From the IMG/VR virus record IMGVR_UViG_3300008050_000070, positions 1-49,120 of that record: a stretch of DNA of 49,120 nt, one strand, 5' to 3'. Shown one piece after another: positions 1 through 49,120 of the stretch; position 1 is the stretch's first letter, and the number at the start of each line of letters is the position of its first letter. Origin of the DNA: a virus. Below the pieces are notes generated by a model. The model was not told the origin of the DNA, searched no databases, and worked only from the letters and a program-made list of their open reading frames with translations. The translations under genes were made by a program, and so were the position numbers.

Positions 1-2
1 CA

Positions 3-395
3 TCATTCATAACAGATACGATAGGAACTTATACTGTAAGACTTACAGTCACTGATGACGATGGAGCTACAGCGTTTGATGTGCGAACATTTGTTGTTGC
101 CTCTCCAAATCAGGCTCCTACCGCAGATATAACGGGGCCAAGCATCGGTCAAACCGGCGCTCTTGTATATTTTCTAGGATCCAACTCGTTTGATCCAGAT
201 GGTTCGCTGGCGGCGTACGATTGGAGCATAACTCAGCAACCTCCGGGGTCATCTCCTGTATTCTCTTCCATAAACGGAGGAGTAGATAGGAAGTTTATAG
301 CAGATATCCCGGGCGTTTATCGTATAACATTAAGAGTGATGGATAACGATGGAGAGTGGAGCCCGATTGTTTTCCTTGACTTTACTGCAACTTAA
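3..395 (+). CDS. PKD-domain surface/tail protein, C-terminal part (5' end outside window)
   Basis: The reading frame is open from the first bases of the window and ends at 395, so only the last ~130 residues are visible. Two PKD-type immunoglobulin-like repeats can be seen. The first ends in a TYTVRLTVTDDDGATA strand. The second begins at NQAPTADITGP, has the SFDPDGSLAAYDW signature and closes with GVYRITLRVMDNDGEWS. PKD domains are extracellular beta-sandwich modules that bind proteins or sugars. In phages they occur in tail fibres and capsid decorations, so a virion surface role is inferred. A start at GTG 81 would cut the first PKD repeat and is less likely than an upstream start outside the window. 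Confidence 0.8.
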   Translation, partial: SFITDTIGTYTVRLTVTDDDGATAFDVRTFVVASPNQAPTADITGPSIGQTGALVYFLGSNSFDPDGSLAAYDWSITQQPPGSSPVFSSINGGVDRKFIADIPGVYRITLRVMDNDGEWSPIVFLDFTAT

Positions 396-410
396 AAATA
401 GGTAGTTTAT

Positions 411-767
411 ATGCTGGATGCCTATATAATGCTAGGCTGCAATGGTCACGTTGGAGATGATAACTTTACTTATTGCAATTCTGTTCTCAATCCGGTTGTT
501 GACCTTAAAAAAAATGGAGCTCATTCTAATGTTGCTCTAATGGATTTTTTGGATAATTCGTGTGGCCTATTCGACGGGGTGTGCTTAGATAGGAACAAGA
601 TAGTAAATATAATTAATATGCTATACAGAGATTTTGGAATATTGTCAGACGAATCTCTCCACAAGATTCAGGCGTTTATAAGAATGCACAAAATTTGTGG
701 CATTTATCTTATGTTACTTTTAAAGGAGGATTTTGAAGATGTCAGATTTAAAAATACCAACCAATAA
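411..767 (+). CDS. Hypothetical protein, 118 aa
   Basis: A 118-residue protein whose family I do not recognise. It starts at ATG 411 behind a weak AGGTAG Shine-Dalgarno-like stretch, 15 bases after the PKD gene. It has scattered cysteines (CNGHVGDDNFTYC, NSCGLFDGVC) and a predicted helical second half, with a hydrophobic stretch near GIYLMLLL. Its last ~29 bases overlap the next gene, whose ribosome-binding site lies inside it, suggesting translational coupling. No signal peptide or catalytic motif is evident. Existence is supported by tight packing with its neighbours. Confidence 0.6.
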   Translation: MLDAYIMLGCNGHVGDDNFTYCNSVLNPVVDLKKNGAHSNVALMDFLDNSCGLFDGVCLDRNKIVNIINMLYRDFGILSDESLHKIQAFIRMHKICGIYLMLLLKEDFEDVRFKNTNQ

Positions 768-1086
768 TCGCTATGTCGACTCGAAGAAGCGAGCACAGGG
801 AAAGGTTGAAAATGCATTCAATGACTTCAAGGAGCTAATGAATGACAAGACTCACCCGGACAATCAAACTCCGGGATATAAAAATAATGTTGTTGCAACA
901 TTAAATCGCTTGCTTTCTGCTGCAGATGAAATGGATTCGGCGAACCCCGGCGAAGGAATTTTTGGGTTAGTAATTTTGTGCCTTCGCTCTTCCTTGAAGC
1001 TTCGAGACGATAATTTAAGATTAGAGGTCGAGCTGAGAGATTTGAAGCGCGAAATTGGAAGACTAAAAAAGCAGAAAAGAAATTGA
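739..1086 (+). CDS. Hypothetical coiled-coil protein, 115 aa
   Basis: The start is placed at ATG 739 because an AAAGGAGGA Shine-Dalgarno (722-730) lies at ideal distance; an in-frame TTG at 733 is too close to it. The first ~80 residues are hydrophilic and helical. The last ~35 residues (LKLRDDNLRLEVELRDLKR and on) have a leucine-rich heptad pattern ending in a basic tail, typical of a short coiled coil that dimerises. I do not recognise a family. It overlaps the end of the preceding gene, and its stop codon overlaps the start of the next, so the three small genes probably form one translational unit. Confidence 0.65.
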   Translation: MSDLKIPTNNRYVDSKKRAQGKVENAFNDFKELMNDKTHPDNQTPGYKNNVVATLNRLLSAADEMDSANPGEGIFGLVILCLRSSLKLRDDNLRLEVELRDLKREIGRLKKQKRN

Positions 1087-1319
1087 CAGATAGAGACAAT
1101 ATTTTGGCGATGCTCTTGGAGATGGTCGACGAGGCAGCCTCCCTGGTCAGATCTCAGGAAGACCTGGGAAGGAAACTTTCAGTAGACATATCCGATGATC
1201 GTGCTTATACTGCTGTTGTGGCGTACAAGGCCGCCTTAGTCGATGCCGTTGAAAACATAAGGAATAATAATGATTTCCGCAAAAAAAGAAGTAATCTTCC
1301 AAAGGGAGGGGGTAGATAA
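1083..1319 (+). CDS. Hypothetical small protein, 78 aa (TTG start)
   Basis: A 78-residue, mostly helical, acidic protein with a basic C-terminal tail (FRKKRSNLPKGGGR). The TTG start at 1083 overlaps the preceding stop in a TTGA arrangement, which fits translational coupling; an ATG at 1110 is an alternative. Its 3' end overlaps the FtsK-like gene by 50 bases. No known domain is seen. The call rests mainly on position and coupling, so confidence is moderate. Confidence 0.5.
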   Translation: MTDRDNILAMLLEMVDEAASLVRSQEDLGRKLSVDISDDRAYTAVVAYKAALVDAVENIRNNNDFRKKRSNLPKGGGR

Positions 1320-2385
1320 GCTGTACTCTCTTCTTAAGTCGTTTAATATTGGGTGTGATTTTATATCCGTTGATAGTAGGGCGTTCTTTGACGTCTATGA
1401 CGTGAAGCTGTCCAATGGGACGAGAGCCTCGAAGGTAGGAAGAGTCCTGCCGGATATCGGTATGGCAATGCAGTCGTGCTCAACGCCCATAGGCCATCCT
1501 GTTATGAGGGAGGGCGTTTATCGAATAAGCATTCAAAGAGAAGAAATTAGATCACCAAATCTAATCGACGTAGTAAGTCTATTCGATGGAAAAATGGCTT
1601 CGCCAGCAGCCATCGGCACAGACTCTCACGGAGAGCCCTTGTTCGTAGATTTAAATACTCTACCAAATCTTCTTATCGGAGGGGTTCCTGGTTCTGGGAA
1701 GAGTGTTCTGCTGCACTCTATAATTTTATCATTGCTGAAGTCTAAGTCGGAAATATATTTGGTCGACCCAAAAATGGTTGAGTTTAATTCTTATGAAAAC
1801 TTTTCCCAAGTCTCAAGGATAGAGAACTCGGTAGAGGGAATGCTTGAAATAATAGATGAAATTTATGATATTATGAATTCCAGATTCATAAGATTCAAGT
1901 CCAAGTCGGCAAGGAATCTTCGTGAATATAATGATAGCGTTATTGCAAAAAAGGCACTCGCGCCGATAGTCCTGGTGGTGGACGAGTGGGCGGATATGGT
2001 GTTGCAATCTAATGATATTCAAAAGCCTTTATGCGCTATTGCGCAAAAAGGTCGAGCTGCCGGAATCTCTATAGTTCTAGCGACCCAGAGGCCTTCGTCG
2101 AAGGTCATCTCTGGGCTGATTAAGGCTAATTTTCCAGGAAGAATTGCGCTAAAGGTCGCCTCGGCTGTTGACAGTCGTGTAATTTTAGATGCAAAGGGGG
2201 CCGAGAATCTGACGGACGTTGGAATGGGGCTCTTTTTAGATGGAAGAGTATCTAGTCCGATAATGTTTCGTGCGCCATTTATAGAAAATGTAAAAGATGA
2301 AATTGAAAAATTATCCCTGAACCTTGAAGCCCATACAAGGAAAAAGACTTCATTCTGGGGAGGGCTCTTTAGAAGTGGGAGTTAG
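1270..2385 (+). CDS. FtsK/SpoIIIE-like DNA translocase ATPase
   Basis: A 371-residue P-loop ATPase of the FtsK/HerA superfamily. Walker A is GVPGSGKS at about residues 138-145. Walker B is VLVVDEWAD with D238 and E239. It is followed by the family-typical ATQRPSSKVISGLIKANFPGR segment, the VDSRVILD stretch and GAENLTDVGMG. These are hallmarks of the FtsK motor core, a hexameric double-stranded DNA pump. Unlike cellular FtsK there are no N-terminal membrane segments, and I see no C-terminal winged-helix gamma domain, so this looks like a soluble motor-only form. It sits directly upstream of the primase zinc-finger gene and SbcCD, which suggests a role in DNA replication, repair or segregation rather than packaging, since a separate terminase is present. 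The ATG at 1270 follows AAGGA at good spacing. Confidence 0.9.
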   Translation: MISAKKEVIFQREGVDKLYSLLKSFNIGCDFISVDSRAFFDVYDVKLSNGTRASKVGRVLPDIGMAMQSCSTPIGHPVMREGVYRISIQREEIRSPNLIDVVSLFDGKMASPAAIGTDSHGEPLFVDLNTLPNLLIGGVPGSGKSVLLHSIILSLLKSKSEIYLVDPKMVEFNSYENFSQVSRIENSVEGMLEIIDEIYDIMNSRFIRFKSKSARNLREYNDSVIAKKALAPIVLVVDEWADMVLQSNDIQKPLCAIAQKGRAAGISIVLATQRPSSKVISGLIKANFPGRIALKVASAVDSRVILDAKGAENLTDVGMGLFLDGRVSSPIMFRAPFIENVKDEIEKLSLNLEAHTRKKTSFWGGLFRSGS

Positions 2386-2911
2386 AAAGGACGATATAAT
2401 TAGGGGGGTTGGATTTTTAGATATTCTGGATCTGTTAAAGATAAGGCCAGAAAGAGTATCTTCTGGAAACTTTACCCACAGATGTTGCTGCCCATCTCCA
2501 GATCACAAGGGCGGTCGAGAGAGGACGAGCTCTCTATATATAGACTCGGTTAATAATAATTTTTATTGCTACGGCTGTTCGAGTAGCCACAATCAAATAG
2601 ACTTTTATATATTAGCAACAGGGTGTGACTTTATGGCAGCCCTCCGCGCACTAGAGCCATTAATTGATCACTCAAAGACCGACAAGTCCGGGGTGATAGT
2701 GACTAAGCCGTCTACTTTTTCATCGCTGATGGATATATCTGTTTTCTTTCGAAGTCTCCAGGAGAGGTATCCGAATGACGAAGAGTGGATAATGACACTA
2801 ATGAAGAGGACTGACCACCACATTGAAAGCATTGGCCAGAATGAGGCCAAAAAATGTAAAGCACTCCTCTCTGAAGTAAAGAGAGTGTGCAAAAAGAGGT
2901 ATAATAAATGA
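2375..2911 (+). CDS. Primase CHC2 zinc-finger domain protein (split DnaG, N-terminal half)
   Basis: About 178 residues. The zinc-binding domain matches the DnaG CHC2 fold: CPSPDH (C39, H44) followed by FYCYGC (C65, C68), then a helix equivalent to DnaG's DFL segment (IDFYILATG). In DnaG this domain recognises template sequence for primer synthesis. No TOPRIM catalytic domain follows. The C-terminal ~90 residues are helical and unrecognised. The catalytic half appears to be the separate gene at 27761-28504, so primase is split. I place the start at GTG 2375, preceded by GGGGAGGG; an upstream TTG at 2324 would overlap the FtsK-like gene by 62 bases. The stop overlaps the SbcD-like start (ATGA). 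Confidence 0.8.
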   Translation: MGVRKDDIIRGVGFLDILDLLKIRPERVSSGNFTHRCCCPSPDHKGGRERTSSLYIDSVNNNFYCYGCSSSHNQIDFYILATGCDFMAALRALEPLIDHSKTDKSGVIVTKPSTFSSLMDISVFFRSLQERYPNDEEWIMTLMKRTDHHIESIGQNEAKKCKALLSEVKRVCKKRYNK

Positions 2912-4071
2912 GAGTAGTTATTTGCGGAGACTCACACATAGGGGCGGTCTTTGGCCTTGGAAGAACAAAGGACGCCGGCGGTAACACGAGGATAGATGAT
3001 TACGAGAAGAGTCTAAATCATATTATAGATCACTGTATAGATACAAGTGTAGATGTTTTTATTCAAACCGGAGACTTGTTTGAGCACAGAAACCCAACTC
3101 CAGAGCATATTGATATAGCAAATCGAGCTCTCAAGAGGTTGTCTAAAGCGAATATTGCTACTGTTGTAATTATGGGAAACCATGACTACAGAAGGAGCGG
3201 GGATTCATTTACGAGTTCAATTACATCGCTCCCAGCGAAAGACTACCCCAATGTCAGGCTGATTGTAGAGCCAGAGGTTGTAACCTTTTTTAATTCAAAA
3301 AATGAGGGAGTAAACATCTTGTTAATGCCATACCGAGACAAAAGAATGTATGCGGGAGAGTCCTGCGCAGAGCGGTCTGCCGGATACGAGGCTCACGTAA
3401 GAGAATTGTGCAGATCTGTGGATAACAAGTCTCCGATAATGGCCGTCGGGCATAACTTTTATTACGAAGGAAGCTATAACGACTATGGCGGATCGGAGAT
3501 CCTGGTTAACGCAAATTGCTTTGAGACATGCGACCTATCGGTGATGGGACACTTGCATACATTTAGAATTCTTAAGAAAAAGAATCCACCATCAATTTAC
3601 GTAGGCTCTATGGAGCGTACGAACTTTGGAGACGCCAACGTCGATAAGTACTTTATCGATTATGACGTGGTAAATAAAAAGGTAAATTTTCATAAAGTTC
3701 CCACGAGAGACCTGATCGATTCGGTTATTGATATTTCTGATGCAACCTTTGCCAACTGCAAGGACAGGATAGAGGAGGAGGTCTCAAAAATCGACATGAA
3801 AGACAAGATTGTAAGGCTGAAGGTTTCAGTAAAAGAGTCTGTGCTTCCAGCTGCGGATAAGCTTTACGTTCAAAAGCTAGCAAGAGATGCTGGTGCGTTT
3901 TTCGTCTCCAGGGTAACGGTAGAGCCGGTAATAGTAAGAATTATAAGAGATAATGATATCTTAGATCATGAAGATGATTATGAAATGTTTTCGGCGTTTA
4001 TCGCTAGCCAGGGCATTGAATCGAAAATGAAAGAGAAGCTTTTATCTGAAGCGAAAAAGATTATAGGATAA
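2908..4071 (+). CDS. SbcD/Mre11-like exonuclease subunit (T4 gp47-like)
   Basis: A 387-residue calcineurin-like metallophosphoesterase. The five metal-binding motifs appear in order: GDSHIG near residue 7, GDLFEHRNP near 57, GNHDYRR near 91, GHNFYYEG, and GHLHTF. This is the pattern of SbcD/Mre11/T4 gp47 nucleases, which use two manganese ions to degrade DNA ends. The partner ATPase gene (SbcC/gp46-like) starts three bases after its stop, so the two are made together and should form the end-resection complex that feeds recombination-dependent replication. The start ATG overlaps the previous stop (ATGA). The C-terminal ~120 residues, after the nuclease domain, are the region that caps the domain and contacts the ATPase in this family. 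Confidence 0.93.
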   Translation: MRVVICGDSHIGAVFGLGRTKDAGGNTRIDDYEKSLNHIIDHCIDTSVDVFIQTGDLFEHRNPTPEHIDIANRALKRLSKANIATVVIMGNHDYRRSGDSFTSSITSLPAKDYPNVRLIVEPEVVTFFNSKNEGVNILLMPYRDKRMYAGESCAERSAGYEAHVRELCRSVDNKSPIMAVGHNFYYEGSYNDYGGSEILVNANCFETCDLSVMGHLHTFRILKKKNPPSIYVGSMERTNFGDANVDKYFIDYDVVNKKVNFHKVPTRDLIDSVIDISDATFANCKDRIEEEVSKIDMKDKIVRLKVSVKESVLPAADKLYVQKLARDAGAFFVSRVTVEPVIVRIIRDNDILDHEDDYEMFSAFIASQGIESKMKEKLLSEAKKIIG

Positions 4072-4074
4072 TTA

Positions 4075-7000
4075 ATGATTCCACTTAGTTTGAAGTTAAA
4101 AAACTTTTTCTCTCACGCAGATAGTGAGATTGATTTTTCCCAGTTCCAGTCGGTACTCCTGATTGGAAATACAGAGGGAGATTATGGAAAGTCCAACGGG
4201 TCCGGGAAGTGCCTTTCTGGGGATACGATTCTGACCGAGGCGTTTTCTGGAGAAAAGATAACCGTCAAAGATCTCCATGAGAACTTTAAGGAGTTCTGGA
4301 TATGGGGGTTGGACGAAGACCTCCTTATGCGCCCAGTGGAAGTTGAAGCAACGCACCTGTCCGGAGAAAAGGACATCTTAGAAGTAGAGATGACCTCTGG
4401 TGGTATCGAGAGAGTTTCCCGTACCCATCCCGTAATGATATCCGATACGGAATGTATACCTGCCGAAGATTTGATCGTCGGGGACTTTGTTGCCTCCCCA
4501 CGCGCACTGCCCGTAGTCAATCCCCGTTCTTCAATGAGGATCGAAGAGGCTCGGCTTCTCGGCCTATATGCGGCGGAGGGCGGGCTTACTGGTACATCGT
4601 GCAACTTTACGAACACGGATGACGAGATTATAAGCATTGCTCACAATGACGTACAGAGTATTTTTGGCGCAGACCTATCCCGGCGGGGAATAACATACTC
4701 CTTGGTAATAACGAAGAACATTAAGGACATAAGAAGGCAAATTTTAGATAGAATGATACAGATCGGCCTATCTTTAAAGAAGGAATCGCCATCAAATCAT
4801 AAAAGAATTGAATCTCTATCCAGCACCTTGTGCTACGATAAGCTTATTTCTTATGATGATTCTAATCTTACATCGCTAGCCAAAGTTGCAAATTCTCCGA
4901 GGACGGCTCGTGAGTTTTTGTCAAAGCATGCTCTTTGGGGGAGCCTCGCTATAAACAAAAGAGTCCCAAGAGCAATCTTTTCGGAATCAGAAGAGAATGT
5001 AGGCGCTTTCGTTGGAATGTTCTTTTCCGGCGACGGGTACGTCTCTTCTTCTGACAGTTCATCTCCGGAGGTTTCTATCGGTCTCGGCTCCAAGGGGTTT
5101 GTATACGACCTTCAAGAGCTCTTTTTGAGATTTGGAATAAAGGCATCAATAAGGTACAAGCGAGTTGCCGACAAGTACGATTCATGGGTCTTGTCGATTC
5201 ATTCGAATTATAATAATATTTTAAAGTTTTACAACCTTGTCGATGGTCATGTTTATGGGCCGAAAAGATCGAGGATAGATACCCTGATCGCCTCCTCTCG
5301 AAAGAGGAAGGCGAATCCTAATCGTGATGTCATTCCATCTTCCCTCTTCTGCGGGGAGATAATAGAAGGAATTGAGTCTGGGGGGCTGCGAGGGCATCGG
5401 TCAGAACTGAGGCTTACTAAGAGGCAGCTGTCCCAATCTAACATGTCCAGGGAAAGACTGGGTAAATATGCCGACGCCCTGGGAAGCAATAGGCTCCGGA
5501 GCCTTAGCGAGTCTGATATATACTGGGATAAAATAAAGAGAATCGATAGTATCGGCAAGGCTCAGACTTATGACATACAGGTTGGAAATGATACTCATCT
5601 ATACGCCCTGAATGGATTTATTACGCATAATTCGTCAATTTTCGAAAGCATGCTTTGGGTGCTTTTTAATAAGGCAAGGTCGGCCATGATGGACGACATA
5701 GTCCTGTGGGGAGAAACTTCGTGCTGCGTGGAGTTTGAATTTCAACATAATAATCGAGTGTATCGAGTTATAAGAGAGAGAAACAGGGGGAGCTCTACTT
5801 CAACCGTGGAGTTGGCTCAAAAAGATGATACTGGAGCCTGGAAGGATCTCTCTGGATCTACTTCTGGTGCTACAAATAGCAGCATAGAGGAGCTTATTGG
5901 GCTTGATCACAAAACATTTACAAGCTCTATATATTTTCGTCAAAATGATATATCAGAGTTTGCAGAGGCGGATCCGTCTAGAAAGAAGGATATTCTAAAG
6001 TCTATAGTTGACATCTCTAGATGGGATTCTTACGAGAAAGAGGCCAAGAAAAAAGCTCGATTATTAAAATCAGAAACTGACATATTAGAGGCGGCAGTTA
6101 GCACCTATGCAGAGACGGTCGAAGACCTGGGAGATGCGAGTGCTGAGTTAAAGGAGGTGACGACAATAGTCGCAAATGCAAAGAAGGAGTTGTCAGCAAC
6201 CAACAAGCATCTTGAGGGCCTTGTCTCTCAATATTCCAATATGAAAAAAGCTCTTGATACAGATAAATACGATAAGATCTTAGAGTCAATCGCAGCTCTC
6301 GAAGAGAGGGAGGCAGATCTTTCTGGTGATGCAAATGAGCTTAGCCAGCAGGTTGAAGACAAGACAGATGAAGTAGATGCCGAGCAGAAGAAAATTGAAG
6401 AAAAGAGAGCATCATTATCTCAGTTATCAAAAGTAGAAAGTTGTGATGATAAACTCTCAGAACTTAGAGAGGAGCTAATATCCTTATCTTCGTCAGGATC
6501 CTCTGCAAAGGATGCGCTAGGGTCTCTTAGTGAGATTCACATAACTCCGGGCGAGTGCTATGTGTGCCATCAGGCTATTGAGTCGTCCCTGTACGAGTCC
6601 CTGAGAGATGATCATAAGGAAAAGTCAGACCGCTATTCCGAGTCAATGACTCGAGCTGCATCAAAGATTAGGATTGTAAAAAAGAGCATCTCAGATTATG
6701 AGGGGTATAAGAAGGAAAACTTAAGAATAGACACCCTGGAAAAGGAGCTGTCATCTTTTGAGTTCCGCCACTCAATTTTGAGCGAAGGGCTCGAGAGAGA
6801 GAAGAAGAAGCTGATAGAGCTGAAGCGTGTACTTGGAAACGTTAGTTCGAAGTTGTCTGTAAATAAAGATATATTAAAATCCCTTCAAAACTCCGACTTC
6901 CAGGTTCTTAGAGATAAGGTTAAGGACCTAAAAGATCGACGCGAAGACCTTGACTCTATCATTTCTGGTAACTCCGAAGATGTCGGAAGGCTAACAGAAA

Positions 7001-7602
7001 GGGTCTCTCAGCTCGAGCAGTCGGTAAAAGATATGAGAGGAAAGAAGACATCTTTGTCATCTAAGCTTAAAGATATATCTTTATTTAAAAGTATGTCAAA
7101 AATGATGGGCAAGAACGGAATTCAAACCATTCTTTTGGACGGAATCATTGAAGACCTAGAGTCTTCGTCAAATAAGATTTTATCATCTATCTGTAATGAG
7201 CCATCAACAATAACCCTAGAGACGCAAAGAACCGGATCAGATGGGGTCTCTACGGTGGAGACTTTGGATCTTAAGGTTAAAAAAGATGGAGTACTACACG
7301 GGTTCAAGTCGCTTAGTGGTGGAGAAAAGTTTCGAATATCCTTGTCGCTTCGGGTGGCCTTGAGCGATCTTTCCAGCCGCTACGGGGGCTCCTCGCTGGA
7401 GTTTTTGCTGCTGGACGAGGTGAACTCCCCCTTGGACCGCTTCGGCGTTGAGACGCTATTTGTGAGCGTTATTCGTGCGCTAGAGGCTCAATATAAAATC
7501 ATGGTGATAACCCACGACGAGACGCTTAAGGAAAAGTTTGATCACGTTATTGATGTAACGAAGGTGAATGGGAAAAGTTCGATCGACTTTTTGGCCAGAT
7601 AG
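4075..7602 (+). CDS. SbcC/Rad50-like ATPase (T4 gp46-like), intein-containing precursor
   Basis: A 1175-residue precursor. Removing a 474-residue intein (residues 46-519) gives a ~701-residue Rad50/SbcC/gp46-type SMC-like ATPase. The spliced Walker A would read NGSGK-SS. Long coiled coils follow, with a zinc hook CYVC (C828, C831 of the precursor) in the middle. Near the C-terminus are the ABC signature LSGGEKFR, the Walker B FLLLDEVNSPLD and the ITHDE switch region. With the SbcD-like nuclease just upstream it should form the DNA-end resection machine. The ATPase cannot bind ATP until the intein splices, because the insertion separates the P-loop lysine from its serine. The start ATG follows the SbcD stop by three bases. 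Confidence 0.95.
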   Translation: MIPLSLKLKNFFSHADSEIDFSQFQSVLLIGNTEGDYGKSNGSGKCLSGDTILTEAFSGEKITVKDLHENFKEFWIWGLDEDLLMRPVEVEATHLSGEKDILEVEMTSGGIERVSRTHPVMISDTECIPAEDLIVGDFVASPRALPVVNPRSSMRIEEARLLGLYAAEGGLTGTSCNFTNTDDEIISIAHNDVQSIFGADLSRRGITYSLVITKNIKDIRRQILDRMIQIGLSLKKESPSNHKRIESLSSTLCYDKLISYDDSNLTSLAKVANSPRTAREFLSKHALWGSLAINKRVPRAIFSESEENVGAFVGMFFSGDGYVSSSDSSSPEVSIGLGSKGFVYDLQELFLRFGIKASIRYKRVADKYDSWVLSIHSNYNNILKFYNLVDGHVYGPKRSRIDTLIASSRKRKANPNRDVIPSSLFCGEIIEGIESGGLRGHRSELRLTKRQLSQSNMSRERLGKYADALGSNRLRSLSESDIYWDKIKRIDSIGKAQTYDIQVGNDTHLYALNGFITHNSSIFESMLWVLFNKARSAMMDDIVLWGETSCCVEFEFQHNNRVYRVIRERNRGSSTSTVELAQKDDTGAWKDLSGSTSGATNSSIEELIGLDHKTFTSSIYFRQNDISEFAEADPSRKKDILKSIVDISRWDSYEKEAKKKARLLKSETDILEAAVSTYAETVEDLGDASAELKEVTTIVANAKKELSATNKHLEGLVSQYSNMKKALDTDKYDKILESIAALEEREADLSGDANELSQQVEDKTDEVDAEQKKIEEKRASLSQLSKVESCDDKLSELREELISLSSSGSSAKDALGSLSEIHITPGECYVCHQAIESSLYESLRDDHKEKSDRYSESMTRAASKIRIVKKSISDYEGYKKENLRIDTLEKELSSFEFRHSILSEGLEREKKKLIELKRVLGNVSSKLSVNKDILKSLQNSDFQVLRDKVKDLKDRREDLDSIISGNSEDVGRLTERVSQLEQSVKDMRGKKTSLSSKLKDISLFKSMSKMMGKNGIQTILLDGIIEDLESSSNKILSSICNEPSTITLETQRTGSDGVSTVETLDLKVKKDGVLHGFKSLSGGEKFRISLSLRVALSDLSSRYGGSSLEFLLLDEVNSPLDRFGVETLFVSVIRALEAQYKIMVITHDETLKEKFDHVIDVTKVNGKSSIDFLAR
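4210..5631 (+). mobile_element. Intein with LAGLIDADG homing endonuclease in the SbcC-like P-loop
   Basis: An in-frame protein intron of 474 residues. It begins with Cys1 (CLSGDTILT, splicing block A) and has a block B RTHPVM histidine. It ends with the block F/G pattern YDIQVGNDTHLYALNGFITHN, and the first downstream residue is Ser+1. These residues meet the requirements for standard self-splicing. Two LAGLIDADG-type motifs, LLGLYAAEGGLTG and FVGMFFSGDGYVS, mark a probably active double-motif homing endonuclease between the splicing blocks. The insertion lies exactly between the lysine and serine of the Walker A motif, a highly conserved target typical of inteins. Confidence 0.95.
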
Positions 7603-7635
7603 TTACTAATTTTATTGATTATCTTAGAGGTAACA

Positions 7636-8532
7636 ATGTCCGGAATAGTCTTAACGCTAACAGAGAGTGAGAGAGAGCTTGTATCTGGAATTCCAGAGTA
7701 CGTAGAGTTTGATACAAATGTTCCTGCAACAGTATTTTATACGCTAGATGGCACCACGCCGGACTCATCATCTTTGATGGCCGCCGAGCGAATATACTTG
7801 CCAACGTCAGGGGCGTCTGTTGCGCTGGCTGCAATTGCCATATCTGGAGGTATATCTTCTTCGGTGTTAGAGGAGGAGTATATTACAGATAGCACCGATC
7901 TGTCTGGCCCAAGGCACCTTGGAGATGAGGGCATAAGCATTCTTCCGTTCGGAGAAGATGCGGTGGATAATATGTCATATTTAATTGACGGAGGAAAGGC
8001 ACAAGAGACCTCTATAGATTTTTCTTCTTTAGATATTTCGGCATCGGAAACAAGCAAAAGCGGAACTCCAAATGAAGGAGGCCTTAGTGTTGATTTCATA
8101 AAAAAAGCCATAAGCTCAGATATGGAAACAGATTTTTATGGAAAAAGAACTACGGTAAATGATATAAGCTTCAATCCAAAGGCCGGAGTAATCGTAATTG
8201 ATGGAACCTCGAAAGAGAAAGCAGAAGAACAAGTGGTCAAAATTGTGAACCGTGCTTATAATAATCTAGATACAGTATCAAAGTTTTATGACGAAAATTG
8301 GAAGCAACAAGAGCAAGTTATTACTGGTAACTTAGTAAGGAGCATCTATAATCCGCAAACAGGGATTATAGCTTTTTTTTACTGGGAGAGCAAAGAGTCA
8401 AGATGGCTTGTCTCTAAGCAAAAGGTTGATCCAAAAGAGTTTAAATTAAAACATTCATCCGGCGGCCGCCGGGGTGCTGGTCGTTTTGTCTATCGATGGA
8501 TTCAAGAAAGGCCATCTTCTAAAATATTCTAA
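7636..8532 (+). CDS. Hypothetical protein with Fn3-like/chitobiase C-terminal (CHB_HEX_C_1) domain
   Basis: The ATG at 7636 follows TAGAGG at close spacing and is preferred to TTG 7615, giving about 298 residues. Residues ~20-75 contain TVFYTLDGTTPDSSS, a signature of the Fn3-like CHB_HEX_C_1 fold found in surface and carbohydrate-associated proteins. A middle, low-complexity acidic region follows. The C-terminal half (PKAGVIVIDGTSKEKAEEQV onward, ending in the basic HSSGGRRGAGRFVYRW) is unrecognised. Such beta-sandwich domains are common in virion proteins, yet the gene lies between SbcC and a PD-(D/E)XK nuclease. Its role is unknown. Confidence 0.75.
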   Translation: MSGIVLTLTESERELVSGIPEYVEFDTNVPATVFYTLDGTTPDSSSLMAAERIYLPTSGASVALAAIAISGGISSSVLEEEYITDSTDLSGPRHLGDEGISILPFGEDAVDNMSYLIDGGKAQETSIDFSSLDISASETSKSGTPNEGGLSVDFIKKAISSDMETDFYGKRTTVNDISFNPKAGVIVIDGTSKEKAEEQVVKIVNRAYNNLDTVSKFYDENWKQQEQVITGNLVRSIYNPQTGIIAFFYWESKESRWLVSKQKVDPKEFKLKHSSGGRRGAGRFVYRWIQERPSSKIF

Positions 8533-8542
8533 GGAGCTACTT

Positions 8543-9316
8543 TTGTTAAAGTTATCAGTCTCTTCTATGGGCACATTTGATAAGTGCCCAAAGAAGTATC
8601 ATTATCGCTATATAGAAAAACCAGACGTGCCAAGGGTAAAGCATAATTTTACTGAGTTTGGATCATGCGCCCACCTAATGCTGGAGATGTTTCATGAGTA
8701 CATAATGAGCCACGGGCCAGTAGACGAGAAGGATTATCCGGCGCTTATGAAAAAGTGCTTTAAAGATTCTATTAAAAAGTTTGATTTTTATCTATTAAAC
8801 ACAAAAACATGGTCCCCAGACGGAGATAAGGATGGTATCGTATATCTTCGAGAAATAATGCAGTCGTATCTTGATCATATCAGGGATGACGGCATGCCCG
8901 AGGTGATAGGAGTGGAGGTTCCCTACTCATTCGAGATAGAAGAAGGAGTTACGGTAAGAGGATACATCGATAGGCTGGATCGAATATCTGAAGGCGAATA
9001 CCATGTTGTCGACTATAAGACCAGCAAGAGCCTAAAGTATATGACTAGCTTTCAGTTGCTGGTTTATGCAGAGGCAATTAAGAGATTGTATCCAGATGCT
9101 ACGGTGATTCACGGATCATATCTCATGTTAAAACATAATTGCAAATATTTAGATTGGACGTTTAATGCCAATGATCTAAAAAAATGCAGAAGCAAGATAG
9201 TAAAAACCGCATCAAATATTCAGACTGAAACACATTGGGTTAAGAAGCCGTCGATTTTGTGTCAGTGGTGTGATTATGAGTCTATATGCCAGGGCTCCTG
9301 GGTAGAGGGCGAGTAA
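8543..9316 (+). CDS. PD-(D/E)XK nuclease, RecB/Cas4-like with probable 4Fe-4S cluster
   Basis: About 257 residues. The start at TTG 8543 is chosen because AAGGAG lies six bases upstream and the protein then begins just before the conserved LSVSSMGTFDKCPKKYHYRY motif of RecB/Cas4/AddB-like nucleases. The active-site core follows as VRGYIDRLDR and VVDYKTSK, then the QLLVYAEA helix. One cysteine near the N-terminus (C15) and a C-x2-C-x5-C group at the end (C240, C243, C249) match the four-cysteine iron-sulfur clamp of Cas4 and AddB. In phages, enzymes of this type are DNA exonucleases in recombination. No cas1 or cas2 is nearby, so a CRISPR role is not supported. Confidence 0.9.
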   Translation: MLKLSVSSMGTFDKCPKKYHYRYIEKPDVPRVKHNFTEFGSCAHLMLEMFHEYIMSHGPVDEKDYPALMKKCFKDSIKKFDFYLLNTKTWSPDGDKDGIVYLREIMQSYLDHIRDDGMPEVIGVEVPYSFEIEEGVTVRGYIDRLDRISEGEYHVVDYKTSKSLKYMTSFQLLVYAEAIKRLYPDATVIHGSYLMLKHNCKYLDWTFNANDLKKCRSKIVKTASNIQTETHWVKKPSILCQWCDYESICQGSWVEGE

Positions 9317-9361
9317 GAATTGATACAATTATTTAAGCCACAAGCAAGGCCGGAGAAGTTA

Positions 9362-10150
9362 ATGAAGAGTTATTCTGGTGTAGTCAGAATGTATAATGAG
9401 GAGATATATGTAGATACTATTTCGGGCGAGGGCTATGGAGCGGTCTTAAAGAAGATAGATCCGCTTTTGTGCAAGATGGCGTCTAGAACACATATGCCTG
9501 GATTTAGATTTGAAGACATAAAGCAAGAGCTAGTAATATTAGCAATCGAGGGGATCAAGGCCTTTGACCCCGAAAAGAAAGTAAAGCTTAGTACCTTCTT
9601 GCATATTCATCTTAGAAACAAGTTGGTATCAAAAATAAGAAGTATAAATAAACTTTCAAATGATGCATTTTCATTAAAGTCAAAAAATGGAAATATACTT
9701 TGCGATTGTGACGGTGAGATTCTAAAGTCTAATGATCCAAATAGTGATATTTTGGGCATATGTGATTCGTGCGGAAAGGAGCATAAGGCTCTTTTTAGAA
9801 AATCACGCGGAGAAATATCATTTTCTCAGATAAATCCAAAAAAGAATAAGAGCGGCGACGAGTACGGAGAGTTCTTTCAAGACAGTATAGACGCGGATGC
9901 TTCTATTTATGGGGACAAAAGAACCTCTCTGCAGATGATGGAGTTTCAAAGATCCTTGCGTTCATTAACTGATTCTATTGATCCAAAGACCGCGAAGATT
10001 TTAGAATTAATCTGCTTATACGATCTATCCCTAAAGGATGCTGCGGATAAGGTCGGAATAACTGGATGGGCTGCGAGTATAAAGCTTAAAAAGCTTGGAA
10101 AGAAGCCAAGAACCAAGCGCTTAATAGCGGAAATACTCAATAGGGACTGA
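9362..10150 (+). CDS. Putative RNA polymerase sigma-like factor
   Basis: About 262 residues. A region resembling sigma70 region 2 is seen at FEDIKQELVILAIEGIKAFD followed by LSTFLHIHLRNKLVSKIRS. Then comes an inserted segment with a CDCDGE...CDSCG zinc-ribbon-like group of four cysteines. The C-terminus (KTAKILELICLYDLSLKDAADKVG) resembles the helix-turn-helix of sigma region 4. Phages use such factors, for example T4 gp55, to direct host RNA polymerase to late promoters. ATG 9362 has GGAG six bases upstream; TTG 9320 is an alternative start adding 14 residues. It sits between nuclease and unknown genes in the same operon. The sigma assignment is an inference from pattern, not a certainty. 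Confidence 0.7.
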   Translation: MKSYSGVVRMYNEEIYVDTISGEGYGAVLKKIDPLLCKMASRTHMPGFRFEDIKQELVILAIEGIKAFDPEKKVKLSTFLHIHLRNKLVSKIRSINKLSNDAFSLKSKNGNILCDCDGEILKSNDPNSDILGICDSCGKEHKALFRKSRGEISFSQINPKKNKSGDEYGEFFQDSIDADASIYGDKRTSLQMMEFQRSLRSLTDSIDPKTAKILELICLYDLSLKDAADKVGITGWAASIKLKKLGKKPRTKRLIAEILNRD

Positions 10151-10152
10151 CC

Positions 10153-11505
10153 ATGTCTGGAAGCGACATCGCCGAGTTCATTGAGGCCGAAAGGGAAATA
10201 TCAAGGTATAAAATCTTATTTCTAAAGCGAAGTGGGGCAGAGAAGAATAAGGAGCAGCTTTATATAGAGGAGCTTATTCTTAGTACCAGGTTTGAAGATA
10301 TTGAGTGGAAGACGATCCAGGAGTTACGCGAAGGAGTGAGTCTCTTTCGTAGCTCAGTGGAAGAGTTCGAAAGAAAGTATCCAGACATTTGCATCAAAAG
10401 TTCTCCAAAGCCTTGTGAGAATGGGGGCTCTAGCCCAGAGGTAGTAAGAAGAAAACACCTATTTGTAGAGAATTTATATCTTTATTTGCTCGAAATTCAA
10501 ATTCAAGAAGTAAATTCGGTTCAAGATCCTTATTTTTATGAACTAGCTCGGTCAAAAAGCAAGTCAAAGGATATAGATCTAAAGACAATGCAGATTGATG
10601 AGGTGCTGAAGATAGAGACCGCATATGTATCAAAGTGCAGGGCAAGAGCTCAGGCTATAATATATTCTATGGGCCGGTATTCTTTTTTAAAGTTGCGCGA
10701 GTTTAATTTAAGGTATGGAGAAATAACGAATGAAAATGCGAAATCTGCAGAAATCGCATTGGATTCTATAATCTCTGGTCTTGAGCTCTCCGGCTATTCT
10801 TACTTCAATGAGGGCCTAAAGGAGTTATCGCAACTCATAGTCGGGACCATGGGCGAGAATAATATGACAAGCTCCATAAGTCCGCTTGTAAATTTATGCG
10901 ATGAGTTTCCAGATTTTGAGTTTTCAATAAATAAAATCAACCCCCCCGGTACGGAGATTTTCGATCCCAGAAGCTTTCTTCCTAATAAGAAGCTTGCGAA
11001 CGCACGTGCGTTTGCCCTAATTACTCCTATAAAAAGATCTGGAAACGAATATATAAACTTGATGTCAAAGAAAATTTTGGATAAAGGCGGAAACGATATC
11101 TCTCATCTTTTTGAAAATTCCTTATTTAATATTAAAGCTGGAAGCGTATATTATAAGGCATTGGCATGCAGACCGATTTGGGATGTTTTGTCAGAAAGCA
11201 TCTCTGATGCAAAATTAATTTTAAACGTTACCGACCCGGTGGACGGGCATGGTTTAAAGATGATTGCAAATTCTGCCTCAAAGTGTAGGATATATTTAGA
11301 TAGAAAAAGCAGCAGAATCCTTATTCCAAAAACGAGGTCCGAAAGCCTTCATTTTATCCAGATGGATGCGTGGAAGAGTAATGTTATTCAAAAAATAAAT
11401 GACGAATATAATTATGCTAATAAAAACCTTACCACTGATAGGGCAAAGAGGCTCGATAACAGAAGGGGCTTCATAACGGAGCTTTTAAGCTCCGTTAAGT
11501 ATTAA
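10153..11505 (+). CDS. Hypothetical protein, 450 aa
   Basis: I do not recognise this 450-residue protein. It is largely helical and charged, with an N-terminal half rich in E/K (AEREISRYKILFLKRSG) and a C-terminal half of mixed content around YINLMSKKILDKGGNDISHLF and LILNVTDPVDGHGLKMIAN. It has no signal peptide, membrane segment or evident catalytic motif. It follows the sigma-like gene by two bases and precedes the giant 2216-residue gene by nine bases, so all three are probably co-expressed. Its last codons form a strong hairpin (11474-11497). Confidence 0.85.
   Translation: MSGSDIAEFIEAEREISRYKILFLKRSGAEKNKEQLYIEELILSTRFEDIEWKTIQELREGVSLFRSSVEEFERKYPDICIKSSPKPCENGGSSPEVVRRKHLFVENLYLYLLEIQIQEVNSVQDPYFYELARSKSKSKDIDLKTMQIDEVLKIETAYVSKCRARAQAIIYSMGRYSFLKLREFNLRYGEITNENAKSAEIALDSIISGLELSGYSYFNEGLKELSQLIVGTMGENNMTSSISPLVNLCDEFPDFEFSINKINPPGTEIFDPRSFLPNKKLANARAFALITPIKRSGNEYINLMSKKILDKGGNDISHLFENSLFNIKAGSVYYKALACRPIWDVLSESISDAKLILNVTDPVDGHGLKMIANSASKCRIYLDRKSSRILIPKTRSESLHFIQMDAWKSNVIQKINDEYNYANKNLTTDRAKRLDNRRGFITELLSSVKY
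11474..11497 (+). promoter_or_regulatory. Strong inverted repeat at gene end, before the giant gene's ribosome-binding site
   Basis: Perfect 11-base arms, TAACGGAGCTT and AAGCTCCGTTA, are separated by two bases. In RNA this makes a stable hairpin ending seven bases before the AGAGGA Shine-Dalgarno of the gene at 11515. There is no run of T after it, so a simple intrinsic terminator is unlikely. An RNA-processing site, a stability element or a translation control is possible. It also encodes the C-terminal residues of the 450-residue protein, so base pairing may partly be chance. Confidence 0.5.
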
Positions 11506-11514
11506 GAGGAAAAT

Positions 11515-14500
11515 ATGAATATAAATCCAGAAATCACCGGAAAGCTAAAAGAACTATTTGATAAGACTCAAATCCCAGATAATTTTGAATATAAAGAAAT
11601 TTATGACTCAATCATAGATGCCCGCAAGGAGTTCGACTCCGACGAGATGGGGGCAACACTCCTTGGGATGGTTGAGGCCGGAGAGATGACAGAGAAGGAT
11701 CTTCTTTCGATGGTGTCTCCTAATACTTCAAAGTCCGAAGCCATCGAGGCAATTGGAATTATTGGAGGCTTAACATTTTTTAAACTCCCTATAGAGAGCA
11801 TAGAGAAGATGCTCTCTTTCTCGAGGAGTGTTGGCGAAGATTTTACTCCATCTCTTTTTGAAGAGAGAGACCCCGATGAGGATCGTGACGAAGAGGAGTC
11901 AGGCGCACGTGGCGTGTCCCGCGGCCTCCCCGGAAGGGGGCAGTCTCCAGAGGATTTACTGTCGTTTTGGGCAGAGACTCTTTTGGAACCCGAGAGTGTT
12001 TCTGGCATTGAGTTCGAGGCGGACTCCGAGTCCGGACTAAAGGCCATCGCAGCCCTGGTCGGATCGGTTCTAATGGTTGATGTTCCCCACGATTCGTTTT
12101 CGTCTCCATCATCTGATGCAGCAGATCTTGCTACAGCATTAAATGAAATGAACTCTGTCCTATCAGGGCTGGAGGCTGCTTCTGGCAAATCGGAGATGGA
12201 AATCATTTTGGAGGATGTGTATTCTCATCACGAGGTGATTCATAATATTTTAACATCAATAGCCGGAAAGGCCATATCCTCGGACGAGGTTTTCGAAGGT
12301 ATAAGCGACGACGCCCCCGGCGAGCCCGCCACCCCCGCCGATAAGAAAAAAGAAAAAAAGGAAGAGGCAGCCAGAGAGGTGTTCAAGGGGGAGGATGCAA
12401 TAAAAAGGCCAAAGGAAGATCAGGCGCTAAAGGTTAGGCTTATAGCTTCTCGCTCCCAGGGGGCCTCAGGGGTTGGAAGTCAAGGAGTTTGCGGCTTTTA
12501 CGATGGCTTCAGGGGATCGGGGGTATCTGGGCCAATGGATGCCATTACAGAAACCAGGGATGACTCCGGAGCAATAGTGAGGGTGTCCGTAGATCTTTCC
12601 GTTAGGAGCAGGCTCGAGAGCTCCATCCTAACAAAAATAGAAATATTGAAAAATAACTCTTTGAATGGCGCAGACATAAACGCCAAGGGAAGCTTTGTAA
12701 CCACTGAGTTTAAAGAGAACCGCTCTATAGTTATAGGCGATGCAAATGATCTTTACTCTGCAATAAAAATTTGGGACGAAGAGGTCTTTGATCTTCATCG
12801 CTCCTATCGGGCGGTAGGATCCGAGGCCGCCGAGGATATTTTGGACCTATTGATGTCTCCGTCTATGCTTAAAAATGGAAATAAAATGCTAGAGACGTCT
12901 ATTGTGATGATTACTTCGCTTGTATTTCCATCTTTTGCGCTTCAGAAGTTTCGCGGAGTAAGCAAGGAAGACAAAAAGATTGAAAACTTTGAAACCACTT
13001 ACAATGAAGTGTATGAGGTTCAGATCAGAAGAAAGTTTAAAGAGCACTTCATGAGAAATCGCGCCCATAAATATGGAAAGTTATTTCTAACACACTCGAT
13101 GTATCGCAGCATTAGTAAATCATTTATTAGAATGATTACAATAGCCAAGCTTAATACTAAAGAGTACACCGGCTGGAATGGAATTGAATGCCCAATGTGT
13201 AATAAGTGGATTCGGTTCAGCAAATACACAAGAAATATGTCTGGAAAAGAATCTGCAGTAGATCTTCAGAAGACTTCTGATTTTAGAATTCAAAACTACA
13301 GCCCAATAAGTTCTAGTGGCAAAATATTAAATCGAGAATTCATGTTAGATCCGGAGGGATTGGGATCTGTAATTCGTTATGAGTATAGCAAGAAGCCAGA
13401 TGAGCCGAAGAATTGGGACGAAATAGAGGAGCTAATTAGGTCGAGAAAAAAAGAAGATCATGTCGAGGGAATGCTTCGGCGGCAAGAGGCCCTCGGATCG
13501 ATTAGGGGCTCCAAGAAAATTCAGACGGCCGGAGTAGAGGTTTCGACCGTTCGGTTTAAGTGTCCGTTCGCCTGCGACAAGGCGGGCGGTTGCGCCGGCG
13601 ACGGGAAGCCAGATGTTGTATCACAGTGCGGATTATCTTTGAGTTCAGAGCTGCTCAAAAGAAAGGACCCAGAAGTTAGAATCCGCCCAGAACACCTACA
13701 GCCTGTGCCGGCTGCAGCCGGCCCGGGCTTTATAGAAGAGTTGAATGAAGCGGTAAGATCCGGAGCAGTCTCCGAGGATGAGAGGGAGGTTTTTGAGAGA
13801 TATTTTGAAAAGGTCCGATCCGGAGGTTGGAAATTCTCTAGGGTATTTTTTGCATGCCCATGCCATATAGAGATTGAGGAGCAGGTGGTATCCTCGAATA
13901 TCCCAAGGGATATTCGAAATAAATATAGATATCTTGCAATTCCTCACTACGGCCCAATAGATGCTATGACAGGAGAGTCGACAGATTACGCCGCTCCTAC
14001 TACGGCGGACGGACGGGTGTCTGCTATAGAGCCTGGGAGGGCTGGGTATTTAGTTTGTGGTTCTGCCACATCTCTTTCATCATTCGATAGGGACCCGAAT
14101 AGTAGCAATTCAATGTCCAGCTTCCTAAGTCGGGTTGTTAGTGATGACAAAGGAGAGGCGACGAGGGGGGTCTTAAATCTTTTAGTAAGATTCGGGATCG
14201 ACGCCGGAGATCTCGAGCCATTTATATTGGAGTTAAAAAATGCAAGCGCAGGTTTTGACGATAACAGGATTAGAAAAATAGCAGAATTATTATCATTAGC
14301 CATGGGGGTCAAGCTAGACTCCACTCATGGTGCCGGAATTCACAAGTATAGTGCGATAAAAGATTTGGGACTGGTATGCAAGAACGGACATAAATTTACC
14401 ATTGGGCAATCTATAGGATTCGGGTCTGCGCACGCCGGGTACGACCTCGGGAAGAAAGGCAGTATGAGCTGGGAGTCGATTGAAAAAGATAGACTGCTAA

Positions 14501-17500
14501 CCTCCAGGGGAAAGAATAGCACAGCACGCTTTGTCGAGGCCGGAATTCTTGTGGAAGACAGCAATGACCTCGATCGCAAAAGCTACTCGAGCTGGAAGGA
14601 GAGCCCTCTCGGTCTTCGGAGGGATTATGATTTTATAATGCCATCAAAAGGCGCAGCTTCGCAGCCCGCCAGGTATCATTTTAATTCCGATATCGGATCA
14701 AGGCTTCGGTATATATGGTCTCCGACAAGTTCGGTTTTTGAGTCTTTTGATCCAGGCGAAGTTAAGCTCGGAGATCCAACCAAGGCTTCATCTGGAACCA
14801 ATATGGTTCAAGATGATGGTGTTTCGAGCAGCGGGGAGGCTACCGGAGTAACGGAATCGGACAAGATGCAGCACCAGAATTACAAGGAGGAGCAGAACAA
14901 GAGGGCGTTTGAATCCAGAGATCTTCCGGGTCTATACATCAGACAGGTGGGGGACATGATTACAGCGCAGTTAAAGAATATAATAACATGGAAAAATGTC
15001 GGGACATCATTGGATGTTGCAGGGGTTTTGCGTAGTGAAAATGACCCATGTTGCAGCGATGAGCAAATGAGCCGGATAAGAGAAGAGTTGATGGGCATAT
15101 TGGCCGACCACGGCGTCGAAAAGGATGATGATAAAATAGTTGAAATGGCAAATAAGGCAGCAGAACCACTGATTAGCAAGTTTGAGGGAAAAGACCCAGA
15201 TTTATTAAGAAGCTTGTCGCAATACAGCAAGGAAGAAGTTCAAGGAGTTATAGAGGAGGGGGTGTCTTCAGCGTTGTCGCTTTATGGTCATGGAGCGGCT
15301 GGGACGATTCTAATCGGCTCTGATTATGTTTCTTCTATATATCAAATTTTAATCCCAGCCCTAACCATGGAGGAGTCCACCCTGTCGGAAGACTTAACTC
15401 TTCGACCCAATGAGAAGGTGCCGCGTGGATATAAGAAGAAAATGGGGAGAAGAAGAAGCGAACTCACAGGCCGGCTAGTTATGCTGGCGACTGCATTGAG
15501 GTTATCCGACTTGTTAGCTAGAATATCAAAGATTTATTTAAATAAAGATCTTAGTCCGGCTAGATATATTGGCTATAATCTTGGAGTCGACTTATCATCT
15601 TCAGATGCTATTATGCAACTTTCTTTCGAGGACCTGTCCGGAATAACAAAAAGCGAAAGAGATGCACTCGCAACGACTGGTAGCGATGAGGAGTCATCCC
15701 CGTGGTCTCTCGATACTCCGGGAGGGATAAGAACATGGAAAGAGTCCATGGAAGACCTCTCTGGCGAGCTTAGTGCTACAATTTCTGGCCTGCGAGCCGC
15801 GTCATTGTCACACTCATACCTGGAAAGGGCAAGGGGCTTTTTGGAGTCTCAGCTTTCAGGCAATGGTGATGACGCGGCGGATATCATTAGGCACATATAT
15901 GGGGACATATCAGTTGTTGATATATCTCTTCACAGAGAAGATAAGTATGCTAGAGTCACAGGAAGTAATCCCGAGAGGTATGTCCCCACATATTCGGCCA
16001 AAATAGCAAGGTTCAGCGAAGACATTGCATTAAAAGATTCAAAATTCGGAAAGTCAGCCGGATACTATGTTCGGGGCATAATGCACATATTATCGACCGC
16101 CGCCGACCCGGGCGATGCATACGGGTTTGGAATTCCAAGCCCGGACGCTCAGGGCATTGCATATATACTGGCCCAAGGGATTATAAAAGAGGGGAGAGTT
16201 CTTCATCCTCCATATGGAAATCCTCGAGATGATTTAACAGAAAAGCTCCCCCAAGAAGTAATCGAAAACGGCTGGTCAGTATTCGCGGTGCCGGACACTA
16301 CCACGAGCCCAAAATACTCTTTTGAGAAGACGATGGAGCATATAAGTGTGGCATATCATCCTTACACTAAGATTTTAAAAAAAGATGGAGATGTTCCGGG
16401 CCTAATTTCAAACGACATGATCGGGTACTCATCTACGGGCGGAATTCCATTTGGAAGAATTACTTATCCTGATTTCTCGGCAAAGACTCCTTTTCCAAGA
16501 AGGGATCTATATAATGGCCACGTTGGAGTGGTGGTTCCTATGGCCTTCTCTCCGTCAATAACAGACGCGGGGACCGTTACTCGTCCTCAGAGCTCTTTAA
16601 AGCCAGAAGTTACAAGTATTCGGCCAGCATACCCAACGAGGGTCCCGGTCATTGACATTAGACTTCCAGTTGAAATATCATCTGGAGGAAGAAAGATGAC
16701 AAAAGACTTGTCCTGGGCCATGCAAAGGTCTCCGGCGGAAGCGTCATTGATAATGTCGAAAATAGACAAATCATATAGCCGGATGAGGAGGCATATCGAA
16801 GGAGTAGACGCCTTGCACACAGCCCACATGAGAGGAGATGAGAATGCCGCTACCAAGGCCGCCAAGAAGCTCAAGAGCCTCGCACTCATCGACGAGTCGT
16901 CTTTTTCTAAAATGATCGACGAGTCCCTTTATCCGGAGCTAAGAGCTGCGATCAAAAAGCACTATATAGGCATAATATCATCCCTACACGACGAGTATCG
17001 CTCACTGCCATTTCGAACAATTAGTTCGCTAACAATGACTGCAAAAAAAGAGCACTCAGTTACTCCAGATGAGAATGGAATAATGAGAGAGACTATCTCT
17101 GAGGCTCTAATGGGTTCCGAGAGTCGTGAAGGCTCAAGAGTGGTTGATAGGTATCATCCAGTCTCTATGCAATATATTCCAATGGTGGATTGGGTAACTG
17201 CGAATCATATGATTATGAACGAGCAGTATGGCCCCAGGTTCGGAGGCCACGGAATGTGGGGCTCTGGAGATAACGATGCTTATCGTGCCAGCGTTCAGGC
17301 AAACTTTAAAAATGCTCTGGTAAATATGTATGGCCTAGAGGTCATGGCAAGTGATATTAATTTGGCCATTAGAAAAAAGAAAATAGAAGGGATAACAATT
17401 GACACAGAAGATATTCTTAATGGCCGAGGCATAGTGGGGAAGCTGGGACACGATGGGGTTAAAAAAGTATTAAAGTATGATTCAGAAGAGTGGACGTCAG

Positions 17501-18165
17501 AAGTGGGGAATTCAACTCTTTTTTGGGACTCTCCGGATATGAGCAAATTTGAGGCGAGTAAAGATGTTTCTTCGTCTACTTTTGAGACAAAGGATAGACA
17601 AGCAATGATGAAGAGTCATATAGGGGCAATAAAGAGGGGTACTTTTTACAAGAAGGCTGAAAATTGGTCAAGATATGCCGGTGGAATTTATGAAATTAAT
17701 GGCTCCACAGATAGAAGCATAATGATTACCCCCGAGGAGTCGGGAGGGATAAAGACGTCTGTTTTGAGTCCTGGGGCCTATATTCGGATAATGGCAGATA
17801 TAAAGCCAGACGATCCAGAGGCTCTAGACGGGATAAGATCGTATGATTCTGATGAAATCTTGGACATAGCAAAGCTAAACTCTATGAAGATAATGTATTC
17901 GCGTGACAGCGATAAGCCATTCGGGAGAGACGACGCCCATGGTATCTTTAATTTTACAAACAGGCTCTGGGAGAACCTGACAGGCGATATGAACTCAATG
18001 CTAGAGAGGCATGCGAACGAGGTCGGTGCCCTATTTGGAGAAGAAGAGATCAGGAAGAAATCTTCGACCGAAAAAATGGTAAAAATAGCGAAGCGAAAGT
18101 TGAGCCTGGAGCGTATAATAATGATCGCAAGAGCAGAGGATCTGCTCGGGCAACTTATAAAGTAG
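11515..18165 (+). CDS. Giant protein of unknown function, 2216 aa, with cysteine clusters
   Basis: The largest gene in the window. I do not recognise a family. The N-terminal ~300 residues are acidic, with a low-complexity linker (DDAPGEPATPADKKKEKKEE) near residue 270. The central part carries several metal-type cysteine groups: CPMC at 559-562, CPFACDKAGGC with a further cysteine at 683-705, CPCH at 781-784, and a CKNGH near 954. The rest is a mix of charged helical and Gly/Ser-rich segments. No polymerase (DFDGD), ATPase or protease motif was found by eye. Size and single-copy position after a sigma-like gene suggest a virion or injected protein, or a large assembly factor, but this is speculation. 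It starts behind AAGAGGAAA. Confidence 0.9.
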   Translation: MNINPEITGKLKELFDKTQIPDNFEYKEIYDSIIDARKEFDSDEMGATLLGMVEAGEMTEKDLLSMVSPNTSKSEAIEAIGIIGGLTFFKLPIESIEKMLSFSRSVGEDFTPSLFEERDPDEDRDEEESGARGVSRGLPGRGQSPEDLLSFWAETLLEPESVSGIEFEADSESGLKAIAALVGSVLMVDVPHDSFSSPSSDAADLATALNEMNSVLSGLEAASGKSEMEIILEDVYSHHEVIHNILTSIAGKAISSDEVFEGISDDAPGEPATPADKKKEKKEEAAREVFKGEDAIKRPKEDQALKVRLIASRSQGASGVGSQGVCGFYDGFRGSGVSGPMDAITETRDDSGAIVRVSVDLSVRSRLESSILTKIEILKNNSLNGADINAKGSFVTTEFKENRSIVIGDANDLYSAIKIWDEEVFDLHRSYRAVGSEAAEDILDLLMSPSMLKNGNKMLETSIVMITSLVFPSFALQKFRGVSKEDKKIENFETTYNEVYEVQIRRKFKEHFMRNRAHKYGKLFLTHSMYRSISKSFIRMITIAKLNTKEYTGWNGIECPMCNKWIRFSKYTRNMSGKESAVDLQKTSDFRIQNYSPISSSGKILNREFMLDPEGLGSVIRYEYSKKPDEPKNWDEIEELIRSRKKEDHVEGMLRRQEALGSIRGSKKIQTAGVEVSTVRFKCPFACDKAGGCAGDGKPDVVSQCGLSLSSELLKRKDPEVRIRPEHLQPVPAAAGPGFIEELNEAVRSGAVSEDEREVFERYFEKVRSGGWKFSRVFFACPCHIEIEEQVVSSNIPRDIRNKYRYLAIPHYGPIDAMTGESTDYAAPTTADGRVSAIEPGRAGYLVCGSATSLSSFDRDPNSSNSMSSFLSRVVSDDKGEATRGVLNLLVRFGIDAGDLEPFILELKNASAGFDDNRIRKIAELLSLAMGVKLDSTHGAGIHKYSAIKDLGLVCKNGHKFTIGQSIGFGSAHAGYDLGKKGSMSWESIEKDRLLTSRGKNSTARFVEAGILVEDSNDLDRKSYSSWKESPLGLRRDYDFIMPSKGAASQPARYHFNSDIGSRLRYIWSPTSSVFESFDPGEVKLGDPTKASSGTNMVQDDGVSSSGEATGVTESDKMQHQNYKEEQNKRAFESRDLPGLYIRQVGDMITAQLKNIITWKNVGTSLDVAGVLRSENDPCCSDEQMSRIREELMGILADHGVEKDDDKIVEMANKAAEPLISKFEGKDPDLLRSLSQYSKEEVQGVIEEGVSSALSLYGHGAAGTILIGSDYVSSIYQILIPALTMEESTLSEDLTLRPNEKVPRGYKKKMGRRRSELTGRLVMLATALRLSDLLARISKIYLNKDLSPARYIGYNLGVDLSSSDAIMQLSFEDLSGITKSERDALATTGSDEESSPWSLDTPGGIRTWKESMEDLSGELSATISGLRAASLSHSYLERARGFLESQLSGNGDDAADIIRHIYGDISVVDISLHREDKYARVTGSNPERYVPTYSAKIARFSEDIALKDSKFGKSAGYYVRGIMHILSTAADPGDAYGFGIPSPDAQGIAYILAQGIIKEGRVLHPPYGNPRDDLTEKLPQEVIENGWSVFAVPDTTTSPKYSFEKTMEHISVAYHPYTKILKKDGDVPGLISNDMIGYSSTGGIPFGRITYPDFSAKTPFPRRDLYNGHVGVVVPMAFSPSITDAGTVTRPQSSLKPEVTSIRPAYPTRVPVIDIRLPVEISSGGRKMTKDLSWAMQRSPAEASLIMSKIDKSYSRMRRHIEGVDALHTAHMRGDENAATKAAKKLKSLALIDESSFSKMIDESLYPELRAAIKKHYIGIISSLHDEYRSLPFRTISSLTMTAKKEHSVTPDENGIMRETISEALMGSESREGSRVVDRYHPVSMQYIPMVDWVTANHMIMNEQYGPRFGGHGMWGSGDNDAYRASVQANFKNALVNMYGLEVMASDINLAIRKKKIEGITIDTEDILNGRGIVGKLGHDGVKKVLKYDSEEWTSEVGNSTLFWDSPDMSKFEASKDVSSSTFETKDRQAMMKSHIGAIKRGTFYKKAENWSRYAGGIYEINGSTDRSIMITPEESGGIKTSVLSPGAYIRIMADIKPDDPEALDGIRSYDSDEILDIAKLNSMKIMYSRDSDKPFGRDDAHGIFNFTNRLWENLTGDMNSMLERHANEVGALFGEEEIRKKSSTEKMVKIAKRKLSLERIIMIARAEDLLGQLIK

Positions 18166-18195
18166 TGTAATTGAAATAAAATTGGAGAAGTCGAA

Positions 18196-18477
18196 ATGAG
18201 TAACGAAACAAGCGTAGTAAGAATTTTTAATGAAGATGAATCATCAGACGGTACCACGTGGTCCATGGATGATGCGGTTGCTTATGTGAAGCAATATATG
18301 GTCTATGAATTGCAGATAAAAGACTTACAGGAGTCTCGTAGAGACTGGTCAAAAGACTTTATCGAGGCGAAGTCTCTTCCGAAGAAAGAGCTCACTCAGG
18401 CCCTTAGGGCTGCAAAGGCGGAGCTTGATATTGATGTAATTCACGAGATATATGATAGTATATCAGATATGATTTAA
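18196..18477 (+). CDS. Hypothetical small protein, 93 aa
   Basis: A 93-residue acidic, helical protein starting at ATG 18196 behind TTGGAGAAG. The middle (ELQIKDLQESRRDWSKDFIE) is predicted to form a helix or coiled coil. No family is recognised. It is the last gene before a gap with a hairpin and the polymerase gene, so it ends a transcription unit that begins upstream. Confidence 0.7.
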   Translation: MSNETSVVRIFNEDESSDGTTWSMDDAVAYVKQYMVYELQIKDLQESRRDWSKDFIEAKSLPKKELTQALRAAKAELDIDVIHEIYDSISDMI

Positions 18478-18498
18478 AGATATTTGATAAACACTATG

Positions 18499-18540
18499 GG
18501 CAACATCACCATCGCGATTATGTTGGTGTTGCCTTGTTTA
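18499..18540 (+). terminator. Probable intrinsic terminator before the DNA polymerase gene
   Basis: GGCAACA (18499-18505) plus CCA pairs with TGG plus TGTTGCC (18524-18533), ten base pairs with a three-base bulge, and is followed by a T-rich TTGTTTATTT. It lies just after the 93-residue gene. The 143-base gap to the polymerase gene contains this structure and an AT-rich stretch (TAATATTTTAATAAAA) that could hold a promoter, but no clear -35/-10 pair was seen. Confidence 0.5.
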
Positions 18541-18620
18541 TTTGCAAGTTCGGTAGGCCGAGACGGAGCGACAAACAGGCGCTAATATTTTAATAAAAAG
18601 CAAGATAATGGAATCATAAT

Positions 18621-21600
18621 ATGGCCAATGGAAAATTTGTTTCTCTTCATAATCACACAGAGCTTGGCAGCCCGTTAGACGGAATGAACGGTGTTTATGA
18701 TATCTTTGAGAGAGCGAAAGAGGTCGGCCATCCGGGGCTTGCGATAACAGATCATGGAACTTTGACTGCCCATTATGATGCGTTTAAGGCATCTGAAAAA
18801 ACCGGGGTAAAACTCATTCCTGGGTGTGAGTTCTATTTTTCTAACGATCCAGCCGAGCGCAGATCTTATCATATGATAATGCTGCCAAGGACTCAGCTGG
18901 GATATCAAAATATCCTTAGGCTTAATTATCTTGGCTTTAGAAATCAAGTTTCTGGCTATATGGGGAAGAAGACTCCGCGCATAACCTGGGAGCATATTGA
19001 AAAGTATAATAAGGATATAATTGCGCTGACTGCTTGCCCTTCTGGGCTGATAGCGAGAACTCTGATTACGGAGCAGAACGAAGAGCTTGCGGTCCAATAT
19101 TTAAATAGATTTAATTCTATATTTCAAGATGGATTTTTTCTAGAAATTCAGCCACATGCTCTTGACGTTACTACAAAGGATGGAAAGCCAATCAGCCAGC
19201 CAATGCTGAATCAGGCATTAGTTCGCTTGTCCCACGATATGGATATACCATATGTAATAACCTGTGATGCGCACTATAGGGATGCAGAGCACGCAAAGTA
19301 TCATGACTTTATGTTGGCAATCAAAGACAAAAAAGCTCTTGACGACCCGACGAGGTTCAAATATGGCGTTCAGGATATGTACCTAAAGGCCGAGGATGAA
19401 ATAACGGATTTTTTCGGAAGTGAAATATCAAAAGTTGGCATGGAAAACTCCATGAAAATAATGAATGCTTGTGAGTATCCAAACTATTTGAGAGCAAAAG
19501 GCCCCCAGCTGCCTAGCTACCCCGTTAGTGACTCCTCAGATTATCAAAAGTTTTTAAAATGGAAAGAGAGCAAGAGCCTAATCGGAGTAGAAGATAAGGA
19601 ATACCTCAGGTACAAATGTATTGAGGGATTTAAGAGCAAGTTGGGGTCTTTGTCAAAAGAAGATAAGGCCGCATACTGGGAGCGAGTAAAGGTGGAGCTA
19701 GATGTTCTGGAAGAGAAAGATTTTTCTTCTTATATGCTTATTGTTGCTGATTATATAAATTGGGCAAAAAAGAGAATGCCCGTTGGAACGGCGAGAGGAA
19801 GCTCTGCCGGTTCTATGGTTGCATATCTTACTGGAATTACTGGGATTGATCCAATTAAGTACGATTTAATCTTTGAGAGATTTCACAATAACCAAAAAAC
19901 ATCATTTCCAGATATAGATACCGACTTCTCTCGCCCCGGAGATGTAAAGGAGTATCTAAAGGATAAGTATGGGCCCTCAAAGGTTGCCTCTATTTCTAAC
20001 TGGGGAAAGCTATCTCCGAAGGTCGCAATAAAAGATTGCGCCAGAAGCCTTCGGTTGGGCGGGGACAAGTCTACGGCGTTTAAGATTGCAAATTTAATTA
20101 CTCAAAATATGCCAGATTCGAAAACTATTGATGAGGCAGTTCGCGACTCAAAGCATGTAGCAGCATATATGCAGGAGTATCCAGAGTTATACGAGTACAC
20201 ATCAAAATTACAAAATCTAACAAGGAACTGGAGCGTTCATGCCGCTGGGGTCGTCATTGGAAATGAGCCATTATATAGTTTCGTACCTCTAAGGTTAGAT
20301 GACAAAGGGAACACGGTTACTCAGTGGGAGAAGAGCAGGTGCGAGGAGAATGGTTTAATAAAAATGGATCTCTTGGGATTAAAGACTTTGACCGTTATGG
20401 ATGAAGCTCTTTCTCTGATCTTCGGGACAACCGGTGAGTCGATATCTATCGAGAACATTCCACTGGACGACGATAAGGTGTACAACATGATAGGAAGGGG
20501 CGGTACTTCTGGTGTTTTTCAGCTTGAATCATCTTTAACTCCATTGTGCATAAAGCTTAAGCCAAGAAGCATATCCGAGATATCTGACATCAATGCAATC
20601 GGAAGGCCGTCATGTAAGGCTGAGTCTAGGGCGAAATATATCAGAAGAAAACTTGGAAGAGAAGACTTTAAAATAGAGCATCCAAATTTAGAAAGAGCAT
20701 TAAAGAGTACCTTCGGAATTTTGGTCTATGAAGAGCAAGCAATGTTTATAGCACAAGACGTTGCAGGGTGGGATCTAAACCAGGCAGACTCATTGAGAAA
20801 ATTAAGCAAATTAAAAGGCAAAGATCCCGCCTTAGCGATGAAGGTACAGTCTGATTTTATAAAAGACTCCATGAAGTATTCCGGAATGACTCACAAGATG
20901 GCATGTGAAGTCTTTAGAGATTATATAGAAGTATTGCAGGGGTATTCGTTTAATAAAAGTCATTCAATTTCTTATTCTCATATTTCATATTATACCGCAT
21001 GGCTAAGGTGTCATTATCCGGCAGAGTTTATGTGTGCCCTGATAAACTCAGAAGATCAGAATAGTGACGCAGTTCAGGAATATATAGATAGTTGTGGGTC
21101 TCTTGGGATCAAAATTCTTCCGCCGGATGTAAATAAAAGTGGGGGTAAATATAATATTGTTAACGGAAATATTATTACTGGACTCGCAGCCCTCAAGGGC
21201 GTTGGAGATAAGGCTATAGAGTCAATTTTAGAAAGCCAGCCATTCGCATCGTTCGAAGAGTTTGTCACGAAGAATAACTCCAGAACTGTCGGGAAGATCG
21301 TAATTCAGTCGCTAGCAAGGGCCGGCGCCATGGATGAGTTCGGCAAAACTCGAATGGATATGCATGATAATTATCAAAAATATAGAACAAAAACAAATTC
21401 TGAACTGAAAAAGGGAAAAAGTATTGGCGAAATCAAAATTGATGCTTATCATTCCGACGAATGGGAGAGAAAAGAAGTGCTTTTAGGTGAACAGGCAGTA
21501 TTGGGTCGTGCTATTAGCGGAAATCTACATGAGGTTTTTTCTGACTTCTTTTCCTCTGGCCCGAATGTTCTAAAGTTTGTAAGAATCCCCCTTATGAATA

Positions 21601-21881
21601 AGGGTGATTCCGTTAGAGTTGAGGCCATTATCAAGGCCAAGGTAAAAGAATTTAAGATAAAGAATGGAAAGAATGCGGGGAAGAAGTTTGCAAAATATCT
21701 TATAGAAGATGTTACTGGCCAAACCTGTGGCATGACAGTCTGGGCTGATGACTACTCTAGATATAGAGATATTTTAAAGGACGGATCCCCTCTTAAGGCA
21801 GTCTGCAAGGTGAATGAGTATATGGACAAAAAAGATTTAGCCCTCTCTCATCTCGAGAGAGTATATGGGAGTAGACTATGA
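18621..21881 (+). CDS. dnaE: DNA polymerase III alpha subunit (DnaE family)
   Basis: A 1086-residue replicative C-family polymerase. It opens with a PHP domain (SLHNHTELGSPLDG, AITDHGTL, PGCEFYF). The catalytic palm has the ARGSSAGSMVAYLTGITGIDP segment, the acidic motif PDIDTDF (D431, D433) and IKMDLLGLKTLTVM with D583, matching the three E. coli aspartates. Helix-hairpin-helix and OB-fold regions follow (LAALKGVGDKAIESIL; FAKYLIEDVTGQTCGMTVW). Length is close to that of E. coli DnaE, with a short C-terminus. It would replicate the phage genome, probably with the phage primase and SSB and possibly the host clamp. ATG 18621 has only a weak ribosome-binding site. Its end overlaps the next gene by four bases. 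Confidence 0.96.
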   Translation: MANGKFVSLHNHTELGSPLDGMNGVYDIFERAKEVGHPGLAITDHGTLTAHYDAFKASEKTGVKLIPGCEFYFSNDPAERRSYHMIMLPRTQLGYQNILRLNYLGFRNQVSGYMGKKTPRITWEHIEKYNKDIIALTACPSGLIARTLITEQNEELAVQYLNRFNSIFQDGFFLEIQPHALDVTTKDGKPISQPMLNQALVRLSHDMDIPYVITCDAHYRDAEHAKYHDFMLAIKDKKALDDPTRFKYGVQDMYLKAEDEITDFFGSEISKVGMENSMKIMNACEYPNYLRAKGPQLPSYPVSDSSDYQKFLKWKESKSLIGVEDKEYLRYKCIEGFKSKLGSLSKEDKAAYWERVKVELDVLEEKDFSSYMLIVADYINWAKKRMPVGTARGSSAGSMVAYLTGITGIDPIKYDLIFERFHNNQKTSFPDIDTDFSRPGDVKEYLKDKYGPSKVASISNWGKLSPKVAIKDCARSLRLGGDKSTAFKIANLITQNMPDSKTIDEAVRDSKHVAAYMQEYPELYEYTSKLQNLTRNWSVHAAGVVIGNEPLYSFVPLRLDDKGNTVTQWEKSRCEENGLIKMDLLGLKTLTVMDEALSLIFGTTGESISIENIPLDDDKVYNMIGRGGTSGVFQLESSLTPLCIKLKPRSISEISDINAIGRPSCKAESRAKYIRRKLGREDFKIEHPNLERALKSTFGILVYEEQAMFIAQDVAGWDLNQADSLRKLSKLKGKDPALAMKVQSDFIKDSMKYSGMTHKMACEVFRDYIEVLQGYSFNKSHSISYSHISYYTAWLRCHYPAEFMCALINSEDQNSDAVQEYIDSCGSLGIKILPPDVNKSGGKYNIVNGNIITGLAALKGVGDKAIESILESQPFASFEEFVTKNNSRTVGKIVIQSLARAGAMDEFGKTRMDMHDNYQKYRTKTNSELKKGKSIGEIKIDAYHSDEWERKEVLLGEQAVLGRAISGNLHEVFSDFFSSGPNVLKFVRIPLMNKGDSVRVEAIIKAKVKEFKIKNGKNAGKKFAKYLIEDVTGQTCGMTVWADDYSRYRDILKDGSPLKAVCKVNEYMDKKDLALSHLERVYGSRL

Positions 21882-22363
21882 TTGAGTGTAGAGGGTGTGG
21901 GTTTGATGTTTCCAATGGAATGCGATATTCTTTGGTAAATAATTGCTGCCCAAGTTGCGGCCAGGCTCTTTTGGGGGAAGCATACATGCAAAGGCTTTCA
22001 TTTTTATCCGAGAAGATAAAGAATCAAGACTTTGCAAGCGGCCTTTCGAAGGATATAATATTTGATATGTCATTGTTTATTCTTTCGGAGTATTTTTTGC
22101 CGACAGATGAGGCGACCAAGCCTCCTGCTGCCTCGCCAGAGGACTCTGAGGCGGCTTCCAGCGTAACGGAGGGCTCCCCAGATGAGGCTCTGCCTCCCGA
22201 AGATGATATTAGAGGGCAAATTAGAGCAGAGGCCATAGAATCTATGCCGGAGCTGTCCAAAGAGGAGAGCGAAGACTTGAGAGTGGCTAGATTAAAGCGC
22301 CTTGCAAATGAGTCAAAGGGAATGAGAAAGGCAGGAGCCTCGGTTCGGAGAGTTTCTGACTAA
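21878..22363 (+). CDS. Zinc-ribbon hypothetical protein, 161 aa
   Basis: It starts at ATG 21878, overlapping the polymerase stop (ATGA), so it is translationally coupled to it. The N-terminus has two CxxC pairs, CRGC and CPSC, forming a likely zinc ribbon within the first ~30 residues. A helical segment follows, then a long Glu/Ser/Pro-rich low-complexity linker (residues ~75-115) and a basic C-terminal helix (VARLKRLANESKGMRKA). I do not recognise a family. Coupling to the polymerase suggests a replication accessory or DNA-binding role. Confidence 0.75.
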   Translation: MIECRGCGFDVSNGMRYSLVNNCCPSCGQALLGEAYMQRLSFLSEKIKNQDFASGLSKDIIFDMSLFILSEYFLPTDEATKPPAASPEDSEAASSVTEGSPDEALPPEDDIRGQIRAEAIESMPELSKEESEDLRVARLKRLANESKGMRKAGASVRRVSD

Positions 22364-22710
22364 TGATTAGAGCGATAGCCAATAAGCGCTTGGACTTAAG
22401 CGACGAAGAGTTTAATTACTACTCGCAGATAGTTGAAGAGATCGGCGAGGATGATTTTCGTGGATTATTTACAACGAATAAAGATGGAATAATTACATCT
22501 ATAGCTCCGCCTACAAACCGATCGATACCGATGCTTGTTTTGTTTTTTGTTTTAAACTTAATGTTAAATCAAAGAATTAGAATAATGAGCTCTGAAGCGT
22601 CCAGGCTTAAATCCTCCCTCGGAGAGGGCAGGATAAGCTCCATAGAGAAAAGATTGAAAGCGATAGAAACATTAATTAACAATGAGGAAAAAGATGTCAA
22701 GAACGTTTAA
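22363..22710 (+). CDS. Small protein with one predicted membrane helix, 115 aa
   Basis: It starts in a TAATG overlap with the previous stop. Residues ~48-65 (SIPMLVLFFVLNLMLNQ) form a single strongly hydrophobic segment, suitable as a transmembrane helix. An acidic N-terminal part precedes it and a basic, helical C-terminal part (RRIRIMSSEASRLK-like, then EKRLKAIETLINN) follows, so an N-out/C-in anchor with a cytoplasmic coiled coil is plausible. It lies between the zinc-ribbon gene and a replication-associated gene. A membrane-tethered replication factor is possible but not shown. Confidence 0.7.
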   Translation: MIRAIANKRLDLSDEEFNYYSQIVEEIGEDDFRGLFTTNKDGIITSIAPPTNRSIPMLVLFFVLNLMLNQRIRIMSSEASRLKSSLGEGRISSIEKRLKAIETLINNEEKDVKNV

Positions 22711-23263
22711 AGATATTGCATCAATAGATGGCTTCTCGATAGAGGGTATTGGGCTTAGTGACATTGAGGATATTGAGTCTATGCTCCCAAAGAATGGGAT
22801 TGTTGACGTTAATATTGCAGAAAAAGGCTTAGTCTACACTCTGGAGGGGCAAAACCTGTGCCAAGAAAAGATCGTAAAAATCGATCGGTGGGTGGCGGTT
22901 TTGGATTCGAAAAAGAATAAAGCATGGTCGGCAGCAGCCCTTGCGAAATCGAAGGCCGCCGGACACAAGACGGTCAAGGATAAGGAGTGGTATGCCCAGT
23001 CAGATGATGACTATATAAATGCATGTAACGCCCTTGCCCTGGGAAAGGCGTGTAAGAAGTGGTTTGAAAATAAGGCTGGATATTTTTCAAGTTGGCACTA
23101 CACGTTTAAAACATTTTTACGTCGTGATTATTCAATAGAAAATGCAACAAGTATGAATGTTACGGCGTATAATAGTCCTTCCGGATCTGGTTCAAGGTAT
23201 CCGGCGGAAACCCCAAACACTCAAGATGGTGTTGACGACTGGGGAGAGACAGAGTGGGAGTAA
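22694..23263 (+). CDS. Hypothetical protein, possible UvsY-like recombination mediator
   Basis: The ATG at 22694 is favoured because TGAGGAAA lies just upstream; ATG 22682 is an alternative. About 189 residues. After an acidic N-terminal segment, residues ~50-140 hold a helix with conserved tryptophans (KIDRWVAVLDSKKNKAW), a basic segment (SKAAGHKTVKDKEWYAQSDDD) and a terminal helix (ALALGKACKKWFENKAGYF). This layout is similar to T4 UvsY, which loads UvsX on SSB-coated DNA. The gene also lies directly before SSB in a block with RecA. The assignment is by pattern and context only. The C-terminus is Ser/Gly/Pro-rich and acidic. Confidence 0.65.
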   Translation: MSRTFKDIASIDGFSIEGIGLSDIEDIESMLPKNGIVDVNIAEKGLVYTLEGQNLCQEKIVKIDRWVAVLDSKKNKAWSAAALAKSKAAGHKTVKDKEWYAQSDDDYINACNALALGKACKKWFENKAGYFSSWHYTFKTFLRRDYSIENATSMNVTAYNSPSGSGSRYPAETPNTQDGVDDWGETEWE

Positions 23264-23321
23264 TCCTTCAAACAATGTGGCCATAAGTTTGTAATAACGC
23301 AACAATAGTGCCAATAACAAA

Positions 23322-23338
23322 TGTGAGATAATCTCACA
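23322..23338 (+). promoter_or_regulatory. Inverted repeat upstream of the SSB ribosome-binding site
   Basis: TGTGAGAT and ATCTCACA are perfect 8-base arms around one central A (or 7-base arms with a TAA loop). It ends just before the AGGAG Shine-Dalgarno (23345-23349) and ATG 23357 of SSB. It could be a protein-binding operator or an RNA hairpin that masks the ribosome-binding site. T4 gp32 controls its own translation through a structure upstream of its message, so self-regulation is a reasonable hypothesis. No T-run follows, so it is not a standard terminator. Confidence 0.6.
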
Positions 23339-23356
23339 ATAAACAGGAGAATGAAA

Positions 23357-23971
23357 ATGTCAGGAATGGTATTTGGAGAAGTAGATTGGAATGCCGCAGA
23401 TTCTGGTGGTAAGTCAGATTTTATGCGACTAGAAGAGGGCGAGAGCCTTGTGCGTGTTATGGGTAATCCGGTGCAGTTTTATGTTCACTGGCTTACCGCG
23501 CCAGACGGAAGCAAGAAAAAGGTTAATAGCCCGCTCGAGACCCCAGAGTTGGTTCGCAGATTAGAAGATGTTGGGTTCCGCCGCCAAGCTCGATGGTTTT
23601 TAAAGGTTCTGAATTGCGCCGCTAACGAGTTTCAGCTGCTTGAGATCGGACCTCAGATCTATAATGGAGTTAAGGCCCTAAACAACAACAGCAGGTGGGG
23701 CAAGGTATCTTCTTATGATATCTCTGTAACGAAGGGACCAAAGGGCTCTCAGCCGTTGTATGGAGTTACTCCGAATCCGAAAGAGGCTCTTCCGGCAGAC
23801 CTCAAGGAGGCGTTTGTCGCGTTTAATGACCGAATAAATGTCGAGAAGCTAATATCTCCGGCAACTGCCGCAGATATCTGTGATGTTATGGGATGGGACG
23901 TTTCAGAGTATACGAACGGAAAGGCTACGGAATCCGCAGAAGACGAAGACTTTGACTTCGACTTTTCGTAA
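23357..23971 (+). CDS. Single-stranded DNA-binding protein (gp32-like)
   Basis: About 204 residues starting at ATG 23357, which has AGGAG seven bases upstream; ATG 23351 is too close to it. The N-terminal FMRLEEGESLVRVMG is typical of phage gp32-like OB-fold proteins. The C-terminus is very acidic with alternating D/F (EDEDFDFDFS), the protein-interaction tail seen on SSBs. Its gene lies in its own transcription region, with a hairpin upstream and a strong terminator downstream, which fits a protein made in large amounts. It would coat single-stranded DNA in replication and present it to RecA and the polymerase. Confidence 0.85.
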   Translation: MSGMVFGEVDWNAADSGGKSDFMRLEEGESLVRVMGNPVQFYVHWLTAPDGSKKKVNSPLETPELVRRLEDVGFRRQARWFLKVLNCAANEFQLLEIGPQIYNGVKALNNNSRWGKVSSYDISVTKGPKGSQPLYGVTPNPKEALPADLKEAFVAFNDRINVEKLISPATAADICDVMGWDVSEYTNGKATESAEDEDFDFDFS

Positions 23972-23982
23972 GATGCAGTCAG

Positions 23983-24030
23983 GCCGAGGAGCTTAACATG
24001 CTATGGTTGGGCTCCTCGGCTCTTTTATTT
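23983..24030 (+). terminator. Strong intrinsic terminator after SSB
   Basis: GCCGAGGAGC (23983-23992) and GCTCCTCGGC (24011-24020) form a perfect ten-base-pair GC-rich stem, followed by TCTTTTATTT. This is a textbook rho-independent terminator, 12 bases after the SSB stop. It ends directly before the ribosome-binding site of the RuvC-like gene, so read-through or a separate promoter is needed downstream. Confidence 0.88.
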
Positions 24031-24041
24031 GGAGTTTCGAA

Positions 24042-24584
24042 TTGGATACGATTCTTGGGCTGGATATATCATCGTCAGTAATAGGCTGGGCGCTCCTTCG
24101 GGACAATAACGGAGAGGGGGAGCTAATTGATTATGGACACCTTAGACCTCCCGGAAAGCCAAAGGGTTCTATTGCTTTTCGCGCAAGTGCCGCATATGAT
24201 ATGGTGGCGGAACTTCTCGGGAGCAGGACTCCAGATTCCGTTGTGATTGAAGCTTATGCTTCAAAGTTTAGCGCAGGAAGAAGTACCGCAAGAACAATAA
24301 TAGTATTATCTGTATTCAATGAGGTAATATCCATGGCGTGTCTTCGCGAGGCATCTATAGAGCCGCATAAATACGCAGTATCGACAATTAGATCGTGCTT
24401 ATCAAAGATGGGCGGGAAAAAGGTATCTTCAAAAGAAGAAGCGTTTGACTTTATCGTTGGAAGTGTTTCTGGATTTGAAGTCCGCGAGAATAGAGCGGGC
24501 AACCTTGCAAAGCAATGCTTAGACGAAGCAGATGCAATAGCAGTTGCATTAACTCACATTTATAAGGAAAACAATAATGGCTAA
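24042..24584 (+). CDS. RuvC-like Holliday-junction resolvase
   Basis: About 180 residues with an RNase H-like (RuvC) fold. The catalytic acidic residues are in ILGLDISSSVIGWALL (first strand, D), VVIEAY (E) and the C-terminal LDEADAIAVALTH (D). This matches RuvC and related phage resolvases, which cut four-way DNA junctions. It would resolve recombination and replication branches before packaging. I choose TTG 24042 because GGAG is seven bases upstream and the protein then begins right at the first core strand; an upstream GTG/ATG-type start at 24003 lies inside the terminator. It overlaps the GroEL gene by eight bases. Confidence 0.85.
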   Translation: MDTILGLDISSSVIGWALLRDNNGEGELIDYGHLRPPGKPKGSIAFRASAAYDMVAELLGSRTPDSVVIEAYASKFSAGRSTARTIIVLSVFNEVISMACLREASIEPHKYAVSTIRSCLSKMGGKKVSSKEEAFDFIVGSVSGFEVRENRAGNLAKQCLDEADAIAVALTHIYKENNNG

Positions 24585-26223
24585 AGATATTTTGCACTCC
24601 ACAGCGGCAAGAGATAAGATTTTGTCTGGGGTGGAGAAGTTAGCAAGCGTTGTCGCGGTTACGATGGGACCTCAAGGAAGAAACGTCGTCATCGGCAAGT
24701 TTGTTGGAGCTCCAGTAGTTACAAAGGATGGCGTATCTGTCGCAAGAGAGGTTGTGCTAAGAGATCCGGTGGAAGACTTGGCCTGCCAGCTTGTAAAAGA
24801 AGTTGCAGGAAGAACCGCAGATATCGCAGGAGACGGAACCACAACCGCAACAGTAATGGCTCATGAAATTATCTCCAGAGGGGCAGTCCTTATGGAGTCG
24901 GGCTATAGCCCGCTTGATTTTAGAGATGGGCTTACTTGGGCTGTAGAGCAGATTTCAAAAAACTTAGATAGCATATCTATTCAAACTAACGGACATGATA
25001 TGGTAAAAAGCATTGCCACTATATCTGCAAATAACGACCACCTCTTGGGAGGGAAGATTGCAGAGGCATTCGATTCGGTCGGGTTCTCCGGAACAGTAAC
25101 GGCAGAGGCGTCTCCCGGCGGAGAAACTACGGTTAGAATTGTGGATGGGGTAGAGCTTAAAACTGGATATGTTACTCCTGCATTTTTGGCGGATAATAAC
25201 CGCGGAAGCATTGTTATGGAGAATTGTAATGTTCTCATTGTGGACAGAGAAGTAACGCACTTAACGGATTGCATGGCAATGCTTAATAGCCTGTCAAATG
25301 ACAATAAGCCGCTGCTGCTTCTTGCTAGGGCAATAAAACAGGAGGCTCTATCCACGTTGGTCGCGAATAACAAGCTCGGCCGACTAAAAGTGGTGGCGGT
25401 AGAGATTCCTACCATGGGGCCCTCTCAGGCCGACTGGCTAGATGATCTCAGCATGTTGGTTGGTACAAATATTTGCAGCCCCAAGTCGGGCGCCTTGCTC
25501 AGGGATATGAAGGCTTCGGATTTGGGACTTGCCAAGCAAGTGGTTGTTGGGAAATCGACAACAAAAATAATTGATGGAGAAAAAGATTCAGATAGAGTCT
25601 CAAAGAAGATAGAGCAATATAAGCGAGATCAAGACATCTTACTGGGGGATTCCGAAAGAATCGATTTGAAAAAGAGGCTTTCATTTTTGAATAGTCGCGC
25701 AGCTGTAATAACAGTGGGTTACAGCACGGAACTCGAACTCAGAGAGAAGGGCGACCGAATGGATGACGCTCTTAGTGCAACCTTGGCGGCAATAGAGGAG
25801 GGAGTGGTCCCTGGTGGTGGAGTTGCGATGCTTCGTGCTGCAAATATGATTGATTTATCTGAGATAGACGAGAGGCTTAGGCCTGCCGCAGAGGTTTTGA
25901 TAAAATCATGTGCCAGACCAATTTCTCAAATTTTAAAGAATGGATTTATAGACCCAGAGCCTATCATCTCAAAGATTCTTGAGTCTGACAATATAAATTT
26001 TGGGTATAATGCCGCAACCAATACATACGCAGACATGTTTGATGCGGGAGTGCTGGACCCGAAGAAGGTTACCAGAACTGCGGTTGAGAATGCATCAAGT
26101 ATAGCGTTATTGCTTCTAAATACAGAATCGATAGTATCAGAGGCCCCAGATGACCCATCGAGCTGGCAGCCTCCGGCCGGATGGCGCCCGCCACAAAATG
26201 GCAATTTAAATCACAAATATTAA
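24577..26223 (+). CDS. groL: GroEL-family chaperonin (HSP60)
   Basis: A 548-residue group I chaperonin. ATP-binding motifs VTMGPQGRNVVIGK, TKDGVSVA and AGDGTTTATV (D86) are intact, and so is the C-terminal equatorial motif DALSATLAAIEEGVVPGGGVAML with the catalytic aspartate. Length equals that of E. coli GroEL. The C-terminal tail is unusual: instead of Gly-Gly-Met repeats it ends in PPAGWRPPQNGNLNHKY. Some large phages carry their own GroEL, which may fold phage proteins without a co-chaperonin. No groES is seen in the window. It overlaps the resolvase end by eight bases, starting behind AAGGAAAA. Confidence 0.95.
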   Translation: MAKDILHSTAARDKILSGVEKLASVVAVTMGPQGRNVVIGKFVGAPVVTKDGVSVAREVVLRDPVEDLACQLVKEVAGRTADIAGDGTTTATVMAHEIISRGAVLMESGYSPLDFRDGLTWAVEQISKNLDSISIQTNGHDMVKSIATISANNDHLLGGKIAEAFDSVGFSGTVTAEASPGGETTVRIVDGVELKTGYVTPAFLADNNRGSIVMENCNVLIVDREVTHLTDCMAMLNSLSNDNKPLLLLARAIKQEALSTLVANNKLGRLKVVAVEIPTMGPSQADWLDDLSMLVGTNICSPKSGALLRDMKASDLGLAKQVVVGKSTTKIIDGEKDSDRVSKKIEQYKRDQDILLGDSERIDLKKRLSFLNSRAAVITVGYSTELELREKGDRMDDALSATLAAIEEGVVPGGGVAMLRAANMIDLSEIDERLRPAAEVLIKSCARPISQILKNGFIDPEPIISKILESDNINFGYNAATNTYADMFDAGVLDPKKVTRTAVENASSIALLLLNTESIVSEAPDDPSSWQPPAGWRPPQNGNLNHKY

Positions 26224-26236
26224 AACGGAGAATATC

Positions 26237-27403
26237 ATGGCCAAGAGAATCTCAGAGAGCGAAGCCGAAAGGGAAATTAAGAAATTCTTCGGTGAAGACG
26301 CGGTATTTTTTGACGGAAATATCGATACAATTGGAAAGTACGAAGCGATATCCACCGGGAGCCCATCTTTGGATGAGGCTATAGGCATTGGGGGAATACC
26401 CCGTGGAAGAATTACGCAGCTTGCAGGAAAGGAAAGCTCCGGAAAGACTATGCTTTCTCTGTCTTGCATTAAGAGCTATCTAGATGAAAACCCAAATAAT
26501 ACAGCTCTATTTATTGACGCAGAATATACATACGATCCAGAGTGGGCATCGAGTCAGGGCGTTGACACTTCCAGGGTAATGGTCATAAAAACTAATGATG
26601 CAAGGCAGATTTTTGAAGGACTTCTTGGAACTGTAAAGGTAAACTCAGTAACTAAAAAGATATCTAAGAAAATGAAAGGAATCCTGGATTACGTAGAAGA
26701 GGGCACTGACCCAAGATTTAAGGATTTGGGCATAATTGTTCTTGATTCAATTGCAGTATTAAATACTCCACTTGAGTTGGCGGCAGATATCGGTAAGGCG
26801 AATATGGCTCCAATTCCAAGATTCTTATCTACGGAATTAAAGAAATTAACGCCTCAGGTCGCAAAGGCTAATGTTGCATTTATTGGCATAAACCAGGTAA
26901 GAGTAAATCTCGGACAGCACTTTGGAGACCCGGCAACTAGCCCGGGAGGCAAGGCGCTCAAGCATGCCTGTAGTCTTATGATCAATATGGCTCCAATGTT
27001 TGGTGCCGATAATCTTATTAAAGATAAGAATGATGCAAGAATTGGGCACAGAGTTCGAGCAAAGGTTGAGAAAAATAAAGTCGGAAAGCCATTCCAAAAA
27101 GCAGAATATTTCGTTGAGTACCTAAAGGGAGTGGTTAATATAGAGGAGGAGATATTTGGATTGGCCCTAAAGTATGACTTGATTGAAAGGCCAAATACGC
27201 AAAACTATATGATAGATGGAGAAAAAATCAGAGGAAGAGACGCCGCCTTGGAGTCGTTTTCTAAAAATAAACCTTTTATGAATTCAACCCAAGAGAAAAT
27301 AAGAGAAATATACCTCGGAGGAGGCCCGGCGCCAGCGGCTGATAACACCCCCGATGATGCTGAGATAGAAGAAAATCCGCTAATTATGGCTATGGGGCAA
27401 TAA
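26237..27403 (+). CDS. RecA/UvsX-family recombinase
   Basis: A 388-residue strand-exchange ATPase. Walker A is GKESSGKT at residues 64-71, Walker B is LGIIVLDSIAVLN, and the L2-region-like segment PGGKALKHACS is present. NQVRVNLGQHFGDPATSPGG matches the RecA core. The C-terminal part is acidic and Ala/Pro-rich. The protein is closer to bacterial RecA than to T4 UvsX in motif spelling. It would pair DNA strands for recombination-dependent replication, working with SSB and SbcCD. ATG 26237 follows CGGAG at six bases, 13 bases after the GroEL stop. Confidence 0.94.
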   Translation: MAKRISESEAEREIKKFFGEDAVFFDGNIDTIGKYEAISTGSPSLDEAIGIGGIPRGRITQLAGKESSGKTMLSLSCIKSYLDENPNNTALFIDAEYTYDPEWASSQGVDTSRVMVIKTNDARQIFEGLLGTVKVNSVTKKISKKMKGILDYVEEGTDPRFKDLGIIVLDSIAVLNTPLELAADIGKANMAPIPRFLSTELKKLTPQVAKANVAFIGINQVRVNLGQHFGDPATSPGGKALKHACSLMINMAPMFGADNLIKDKNDARIGHRVRAKVEKNKVGKPFQKAEYFVEYLKGVVNIEEEIFGLALKYDLIERPNTQNYMIDGEKIRGRDAALESFSKNKPFMNSTQEKIREIYLGGGPAPAADNTPDDAEIEENPLIMAMGQ

Positions 27404-27757
27404 ATGATTGTAAGATGCAATATAGGATGTAAGTTAAATGGAGGAACAACAGACGTGTCGTTGGATGTTGATGAAAACAAGGCGATGTGCAACGAGTGCG
27501 GAGAGGAGGTTGTGAACGTATCGTCCTATTCGAAGCTTTCTATGAAGAAGAATGGGGATGTGCTTCGCTCCAAGAATAGAAAAGCCTTTATGTTTCCATG
27601 CGAAACCTGCCATAAAGATGTTGAAGCATCAGTTGTATCGGGAATGGTGGTTGGGGCTCAGTGTCCGAACTCGGGAAAGGGGTGCAAGATAAATATTACA
27701 AAGCATATGGTTTGCGCAATAGAGAGTACGAGTCAACTAAAGATAGAGCAGAATTAA
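27404..27757 (+). CDS. Zinc-binding hypothetical protein after RecA, 117 aa
   Basis: It begins at the base after the RecA stop. It contains four cysteine groups in order: CNIGC, CNEC, CETC and CPNSGKGC, eight cysteines in all, suitable for two zinc sites. No family is recognised. Tight coupling to RecA suggests a recombination or DNA-binding accessory role, but this is inference. Confidence 0.75.
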   Translation: MIVRCNIGCKLNGGTTDVSLDVDENKAMCNECGEEVVNVSSYSKLSMKKNGDVLRSKNRKAFMFPCETCHKDVEASVVSGMVVGAQCPNSGKGCKINITKHMVCAIESTSQLKIEQN

Positions 27758-27760
27758 GTT

Positions 27761-28504
27761 ATGACCGATATGCAAATTTTATCTGATATTTGTAAATCCA
27801 ATCTTAAAAACTCAAAAGAGTGCCTGTCCTACCTAAGAGAGGACAGGCTTTTATCGGATGAGATTATAGATAGATATGGTATCGGATTTTTTCCACAAAA
27901 CCCCTCCAAACTAAAGCAATTTGTTTCGGAGGAATCATTATTGCGAGCGAATATCCTAGATGGACTGGGCCGCAGCCAGTTCTCGGATTACTTTTATTTA
28001 ACGTTTCCAATTGAGAATGAATACGGCGAGGTCGTAGGAATTAGTGGAAGGACTCTTTTGGATGAATACTCCAGAAGGGGAATCGGAATTCCAAAGTATA
28101 AAAACTCGTCTTACAAGAAGGCAAATATACTTTATGGATTAGGGCAATCAAAAAATCATATTTTAAAAAGAAAAAACGTATATATTGTAGAAGGTTATTT
28201 TGACCAAATAAGTTTGACTAAAGTTGGAATTTATAATTCTGTTGCAATTTGTGGTACTGCATTTTCTAAAAAGCATTTTTTAAGACTTGCAAGGTATACT
28301 GATAAAATGACATTCCTGCTTGACTCAGATGATGCGGGGAAGGAATCTGTAAAAAGAATTTATAAGAAATTTATTAATCGCGGTATAAAGCTGAGATCTC
28401 TTGAGACTCCAAAGCCCTATAAGGACGTAGATGAATTTTTTAGAAAAAATGGAAAAGAAGATTTTTTCGAAAACTTCAATCAAATTATGCCGGATGAGTG
28501 GTAA
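27761..28504 (+). CDS. DnaG-type primase catalytic (TOPRIM) protein, split-primase C-terminal half
   Basis: A 247-residue protein matching the DnaG catalytic core without the zinc-finger domain. The N-terminal part (YLREDRLLSDEIIDRYGIGFFP, then FPIENEYGEVVGISGR) is the DnaG-core N-terminal subdomain. The TOPRIM motif VYIVEGYFDQ (E144) and LLDSDDAGKES (D188, D190) bind the metal ions for primer synthesis. The zinc-binding half is the gene at 2375-2911. No helicase-binding domain is seen at the end. It lies three bases after the zinc protein gene and four bases before the HTH gene. Confidence 0.9.
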   Translation: MTDMQILSDICKSNLKNSKECLSYLREDRLLSDEIIDRYGIGFFPQNPSKLKQFVSEESLLRANILDGLGRSQFSDYFYLTFPIENEYGEVVGISGRTLLDEYSRRGIGIPKYKNSSYKKANILYGLGQSKNHILKRKNVYIVEGYFDQISLTKVGIYNSVAICGTAFSKKHFLRLARYTDKMTFLLDSDDAGKESVKRIYKKFINRGIKLRSLETPKPYKDVDEFFRKNGKEDFFENFNQIMPDEW

Positions 28505-28508
28505 CTAG

Positions 28509-28943
28509 ATGGCCTCAAAAAGTAGCTCATATCAATATAAAATTGTAGAAATATCCTTTGATCAAGGGAAGTTAAATAATTTCTCCCAAGAGCGAGGAAT
28601 ATCTAGCGTCCTAACTGGAAACTCTTTCGACGGGAGAATTTCGGAGCTAAGAGATGAGCTTCTAGAGATTATTTATGAAATTGTTAACGGAGACATGCTA
28701 ACCGAGCATCAGAAGAAGATATTATTTATGAGGCTAATGGGAAAGACTCAAAATGAAATTGCAAAGCATCTTGGAATAACACAATCTGCGGTTCACAAGG
28801 CAATGCATGGTAATATTGATTATAAGAATAATAAAAAGAGATACGGCGGCATCGTAAAGAAATTAAAAAAGATTTGCGCTACCGAGCCGCGTGTCTCTGA
28901 AATATTAAATAAAATTGATCAAATAAAAAAAGAAGAAGATTAG
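28509..28943 (+). CDS. Helix-turn-helix protein with sigma-region-4-like motif, 144 aa
   Basis: The segment LTEHQKKILFMRLMGKTQNE followed by IAKHLGITQSAVHKAMHGN (residues ~59-98) is a clear helix-turn-helix of the sigma region 4/LuxR type, with basic flanks. The N-terminal ~50 residues are unrecognised. It could be a transcription regulator or a partial sigma-like factor for phage promoters, similar in purpose to the protein at 9362-10150. It follows the primase core by four bases and ends the second replication block. Confidence 0.75.
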   Translation: MASKSSSYQYKIVEISFDQGKLNNFSQERGISSVLTGNSFDGRISELRDELLEIIYEIVNGDMLTEHQKKILFMRLMGKTQNEIAKHLGITQSAVHKAMHGNIDYKNNKKRYGGIVKKLKKICATEPRVSEILNKIDQIKKEED

Positions 28944-29040
28944 ATATATTAATTTTTCCGATTAGTTGGAAATGTCCTTGTTATTCTTGGAGGAATGTTT
29001 CTATTAATAATTAGTGATTTTGAAGCAGGGAGAGCTAGGC

Positions 29041-29520
29041 ATGCCAACACTGGACGAAACTTTGGTAGATTTCTTTAAAACAACAAGTAAAGATGTTTCC
29101 GATAAAAATAAAATATTAGTCACAGATGACGTTAAATTTAGAAAAGTAGCCTTTGATATGGTGAAAGTATATGGCGACCATTATGACGGACTGTGGAAGG
29201 TCGAGTCGTCCGGAGACGACCAGTACTTAGTAAGAGCGTCTATCCCTCAGTCCTCAGAAAGGGGCAGCGGAGATTGGACCGCAATTGGAGATTATGAGGG
29301 GTCGAATGTGACCCTCTCTTATAAGCAGGTTCCAATTTGTAGATTTGCATCCGATGAGTTCGGGTTCTCTTCGGATGATATTATGACGTTCAAGTCGGCG
29401 CTTCTGGGCAGGATGACGTCGGACTCCGATTTTGTTAGAGAAGTTATTTCAAGTCAACCATCGGCTAAGATTGAGGCTTTGAGCTCTGTCTTTCCAGAAG
29501 TTAAAAGCTTTATTAAATAG
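29041..29520 (+). CDS. Hypothetical protein, 159 aa (possible virion protein)
   Basis: The ATG at 29041 has an AGGGAG Shine-Dalgarno at eight bases and is preferred to TTG 29014. About 159 residues of mixed alpha/beta content with a beta-rich middle (GLWKVESSGDDQYLVRASIP) and a helical end. I do not recognise a family. It opens a run of genes of apparently structural character (29041-38227) after a gap of ~97 bases, in which I see no convincing promoter. It is followed by a 518-residue gene after 13 bases. Confidence 0.75.
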   Translation: MPTLDETLVDFFKTTSKDVSDKNKILVTDDVKFRKVAFDMVKVYGDHYDGLWKVESSGDDQYLVRASIPQSSERGSGDWTAIGDYEGSNVTLSYKQVPICRFASDEFGFSSDDIMTFKSALLGRMTSDSDFVREVISSQPSAKIEALSSVFPEVKSFIK

Positions 29521-29533
29521 GAAATAAATCATT

Positions 29534-31090
29534 ATGAAAGAGATTACAAAAATTATTTTAGAGGCAAGAAAAGCCTTGGATAAGATGACTAATGGAAAAA
29601 GGTATACGACAGAGTATGTCCTCGACCGCCTAGAAAAGGCGGCATCTTTAAATCCAAGAGACGTACTAATTGGCTCAATGAAAGATGTTGTTCGCTCACA
29701 TGGAGCAAAAGACCGATTCATAACTCAGGCTCAGATTGGTGATTTTTACAATCACTTATATGGATTCTCCGGAGGAAAGACTGCTTTTCGCCAGAATCTA
29801 AATGATCTTCTGCCCGTTAATTCTGTCATTGATAGCGGCGGCACTACCGGCGCATCGGCCTCACGGGCGATGGACGAAAACTCAGCCGATCCAATATTTG
29901 AAGATTCCGCTCTGTCAAAAGAGCTGTCCGGCGTGTTTTCCCTTGAGGCTTCGGGGCCAGTATCGGCTCACGGAAACAGCCTGATGAAGAAGGCTGAGAA
30001 GTTCGTGAAGATTCAACTGACTTCAATGGGTCACATCCCCGCGTCTGTTTCGACAGTAAGAACAAATGAACACTTTATACTTTGTAATGCATCATTTGAT
30101 ACATCGGATCATACCCAAGTATCACTTTCTGTGCCAGTACAGATCTCTAATGGAATTCCCTCTATTCCAAAGCACTTCATTCAGGGGACGGACGTTGTAG
30201 AGATGACAAAAGAATCTCTTTATGTTCATATGAAGGAAAATCAAACAATTAAAAAGGCAGCATCTCAGGGGCGGTATGCCGCAGAGCGCCGCGTTGATGA
30301 TTTTTCTGCAGAAATGGTAGTAGTCCCCGCATCGCTCGAGAAGTATGCTGATCTTGAGAGTGATCTGGTGGCGGCGGCATCTAGCTTCACTGTTAGCCAG
30401 GTCCGGCTCGCAACCGGAGTGTTAGCCGGAGAGCTTCGCGGCCTTGGCGTGACGAATCCGCAGATAAACGTTGCATCGTCAAATTCAAAAACGCTAGTCC
30501 TAAAGGCGAGCATCCCCACCTCGCTGGGGAGAAAATCCATCCTCGTTCCCGTTGATATGCCAAATGGCCGACCGGTAATTCCGAGCAAGTTCGCCATGGG
30601 AGACGAAACGTACCCGATGACCAGCGCCTCAATAGGCGAGATAGTCGGAACCGCCACTTCAGACCAGATTGATCGAATTTCTCGTCAGACCAATGAGATG
30701 TCAAAGGCATCCTACGACGAGCTAATGGGAATTATGGCATCTGGAGCATCTAATGGGGACTATCGGGCCGCGGAAGATGCCCTTGCGTCTATTGGCTCAA
30801 GATTTGAGGGAGGACAGTATCTTGCTGCGTTAGATCGCTTTACGAAGCTACTAAAGCACGCCTCAAAGAACACCGAAAGAGACCAGCTAATTAGCAGGGC
30901 AAAAGATAATGGCGAGCTAATCGTCCTTCCAACATCTGTTGAGCTTTACTCTCCCAGGCTTGGGCTCCCCATGAGCAAAATAAGCTTTGATGAGAAAGGA
31001 AGAATGATCCCAACCCATAGAACCGTGGCCTCAGACGATGCATTCGGGCCGGGTGCTTTAATCTCTTCTTCAAAAATATCCATAACGTAG
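29534..31090 (+). CDS. Hypothetical protein with an internal domain duplication, 518 aa
   Basis: Residues ~159-230 and ~290-370 look like two copies of one domain: SVPVQISNGIPSIPKHF in the first and LVPVDMPNGRPVIPSKF in the second, each followed by a similar MTK/MTS strand. The N-terminal ~60 residues are helical (ARKALDKM...VLDRLEKAASLNPRDV), then comes a Gly/Ser/Ala linker. The C-terminus is again mixed. It is not recognised by family, but duplicated beta-rich domains and location in a structural cluster suggest a virion or head-associated role. Starts at ATG 29534 with a weak AGGAA upstream. Confidence 0.8.
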   Translation: MKEITKIILEARKALDKMTNGKRYTTEYVLDRLEKAASLNPRDVLIGSMKDVVRSHGAKDRFITQAQIGDFYNHLYGFSGGKTAFRQNLNDLLPVNSVIDSGGTTGASASRAMDENSADPIFEDSALSKELSGVFSLEASGPVSAHGNSLMKKAEKFVKIQLTSMGHIPASVSTVRTNEHFILCNASFDTSDHTQVSLSVPVQISNGIPSIPKHFIQGTDVVEMTKESLYVHMKENQTIKKAASQGRYAAERRVDDFSAEMVVVPASLEKYADLESDLVAAASSFTVSQVRLATGVLAGELRGLGVTNPQINVASSNSKTLVLKASIPTSLGRKSILVPVDMPNGRPVIPSKFAMGDETYPMTSASIGEIVGTATSDQIDRISRQTNEMSKASYDELMGIMASGASNGDYRAAEDALASIGSRFEGGQYLAALDRFTKLLKHASKNTERDQLISRAKDNGELIVLPTSVELYSPRLGLPMSKISFDEKGRMIPTHRTVASDDAFGPGALISSSKISIT

Positions 31091-31098
31091 GGGTTAAA

Positions 31099-31647
31099 AT
31101 GATTAATGATAATTTAAGCAAGATTTTGTTTTCTATGTCGGATTCTAGCAGAAAAAATAGAATGCTAAAGTTGTCCGCAATTATGCCGGAACTCAAAAAG
31201 GAATCTGCAGCGGACCAGCATGGCATCTTTCAGCACTTTCAGTCTGGAGTAACAGAGTATGCGACTAGAGAGAGGTATCTTTCGCAGCGCGGAGGAGAGA
31301 CTGCCGAGCGACCGCTATACAACGTAGGCCCAGAGCATGAGGACTCTTATGTCCCAACGGAGCATGTAGCCCCACACTTGTCGACGAGATATTCTCCTGA
31401 TCACGTTGGGGTTCAGGCTCAAAGAGTTTCTGACGGAGTATATAAGGATCCTTATACAAATAAGATTTATGATTACAATGAGGGGTTTAAGACAGATAGC
31501 GGAGTAGACTTCCCCGCCGGAAGCGCCTCTCTGCAGTCTCAGATGATGACAATGGCATCATATGATGCCGCTATTGTAAAGAGAGCCTTAAAGAGGGTTT
31601 CGGGTTCAGACGTCTCAAGGCTGATTGAGATCATAGGAGCCAAATAA
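31099..31647 (+). CDS. Hypothetical protein, 182 aa
   Basis: Begins MINDNLSKILFSM, with a basic N-terminal helix (DSSRKNRMLKLSAIMPELKKES), then a Pro/Tyr-rich, probably extended middle (PLYNVGPEHEDSYVPTEHVAPH) and a helical end. No catalytic motif. The next gene overlaps by one base (TAATG). Not recognised; likely virion-associated by neighbourhood. Confidence 0.75.
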   Translation: MINDNLSKILFSMSDSSRKNRMLKLSAIMPELKKESAADQHGIFQHFQSGVTEYATRERYLSQRGGETAERPLYNVGPEHEDSYVPTEHVAPHLSTRYSPDHVGVQAQRVSDGVYKDPYTNKIYDYNEGFKTDSGVDFPAGSASLQSQMMTMASYDAAIVKRALKRVSGSDVSRLIEIIGAK

Positions 31648-32360
31648 TGGTCAACGACTTGATAAGGCTTGCGGATAAGCTAGATAGATTGGGTCGTACC
31701 GATTTATCCGATGATGTCGACACCATGATAAAGGCCGCCATGAAGTTTGATCCATTCGGAGAGGCCGACGAGCAGTCGGATGAGAGCCGTGGGGCGGAAA
31801 ACGCAGAGAGCGAAGACGACGTGACGGCGGAGCTTTCCGAGCAACTTGCTGGCTATATTGTGGCTGGAGCCCCATTTCTTGCACGAGACGAGCAGGGAAG
31901 GGGTGGGATGATAAAAGATGTCTCAGATATCTTAAGAGAATCGCCAATGCTCATCTCTGAGATAGTAAGAGTTCTAGAGGATGGTCCACAGTTAGAGGAG
32001 GCGGATCTACATAGTATAGGCGAGAGCGATGAGGTATCAGTTAGCGATGATATCATCATCGGGCCCAGGAGCGATGATGTGGGCCTCGAATACATATGGC
32101 CAATTCATTATCTTCATGGGTCCGCAGAGTTAAAAATGGAAGAGGCTGGGCATAGTCCTGGTAATATATTTTCAGCATCAGAGCCGCGGCCTGCCGACGG
32201 AATTCATAGTGTAACAATTAAGATTGATAAAGAAAGCTTTGCCGCAAAAGCTTTCTTATGGACTAGGGACGGCAGTCCTGCGGGTCTTATTGTTTTATCC
32301 GATGACGAGGCCGCACTTGAGACCGCAGAGGACTCCTACTCCTCAGAGGTTATGCCGTAA
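31647..32360 (+). CDS. Hypothetical acidic protein, 237 aa
   Basis: A 237-residue, strongly acidic protein. Its first ~30 residues (LIRLADKLDRLGRTDLSDDV) share a pattern with the gene at 37502 (LIKIANSLDGRGFVKEADAL), a short helical hairpin motif. A very acidic linker follows (AENAESEDDVTAELSE), then helical and beta segments. An 11-base inverted repeat at 32230-32257 lies within its 3' coding part. Not recognised by family. Confidence 0.75.
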   Translation: MVNDLIRLADKLDRLGRTDLSDDVDTMIKAAMKFDPFGEADEQSDESRGAENAESEDDVTAELSEQLAGYIVAGAPFLARDEQGRGGMIKDVSDILRESPMLISEIVRVLEDGPQLEEADLHSIGESDEVSVSDDIIIGPRSDDVGLEYIWPIHYLHGSAELKMEEAGHSPGNIFSASEPRPADGIHSVTIKIDKESFAAKAFLWTRDGSPAGLIVLSDDEAALETAEDSYSSEVMP

Positions 32361-32415
32361 CCGTACGGACCAATAATAGCGTGTTCCTTCGAGTGGCATG
32401 GTTTGGGAGAGGCAA

Positions 32416-33099
32416 ATGAGCAAAGTATTAAGACACCCAAACAAAGAGGAGATTATCTCTAGACTCTTGGCGGGAGACTCCGTAAAAGAGATTGAGAGAT
32501 GGCTGAAAAAGAAATATCCTAGAACCAAGCGCCTGCACGTTTCTTATATGACCCTTCAGAAGTTTCGCTCTGGACATCTTGATATAAAAGGCGAAGTACT
32601 GGAGGAAATAAAGAACAGAAGATCAGAGGTCGATCGAGAGGCGACAGATGCCGAAGCAAGAATGATAATTGAAAATTCATCGGCATATCAGGAAAAAATA
32701 ACAGAGATAGCCTCGGCAGAGTTGGATGTTACTCGCCGCCTCTTAGAGATGGACAAGCTAATAAATTCTAGAATTGAATATTACTATAATATTTTAAGCA
32801 ACGGAGGCGGATTCCGAGACGATAAGATCTTTTTGGAGTATATAAATACGATGAAGGGAATTATGCAAGACTGGAAGAAGTATATCGAAGGAGTTGCTGA
32901 TACAAAGATCGAACATAATGTTAATATTAGTGTTATAAATGATCATGCATCTATATTAAAAGACTCTGTGTTAGACGTTTTGTCAGAAATGAGCCCAGAA
33001 TTAATCCCAGTTTTCATAGAGAGGGTTGGAGAGAGAACTCGAAGAATGAATATGATTTCTGATAACAATTCAGACTTGAGAGTAATAGATGTCACTTGA
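32416..33099 (+). CDS. Hypothetical protein with N-terminal HTH-like region (possible small terminase)
   Basis: ATG 32416 has GGGAGAGG just upstream and is chosen over ATG 32398. About 227 residues. Residues ~5-55 (KEEIISRLLAGDSVKEIERW, YMTLQKFRSG) resemble a helix-turn-helix DNA-binding region. A long charged coiled-coil-like middle follows (KNRRSEVDREATDAEARMI; EKITEIASAELDVTRRLLEM), then helices. Small terminase subunits have an N-terminal HTH and central coiled coil, so this is a possible candidate. It lies ~6 kb upstream of the large terminase, so the assignment is weak. It overlaps the next gene by 11 bases. Confidence 0.6.
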   Translation: MSKVLRHPNKEEIISRLLAGDSVKEIERWLKKKYPRTKRLHVSYMTLQKFRSGHLDIKGEVLEEIKNRRSEVDREATDAEARMIIENSSAYQEKITEIASAELDVTRRLLEMDKLINSRIEYYYNILSNGGGFRDDKIFLEYINTMKGIMQDWKKYIEGVADTKIEHNVNISVINDHASILKDSVLDVLSEMSPELIPVFIERVGERTRRMNMISDNNSDLRVIDVT

Positions 33100-33340
33100 T
33101 TTTGAAGAAAAAGGGTATTCAATATTAAGGATTAAGAATCTAAATAGCATCATATCTTTTAAAAAGTGGCTAAAAGACCACGGTGTCGAGGGCGAGCAGG
33201 AAATATCTGATGCAAATGCATTGGCCTACCTTGATTTTATAGAAGAGAAGATAAAAACAAGAATAATGGGAAGAACACTAAATGATAAGTCAGAGTGGAT
33301 TTCTGCAATTTCAAAGATAAGAGATATGAGAAAGAAATGA
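33089..33340 (+). CDS. Hypothetical small protein, 83 aa
   Basis: An 83-residue, helical, charged protein that overlaps the previous gene by 11 bases and the next by four (ATGA), so it is coupled on both sides. The motif ILRIKNLNSIISFKKWLKDHG is basic and helical. No family is recognised. Confidence 0.65.
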   Translation: MSLDFEEKGYSILRIKNLNSIISFKKWLKDHGVEGEQEISDANALAYLDFIEEKIKTRIMGRTLNDKSEWISAISKIRDMRKK

Positions 33341-34932
33341 AAGATTCAATGGATTACGTTATAAAAAGGGCCTTCATTTCTGGGGATATTAATCAGTTTT
33401 TTTATAATAAGATTAAAAATATATCAGCAGACCGCAAAGATGGATTTGCATCTTATGCCCTTGAAAGCGCAAAGATGATGACAACGGCTGGAGTAAATTC
33501 TGAGGAGCGAGCGAGAAAGTATATAGTGCTTAGGCGGCATATGAAAAAACTAGTTGGTGAAATCGATTTATCTGTTATTTCTCGTGCAATTTCTGGAGGA
33601 ATCCCTATGAAAACTGAAAATGATGTTTATTTTAATATAGTAAAGGCAAAGGCCAGTCTCTCTAAGATAAAGAAACTTGCATATCCAAATATGTCTTCCG
33701 TTAACCCGGATGTTTATGAGGCGCAGTTTGATGTAAATAAATGGATCGATCTTGTTTATGAAATTCAGAAGTCAACATCTTCGGGGAACATGACGAGAAC
33801 TGCTGCCGTTGATTATTATAGTAATTTTTTAAATAAAGAGAAAGAGGAAGATATCAAGTTTAAAAGATGGTTTAAGTATTATAATGATGGAGATCACGAG
33901 AGGTATAAAATGGCATCAGAAAGCAACAAAATAGAGAAAAAATCAGTATACATGTCCGGAGTTCTCGGGGCGGGAAATTATGATGACGTCGGAGCATCAC
34001 ACCTCGCGGGTCGTGACTTCTCGGGCGCAGTTCGCAGTGCTGAGGCCGACGAAGAGAAGGGCAGGAATTTTAGAAACTGGAAGCTTCGCTTGCACTCAGC
34101 GATCAGAAGAATTGATAAATTAATAAGATCAGAGGAAATTGACCCAGATGCCTACAAGCACCTATCTGAGGCCCTAATGAACATGAGCGTCAAGGTTGTT
34201 GGGCTATCTCCCCGTACCGCGTCAGATTTGGCATATCAGACTGCAAATATTCTAAGAAAGAACGGACACAAGGCCGGTTCTGATGTTCTTGTGAAAATTG
34301 CACAAGAAGTTCCAGATGCTGATCCTCCCGCTCAAACCTCCCCGACTCCGCAGCCAGTGCCTCCGCCGGTTCCGGCACAATCGGAGCCAGACGGCCCAGC
34401 TTCGTTGCCAGATTCTCCAGATTCAGATGCTGAAATTAAAGCAAAAGAACTTGGGCTGCCTGGTCCAAACGAGGTGGAGCCGGTCGGCCTGGAGAAGATA
34501 ACCCCCATTCCCGGGGCGAAAGAGGGAGAGTATGAAGGCCTGGTTGGAGAGATAGGCCTTACAGATGCAGCTTCAAAGCTCGACGATGTTGCGGGAATGC
34601 TTGCAGATAGAAGAATTATTAGATTATTGGCAGAGTTTGATATAATGTTAGATCGACTTGGAATCGCCGCAATGTTTCCGGAACTAGCAGAGTCTCAGAG
34701 TAAATTAATTGATGGGTATTCTTATGCTCTAACTCGAGTCACAAAGATGATGGGACAACTGGCCACCGCCAAGGGACTCATAGATGCCCAGGCGGGACTG
34801 CCGGGCGCAAAAAGCGGTGATACGACTCCGCAAGGGGAGCCTTCACAAGAAGAGGCTTCGCCGGAGCTGGAGCCTGCAGCTCCCGACCTCCCAGCTGGCG
34901 AGGCTGCCCCAGTACAGACAGAAGAAATCTAG
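33337..34932 (+). CDS. Hypothetical virion-type protein with Pro-rich linker, 531 aa
   Basis: ATG 33337 overlaps the previous stop (ATGA) and is chosen over an upstream TTG at 33295. The first ~330 residues are helical and charged. Residues ~330-370 are Pro/Ala-rich (SPTPQPVPPPVPAQSEPDGP), a flexible linker. Another helical domain follows (LLAEFDIMLDRLGIAAMFPE), and the C-terminus is Pro/Glu-rich again. Such modular layout is common in head or tail accessory proteins. No catalytic motif is found. The family is not recognised. Confidence 0.8.
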   Translation: MKDSMDYVIKRAFISGDINQFFYNKIKNISADRKDGFASYALESAKMMTTAGVNSEERARKYIVLRRHMKKLVGEIDLSVISRAISGGIPMKTENDVYFNIVKAKASLSKIKKLAYPNMSSVNPDVYEAQFDVNKWIDLVYEIQKSTSSGNMTRTAAVDYYSNFLNKEKEEDIKFKRWFKYYNDGDHERYKMASESNKIEKKSVYMSGVLGAGNYDDVGASHLAGRDFSGAVRSAEADEEKGRNFRNWKLRLHSAIRRIDKLIRSEEIDPDAYKHLSEALMNMSVKVVGLSPRTASDLAYQTANILRKNGHKAGSDVLVKIAQEVPDADPPAQTSPTPQPVPPPVPAQSEPDGPASLPDSPDSDAEIKAKELGLPGPNEVEPVGLEKITPIPGAKEGEYEGLVGEIGLTDAASKLDDVAGMLADRRIIRLLAEFDIMLDRLGIAAMFPELAESQSKLIDGYSYALTRVTKMMGQLATAKGLIDAQAGLPGAKSGDTTPQGEPSQEEASPELEPAAPDLPAGEAAPVQTEEI

Positions 34933-34942
34933 GATTTAGGCC

Positions 34943-35725
34943 ATGCTTCTAGATAACGCCCTGGCGGAAATTTTGGATATATCGAAAAGATATATGATAA
35001 GTACGCCAAAGATAGTTGGAGGCATCCCAAGAGATATTTATCTCGGCGTAGATCCGATTATAACAAAAGATGTCGACTTAACTACGAATAGTCCAGACAT
35101 AATTAGGCTAGCAGTGCTAATGGCTGACTCCCTTGGCGTTGGATTCAAAGTGTTTTCCGACGGGCATTCGTCAATATATATGGATAAATATATATTAGAT
35201 TTTTCATCAAATTTTATTTCCAAAGATGCCGCTGAGTTTTCAAGGGGTGAAGATTTGCTTGAGGTTTATAGCAGAGATTTTACAATGAATACGCTTCATA
35301 AGCCGCTCGATAGTGATGATATCGAGGACCCAACCGAAATGGGCAAAAAAGATATTGAAAACAAAGTAGTAAGGACGGTAATGCCACCAGAGGTAACCCT
35401 TATGGATGACCCAAGAAGAGTTTATCGCGCAGTAAATTTGGCGGTGAGATATGGATTTGAGATCGATGAAAAAATAATATCTTTCGTATTAGATAACCTC
35501 GCCCTGTTCGGCCGCCCGAAGATGATTGGAATAAAGCAGTCTTATATAACATCGGCAATAGGAGAGTCTATGAATATAGACTCTGAAAAAACATTATATA
35601 TTTTGGACAAACTAGGGCTAACATCCACTGTTCCTCTCACGGGAGCGTTTAAGGAGTACTTGATAAAAGGAAGAATGCTGGATAAATATTTTAAAGAGAT
35701 TGATCGGGTATCCGGACTCGCATAA
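34943..35725 (+). CDS. tRNA CCA-adding/poly(A) polymerase-type nucleotidyltransferase
   Basis: A 260-residue class II nucleotidyltransferase. Motif A has the GG at residues 26-27 (VGGIPRDIYLG) and the catalytic pair D43-x-D45 (KDVDL). Then come SRDFTMNTL, and the DPRRVYRAVNLAVRYGFEID segment matching the ERxxR-like nucleotide-binding motif and neck helix. The length is shorter than bacterial CCA enzymes (~400), with no C-terminal tail domain visible. It may repair phage or host tRNA 3' ends, or add nucleotides to RNA. It sits in a structural region with no tRNA gene in the window. ATG 34943 follows the preceding stop by ten bases. Confidence 0.88.
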   Translation: MLLDNALAEILDISKRYMISTPKIVGGIPRDIYLGVDPIITKDVDLTTNSPDIIRLAVLMADSLGVGFKVFSDGHSSIYMDKYILDFSSNFISKDAAEFSRGEDLLEVYSRDFTMNTLHKPLDSDDIEDPTEMGKKDIENKVVRTVMPPEVTLMDDPRRVYRAVNLAVRYGFEIDEKIISFVLDNLALFGRPKMIGIKQSYITSAIGESMNIDSEKTLYILDKLGLTSTVPLTGAFKEYLIKGRMLDKYFKEIDRVSGLA

Positions 35726-35797
35726 CCACGGCGGCTGAATCTTTGAAAATCAATCTACTATTAATTCAACAAATAGTTACGGAGAATGTGCTAAATA

Positions 35798-36208
35798 ATG
35801 ATTAGGGGTAAGACAAAATTGTGTCCATTCGGACTTCCAGTTTGCTCTGGGTGTGAATCTATTGGTTCTGCCGCTTCGATGTTAATAGTTTTGGATGACG
35901 AAATGTCAAAAGAAGAAAGAGATAGTGCAATGAGTGACAATCTTGACGTGCTTATATCCTGCGGGTCCGAAGAGAGATGCCCATTTGCAGATATGATACT
36001 TCCTGATTCCGGCACCGTAGATTGTAAGTTTGATAGAGCAAAAGGAAGCCGTCCGGCAGGGAATGTTGGGCTTCAGGGCAGCCCACTATATCCTCACACA
36101 TTTGTTGGGAATCAACCAGAGGCCGGATATGGGTACCCAATGGAATATTATTCTGATAATAATGAGAGTAGAAACGTATACTATGGACTATACAGTCTAA
36201 TTGGATAG
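35798..36208 (+). CDS. Cysteine-rich hypothetical protein, 136 aa
   Basis: Begins with CPFGLPVCSGC and later has ISCGSEERCPFADM and VDC, about seven cysteines that could bind zinc or an iron-sulfur cluster. The C-terminus is Tyr/Gly-rich (YGYPMEYYSDNNESRNVYYG). No family recognised. The 72-base gap before it contains no clear promoter, although TTACGGAGA may be the ribosome-binding site at some distance from ATG 35798. The 3' end lies ten bases before the next gene's ATG. Confidence 0.7.
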   Translation: MIRGKTKLCPFGLPVCSGCESIGSAASMLIVLDDEMSKEERDSAMSDNLDVLISCGSEERCPFADMILPDSGTVDCKFDRAKGSRPAGNVGLQGSPLYPHTFVGNQPEAGYGYPMEYYSDNNESRNVYYGLYSLIG

Positions 36209-36218
36209 GAGAATTATA

Positions 36219-37217
36219 ATGTCTAATAAAAAAATCAGCCGAAAGGCTTCACCCAGCTTCATGGATAACTCCAGCGACTCATATATTGAATCATTTGTTG
36301 ACGATGAAGGTGTTTTCTTCGAGGAAGAGCTTGAGTCACCAGAGTCAGATGTAAGCGTTCACGAGTACGTCGAAGAGTTTATCGAGGGTGAAGGTGGAAT
36401 CGATGATATGCAGGAAACTCTAGAATACATAGAAGAGGATCTGGAGGGTATGGATGAAGACCACGGAGAGGAGCTTCTTCCTGGAAGCTTTGTGTCCAAG
36501 TCAGACGCAGATTCTGAAGAGGAAGTAGAAACTGATTATGCAAATGACGGAGATTTGTCAAAGTTTATGGATTATGTTTATCAGATATATCCTGCAAACA
36601 TCCCGCAGCATGATGGCGAATCCATAAGTGGTTGCGAAAGAGCAGTAAGCTTCTTGGACAAGCTGAATTCGGAGATGTCGAGAGCAGTAAGGGATGACTC
36701 GGATAACTCCATTGACCTGTCGGTTCTCGAAGATGTTAGGCTTAATGTAATGAAAGATATAATGGTTTTAAAAAATCACCTAGGAAAGTTAAAAAAGAAA
36801 TTTAAAGACTCTCATAAGAAAAATGCAACCGAAGATATCGTTATTTCAAAAGATGCAGAGGAAAATGTTGTACCAGCGTGGATTTCCCGTTCCGGTGCCG
36901 AAGTTGAATACTCCGAGCTAACAAAAGAGGCATCTACTCCAAACAATATGGTGATTGCAGTGACCGCTTTTGAGCGTGCAATTTCTGGAATTATGATAAA
37001 TGCTCATGTTTCAGCAGGGAATGATATGGAAGAGGTTTATGGATTTCTTAATAAGAAATATGACATCACACCTCGCGAAGAGCTGTCGATCATGCAAGTT
37101 GTTGCAGACAGCGGATATCATATATTTAAAGATCGAGGAACATACGGGCCTGGTGATTCAAAAGAAAAAGATACCAATAATCGCGGCGTTGACTTTATAA
37201 AGAATTACTTTGCATAA
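36219..37217 (+). CDS. Hypothetical acidic protein, 332 aa
   Basis: ATG 36219 has AGGAG seven bases upstream and is chosen over TTG 36201. Residues ~15-120 are extremely acidic (FFEEELESPESDVSVHEYVE; EDLEGMDEDHGEELL). The middle has a basic coiled-coil-like stretch (MVLKNHLGKLKKKFKDSHKK) and the C-terminal ~90 residues form a compact helical domain (AVTAFERAISGIMINAHVS). Acidic proteins of this type can be scaffold- or decoration-related, but I cannot assign one. It ends ten bases before the next gene. Confidence 0.75.
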   Translation: MSNKKISRKASPSFMDNSSDSYIESFVDDEGVFFEEELESPESDVSVHEYVEEFIEGEGGIDDMQETLEYIEEDLEGMDEDHGEELLPGSFVSKSDADSEEEVETDYANDGDLSKFMDYVYQIYPANIPQHDGESISGCERAVSFLDKLNSEMSRAVRDDSDNSIDLSVLEDVRLNVMKDIMVLKNHLGKLKKKFKDSHKKNATEDIVISKDAEENVVPAWISRSGAEVEYSELTKEASTPNNMVIAVTAFERAISGIMINAHVSAGNDMEEVYGFLNKKYDITPREELSIMQVVADSGYHIFKDRGTYGPGDSKEKDTNNRGVDFIKNYFA

Positions 37218-37227
37218 GGATTTTAAA

Positions 37228-37509
37228 ATGAAAAAGATAGCATCAAAAAGAAATTATAATTTAATAAAAAATGCCACTGTAAGCTCAGACGCTGTAGCTC
37301 TAGCTCGGTCAGTTGGCCTGCTTGCGGCGCAGGCGCTAGAAGAGGGTCGACCTACTTCTGGGCAAATAAAGTCAGTTCACACTCTCTTAGAATATGTGGC
37401 CAGGGCCGTAGCAGCGATAGAGTCTGGGGCGGATTTGAATCCATCTCTTAGGGGAATTCAGGGGTTCACATCAACATCCCCATTGTTTCGCGGAGAAGCG
37501 GGTGATTAG
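37228..37509 (+). CDS. Hypothetical small protein, 93 aa
   Basis: ATG 37228 has AAGGA seven bases upstream. It begins MKKIASKRNYN, a start similar in pattern to MRKISY, MRKVAY and MIKKVSY of genes at 44164, 45048 and 47570. The rest is helical (ALARSVGLLAAQALEEGRPT, LLEYVARAVAAIESG). It overlaps the next gene by eight bases. Not recognised. Confidence 0.65.
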   Translation: MKKIASKRNYNLIKNATVSSDAVALARSVGLLAAQALEEGRPTSGQIKSVHTLLEYVARAVAAIESGADLNPSLRGIQGFTSTSPLFRGEAGD

Positions 37510-37984
37510 GGATCTGATTAAAATTGCAAACTCGTTAGATGGCAGGGGCTTTGTAAAAGAGGCTGATGCTTTGGATGCGGTTATAGCATCTATGAATCCA
37601 AACCTTCTCGAGCAAAGAAGAAGCGAAGTACTCGCCGCGATAGGATCGGTATCTAGCAAAATTAATTTATCCGCCCCGCATACGAGCGACGAGCAGGCTC
37701 GTCACTATAGGGCCAGGTTGGGATATAGAAAGTCCAATGTTGGTCGTGCGCCAGTGATTATATTTGGATATCACGCAGAGGGAATCTCGGCCTTGGGAGG
37801 GGAGGATAAGGATTCATTTACGAGAAGGATCGTGACTGATAGCTTGCCGACTGGATGGAAAATTCACGAGCTAAACTCACTGCCGCTAAGCGTATTACAT
37901 GATACCGCTCCGCCTCCCGGCGGAGCGCTGAATCACAGGGCTACGTATATTCGTATAGTTCCAGATCTTACGAAAGGGGAATAA
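37502..37984 (+). CDS. Hypothetical protein, 160 aa (GTG start)
   Basis: GTG start at 37502 within the end of the previous gene. The first ~30 residues (DLIKIANSLDGRGFVKEADA) share a helical motif with the protein at 31647. The remaining ~120 residues are alpha/beta, with a basic segment (ARHYRARLGYRKSNVGRAPV) and RRIVTDSLPTGWKIHELNSL. No catalytic residues are clear. A GC-rich hairpin lies in its 3' end (37906-37927). Not recognised by family. Confidence 0.75.
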   Translation: MIRDLIKIANSLDGRGFVKEADALDAVIASMNPNLLEQRRSEVLAAIGSVSSKINLSAPHTSDEQARHYRARLGYRKSNVGRAPVIIFGYHAEGISALGGEDKDSFTRRIVTDSLPTGWKIHELNSLPLSVLHDTAPPPGGALNHRATYIRIVPDLTKGE

Positions 37985-38227
37985 GTGATTTATTTGCTCT
38001 TAGCGCTATCTCTTCCTGCATTAGCCGACGATCCGGTGCCCGAGCCAAAGGTGATATATAAAGATAAAACTGAAATTGACTTTGAAGCAATCGATATACA
38101 GGGAGAGCTCGTTAGGCCTCAGGGGGCCCTCCTTCTCGATCGGCGTAAGGCAAAGTTTAACCCGATGATAAGGTTAAGAGTGGATTTCGACGACGAGATG
38201 GACAAGTCTGTTGATGAAATAAAATAG
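37985..38227 (+). CDS. Small secreted protein with signal peptide, resembling CglF-type proteins
   Basis: An 80-residue protein with GTG start following AAAGGGGA. Residues 1-15 (MIYLLLALSLPALA) are a short, typical signal peptide with a cleavage site after ALA, so the mature part is exported to the periplasm or outside. The mature part (KTEIDFEAIDIQGELVRPQG, LLLDRRKAKFNPMIRLRVDF, ending MDKSVDEIK) recalls small envelope proteins of myxobacterial gliding loci (CglF-type) and relatives in other delta-proteobacteria-like groups. This is from memory and unverified. If right, it suggests a host gene captured by the phage. No lipoprotein cysteine is present. Confidence 0.65.
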   Translation: MIYLLLALSLPALADDPVPEPKVIYKDKTEIDFEAIDIQGELVRPQGALLLDRRKAKFNPMIRLRVDFDDEMDKSVDEIK

Positions 38228-38624
38228 AGAGTAATAGATTCGGGAAAAGCAATCAGGCTCGACAAGTACAGCCTCGGCGGACCTTGGTGTTTGGAGCATA
38301 TAATGAGATTAGATCACATCGCATATAGATAATAAGCGAGCAACGCTCACGACCGATGAGCCGATCATAGCGGACGGCTTAACTCAGTGTTTTACAAAAG
38401 AGCATATACTTTCTGGTATAATATATGAGCTAATCTCAAGGACAAAGAAGGGGTTTAATGTCGACTCCGTCAGGGACTTGATGGAAAGTACCGTAAGATA
38501 ATCTAGTAATAATTATCATATAAGTTACGGATGAGTCCGATAATAATGCGGCCAAAGGCGCTATAAGGAACAGTTTGAAAGTGATACAAATTAACAACGT
38601 TAATAGCGAGATGGATAAGATATT
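38228..38624 (+). other. Gene-poor gap with gene remnants
   Basis: About 400 bases with no complete gene. 38228-38302 stays open in the frame of the preceding gene after its stop and reads like coding sequence (RLDKYSLGGPWCLEHI), perhaps the end of a lost gene. 38303-38501 holds a VOC-family remnant. 38524-38628 is the tail of a further gene. No tRNA-like cloverleaf is seen. The region looks like the result of deletions. Confidence 0.6.
38303..38501 (+). pseudogene. Remnant of a VOC (vicinal oxygen chelate) family enzyme, internal deletion
   Basis: ATG 38303 encodes MRLDHIAYR then a stop. One base over, the frame 38331-38501 reads TTDEPIIADGLTQCFTK, then GIIYELISRTKKGFNVDSV and RDLMEST. Start and end are like the two ends of VOC-fold (glyoxalase/HPPD-type) metal-dependent enzymes, in which MRLDHIAYR supplies a metal-binding histidine and GIIYE a metal-binding glutamate. 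About 80-100 middle residues are missing and a frameshift separates the parts, so it cannot be functional. The VOC assignment is by pattern from memory and should be tested. Confidence 0.6.
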
Positions 38625-38628
38625 ATGA
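38524..38628 (+). pseudogene. C-terminal remnant of an unknown gene, coupled to the next gene
   Basis: An open stretch of 34 codons (VTDESDNNAAKGAIRNSLKV then IQINNVNSEMDKIL) with no start codon at its beginning and ending at TGA in an ATGA overlap with ATG 38625. Phage genes in this window often have that overlap, so this looks like the surviving end of a deleted gene. Coding character is judged by eye only. Confidence 0.4.
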
Positions 38629-39242
38629 AAATAAAAAGACAAAACATTACAGAAGAATATTCAACCACAGTCGATTGGTTGAATGATTTTGCAGGCTCCT
38701 TCGAGAAGAATGCCGATTTTCTTTCTAGTCTCAAATCTGTGTTTAAGCAGAGAAACGAGCCGAAAACAATTGAAGAGAAGATGGCAGATATTCGAACTCG
38801 AGTTGGATATGACCTGATTAAAGGAGTTGATAAAGATTCAAATAATATAAAAGAGGCGGCATGTGGGGCGACCTGTTGTAATGAATCCGCCGGTGGCGGC
38901 AAGTGCAAATCCTGTGATTCGTCGAATCCCAGAGCCGGAGATGAAGAAACCCTAAGGCTGATAGACCAGATTCTCGATTACATTCGAGCGATTGCCAAGG
39001 ACAGGCAGGAGCTTTCTCCTGCCGCAATCTTAAGAAATTGCAGATTAGCCCCAGGATTAGAGTGGAATATAGTAGAATCAAAGATAGATCCAGATAAAAT
39101 TCTCGGATTCATCGAGAAGGAGGTTGCAAAGCACTCTGGAGCTCCAGAGTCAGTAATGTATACTCCAACAAGTGGTTTGGATTTAAATGAATCTCCAACT
39201 GATACTGTTCCCGAATTCATGAGCCACGACGGCGCTCGTTAA
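38625..39242 (+). CDS. Hypothetical protein with cysteine cluster, 205 aa
   Basis: A 205-residue protein with a helical, charged first half and a central cluster CGATCCNESAGGGKCKSC (residues ~85-102), which could bind zinc. The second half is helical (LIDQILDYIRAIAKDRQELS) with an acidic, Pro/Ser-rich end. It directly precedes the large terminase gene by 21 bases. Small terminase subunits often lie here, but I see no HTH or family motif to support it. The Shine-Dalgarno is weak; coupling to the previous stop may drive translation. Confidence 0.75.
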   Translation: MKIKRQNITEEYSTTVDWLNDFAGSFEKNADFLSSLKSVFKQRNEPKTIEEKMADIRTRVGYDLIKGVDKDSNNIKEAACGATCCNESAGGGKCKSCDSSNPRAGDEETLRLIDQILDYIRAIAKDRQELSPAAILRNCRLAPGLEWNIVESKIDPDKILGFIEKEVAKHSGAPESVMYTPTSGLDLNESPTDTVPEFMSHDGAR

Positions 39243-39263
39243 ATTTAGATTTTAGAATAATGC

Positions 39264-41045
39264 ATGTCCCAAGAAAAGAGAAAAAAGAAAGAAGAAGAGA
39301 TATTTCAGCAGTTAAGATCTAGCTTTTTAGATCTTGATCCGACATGCTTCGTTAAAGATAAGCTAACTCTGGACGGAATGGAGTTTTCAATCTCCGACAA
39401 CGGCTGGAGATTTATGAGCGATATATATAGATATATTGCGCTTCAGGCCACGCAGAAGACGGGCAAGCCAGTAGTTATAAAGAAGGGCCGGCAGGTTGGC
39501 GCTACAATGATGGCTGGAGCTCTTGATCTTTACTTTACAAATAGCGGACTATTTACGACACCGCCAATTAGGGTCGTACACTTGTTCCCGGCCCTGGCTC
39601 AGGTAAAGAAGTTTACTCAAGATAAGCTGGAGACTCTAATTCGAACGGCAAAAGATGATTTTATAAATCAAAATAAGTTAGATAGTACCAATGCTGTTGA
39701 TAACTTGACAATGAAGCAGTTTAATACCGGAACCCTGTGGGTCGACTCTCTCGGCGCCGATGGCGATAGGATTCGTGGTATGACGGCCGACGTAATGTTT
39801 ATCGATGAGGTTCAGGATGCCGTCGGCCACGCCGTAAGCAATGCGACAAAGATTTTAACTGCTGCTAAATATGGACAAACCGCTCAAGGTGTTCAGGTTT
39901 ACTTTGGAACCCCAAAGTCTCGAAATTCTCACTTTGCAGCGATGTGGGACATTTCAGATCAGAGGTATTACCACCTTGGGTGTAAAAATTGTAATGAAAC
40001 ATACCCATTTTATCTTCCGAATGATGATAGATGGAAGAAAATTTGGCTGCATGGTTATACGATAAAGTGCCCGCTATGCGGAACCGAGCAGAAGAAAATT
40101 GAAGCGTTAGATCGCGGCAAGTGGGTGGCGTCGAAGCCGGAGTCTGAAAGCAAGTTTGTCGGATTTCATATTAATCAGCTTTATATTCCTTATTTTACAA
40201 AAGAGAATATTGAAAATTTAATGCCTGAAAATAACCCAACTCAAACAGAAAGGATTTGGAATAATGAAGTAATTGGAGAGTTTTATTCCGGTGCCGGAAT
40301 GCCATTAACAAAGGCGGAAATTTATGAGAAGTGCCGCGACCCGGATAGGTATTTTTCAAAGAAGATTGACGGAAGGGCAAAGTCAACTTATTTGGGTGTA
40401 GACTGGGGCGGCAAGGCCGACTCCAAGGACTCTCTGGGCGGCCAGTCGTACTCGTGCGTGGTAGTGCTGTCGGCACAGCCAGATGGAACCTTGCTGGTTG
40501 AGCATGCTCATAAATTAAAAAGAACAGACTTTAATTATAAAAAAGAAACTATAAATGAAATGTATCGCAGATTTGGAGTTCAACGTGGAGTATCGGATTG
40601 GTTTTTTGGCCAAGATGTTGTTGGGGATCTGCAGATGAAGTACGGAGATAAATTTATAGGAGCGCAGGGAAGCGGAAGTCTAATAAAACCAATAAAATAT
40701 AGGCCGGATGAGCTAATTATATCTTATAATAAAGACTTATTAATCGAGGAAGTGTTTGACCTGTTTCGAAAGGGGAAGATTAGATTTCCATGGAAGAGCT
40801 ATGAATATCTAGAGTGGCTAATAGACCACTGTACGTCTATGGAGTCTGGGATTAGGACGACCGGCGGCCAGCCGATAAAGACATTTAAAAAAGGAACTAC
40901 CCCAAATGACGGATTGATGGCGCTTATTTACGCATACATTGCGTATAAATTTGATACGACAAAAGGCTTTTCTGTTAAGCCTGGAACGGAAAAACAAATT
41001 TCGATGCCCATGCCAACCCTGGCAAGGGTTACTAAAAGATTTTAG
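39264..41045 (+). CDS. Terminase large subunit
   Basis: A 593-residue packaging motor. The ATPase domain has an adenosine/Walker A region GRQVGAT (residues 75-81) and Walker B VMFIDEV (D181, E182). A four-cysteine insert follows (C240, C243, C269, C272), like the zinc site seen in some GpA-type large terminases. The RNase H-like nuclease domain begins at YLGVDWGG (D380) and includes RGVSDWFFGQDVVG and TTPNDGLMALIYAYIA. It would cut concatemers and pump DNA into the prohead through the portal, whose gene follows after nine bases. The start at ATG 39264 has only a weak ribosome-binding site. Confidence 0.93.
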   Translation: MSQEKRKKKEEEIFQQLRSSFLDLDPTCFVKDKLTLDGMEFSISDNGWRFMSDIYRYIALQATQKTGKPVVIKKGRQVGATMMAGALDLYFTNSGLFTTPPIRVVHLFPALAQVKKFTQDKLETLIRTAKDDFINQNKLDSTNAVDNLTMKQFNTGTLWVDSLGADGDRIRGMTADVMFIDEVQDAVGHAVSNATKILTAAKYGQTAQGVQVYFGTPKSRNSHFAAMWDISDQRYYHLGCKNCNETYPFYLPNDDRWKKIWLHGYTIKCPLCGTEQKKIEALDRGKWVASKPESESKFVGFHINQLYIPYFTKENIENLMPENNPTQTERIWNNEVIGEFYSGAGMPLTKAEIYEKCRDPDRYFSKKIDGRAKSTYLGVDWGGKADSKDSLGGQSYSCVVVLSAQPDGTLLVEHAHKLKRTDFNYKKETINEMYRRFGVQRGVSDWFFGQDVVGDLQMKYGDKFIGAQGSGSLIKPIKYRPDELIISYNKDLLIEEVFDLFRKGKIRFPWKSYEYLEWLIDHCTSMESGIRTTGGQPIKTFKKGTTPNDGLMALIYAYIAYKFDTTKGFSVKPGTEKQISMPMPTLARVTKRF

Positions 41046-41054
41046 GAAGCAAAA

Positions 41055-42752
41055 ATGAGAAGAACATCTAGGCCCCCGGGTCCAATTTCAAAGACAGCTG
41101 CAGAGTCCGTTTCTGGAGTACGTCGTGCTCAAATATCTAGTGCAATAGATAACGTTGAGGCGAATGAGCGTGAGACTAGCGCATCGTTTAGCGCAGTTGT
41201 GAATAGTCCTTCTTTTAAAAAGAAGAGCTTGGATATTTTGAAAACCGGCTCTATTGCATCTCCAATGGCAGGTCCAGGCACAACAAGCTCTTCCGACAGG
41301 ATGGCTCCTGAGATTTATTCTCCATTGTTTCAGCTTGCGAACCTAAACTTGCCCCGCGATCGGGTAACTATGAACGCTTGGAATCGAGTGTTTTATGACA
41401 CTCATCCAATCGTTAGAAACGCAATAAATCTTCATGCATCGTATCCAATTAGCAAGATAAATATCACATGCAAGAATAAGCGAGTTCAGCAATTCTTCAT
41501 GGAAATGGCAGAAAAGATTGATTTATATTCCGTAGTTTATGGTGCGGCACTAGAATTCTGGAAGAACGGAGAGGTATTCCCGTATGCCGAGCTAGATGAT
41601 GGCACGGGCACTTGGAATAGGATTTCGATTCTTAATCCCGATTATATTCACGTGAAGAAATCCGTGATTGGGGATCAGACTATGATCTCTCTCCGTCCGG
41701 ATGCAACACTGCAGAGGATTGTAAACTCAACTGCCCCGTCAGATGTTGCCATGAGAAAGTACATTCCAAAGCATATCATGCAACATGTCCGCCGTGGGCA
41801 GAATATTCCATTAGATGATTTCAATGTATCTCACCTAAAGCTGCTTAGCTCTCCGTATGATGTGCGCGGTACGTCCATAATAGTGTCTGTATATAAAGAC
41901 CTTATGCATTACGACAAACTAAGGGAGTGTAAGTTCGCTCAGGCTGACGGCATGGTGAATCCACTAACACTTGTAAAGCTCGGAGGGGAGGGAGAGTACA
42001 GGCCCACGCAGGCGGACATAGAGGCGTTCAAAAATGTCCTAGAAGAAGCCCAGTACGATAAGGATTTTAAAATTGTAACCCACGGCGGCGTAACCATTGA
42101 GCGCGTGGGGTTTTCAGGGCAAACTCTTGATATTGCCGGAGATATAGAGCTTATTACAAATAATCTATATGCAGGACTTATGACGCCGAAGGCTTTGATA
42201 GATCAGGAATCTGCATCGTATGCAAGCTCATCCGTTGGATTGGAGGTTTTGCGTCAGAGATATGATATATTTAGAAACATGATGAAGAAATGGCTGGAGA
42301 GAAAGGTTTTTGCTCCAATCTGTGAAATTCAAGATTTTTTTGAATATGAAGATGGAGAAAAGAAGCTTCAAGTTCCGTCAATTGATTTTAATCATATGAA
42401 TTTATATGATATGGCTGATTATATACAACAAATTGGACAATTCGTTGGAAACAAGCAGGTTTCGCTGCAAACGCTACATAGAAGCCTCGGCCTCTCGTAT
42501 GAGGAAGAGAGAAAAAGATTAAGAGAAGAAGTAATAGACGAGGCGGTGTTTACAAAGGAGCAGCAGATTCTTGGCGGAATGAGGCTTTCTGAGTTGTTAA
42601 ATATTGATCCAGAAAAAAGCATCCCAGAGCCGACTGACATGGAGTCCGCCGGCGGCGCCGGCGGTGATCTTCCCGGGGTGCCTCCTGGCGGCGGCCCAGT
42701 GCCAGATATGGGCGGCCCACCAGACATGGGCGGTGGCCTTCCTGAGATGTAG
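41055..42752 (+). CDS. Portal protein
   Basis: A 565-residue protein directly after the terminase. It has the typical portal layout: a disordered Ser-rich N-terminus, then NRVFYDTHPIVRNAINLHAS near residue 110, a wing domain with ISILNPDYIHVKK, then the stem and crown region with LMTPKALIDQESASYASSSV, and a helical VLRQRYDIFRNMMKKWLERK. The C-terminus is Gly/Pro/Met-rich and probably flexible. It would form the dodecameric ring at the head vertex, through which the terminase packages DNA. SD AGGAAG lies five bases before ATG 41055. Confidence 0.9.
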   Translation: MRRTSRPPGPISKTAAESVSGVRRAQISSAIDNVEANERETSASFSAVVNSPSFKKKSLDILKTGSIASPMAGPGTTSSSDRMAPEIYSPLFQLANLNLPRDRVTMNAWNRVFYDTHPIVRNAINLHASYPISKINITCKNKRVQQFFMEMAEKIDLYSVVYGAALEFWKNGEVFPYAELDDGTGTWNRISILNPDYIHVKKSVIGDQTMISLRPDATLQRIVNSTAPSDVAMRKYIPKHIMQHVRRGQNIPLDDFNVSHLKLLSSPYDVRGTSIIVSVYKDLMHYDKLRECKFAQADGMVNPLTLVKLGGEGEYRPTQADIEAFKNVLEEAQYDKDFKIVTHGGVTIERVGFSGQTLDIAGDIELITNNLYAGLMTPKALIDQESASYASSSVGLEVLRQRYDIFRNMMKKWLERKVFAPICEIQDFFEYEDGEKKLQVPSIDFNHMNLYDMADYIQQIGQFVGNKQVSLQTLHRSLGLSYEEERKRLREEVIDEAVFTKEQQILGGMRLSELLNIDPEKSIPEPTDMESAGGAGGDLPGVPPGGGPVPDMGGPPDMGGGLPEM

Positions 42753-42793
42753 GCCTGACATACTAATAATGCGAGTTACATCGAGGAGAAACC

Positions 42794-44167
42794 ATGTTGA
42801 GTTACATAAAAAAAGAGGCGCAAACAGACCCGCCAACGCCCACTTCGGATGTAGAGACTTCGGATGTAGAGGCGGAGTTTAGCGAGAGTGCCATCAGCGC
42901 TCTGGACGAGCGGCTTGCAATTGCGTCAAGGAGCATTGCGGATGGAATTTCAGATGGAAATTCTGAGTTTTCTTCTGGGATTGGGTTTAGATTCCGAGGC
43001 CTTTTTGATATGTTAGCGCACGGGATAGATAAGCAGGACAATATAGAGGGTGCTTTTCGGCTATCATTCGGAAGGCTTAACGCGTCAATTTCAAAGGTTA
43101 AGTCCAAGCTTCTGCCATTTACACGGGTTGTTTCGGAGATAAGTAAAATAAAAAATGCAGATGAAAAAACTAAAATTCTAAACCGTCTTCTTCCTGGGTT
43201 TGGAAGCATAGAAGAGCTTGAGCCGGGAGATAATGAAACAAAAATTCTTGAAGATGAATATTATGCGAGTAGCGATAGGATCGCCTTTTTCAAGAGTAGA
43301 GTCATTCCTATATTTAATCAAAAATGGTCCACTGTTACTGGCGTTTCAGGCGACGGTATGAGCCGAGAGTTGTATTCTGCAATAATCGGATGGGCAACGC
43401 TCGGAGAGGCAATGGCGAAAATGGGGAGCTCAGCCCCATCTTCGATCTCCCCCGGCGAGATTGAAAAACCACGCCAGATAGGTAATGATGCTTCCGCGCC
43501 AGTCGCCGGAGACACGTCCGCACTCGCTGGGGCTGTAATTATTAAAATTTACCCCGATCCGGTGAGTTCATATGCGGCATTATTAATGTCCGGAGGAGTG
43601 GATATTGATACTGATGCTCTTTCCGCGGGGGACCCGCTGGCTGTGGTTATTGAAATTAGAGTTTCTGATGTTGTTGCGGGAAACGCCCTTGAGGCTCAAG
43701 ATGTTTTTTATGAATTCATTCGAAGTAATACGGTTACGATAAATGAGACAGTATTAAGGTCTACTTCCACAAATATTGAGAGATTATTTACTGCGTCCAC
43801 CAGCATATCCCCGGACGAAACACTTTTGCTTAGGATTGCGATTGATGTTATGTCGCTAAAGGATACGATGCCGCCGGCCGGAGGGACTGCCCTATTAAAG
43901 GTAAGAACAGAAGGCGGACAGAGAAATGTTTTGGCGAAAAACCTTTTATATGAAAAATTAATAAAACTATCTTCTGGGTCTGCAACCACTCCGTTATATG
44001 AGACAATTGGAAGTGACGGGAAGGCCGTAACGTTTACTGCCGCACAGCTTGTCGCTGGCGGCGGCAAGATTAGAGGAGCAGGTGGAAAGCCTTTTCGGCC
44101 AAAAAAGTGGAAAGGAAGAAGCCTGGCAGATAGAGTTATGTCGAAAGGGTTTGGGCGAAAGAAATGA
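42794..44167 (+). CDS. Hypothetical head-region protein, 457 aa
   Basis: ATG 42794 follows GAGGAGAAACC. The N-terminal ~150 residues are helical and charged. The middle (~245-390) is beta-rich with hydrophobic strands (AVVIEIRVSDVVAGNALEAQ). The C-terminus is strongly basic (RPKKWKGRSLADRVMSKGFG), which could bind DNA. No family is recognised, but position after the portal gene supports a head or neck role. It overlaps the next gene (ATGA). Confidence 0.8.
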   Translation: MLSYIKKEAQTDPPTPTSDVETSDVEAEFSESAISALDERLAIASRSIADGISDGNSEFSSGIGFRFRGLFDMLAHGIDKQDNIEGAFRLSFGRLNASISKVKSKLLPFTRVVSEISKIKNADEKTKILNRLLPGFGSIEELEPGDNETKILEDEYYASSDRIAFFKSRVIPIFNQKWSTVTGVSGDGMSRELYSAIIGWATLGEAMAKMGSSAPSSISPGEIEKPRQIGNDASAPVAGDTSALAGAVIIKIYPDPVSSYAALLMSGGVDIDTDALSAGDPLAVVIEIRVSDVVAGNALEAQDVFYEFIRSNTVTINETVLRSTSTNIERLFTASTSISPDETLLLRIAIDVMSLKDTMPPAGGTALLKVRTEGGQRNVLAKNLLYEKLIKLSSGSATTPLYETIGSDGKAVTFTAAQLVAGGGKIRGAGGKPFRPKKWKGRSLADRVMSKGFGRKK

Positions 44168-45030
44168 GAAAAATATCTTACAGATCTTCTCCTGCAATCA
44201 AGGTTGTAAAAAAAGAAAAGGGATGCCTAATTACGCCTCATCGAGCAGAAGAGGGGATGTCAGGAGATATGGATGGCGACGGAGGCGTAGGTGTCGGAAG
44301 AGGGTTTGTATCTCCGGGAGAGAGTACCCTGCCTCCGACGTTTAAGGCGGATGAGCTAGAGTTTCCACTCTTTGATATGAAGCCGACCAGAAGAAGCAGG
44401 ATGAATTATGAAGATCTAATTGGCATACTGACGGATATGGCAGATGATTTAGACGATAGCTTTTTCAAAAAAGACTCAAGATTAGTTGACTTTGCGGAGC
44501 TTGTAATAAGAAAGGTTTCAGAACAGAGTAATTTAGATTATTCAAATTTATTTAAAGATGCACTAGTGAGGCTCGCGAAGTCAGATATAATTGGGGCTAA
44601 TCAGGTTATTCTAGCGGCAGTCAGAACTTATAGTCGCTCTATGGTTATAGAGTATCGCGCAAGCGGAGACCAGAAGGCCGCAGAGAGGGTCGCATATCAA
44701 AGGGCGATTGGGAAAATAAATGAGGCGCTCGAAGTTGGCCCGATAGAAAAAAGTGCTCAATTATTAGAATCAGACCCCGTGTATGTCTCCGAAGAGCTCT
44801 ACAAGATAATGAAAATAATGATCAGTAGGATCTCTTTTGCAAAGAGACAGGGCTCATATTCGAGCCTGTCAAAGCACTTGGAGGAGTTTAATACACTCGA
44901 GATTTCAAATAAAAATACGCCAGGGGGTGCGGCGATCGGCGCAGCTCTCGGGTTGGTGAAGAATGTTTTAAATGGAAGAGATCCATATTTTATAAATATA
45001 GTTTTAAGAGAATTAATAAAAAGACTTTAG
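44164..45030 (+). CDS. Hypothetical head-region protein, 288 aa (MRKISY start)
   Basis: A 288-residue protein that begins MRKISYRSSPA, similar in pattern to MRKVAY (45048) and MIKKVSY (47570). The next ~55 residues are Gly/Asp-rich. The rest is helical and charged, with a domain of repeated helices (VDFAELVIRKVSEQSNLDYS, IMISRISFAKRQGSYSSLSK). No family recognised. It is coupled to the preceding gene by a four-base overlap. Confidence 0.8.
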   Translation: MRKISYRSSPAIKVVKKEKGCLITPHRAEEGMSGDMDGDGGVGVGRGFVSPGESTLPPTFKADELEFPLFDMKPTRRSRMNYEDLIGILTDMADDLDDSFFKKDSRLVDFAELVIRKVSEQSNLDYSNLFKDALVRLAKSDIIGANQVILAAVRTYSRSMVIEYRASGDQKAAERVAYQRAIGKINEALEVGPIEKSAQLLESDPVYVSEELYKIMKIMISRISFAKRQGSYSSLSKHLEEFNTLEISNKNTPGGAAIGAALGLVKNVLNGRDPYFINIVLRELIKRL

Positions 45031-45047
45031 AATGCCTGGAGGGCAAA

Positions 45048-47252
45048 GTGAGAAAAGTAGCATACCCAGTTATAGACTTTCATGATCAATCATTTGACGA
45101 TGAGGTCACTGGAATAGCACAAGGAACAAGCGGGTATGACTCGTTGTCTATGACGGGAGGAAGGCATGAATCAGCCGGAGTGTCAGGTGGCGACGAGCTC
45201 AACCCAAGCACTCCTCAGACTTATTCCGGAGGAATGTCTATGCGTGTAGACGAAAATACAGAAGATTTAGAGGAGTTTATAAGTTTAAGTGATGATATGG
45301 CCGATATAATCGAGGAGGGGTCGGTACTCTCCGTTGGAGAGCAAGTAAGCAAGAGCAAGAAGCTTGCATCGAAAAAATTTGGAATTACAATCCTTTCTAA
45401 TACGGCAGTGAGCACAAAAGAGGCAAAAGCTTATCGCGGTGATATTAGATTTATAAATTTTAATACCAAATTTGATGGATTTCTTATAGCGAACAAGTTC
45501 AAGAGCGAAAAGGATCTCAAGTCAGCCCTGAGAAATGTACACTCCCAATTGTCCAGCGGATCGTTCGGGGTTGTTAATAGCAAGAATGCATCACTTTTAG
45601 ATTCGGTTGGATTCAAAATAATAAAGAGCGCAGGAACCCGATCCTTGGTGAAAAAAGAAGATAGAGATCCGCAAACTATTGCTCGAGTAATTACTAGCAA
45701 CGGGACAAGCGTTGGCTTTTTGTGCAAAACCCTTGTTTCTGCCAAGGAGCAGGCCGTCGGGCTTCAGTCGTATAGAGCGCTGGGAAGTAATTCTGGATTG
45801 TTATTTAAGTATGATAATCCATCGGATGTAACATACCACATGGGAACGGTCGGATTTCCGATAGACATCCTATTTATCGACGAGGACGACCGGGTAGTAA
45901 AGATTTCAAAAAATATTCAACCAGGATCTTTGGATTTGTTTTCATGCCCAAGAGTAAAGACTGTTCTTGAGATAAATGGCGGAGTATCATCTGAGGCTGG
46001 GTTCTCTCCAGGTGACTCTGTATTTCTTAACTCTGCGCTGTCTGCGCCCGAGACGATTGCATACAGGGTTGCTGAGCGTCAGGGGCTTGGGACTATTATG
46101 GTTAAAGAATCCGAATCAGCTGGGTCTATAGTAAAGATGGGGTCTGGCAACCTTGTTTCTATAAATAAAAAATCAAACAACATGGACATATATAAGCTAA
46201 TGACCCCAGCATCTGCCCCAAAGGTTGCGGTGGCTATATTTGATATAGATAAGGAGTTGTCGTCGCCTAGCTCTACAGTAAGAATGTTTCCAAGAAATCC
46301 GGTAGGAATAGACGATGAATCTGTATTTTTAGATATAGATAATAATGCTTTCGCTGGAAGCAAGGGGGAAGGTTACGGGTATCGAATTTCCACGTCAGCG
46401 GCAATACGACAAGGATTCTGGGAGCTGTCCGGAAAAAACATGGCCATAGCGGTCGGCAGAGGAAAGAGTTTAGATAACTTTTTAAGCTCATCCCCAATTA
46501 TAAATAAGATCGGCAAGGCATTGGATCGCGGCGAGCGAGTTGTTATCGCAACATCTGTTTTGGATGTAGATAAAAATGCTTTATCTTCAATGATTCACGC
46601 AAAGGTAAAAACAGAACTACCCACTTTGAGTCAAAAGAGCATAGTGGAGGTAATGATGATTCCTTCTGGGTTCACTGATGATCATATAGTTTCAGCTGCA
46701 AGTCAGAAGTATTTAACAAAAAATATAAAATTTAATTCATTATCCAAGAGGGCTGGAGTTCCGGTTCCAAATACAACCAAGGCCCGGGCTAGAGACGCGG
46801 ATAAGTTTTTTGAAAAAGCAGAAAAACTATGTGTAGAGATATCAGAAAATCTAGGTAAAAATCTTTCTGAATATGAAAAGGTTCAGGGGAATGATTCGTT
46901 GATTGCAAATAGCAAGGGCCAATATAATCAGTCTACGAAGAGGGTTTCTAGGAAAGTAAAAAAGATGCTAATCGATCTTAGAGATGGAATAAAGGTTATG
47001 AATGAGATCAAGGATATTTCTACTACTTCTGAAATTGTACATAACCTAGCCGGATCATCAAAATTATTTTCCGATAGCGTAAAGAATGTATTTTCTCTAA
47101 TCGACAAAATAAGCACACCCACATTTATTCCTGAGCTTTCTGATGCAACCGCTTCGTCTGAAAAAATCGGAGAAGATTTGAAAATGACAATTGAAAGAAT
47201 GAGAAAATATATAAACTCAAATATTTTGGGTGTTTTGATTCTTTCGGAGTAA
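45048..47252 (+). CDS. Head-region protein with DUF192 domain, 734 aa
   Basis: GTG start at 45048 behind GGAGGG. Residues ~237-325 match the DUF192 fold: GLLFKYDNPSDVTYHMGTVG, then FPIDILFIDEDDRVVKISKN, IQPGSL, and VLEINGGVSSEAGFSPGDSV. DUF192 is a small beta domain of unclear function in secreted bacterial proteins. Here it is embedded in a large phage protein. The N-terminus begins MRKVAY. The C-terminal ~170 residues are charged and helical. Position between head-region genes suggests a virion or assembly role. Confidence 0.85.
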   Translation: MRKVAYPVIDFHDQSFDDEVTGIAQGTSGYDSLSMTGGRHESAGVSGGDELNPSTPQTYSGGMSMRVDENTEDLEEFISLSDDMADIIEEGSVLSVGEQVSKSKKLASKKFGITILSNTAVSTKEAKAYRGDIRFINFNTKFDGFLIANKFKSEKDLKSALRNVHSQLSSGSFGVVNSKNASLLDSVGFKIIKSAGTRSLVKKEDRDPQTIARVITSNGTSVGFLCKTLVSAKEQAVGLQSYRALGSNSGLLFKYDNPSDVTYHMGTVGFPIDILFIDEDDRVVKISKNIQPGSLDLFSCPRVKTVLEINGGVSSEAGFSPGDSVFLNSALSAPETIAYRVAERQGLGTIMVKESESAGSIVKMGSGNLVSINKKSNNMDIYKLMTPASAPKVAVAIFDIDKELSSPSSTVRMFPRNPVGIDDESVFLDIDNNAFAGSKGEGYGYRISTSAAIRQGFWELSGKNMAIAVGRGKSLDNFLSSSPIINKIGKALDRGERVVIATSVLDVDKNALSSMIHAKVKTELPTLSQKSIVEVMMIPSGFTDDHIVSAASQKYLTKNIKFNSLSKRAGVPVPNTTKARARDADKFFEKAEKLCVEISENLGKNLSEYEKVQGNDSLIANSKGQYNQSTKRVSRKVKKMLIDLRDGIKVMNEIKDISTTSEIVHNLAGSSKLFSDSVKNVFSLIDKISTPTFIPELSDATASSEKIGEDLKMTIERMRKYINSNILGVLILSE

Positions 47253-47261
47253 AATAGGCAA

Positions 47262-47444
47262 ATGTTTATTAAGTTTGGCGACAAAACAAAGAAGCTTTTT
47301 GTAAAAAATAGCAAGAAGAAAGAAGAAAAAAGAGAGGACGGGGTTGTATATATGGACGCCGACTCCGATGATCGCCGAATCAAGGCGCTCAAAGATCAGA
47401 TTTCTGATGAATCTGAAACAAAAAAGACTGAAGATGAAAAATAG
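47262..47444 (+). CDS. Hypothetical small charged protein, 60 aa
   Basis: A 60-residue, highly charged, probably disordered protein with a Lys-rich half (KTKKLFVKNSKKKEEKRED) and an acidic C-terminus. It lies ten bases after the DUF192 gene and before a terminator. Composition is low-complexity, so it could be a real small gene or a chance frame. Packing in the operon favours a real gene. Confidence 0.5.
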   Translation: MFIKFGDKTKKLFVKNSKKKEEKREDGVVYMDADSDDRRIKALKDQISDESETKKTEDEK

Positions 47445-47516
47445 CAGAAGTAATGTATAAAAAAACTACACAAATTGATTTTGTGACTAATATTCATTAC
47501 TAAAATATACTGCGAG

Positions 47517-47535
47517 CCTCAATATTGAGGTTTTT
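47517..47535 (+). terminator. Probable intrinsic terminator
   Basis: The palindrome CCTCAATATTGAGG (five to six base pairs with a small loop) is followed directly by TTTTT. It ends the unit that includes the gene at 47262 and lies 34 bases before the protease-like gene. The 125-base gap also contains a weak hairpin at 47469-47485 (CACAAA...TTTGTG). I did not find a convincing promoter for the downstream gene. Confidence 0.6.
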
Positions 47536-47569
47536 GACCGTAGAGTCTGTAATGGTTTGGATTTATTAA

Positions 47570-49120
47570 ATGATTAAGAAAGTTAGCTATTCGTCCGGGA
47601 CTGTGATTAAGTCCGTTTCTACCAAAGAAATTTTGGCAAATAAAGTTTTGGTAGACCGCATGACAAAGCTTGCAAATGATATAAGATCTATTGCTCCCAA
47701 GTCGGACGATTTTCTATACTTTTCAATTATATTCTTAAAGGCTGCTGAGTCGGCGATTCTCGGAGAGAACGGGCTTCCAAAGAAGCTCGCAAGCGGAGAG
47801 GATGCTTGGGGCTTTTATGATGAAGATTGGAAGTGGCATGGAAACGTGGATCCGCATAAAAATAATAATGGCGATCTATTTCCAGAGAGCGAACTAAAGA
47901 AGGCAACCACTAAGTGGGTTGGAATGCCGCTATGTCGTGATCACGAATCAAGCTCTGTGGACGGAATTCGTGGAATTATTTTGGATACTCACTACGACGA
48001 AAAGTTCAAGCAAGTTGTTGGCCTGTGTGCCTTAGACAAGGTCAATTACCCAGACCTGGCAAGAAAGGTAGAGACTGGCATGGTTCGGTACGGGTCCATG
48101 GGCACCGCCGTCGAGACGTCGATATGCACTGACTGTGGGAATCGAGCACAAGTTCAGAGTGATTACTGCCCGCACGTTACGAATCACACTGCCTACGGAG
48201 AGGTGAATGTCGGATTAAAGCCGATTGAATATAGCCTTGTAGTAACTCCGGCCGAGCCGGGAGCAGTACTGCTAAAGGTGGTTGCCTCACTAAGAGACTA
48301 TAGAAATGAGTTTATATCCCATGGCGTTGAAGATGTTGACGCGATGCTTGGGAGGCTATCTGTCCAACAGGCCGAGCATTTGAATGGAATAATGAAGACT
48401 GCGTGTGGTCCTGACGGATGCTCGCTAACCAGAAGAGAGAGCATTGTAAAAAGCTTTCTTGGGAATAATGGCCTAGTGAAGGAGGCGGAAGAGCCTTCTG
48501 CGGTTGCTCTTGAAGTTGCAGAGCAGACTTCTAATCTGTCATCATCCGAGATTGCAGATGCCTCAAAGATATCAGCAATTGTAAGGACCATAGAGGAGTA
48601 TGGAAATTCCGACTCCCCAGAGGTTAAAGCTGCAATCGATAAGCTAAAAAATATTTTAAACACAAACCTTCCAGAGACTTCTCTGGCAGAGAATACAACT
48701 GTGTCCGGTGAGCCGGCCGCATTGCCAACTCCAGATCTTCCGACGCCAACCATGTTTGGCAGCGACACTGGAGAGGCGCCAGATTTTGAAAACGACGCAG
48801 GAGGGGTTATTCCAGTCCCACCTCCTGGGTTGAGTGAACCGTCAGTCGCATTCGCGAGTGATAATAACGGGCTTGGAGATTATGTAGATGACATTTCAAT
48901 AAATTCAATAATGGAGGAAATTATGAACGAGTCAAGATTACGCAAGAGAGCAGAGATGCGTCGTCGTGTTGCTTATCACCAAGGCGGCGCGGACGGTGTA
49001 GAGCCAACCGGAACCTACAAGGATGAGGGTGCGGCACAGAAAAGCATTAGAGACAACCAGGACAAGCAAATGCAGCAGACTGGCAGCATGGGTGGGGCAG
49101 ATGGTATGCACCCCGGTGAC
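47570..49120 (+). CDS. Prohead protease-like protein (3' end outside window)
   Basis: Open from ATG 47570 to the window end (517 codons), so its true length is unknown. It begins MIKKVSYSSG. Residues ~77-185 resemble a phage prohead maturation protease: HGNVDPHKNNNGDLFPESEL, then GMPLCRDHESS (candidate catalytic H125), a core strand segment VVGLCALDKVNYPDLARKV, and RYGSMGTAVE (candidate catalytic S176). A CxxC...C-x-H zinc-like group (CTDCGNRAQVQSDYCPH) follows. The C-terminal third is Pro/Ser/Glu-rich linker and then a charged region. This protease would cleave scaffold and capsid proteins during head maturation. The protease identity is inferred from pattern and from position after terminase and portal. 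Confidence 0.8.
   Translation, partial: MIKKVSYSSGTVIKSVSTKEILANKVLVDRMTKLANDIRSIAPKSDDFLYFSIIFLKAAESAILGENGLPKKLASGEDAWGFYDEDWKWHGNVDPHKNNNGDLFPESELKKATTKWVGMPLCRDHESSSVDGIRGIILDTHYDEKFKQVVGLCALDKVNYPDLARKVETGMVRYGSMGTAVETSICTDCGNRAQVQSDYCPHVTNHTAYGEVNVGLKPIEYSLVVTPAEPGAVLLKVVASLRDYRNEFISHGVEDVDAMLGRLSVQQAEHLNGIMKTACGPDGCSLTRRESIVKSFLGNNGLVKEAEEPSAVALEVAEQTSNLSSSEIADASKISAIVRTIEEYGNSDSPEVKAAIDKLKNILNTNLPETSLAENTTVSGEPAALPTPDLPTPTMFGSDTGEAPDFENDAGGVIPVPPPGLSEPSVAFASDNNGLGDYVDDISINSIMEEIMNESRLRKRAEMRRRVAYHQGGADGVEPTGTYKDEGAAQKSIRDNQDKQMQQTGSMGGADGMHPGD
48923..49120 (+). CDS. Possible nested scaffold protein from an internal start (partial)
   Basis: In the same frame as the protease-like gene, ATG 48923 has the strong Shine-Dalgarno GGAGG (48913-48917) five bases upstream. 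It would begin MNESRLRKRAEMRRRVAYHQ, which is charged and helical, as in scaffold proteins. Lambda C/Nu3 and herpesvirus UL26/UL26.5 make scaffold from an internal start in the protease gene. The 3' end is outside the window. The call is an inference from ribosome-binding site and position. Confidence 0.45.
   Translation, partial: MNESRLRKRAEMRRRVAYHQGGADGVEPTGTYKDEGAAQKSIRDNQDKQMQQTGSMGGADGMHPGD

Follow-up and report, generated by a model that had tools for sequence, protein, structure and literature searches.

The locus considered here lies in a 49,120-nucleotide stretch of viral DNA (IMG/VR record IMGVR_UViG_3300008050_000070, positions 1 to 49,120, hereafter the window) and raises the question of why the Walker A loop of an SbcC/Rad50-like ATPase is split, exactly between its lysine and its serine, by 474 residues; namely, what the insert is, how it works, and how it came to reside in this gene. 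In the reading favored with high confidence, the insert is a class-1-like intein equipped with a LAGLIDADG homing endonuclease, placed at the P-loop of the ATPase and undergoing ordinary splicing and homing; this confidence refers to the nature and the working of the element, and not to its history of gain or loss. The features of the locus are collected in Table 1, in which the splicing blocks and the LAGLIDADG motifs carry their customary names.

The Cys1 codon begins at position 4210 and the Asn474 codon finishes at 5631, followed by Ser+1, and all the residues of a class-1-type intein are present, that is, the nucleophiles C1 and S+1, the terminal N474, and the penultimate H473. The usual pattern of block B is TxxH, and in the window intein it reads S70-R-T-H73 with a serine replacing the usual threonine, a departure that counts against the favored reading. 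The Pfam model Intein_splicing matches over its curated cut-off (5.1e-13), and a phmmer search against the PDB with the window intein retrieved the DnaB mini-intein 1mi8 (3.7e-8) and PI-PfuI 1dq3 (3.2e-7). The Pfam model LAGLIDADG_3 is also over its curated cut-off (3.3e-13; PF14528 also 5.8e-14) along a stretch that spans the second motif only, and both motifs of a two-motif LAGLIDADG enzyme, with the acids E123 and D275, are recognized by inspection. These acids are both retained in the window and in the viral relative L031, whose inteins are only 52% identical, an argument that the endonuclease has stayed in use over a long time; of the three inteins in which an endonuclease persists, two retain both acids.

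The structure predicted by AlphaFold2 from the window intein with six relatives reaches a mean pLDDT of 81.6 and a pTM of 0.81 (pLDDT is below 50 at intein residues 124-135, 164-169, 193-197, and 199-206), and its top Foldseek matches in the PDB are the intein-homing endonucleases TliVMA 7qss (4.4e-17) and PI-PfuI 1dq3 (1.8e-16), followed by further ones that include PhoVMA and PI-SceI; DnaB and RecA mini-inteins occur among and below them. The predicted fold agrees with an intein carrying a homing endonuclease, as does the phmmer search. The coordinates and the residue assignments with which the preliminary description had delimited an intein proved right on the basis of the open frame, the flanks, and the two Pfam models over cut-off, and its claim that a LAGLIDADG-bearing intein separates lysine from serine in the P-loop of an SbcC/gp46-like ATPase is borne out by motifs, Pfam, and fold.

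Table 1. Coordinates of the features of the locus and of further genes in the window (aa, amino acids; a slash marks the splice junction).
Feature	Positions	Strand	Remarks
FtsK/SpoIIIE-like ATPase	1270..2385		5' of a DnaG-type zinc-finger gene and of the SbcD gene
SbcD/Mre11-like nuclease gene	2908..4071	+	directly 5' of the ATPase gene; Metallophos 2e-13, phrog_100 SbcD-like 2.6e-38
SbcC/Rad50/gp46-like ATPase precursor gene, intein inside	4075..7602	+	1175 codons and stop, single uninterrupted frame
N-extein, 45 aa	4075..4209	+	Walker A ...SNGSGK at its end; joined to the C-extein in intein-free relatives
Intein, 474 aa, Cys1-Asn474	4210..5631	+	CLSGDT...NGFITHN; PF14890 and PF14528 over cut-off; predicted intein fold
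Splicing block A	4210..4248	+	CLSGDTILTEAFS; C1, L2, S3, G4, T6 invariant in 4/4 SbcC-site inteins
Splicing block B region	4387..4437	+	...SRTHPVM; T72, H73, P74 invariant in 4/4 SbcC-site inteins
First LAGLIDADG-type motif	4555..4584	+	LLGLYAAEGG, acid E123; by eye, outside the Pfam match; E123 kept in L031 and L114
Second LAGLIDADG-type motif	5008..5037	+	FVGMFFSGDG, acid D275; within the PF14528 stretch; N in L114
Splicing block F	5563..5610	+	QTYDIQVGNDTHLYAL (QTYDIQV...HLYAL); D455 invariant in 4/4 SbcC-site inteins
Splicing block G	5611..5634	+	NGFITHN/S, with His473-Asn474 and Ser+1 (codon TCG)
C-extein, 656 aa	5632..7599	+	first residue is the Walker A serine (SSIFESMLW)
Zinc-hook CxxC, putative	6556..6567	+	CYVC; C-extein
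ABC signature, putative	7312..7326	+	LSGGE; C-extein
Walker B, putative	7405..7419	+	LLLDE; C-extein
H-loop, putative	7507..7518	+	ITHD; C-extein
DNA polymerase with DnaE-like relatives	18621..21881		
GroEL-like chaperonin, phage-encoded	24577..26223		phrog_5725 2.7e-127

The N-extein, which ends in ...GNTEGDYGKSNGSGK, is on its own matched by no family model and was placed by means of the intein-free relatives. The SbcC-like model phrog_77, for which there is no curated cut-off, matches the precursor over residues 488-1170 (1.4e-73); about 300 profile positions precede the matched part, and the idea that an intein is built into this profile was rejected, five isolated inteins being without a phrog_77 match at E up to 1. 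The NCBIfam Rad50/SbcC models match parts of the C-extein (e.g., residues 519-782 and 928-1169) at 8.3e-34 and 1.4e-32, with the Rad50 models and TIGR00618 sbcc at about 1e-25 to 1e-33, all of them below their cut-offs, and Pfam AAA_23 reaches 22.9 bits on the host protein, below its cut-off of 27; these sub-threshold matches of curated models weigh against the assignment. The set of features of SbcC/Rad50/gp46 proteins is present and includes Walker A, the CxxC hook, the LSGG signature, Walker B, the H-loop, and an adjacent SbcD/Mre11-like gene, whose product is matched by TIGR00619 sbcd slightly below cut-off (1.6e-21); here CYVC, LSGGE, LLLDE, and ITHD are taken to be the zinc hook, ABC signature, Walker B, and H-loop of SbcC/Rad50 ATPases. 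Window positions 1-10631 match part of a 316,664-bp contig without a mismatch, which points to a jumbo phage. Other predicted products of the window are a UvsX-like recombinase, a large terminase, and a portal protein. In L043, similar-looking frames were seen by eye in the same order as in the window (FtsK/SpoIIIE-like, DnaG-type zinc-finger, SbcD).

The relatives of this SbcC were gathered by searching viral contigs with alignments of the extein, were reached via peptide patterns, and constitute a sample with near-copies rather than a census. Sixty-four loci were classified and 53 retained, giving 54 rows together with the window; those omitted are L037, a second contig with the L031 allele, L148, which is cut so that the P-loop lies outside it, and L070, L071, and L141-L147, which encode ATPases of greater distance, each with its P-loop uninterrupted. 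The remaining loci of the scans are repeats of these or of the window's contigs, or belong to a distant set (L044-L069, 26 loci, together with repeats of its contigs), 22 of which were inspected, counting the near-set L047; L059 and L064 fall outside the inspected loci, L066-L068 sit on contigs already classified, and every inspected distant locus has an uninterrupted P-loop.

A joined P-loop is found exactly at the intein point in 50 of the 54 rows, and an intein occupies it in the other four. In the intein-free L036, for example, ...GNTEGDYDKSNGSGK is directly followed by SSIFESMLW, the flanks being contiguous; the rejoining of the extein flanks into a continuous P-loop, which the preliminary description had proposed to look for in intein-free homologues, is in fact observed. 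No row carries the segment as a normal domain, which the preliminary description had named as a finding that would refute it, since the 50 are cleanly without it and the three others besides the window have inteins of 473, 375, and 183 aa; this comparison thus came out in favor of the intein. The window intein is full, with both endonuclease acids, and the 473-aa intein of L031 also has both; the 375-aa intein of L114 shows a gap of 94 residues within its endonuclease, along with the substitution D275N in the second motif, and L084 has a mini-intein of 183 aa that is without a LAGLIDADG match and keeps the splicing blocks. Used as a query against viral contigs, the L043/L084 mini-intein gave no match besides itself. 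The four forms, all at this one position, resemble the stages through which an element would pass in the homing cycle outlined in PMC1654191.

Inteins were also met outside this site. A scan of genome contigs with three SbcC-site inteins and two peptide patterns found no cellular SbcC with an intein and confirmed two loci, one terminase-like in Chengkuizengella marina and one SMC-like in a Woesearchaeota MAG, both by eye; the latter (L156, JACQSW010000021.1, ORF 182-5410) has its intein at the same P-loop point, GPNGSGK/C ... VHN/S. In L005 (5001-6233) a P-loop intein is found in a different SbcC/SMC-like ATPase, so classified by eye, with the junctions GATDCGK/C...VHN/S, the Pfam intein domains over cut-off, and AAA_23 slightly under it, while L020 (934-3783, on the contig of L003/L031) is a second intein, in a protein terminase-like by eye, just past a Walker B-looking FDE. 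In the 485-kb uncultured phage LR745208.1, eight matches to the splicing domain are spread over seven open frames, two of which are over the family cut-off, and one match lies at a P-loop-like site of a protein DnaB-like by eye. Two candidates were rejected: a possible intein in the gp46 of Synechococcus phage ACG-2014f KJ019142, because this gene is 1728 nt long, the same as in KJ019066, and UvsX matches in T4-like phages, which did not hold as P-loop inteins in the one case examined, L157; there the uvsX gene is broken at another site, toward the C terminus, and its two parts flank an endonuclease gene.

The element should, from its sequence, be able to splice, to cut DNA, and to spread by homing. 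Translation would yield a 1175-residue precursor with a split Walker A loop, in which Cys1, the block B histidine, the block F aspartate, His473-Asn474, and Ser+1 would perform class-1-type splicing, giving a 701-residue SbcC with ...SNGSGK-SSIFE... restored; the unspliced ATPase can reasonably be expected to be inactive. The LAGLIDADG endonuclease would cut the intein-free sbcC of co-infecting relatives, and repair of the break would copy the intein into the cut allele. The earlier suggestion that this cut is repaired by the very complex that the intein interrupts appears weak, because the recipient of homing would carry an intact sbcC and the repair need not wait for splicing. The homing of T4 introns uses phage recombination functions, and a role of gp46/gp47 is given only as "possibly" in the account of PMC2988022.

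The intein is rare in this sample (4/54) and scattered on the host tree, which fits a mobile element. The tree (quick IQ-TREE, SH-aLRT only) was built from 52 of the 54 rows, those whose C-extein is 600 aa or longer, and it takes four changes, every one of them forced by starred branches, to account for the four rows with an intein; permuting the labels gives a mean of 3.9 changes, which means that the intein label is not clustered at all. The tree-path neighbours of the intein rows are all intein-free, that is, L115/L127 for the window (92, not starred), L103/L104/L123 for L031 (99, starred), L086 for L084 (95, starred), and L113 for L114 (100, starred). The best-surviving alternative, possible but rather unlikely, is that the intein was ancestral to these phages and has been precisely lost many times, homing being minor now. 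It agrees with the equal divergence of the window and L031 (52% identity between inteins and 51% between C-exteins), with the fact that the row closest to the window extein by percent identity (51%) is L031, which itself holds an intein, and with a tree that yields changes without direction, gain and loss being indistinguishable from the changes alone. However, many precise losses would be required among the 50 empty rows, two of the three endonuclease-bearing inteins have neither catalytic-motif acid replaced, and the inteins of the window, L031, and L114 are all 51-52% identical in pairs although their C-exteins range from 43 to 51%. In particular, L114 shares 51% of the intein and 45% of the C-extein with the window, and 52% and 43%, respectively, with L031, so that its intein is somewhat more alike than its C-extein, a weak sign of transfer. 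The identities of L084 to the window, L031, and L114 (37, 24, and 31% for the intein vs. 34, 33, and 30% for the C-extein) give no sign of transfer. Taken together, the identities are compatible with transfers that took place long ago or with ancient vertical descent followed by losses, and recent homing is not indicated.

The codons at the insertion point show a further pattern. In all four intein alleles the lysine codon AAG is followed by a Ser+1 codon TCG (window, L031, and L084) or TCC (L114). The comparison was made on the same 52 rows as the tree, the 48 intein-free ones being reduced to 40 distinct rows, among which serine is present in 38, encoded by TCG or TCC in one of these (L086) and by AGY in 27, and the lysine codon is AAG in 17 of 40. 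Ser+1 is the most extreme (1/38; next 11/40) of 99 conserved C-extein columns, a column being counted if the four intein rows agree on its residue, if no fewer than 70% of the distinct intein-free rows share that residue, and if its codons vary. The Fisher p is 4e-5 for a test picked after the pattern had been seen and on related rows, and the pattern is for these reasons treated as a lead. The flank could have travelled with the intein by co-conversion, which is known for T4 introns (PMC2988022), or only such sites could be cuttable, or both. A Haloferax paper, citing others, states that single synonymous substitutions are tolerated and non-synonymous ones are not (PMC3024317), which argues against the second reading; yet a single base change does not lead from TCN to AGY. 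According to a survey, conserved target sites make it harder to evolve immunity (PMC2814812). In addition, the inteins in other genes of L005 (AAA/TCT) and L009 (AAG/AGT) indicate that there is no rule for all P-loop inteins. As a speculation to which little probability is given, the Walker A serine codon may be a battleground, in which alleles with AAG followed by TCG or TCC are invadable and intein-free phages are shielded by synonymous recoding, mostly to AGY, that leaves the P-loop functional; if so, the phages would be immune to a homing endonuclease by virtue of the codon that they use for a conserved catalytic residue.

The preliminary description had proposed to tie end resection to intein removal, a link that has found no support so far. 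In this less probable and doubtful alternative to a simply mobile intein, the element is a conditional switch, and splicing, and with it the ATPase and end resection, would await a signal, for example DNA ends, ssDNA, or redox state. The insertion does split the Walker A motif, mycobacterial DnaB inteins are described as responding to stressors (PMC6195587), and the archaeal RadA P-loop intein is reported to splice faster and more accurately with the ssDNA substrate of its host, which makes the idea possible (PMC5790916). Against it, the absence of the intein from 50 of 54 rows and its scattered presence imply that such a function is not conserved, the patchiness speaks against a need of the host, and the intact-looking endonuclease accounts for persistence without host benefit. 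Finally, a lineage-specific inserted SbcC domain with an intein-like look can be practically dismissed in view of the exact splicing residues at both ends, the catalytic loop split between lysine and serine, the intein fold, and the empty sites in relatives.

The preferred reading, a homing intein at the P-loop, concerns a kind of element that is already known, the P-loop being named a "classic" intein insertion site (PMC5050341); P-loop inteins are described in phage terminases, cellular helicases, and recombinases (PMC5050341, PMC6195587, PMC5790916). SbcC/Rad50/gp46 is likely a new host gene for inteins: searches of open-access papers (subscription papers, preprints, and intein databases being outside this scope) turned up no intein described in SbcC, Rad50, or gp46, the papers that name both appearing to do so for unrelated reasons; against 50,697 phage records the window intein gave seven matches, none annotated as SbcC/gp46 (one is unannotated and DnaB-like by eye); and a junction query gave 381 matches, with no intein in the three gp46/SbcC records inspected among the 60 matches listed. 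A Rad50-like end-processing complex is said to be practically universal in jumbo phages (PMC7824862). If the host is indeed new, it would add a gene whose product may process the breaks used by inteins to spread.

In comparison with known systems, the host protein belongs to the same family as T4 gp46, E. coli SbcC, and Rad50, with which it shares Walker A, CxxC, signature, Walker B, H-loop, and the adjacent SbcD-like gene. These model proteins are not known to carry an intein. The splicing-domain sequence and fold are shared with Ssp DnaB 1mi8, PI-PfuI 1dq3, and TliVMA 7qss, and the LAGLIDADG endonuclease fold with the last two, whereas the host proteins of all three are different and the identity in the fold alignments is 16-22%. 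As described in PMC5050341, the TerL1-a inteins of mycobacteriophages also lie between the invariant lysine and the next hydroxyl residue of a phage ATPase P-loop, but their host is the packaging terminase and not an SbcC/Rad50-like ATPase. The RadA mini-intein of Pyrococcus horikoshii and Thermococcus sibericus likewise sits in the P-loop of a recombination ATPase, but it belongs to an archaeal recombinase, is without an endonuclease, and has demonstrated conditional splicing (PMC5790916). The closest counterparts are the IMG/VR contigs L031/L037, L114, and L084, which share with the window the gene, the insertion point, and a homologous splicing domain, and from which it differs in that the endonuclease is decayed in L114 and lost in L084. 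Because a single site of one phage gene family is thus seen with a full, a decayed, a mini-, or no intein, the set is well suited to tests of the homing cycle and of site evasion in phages.
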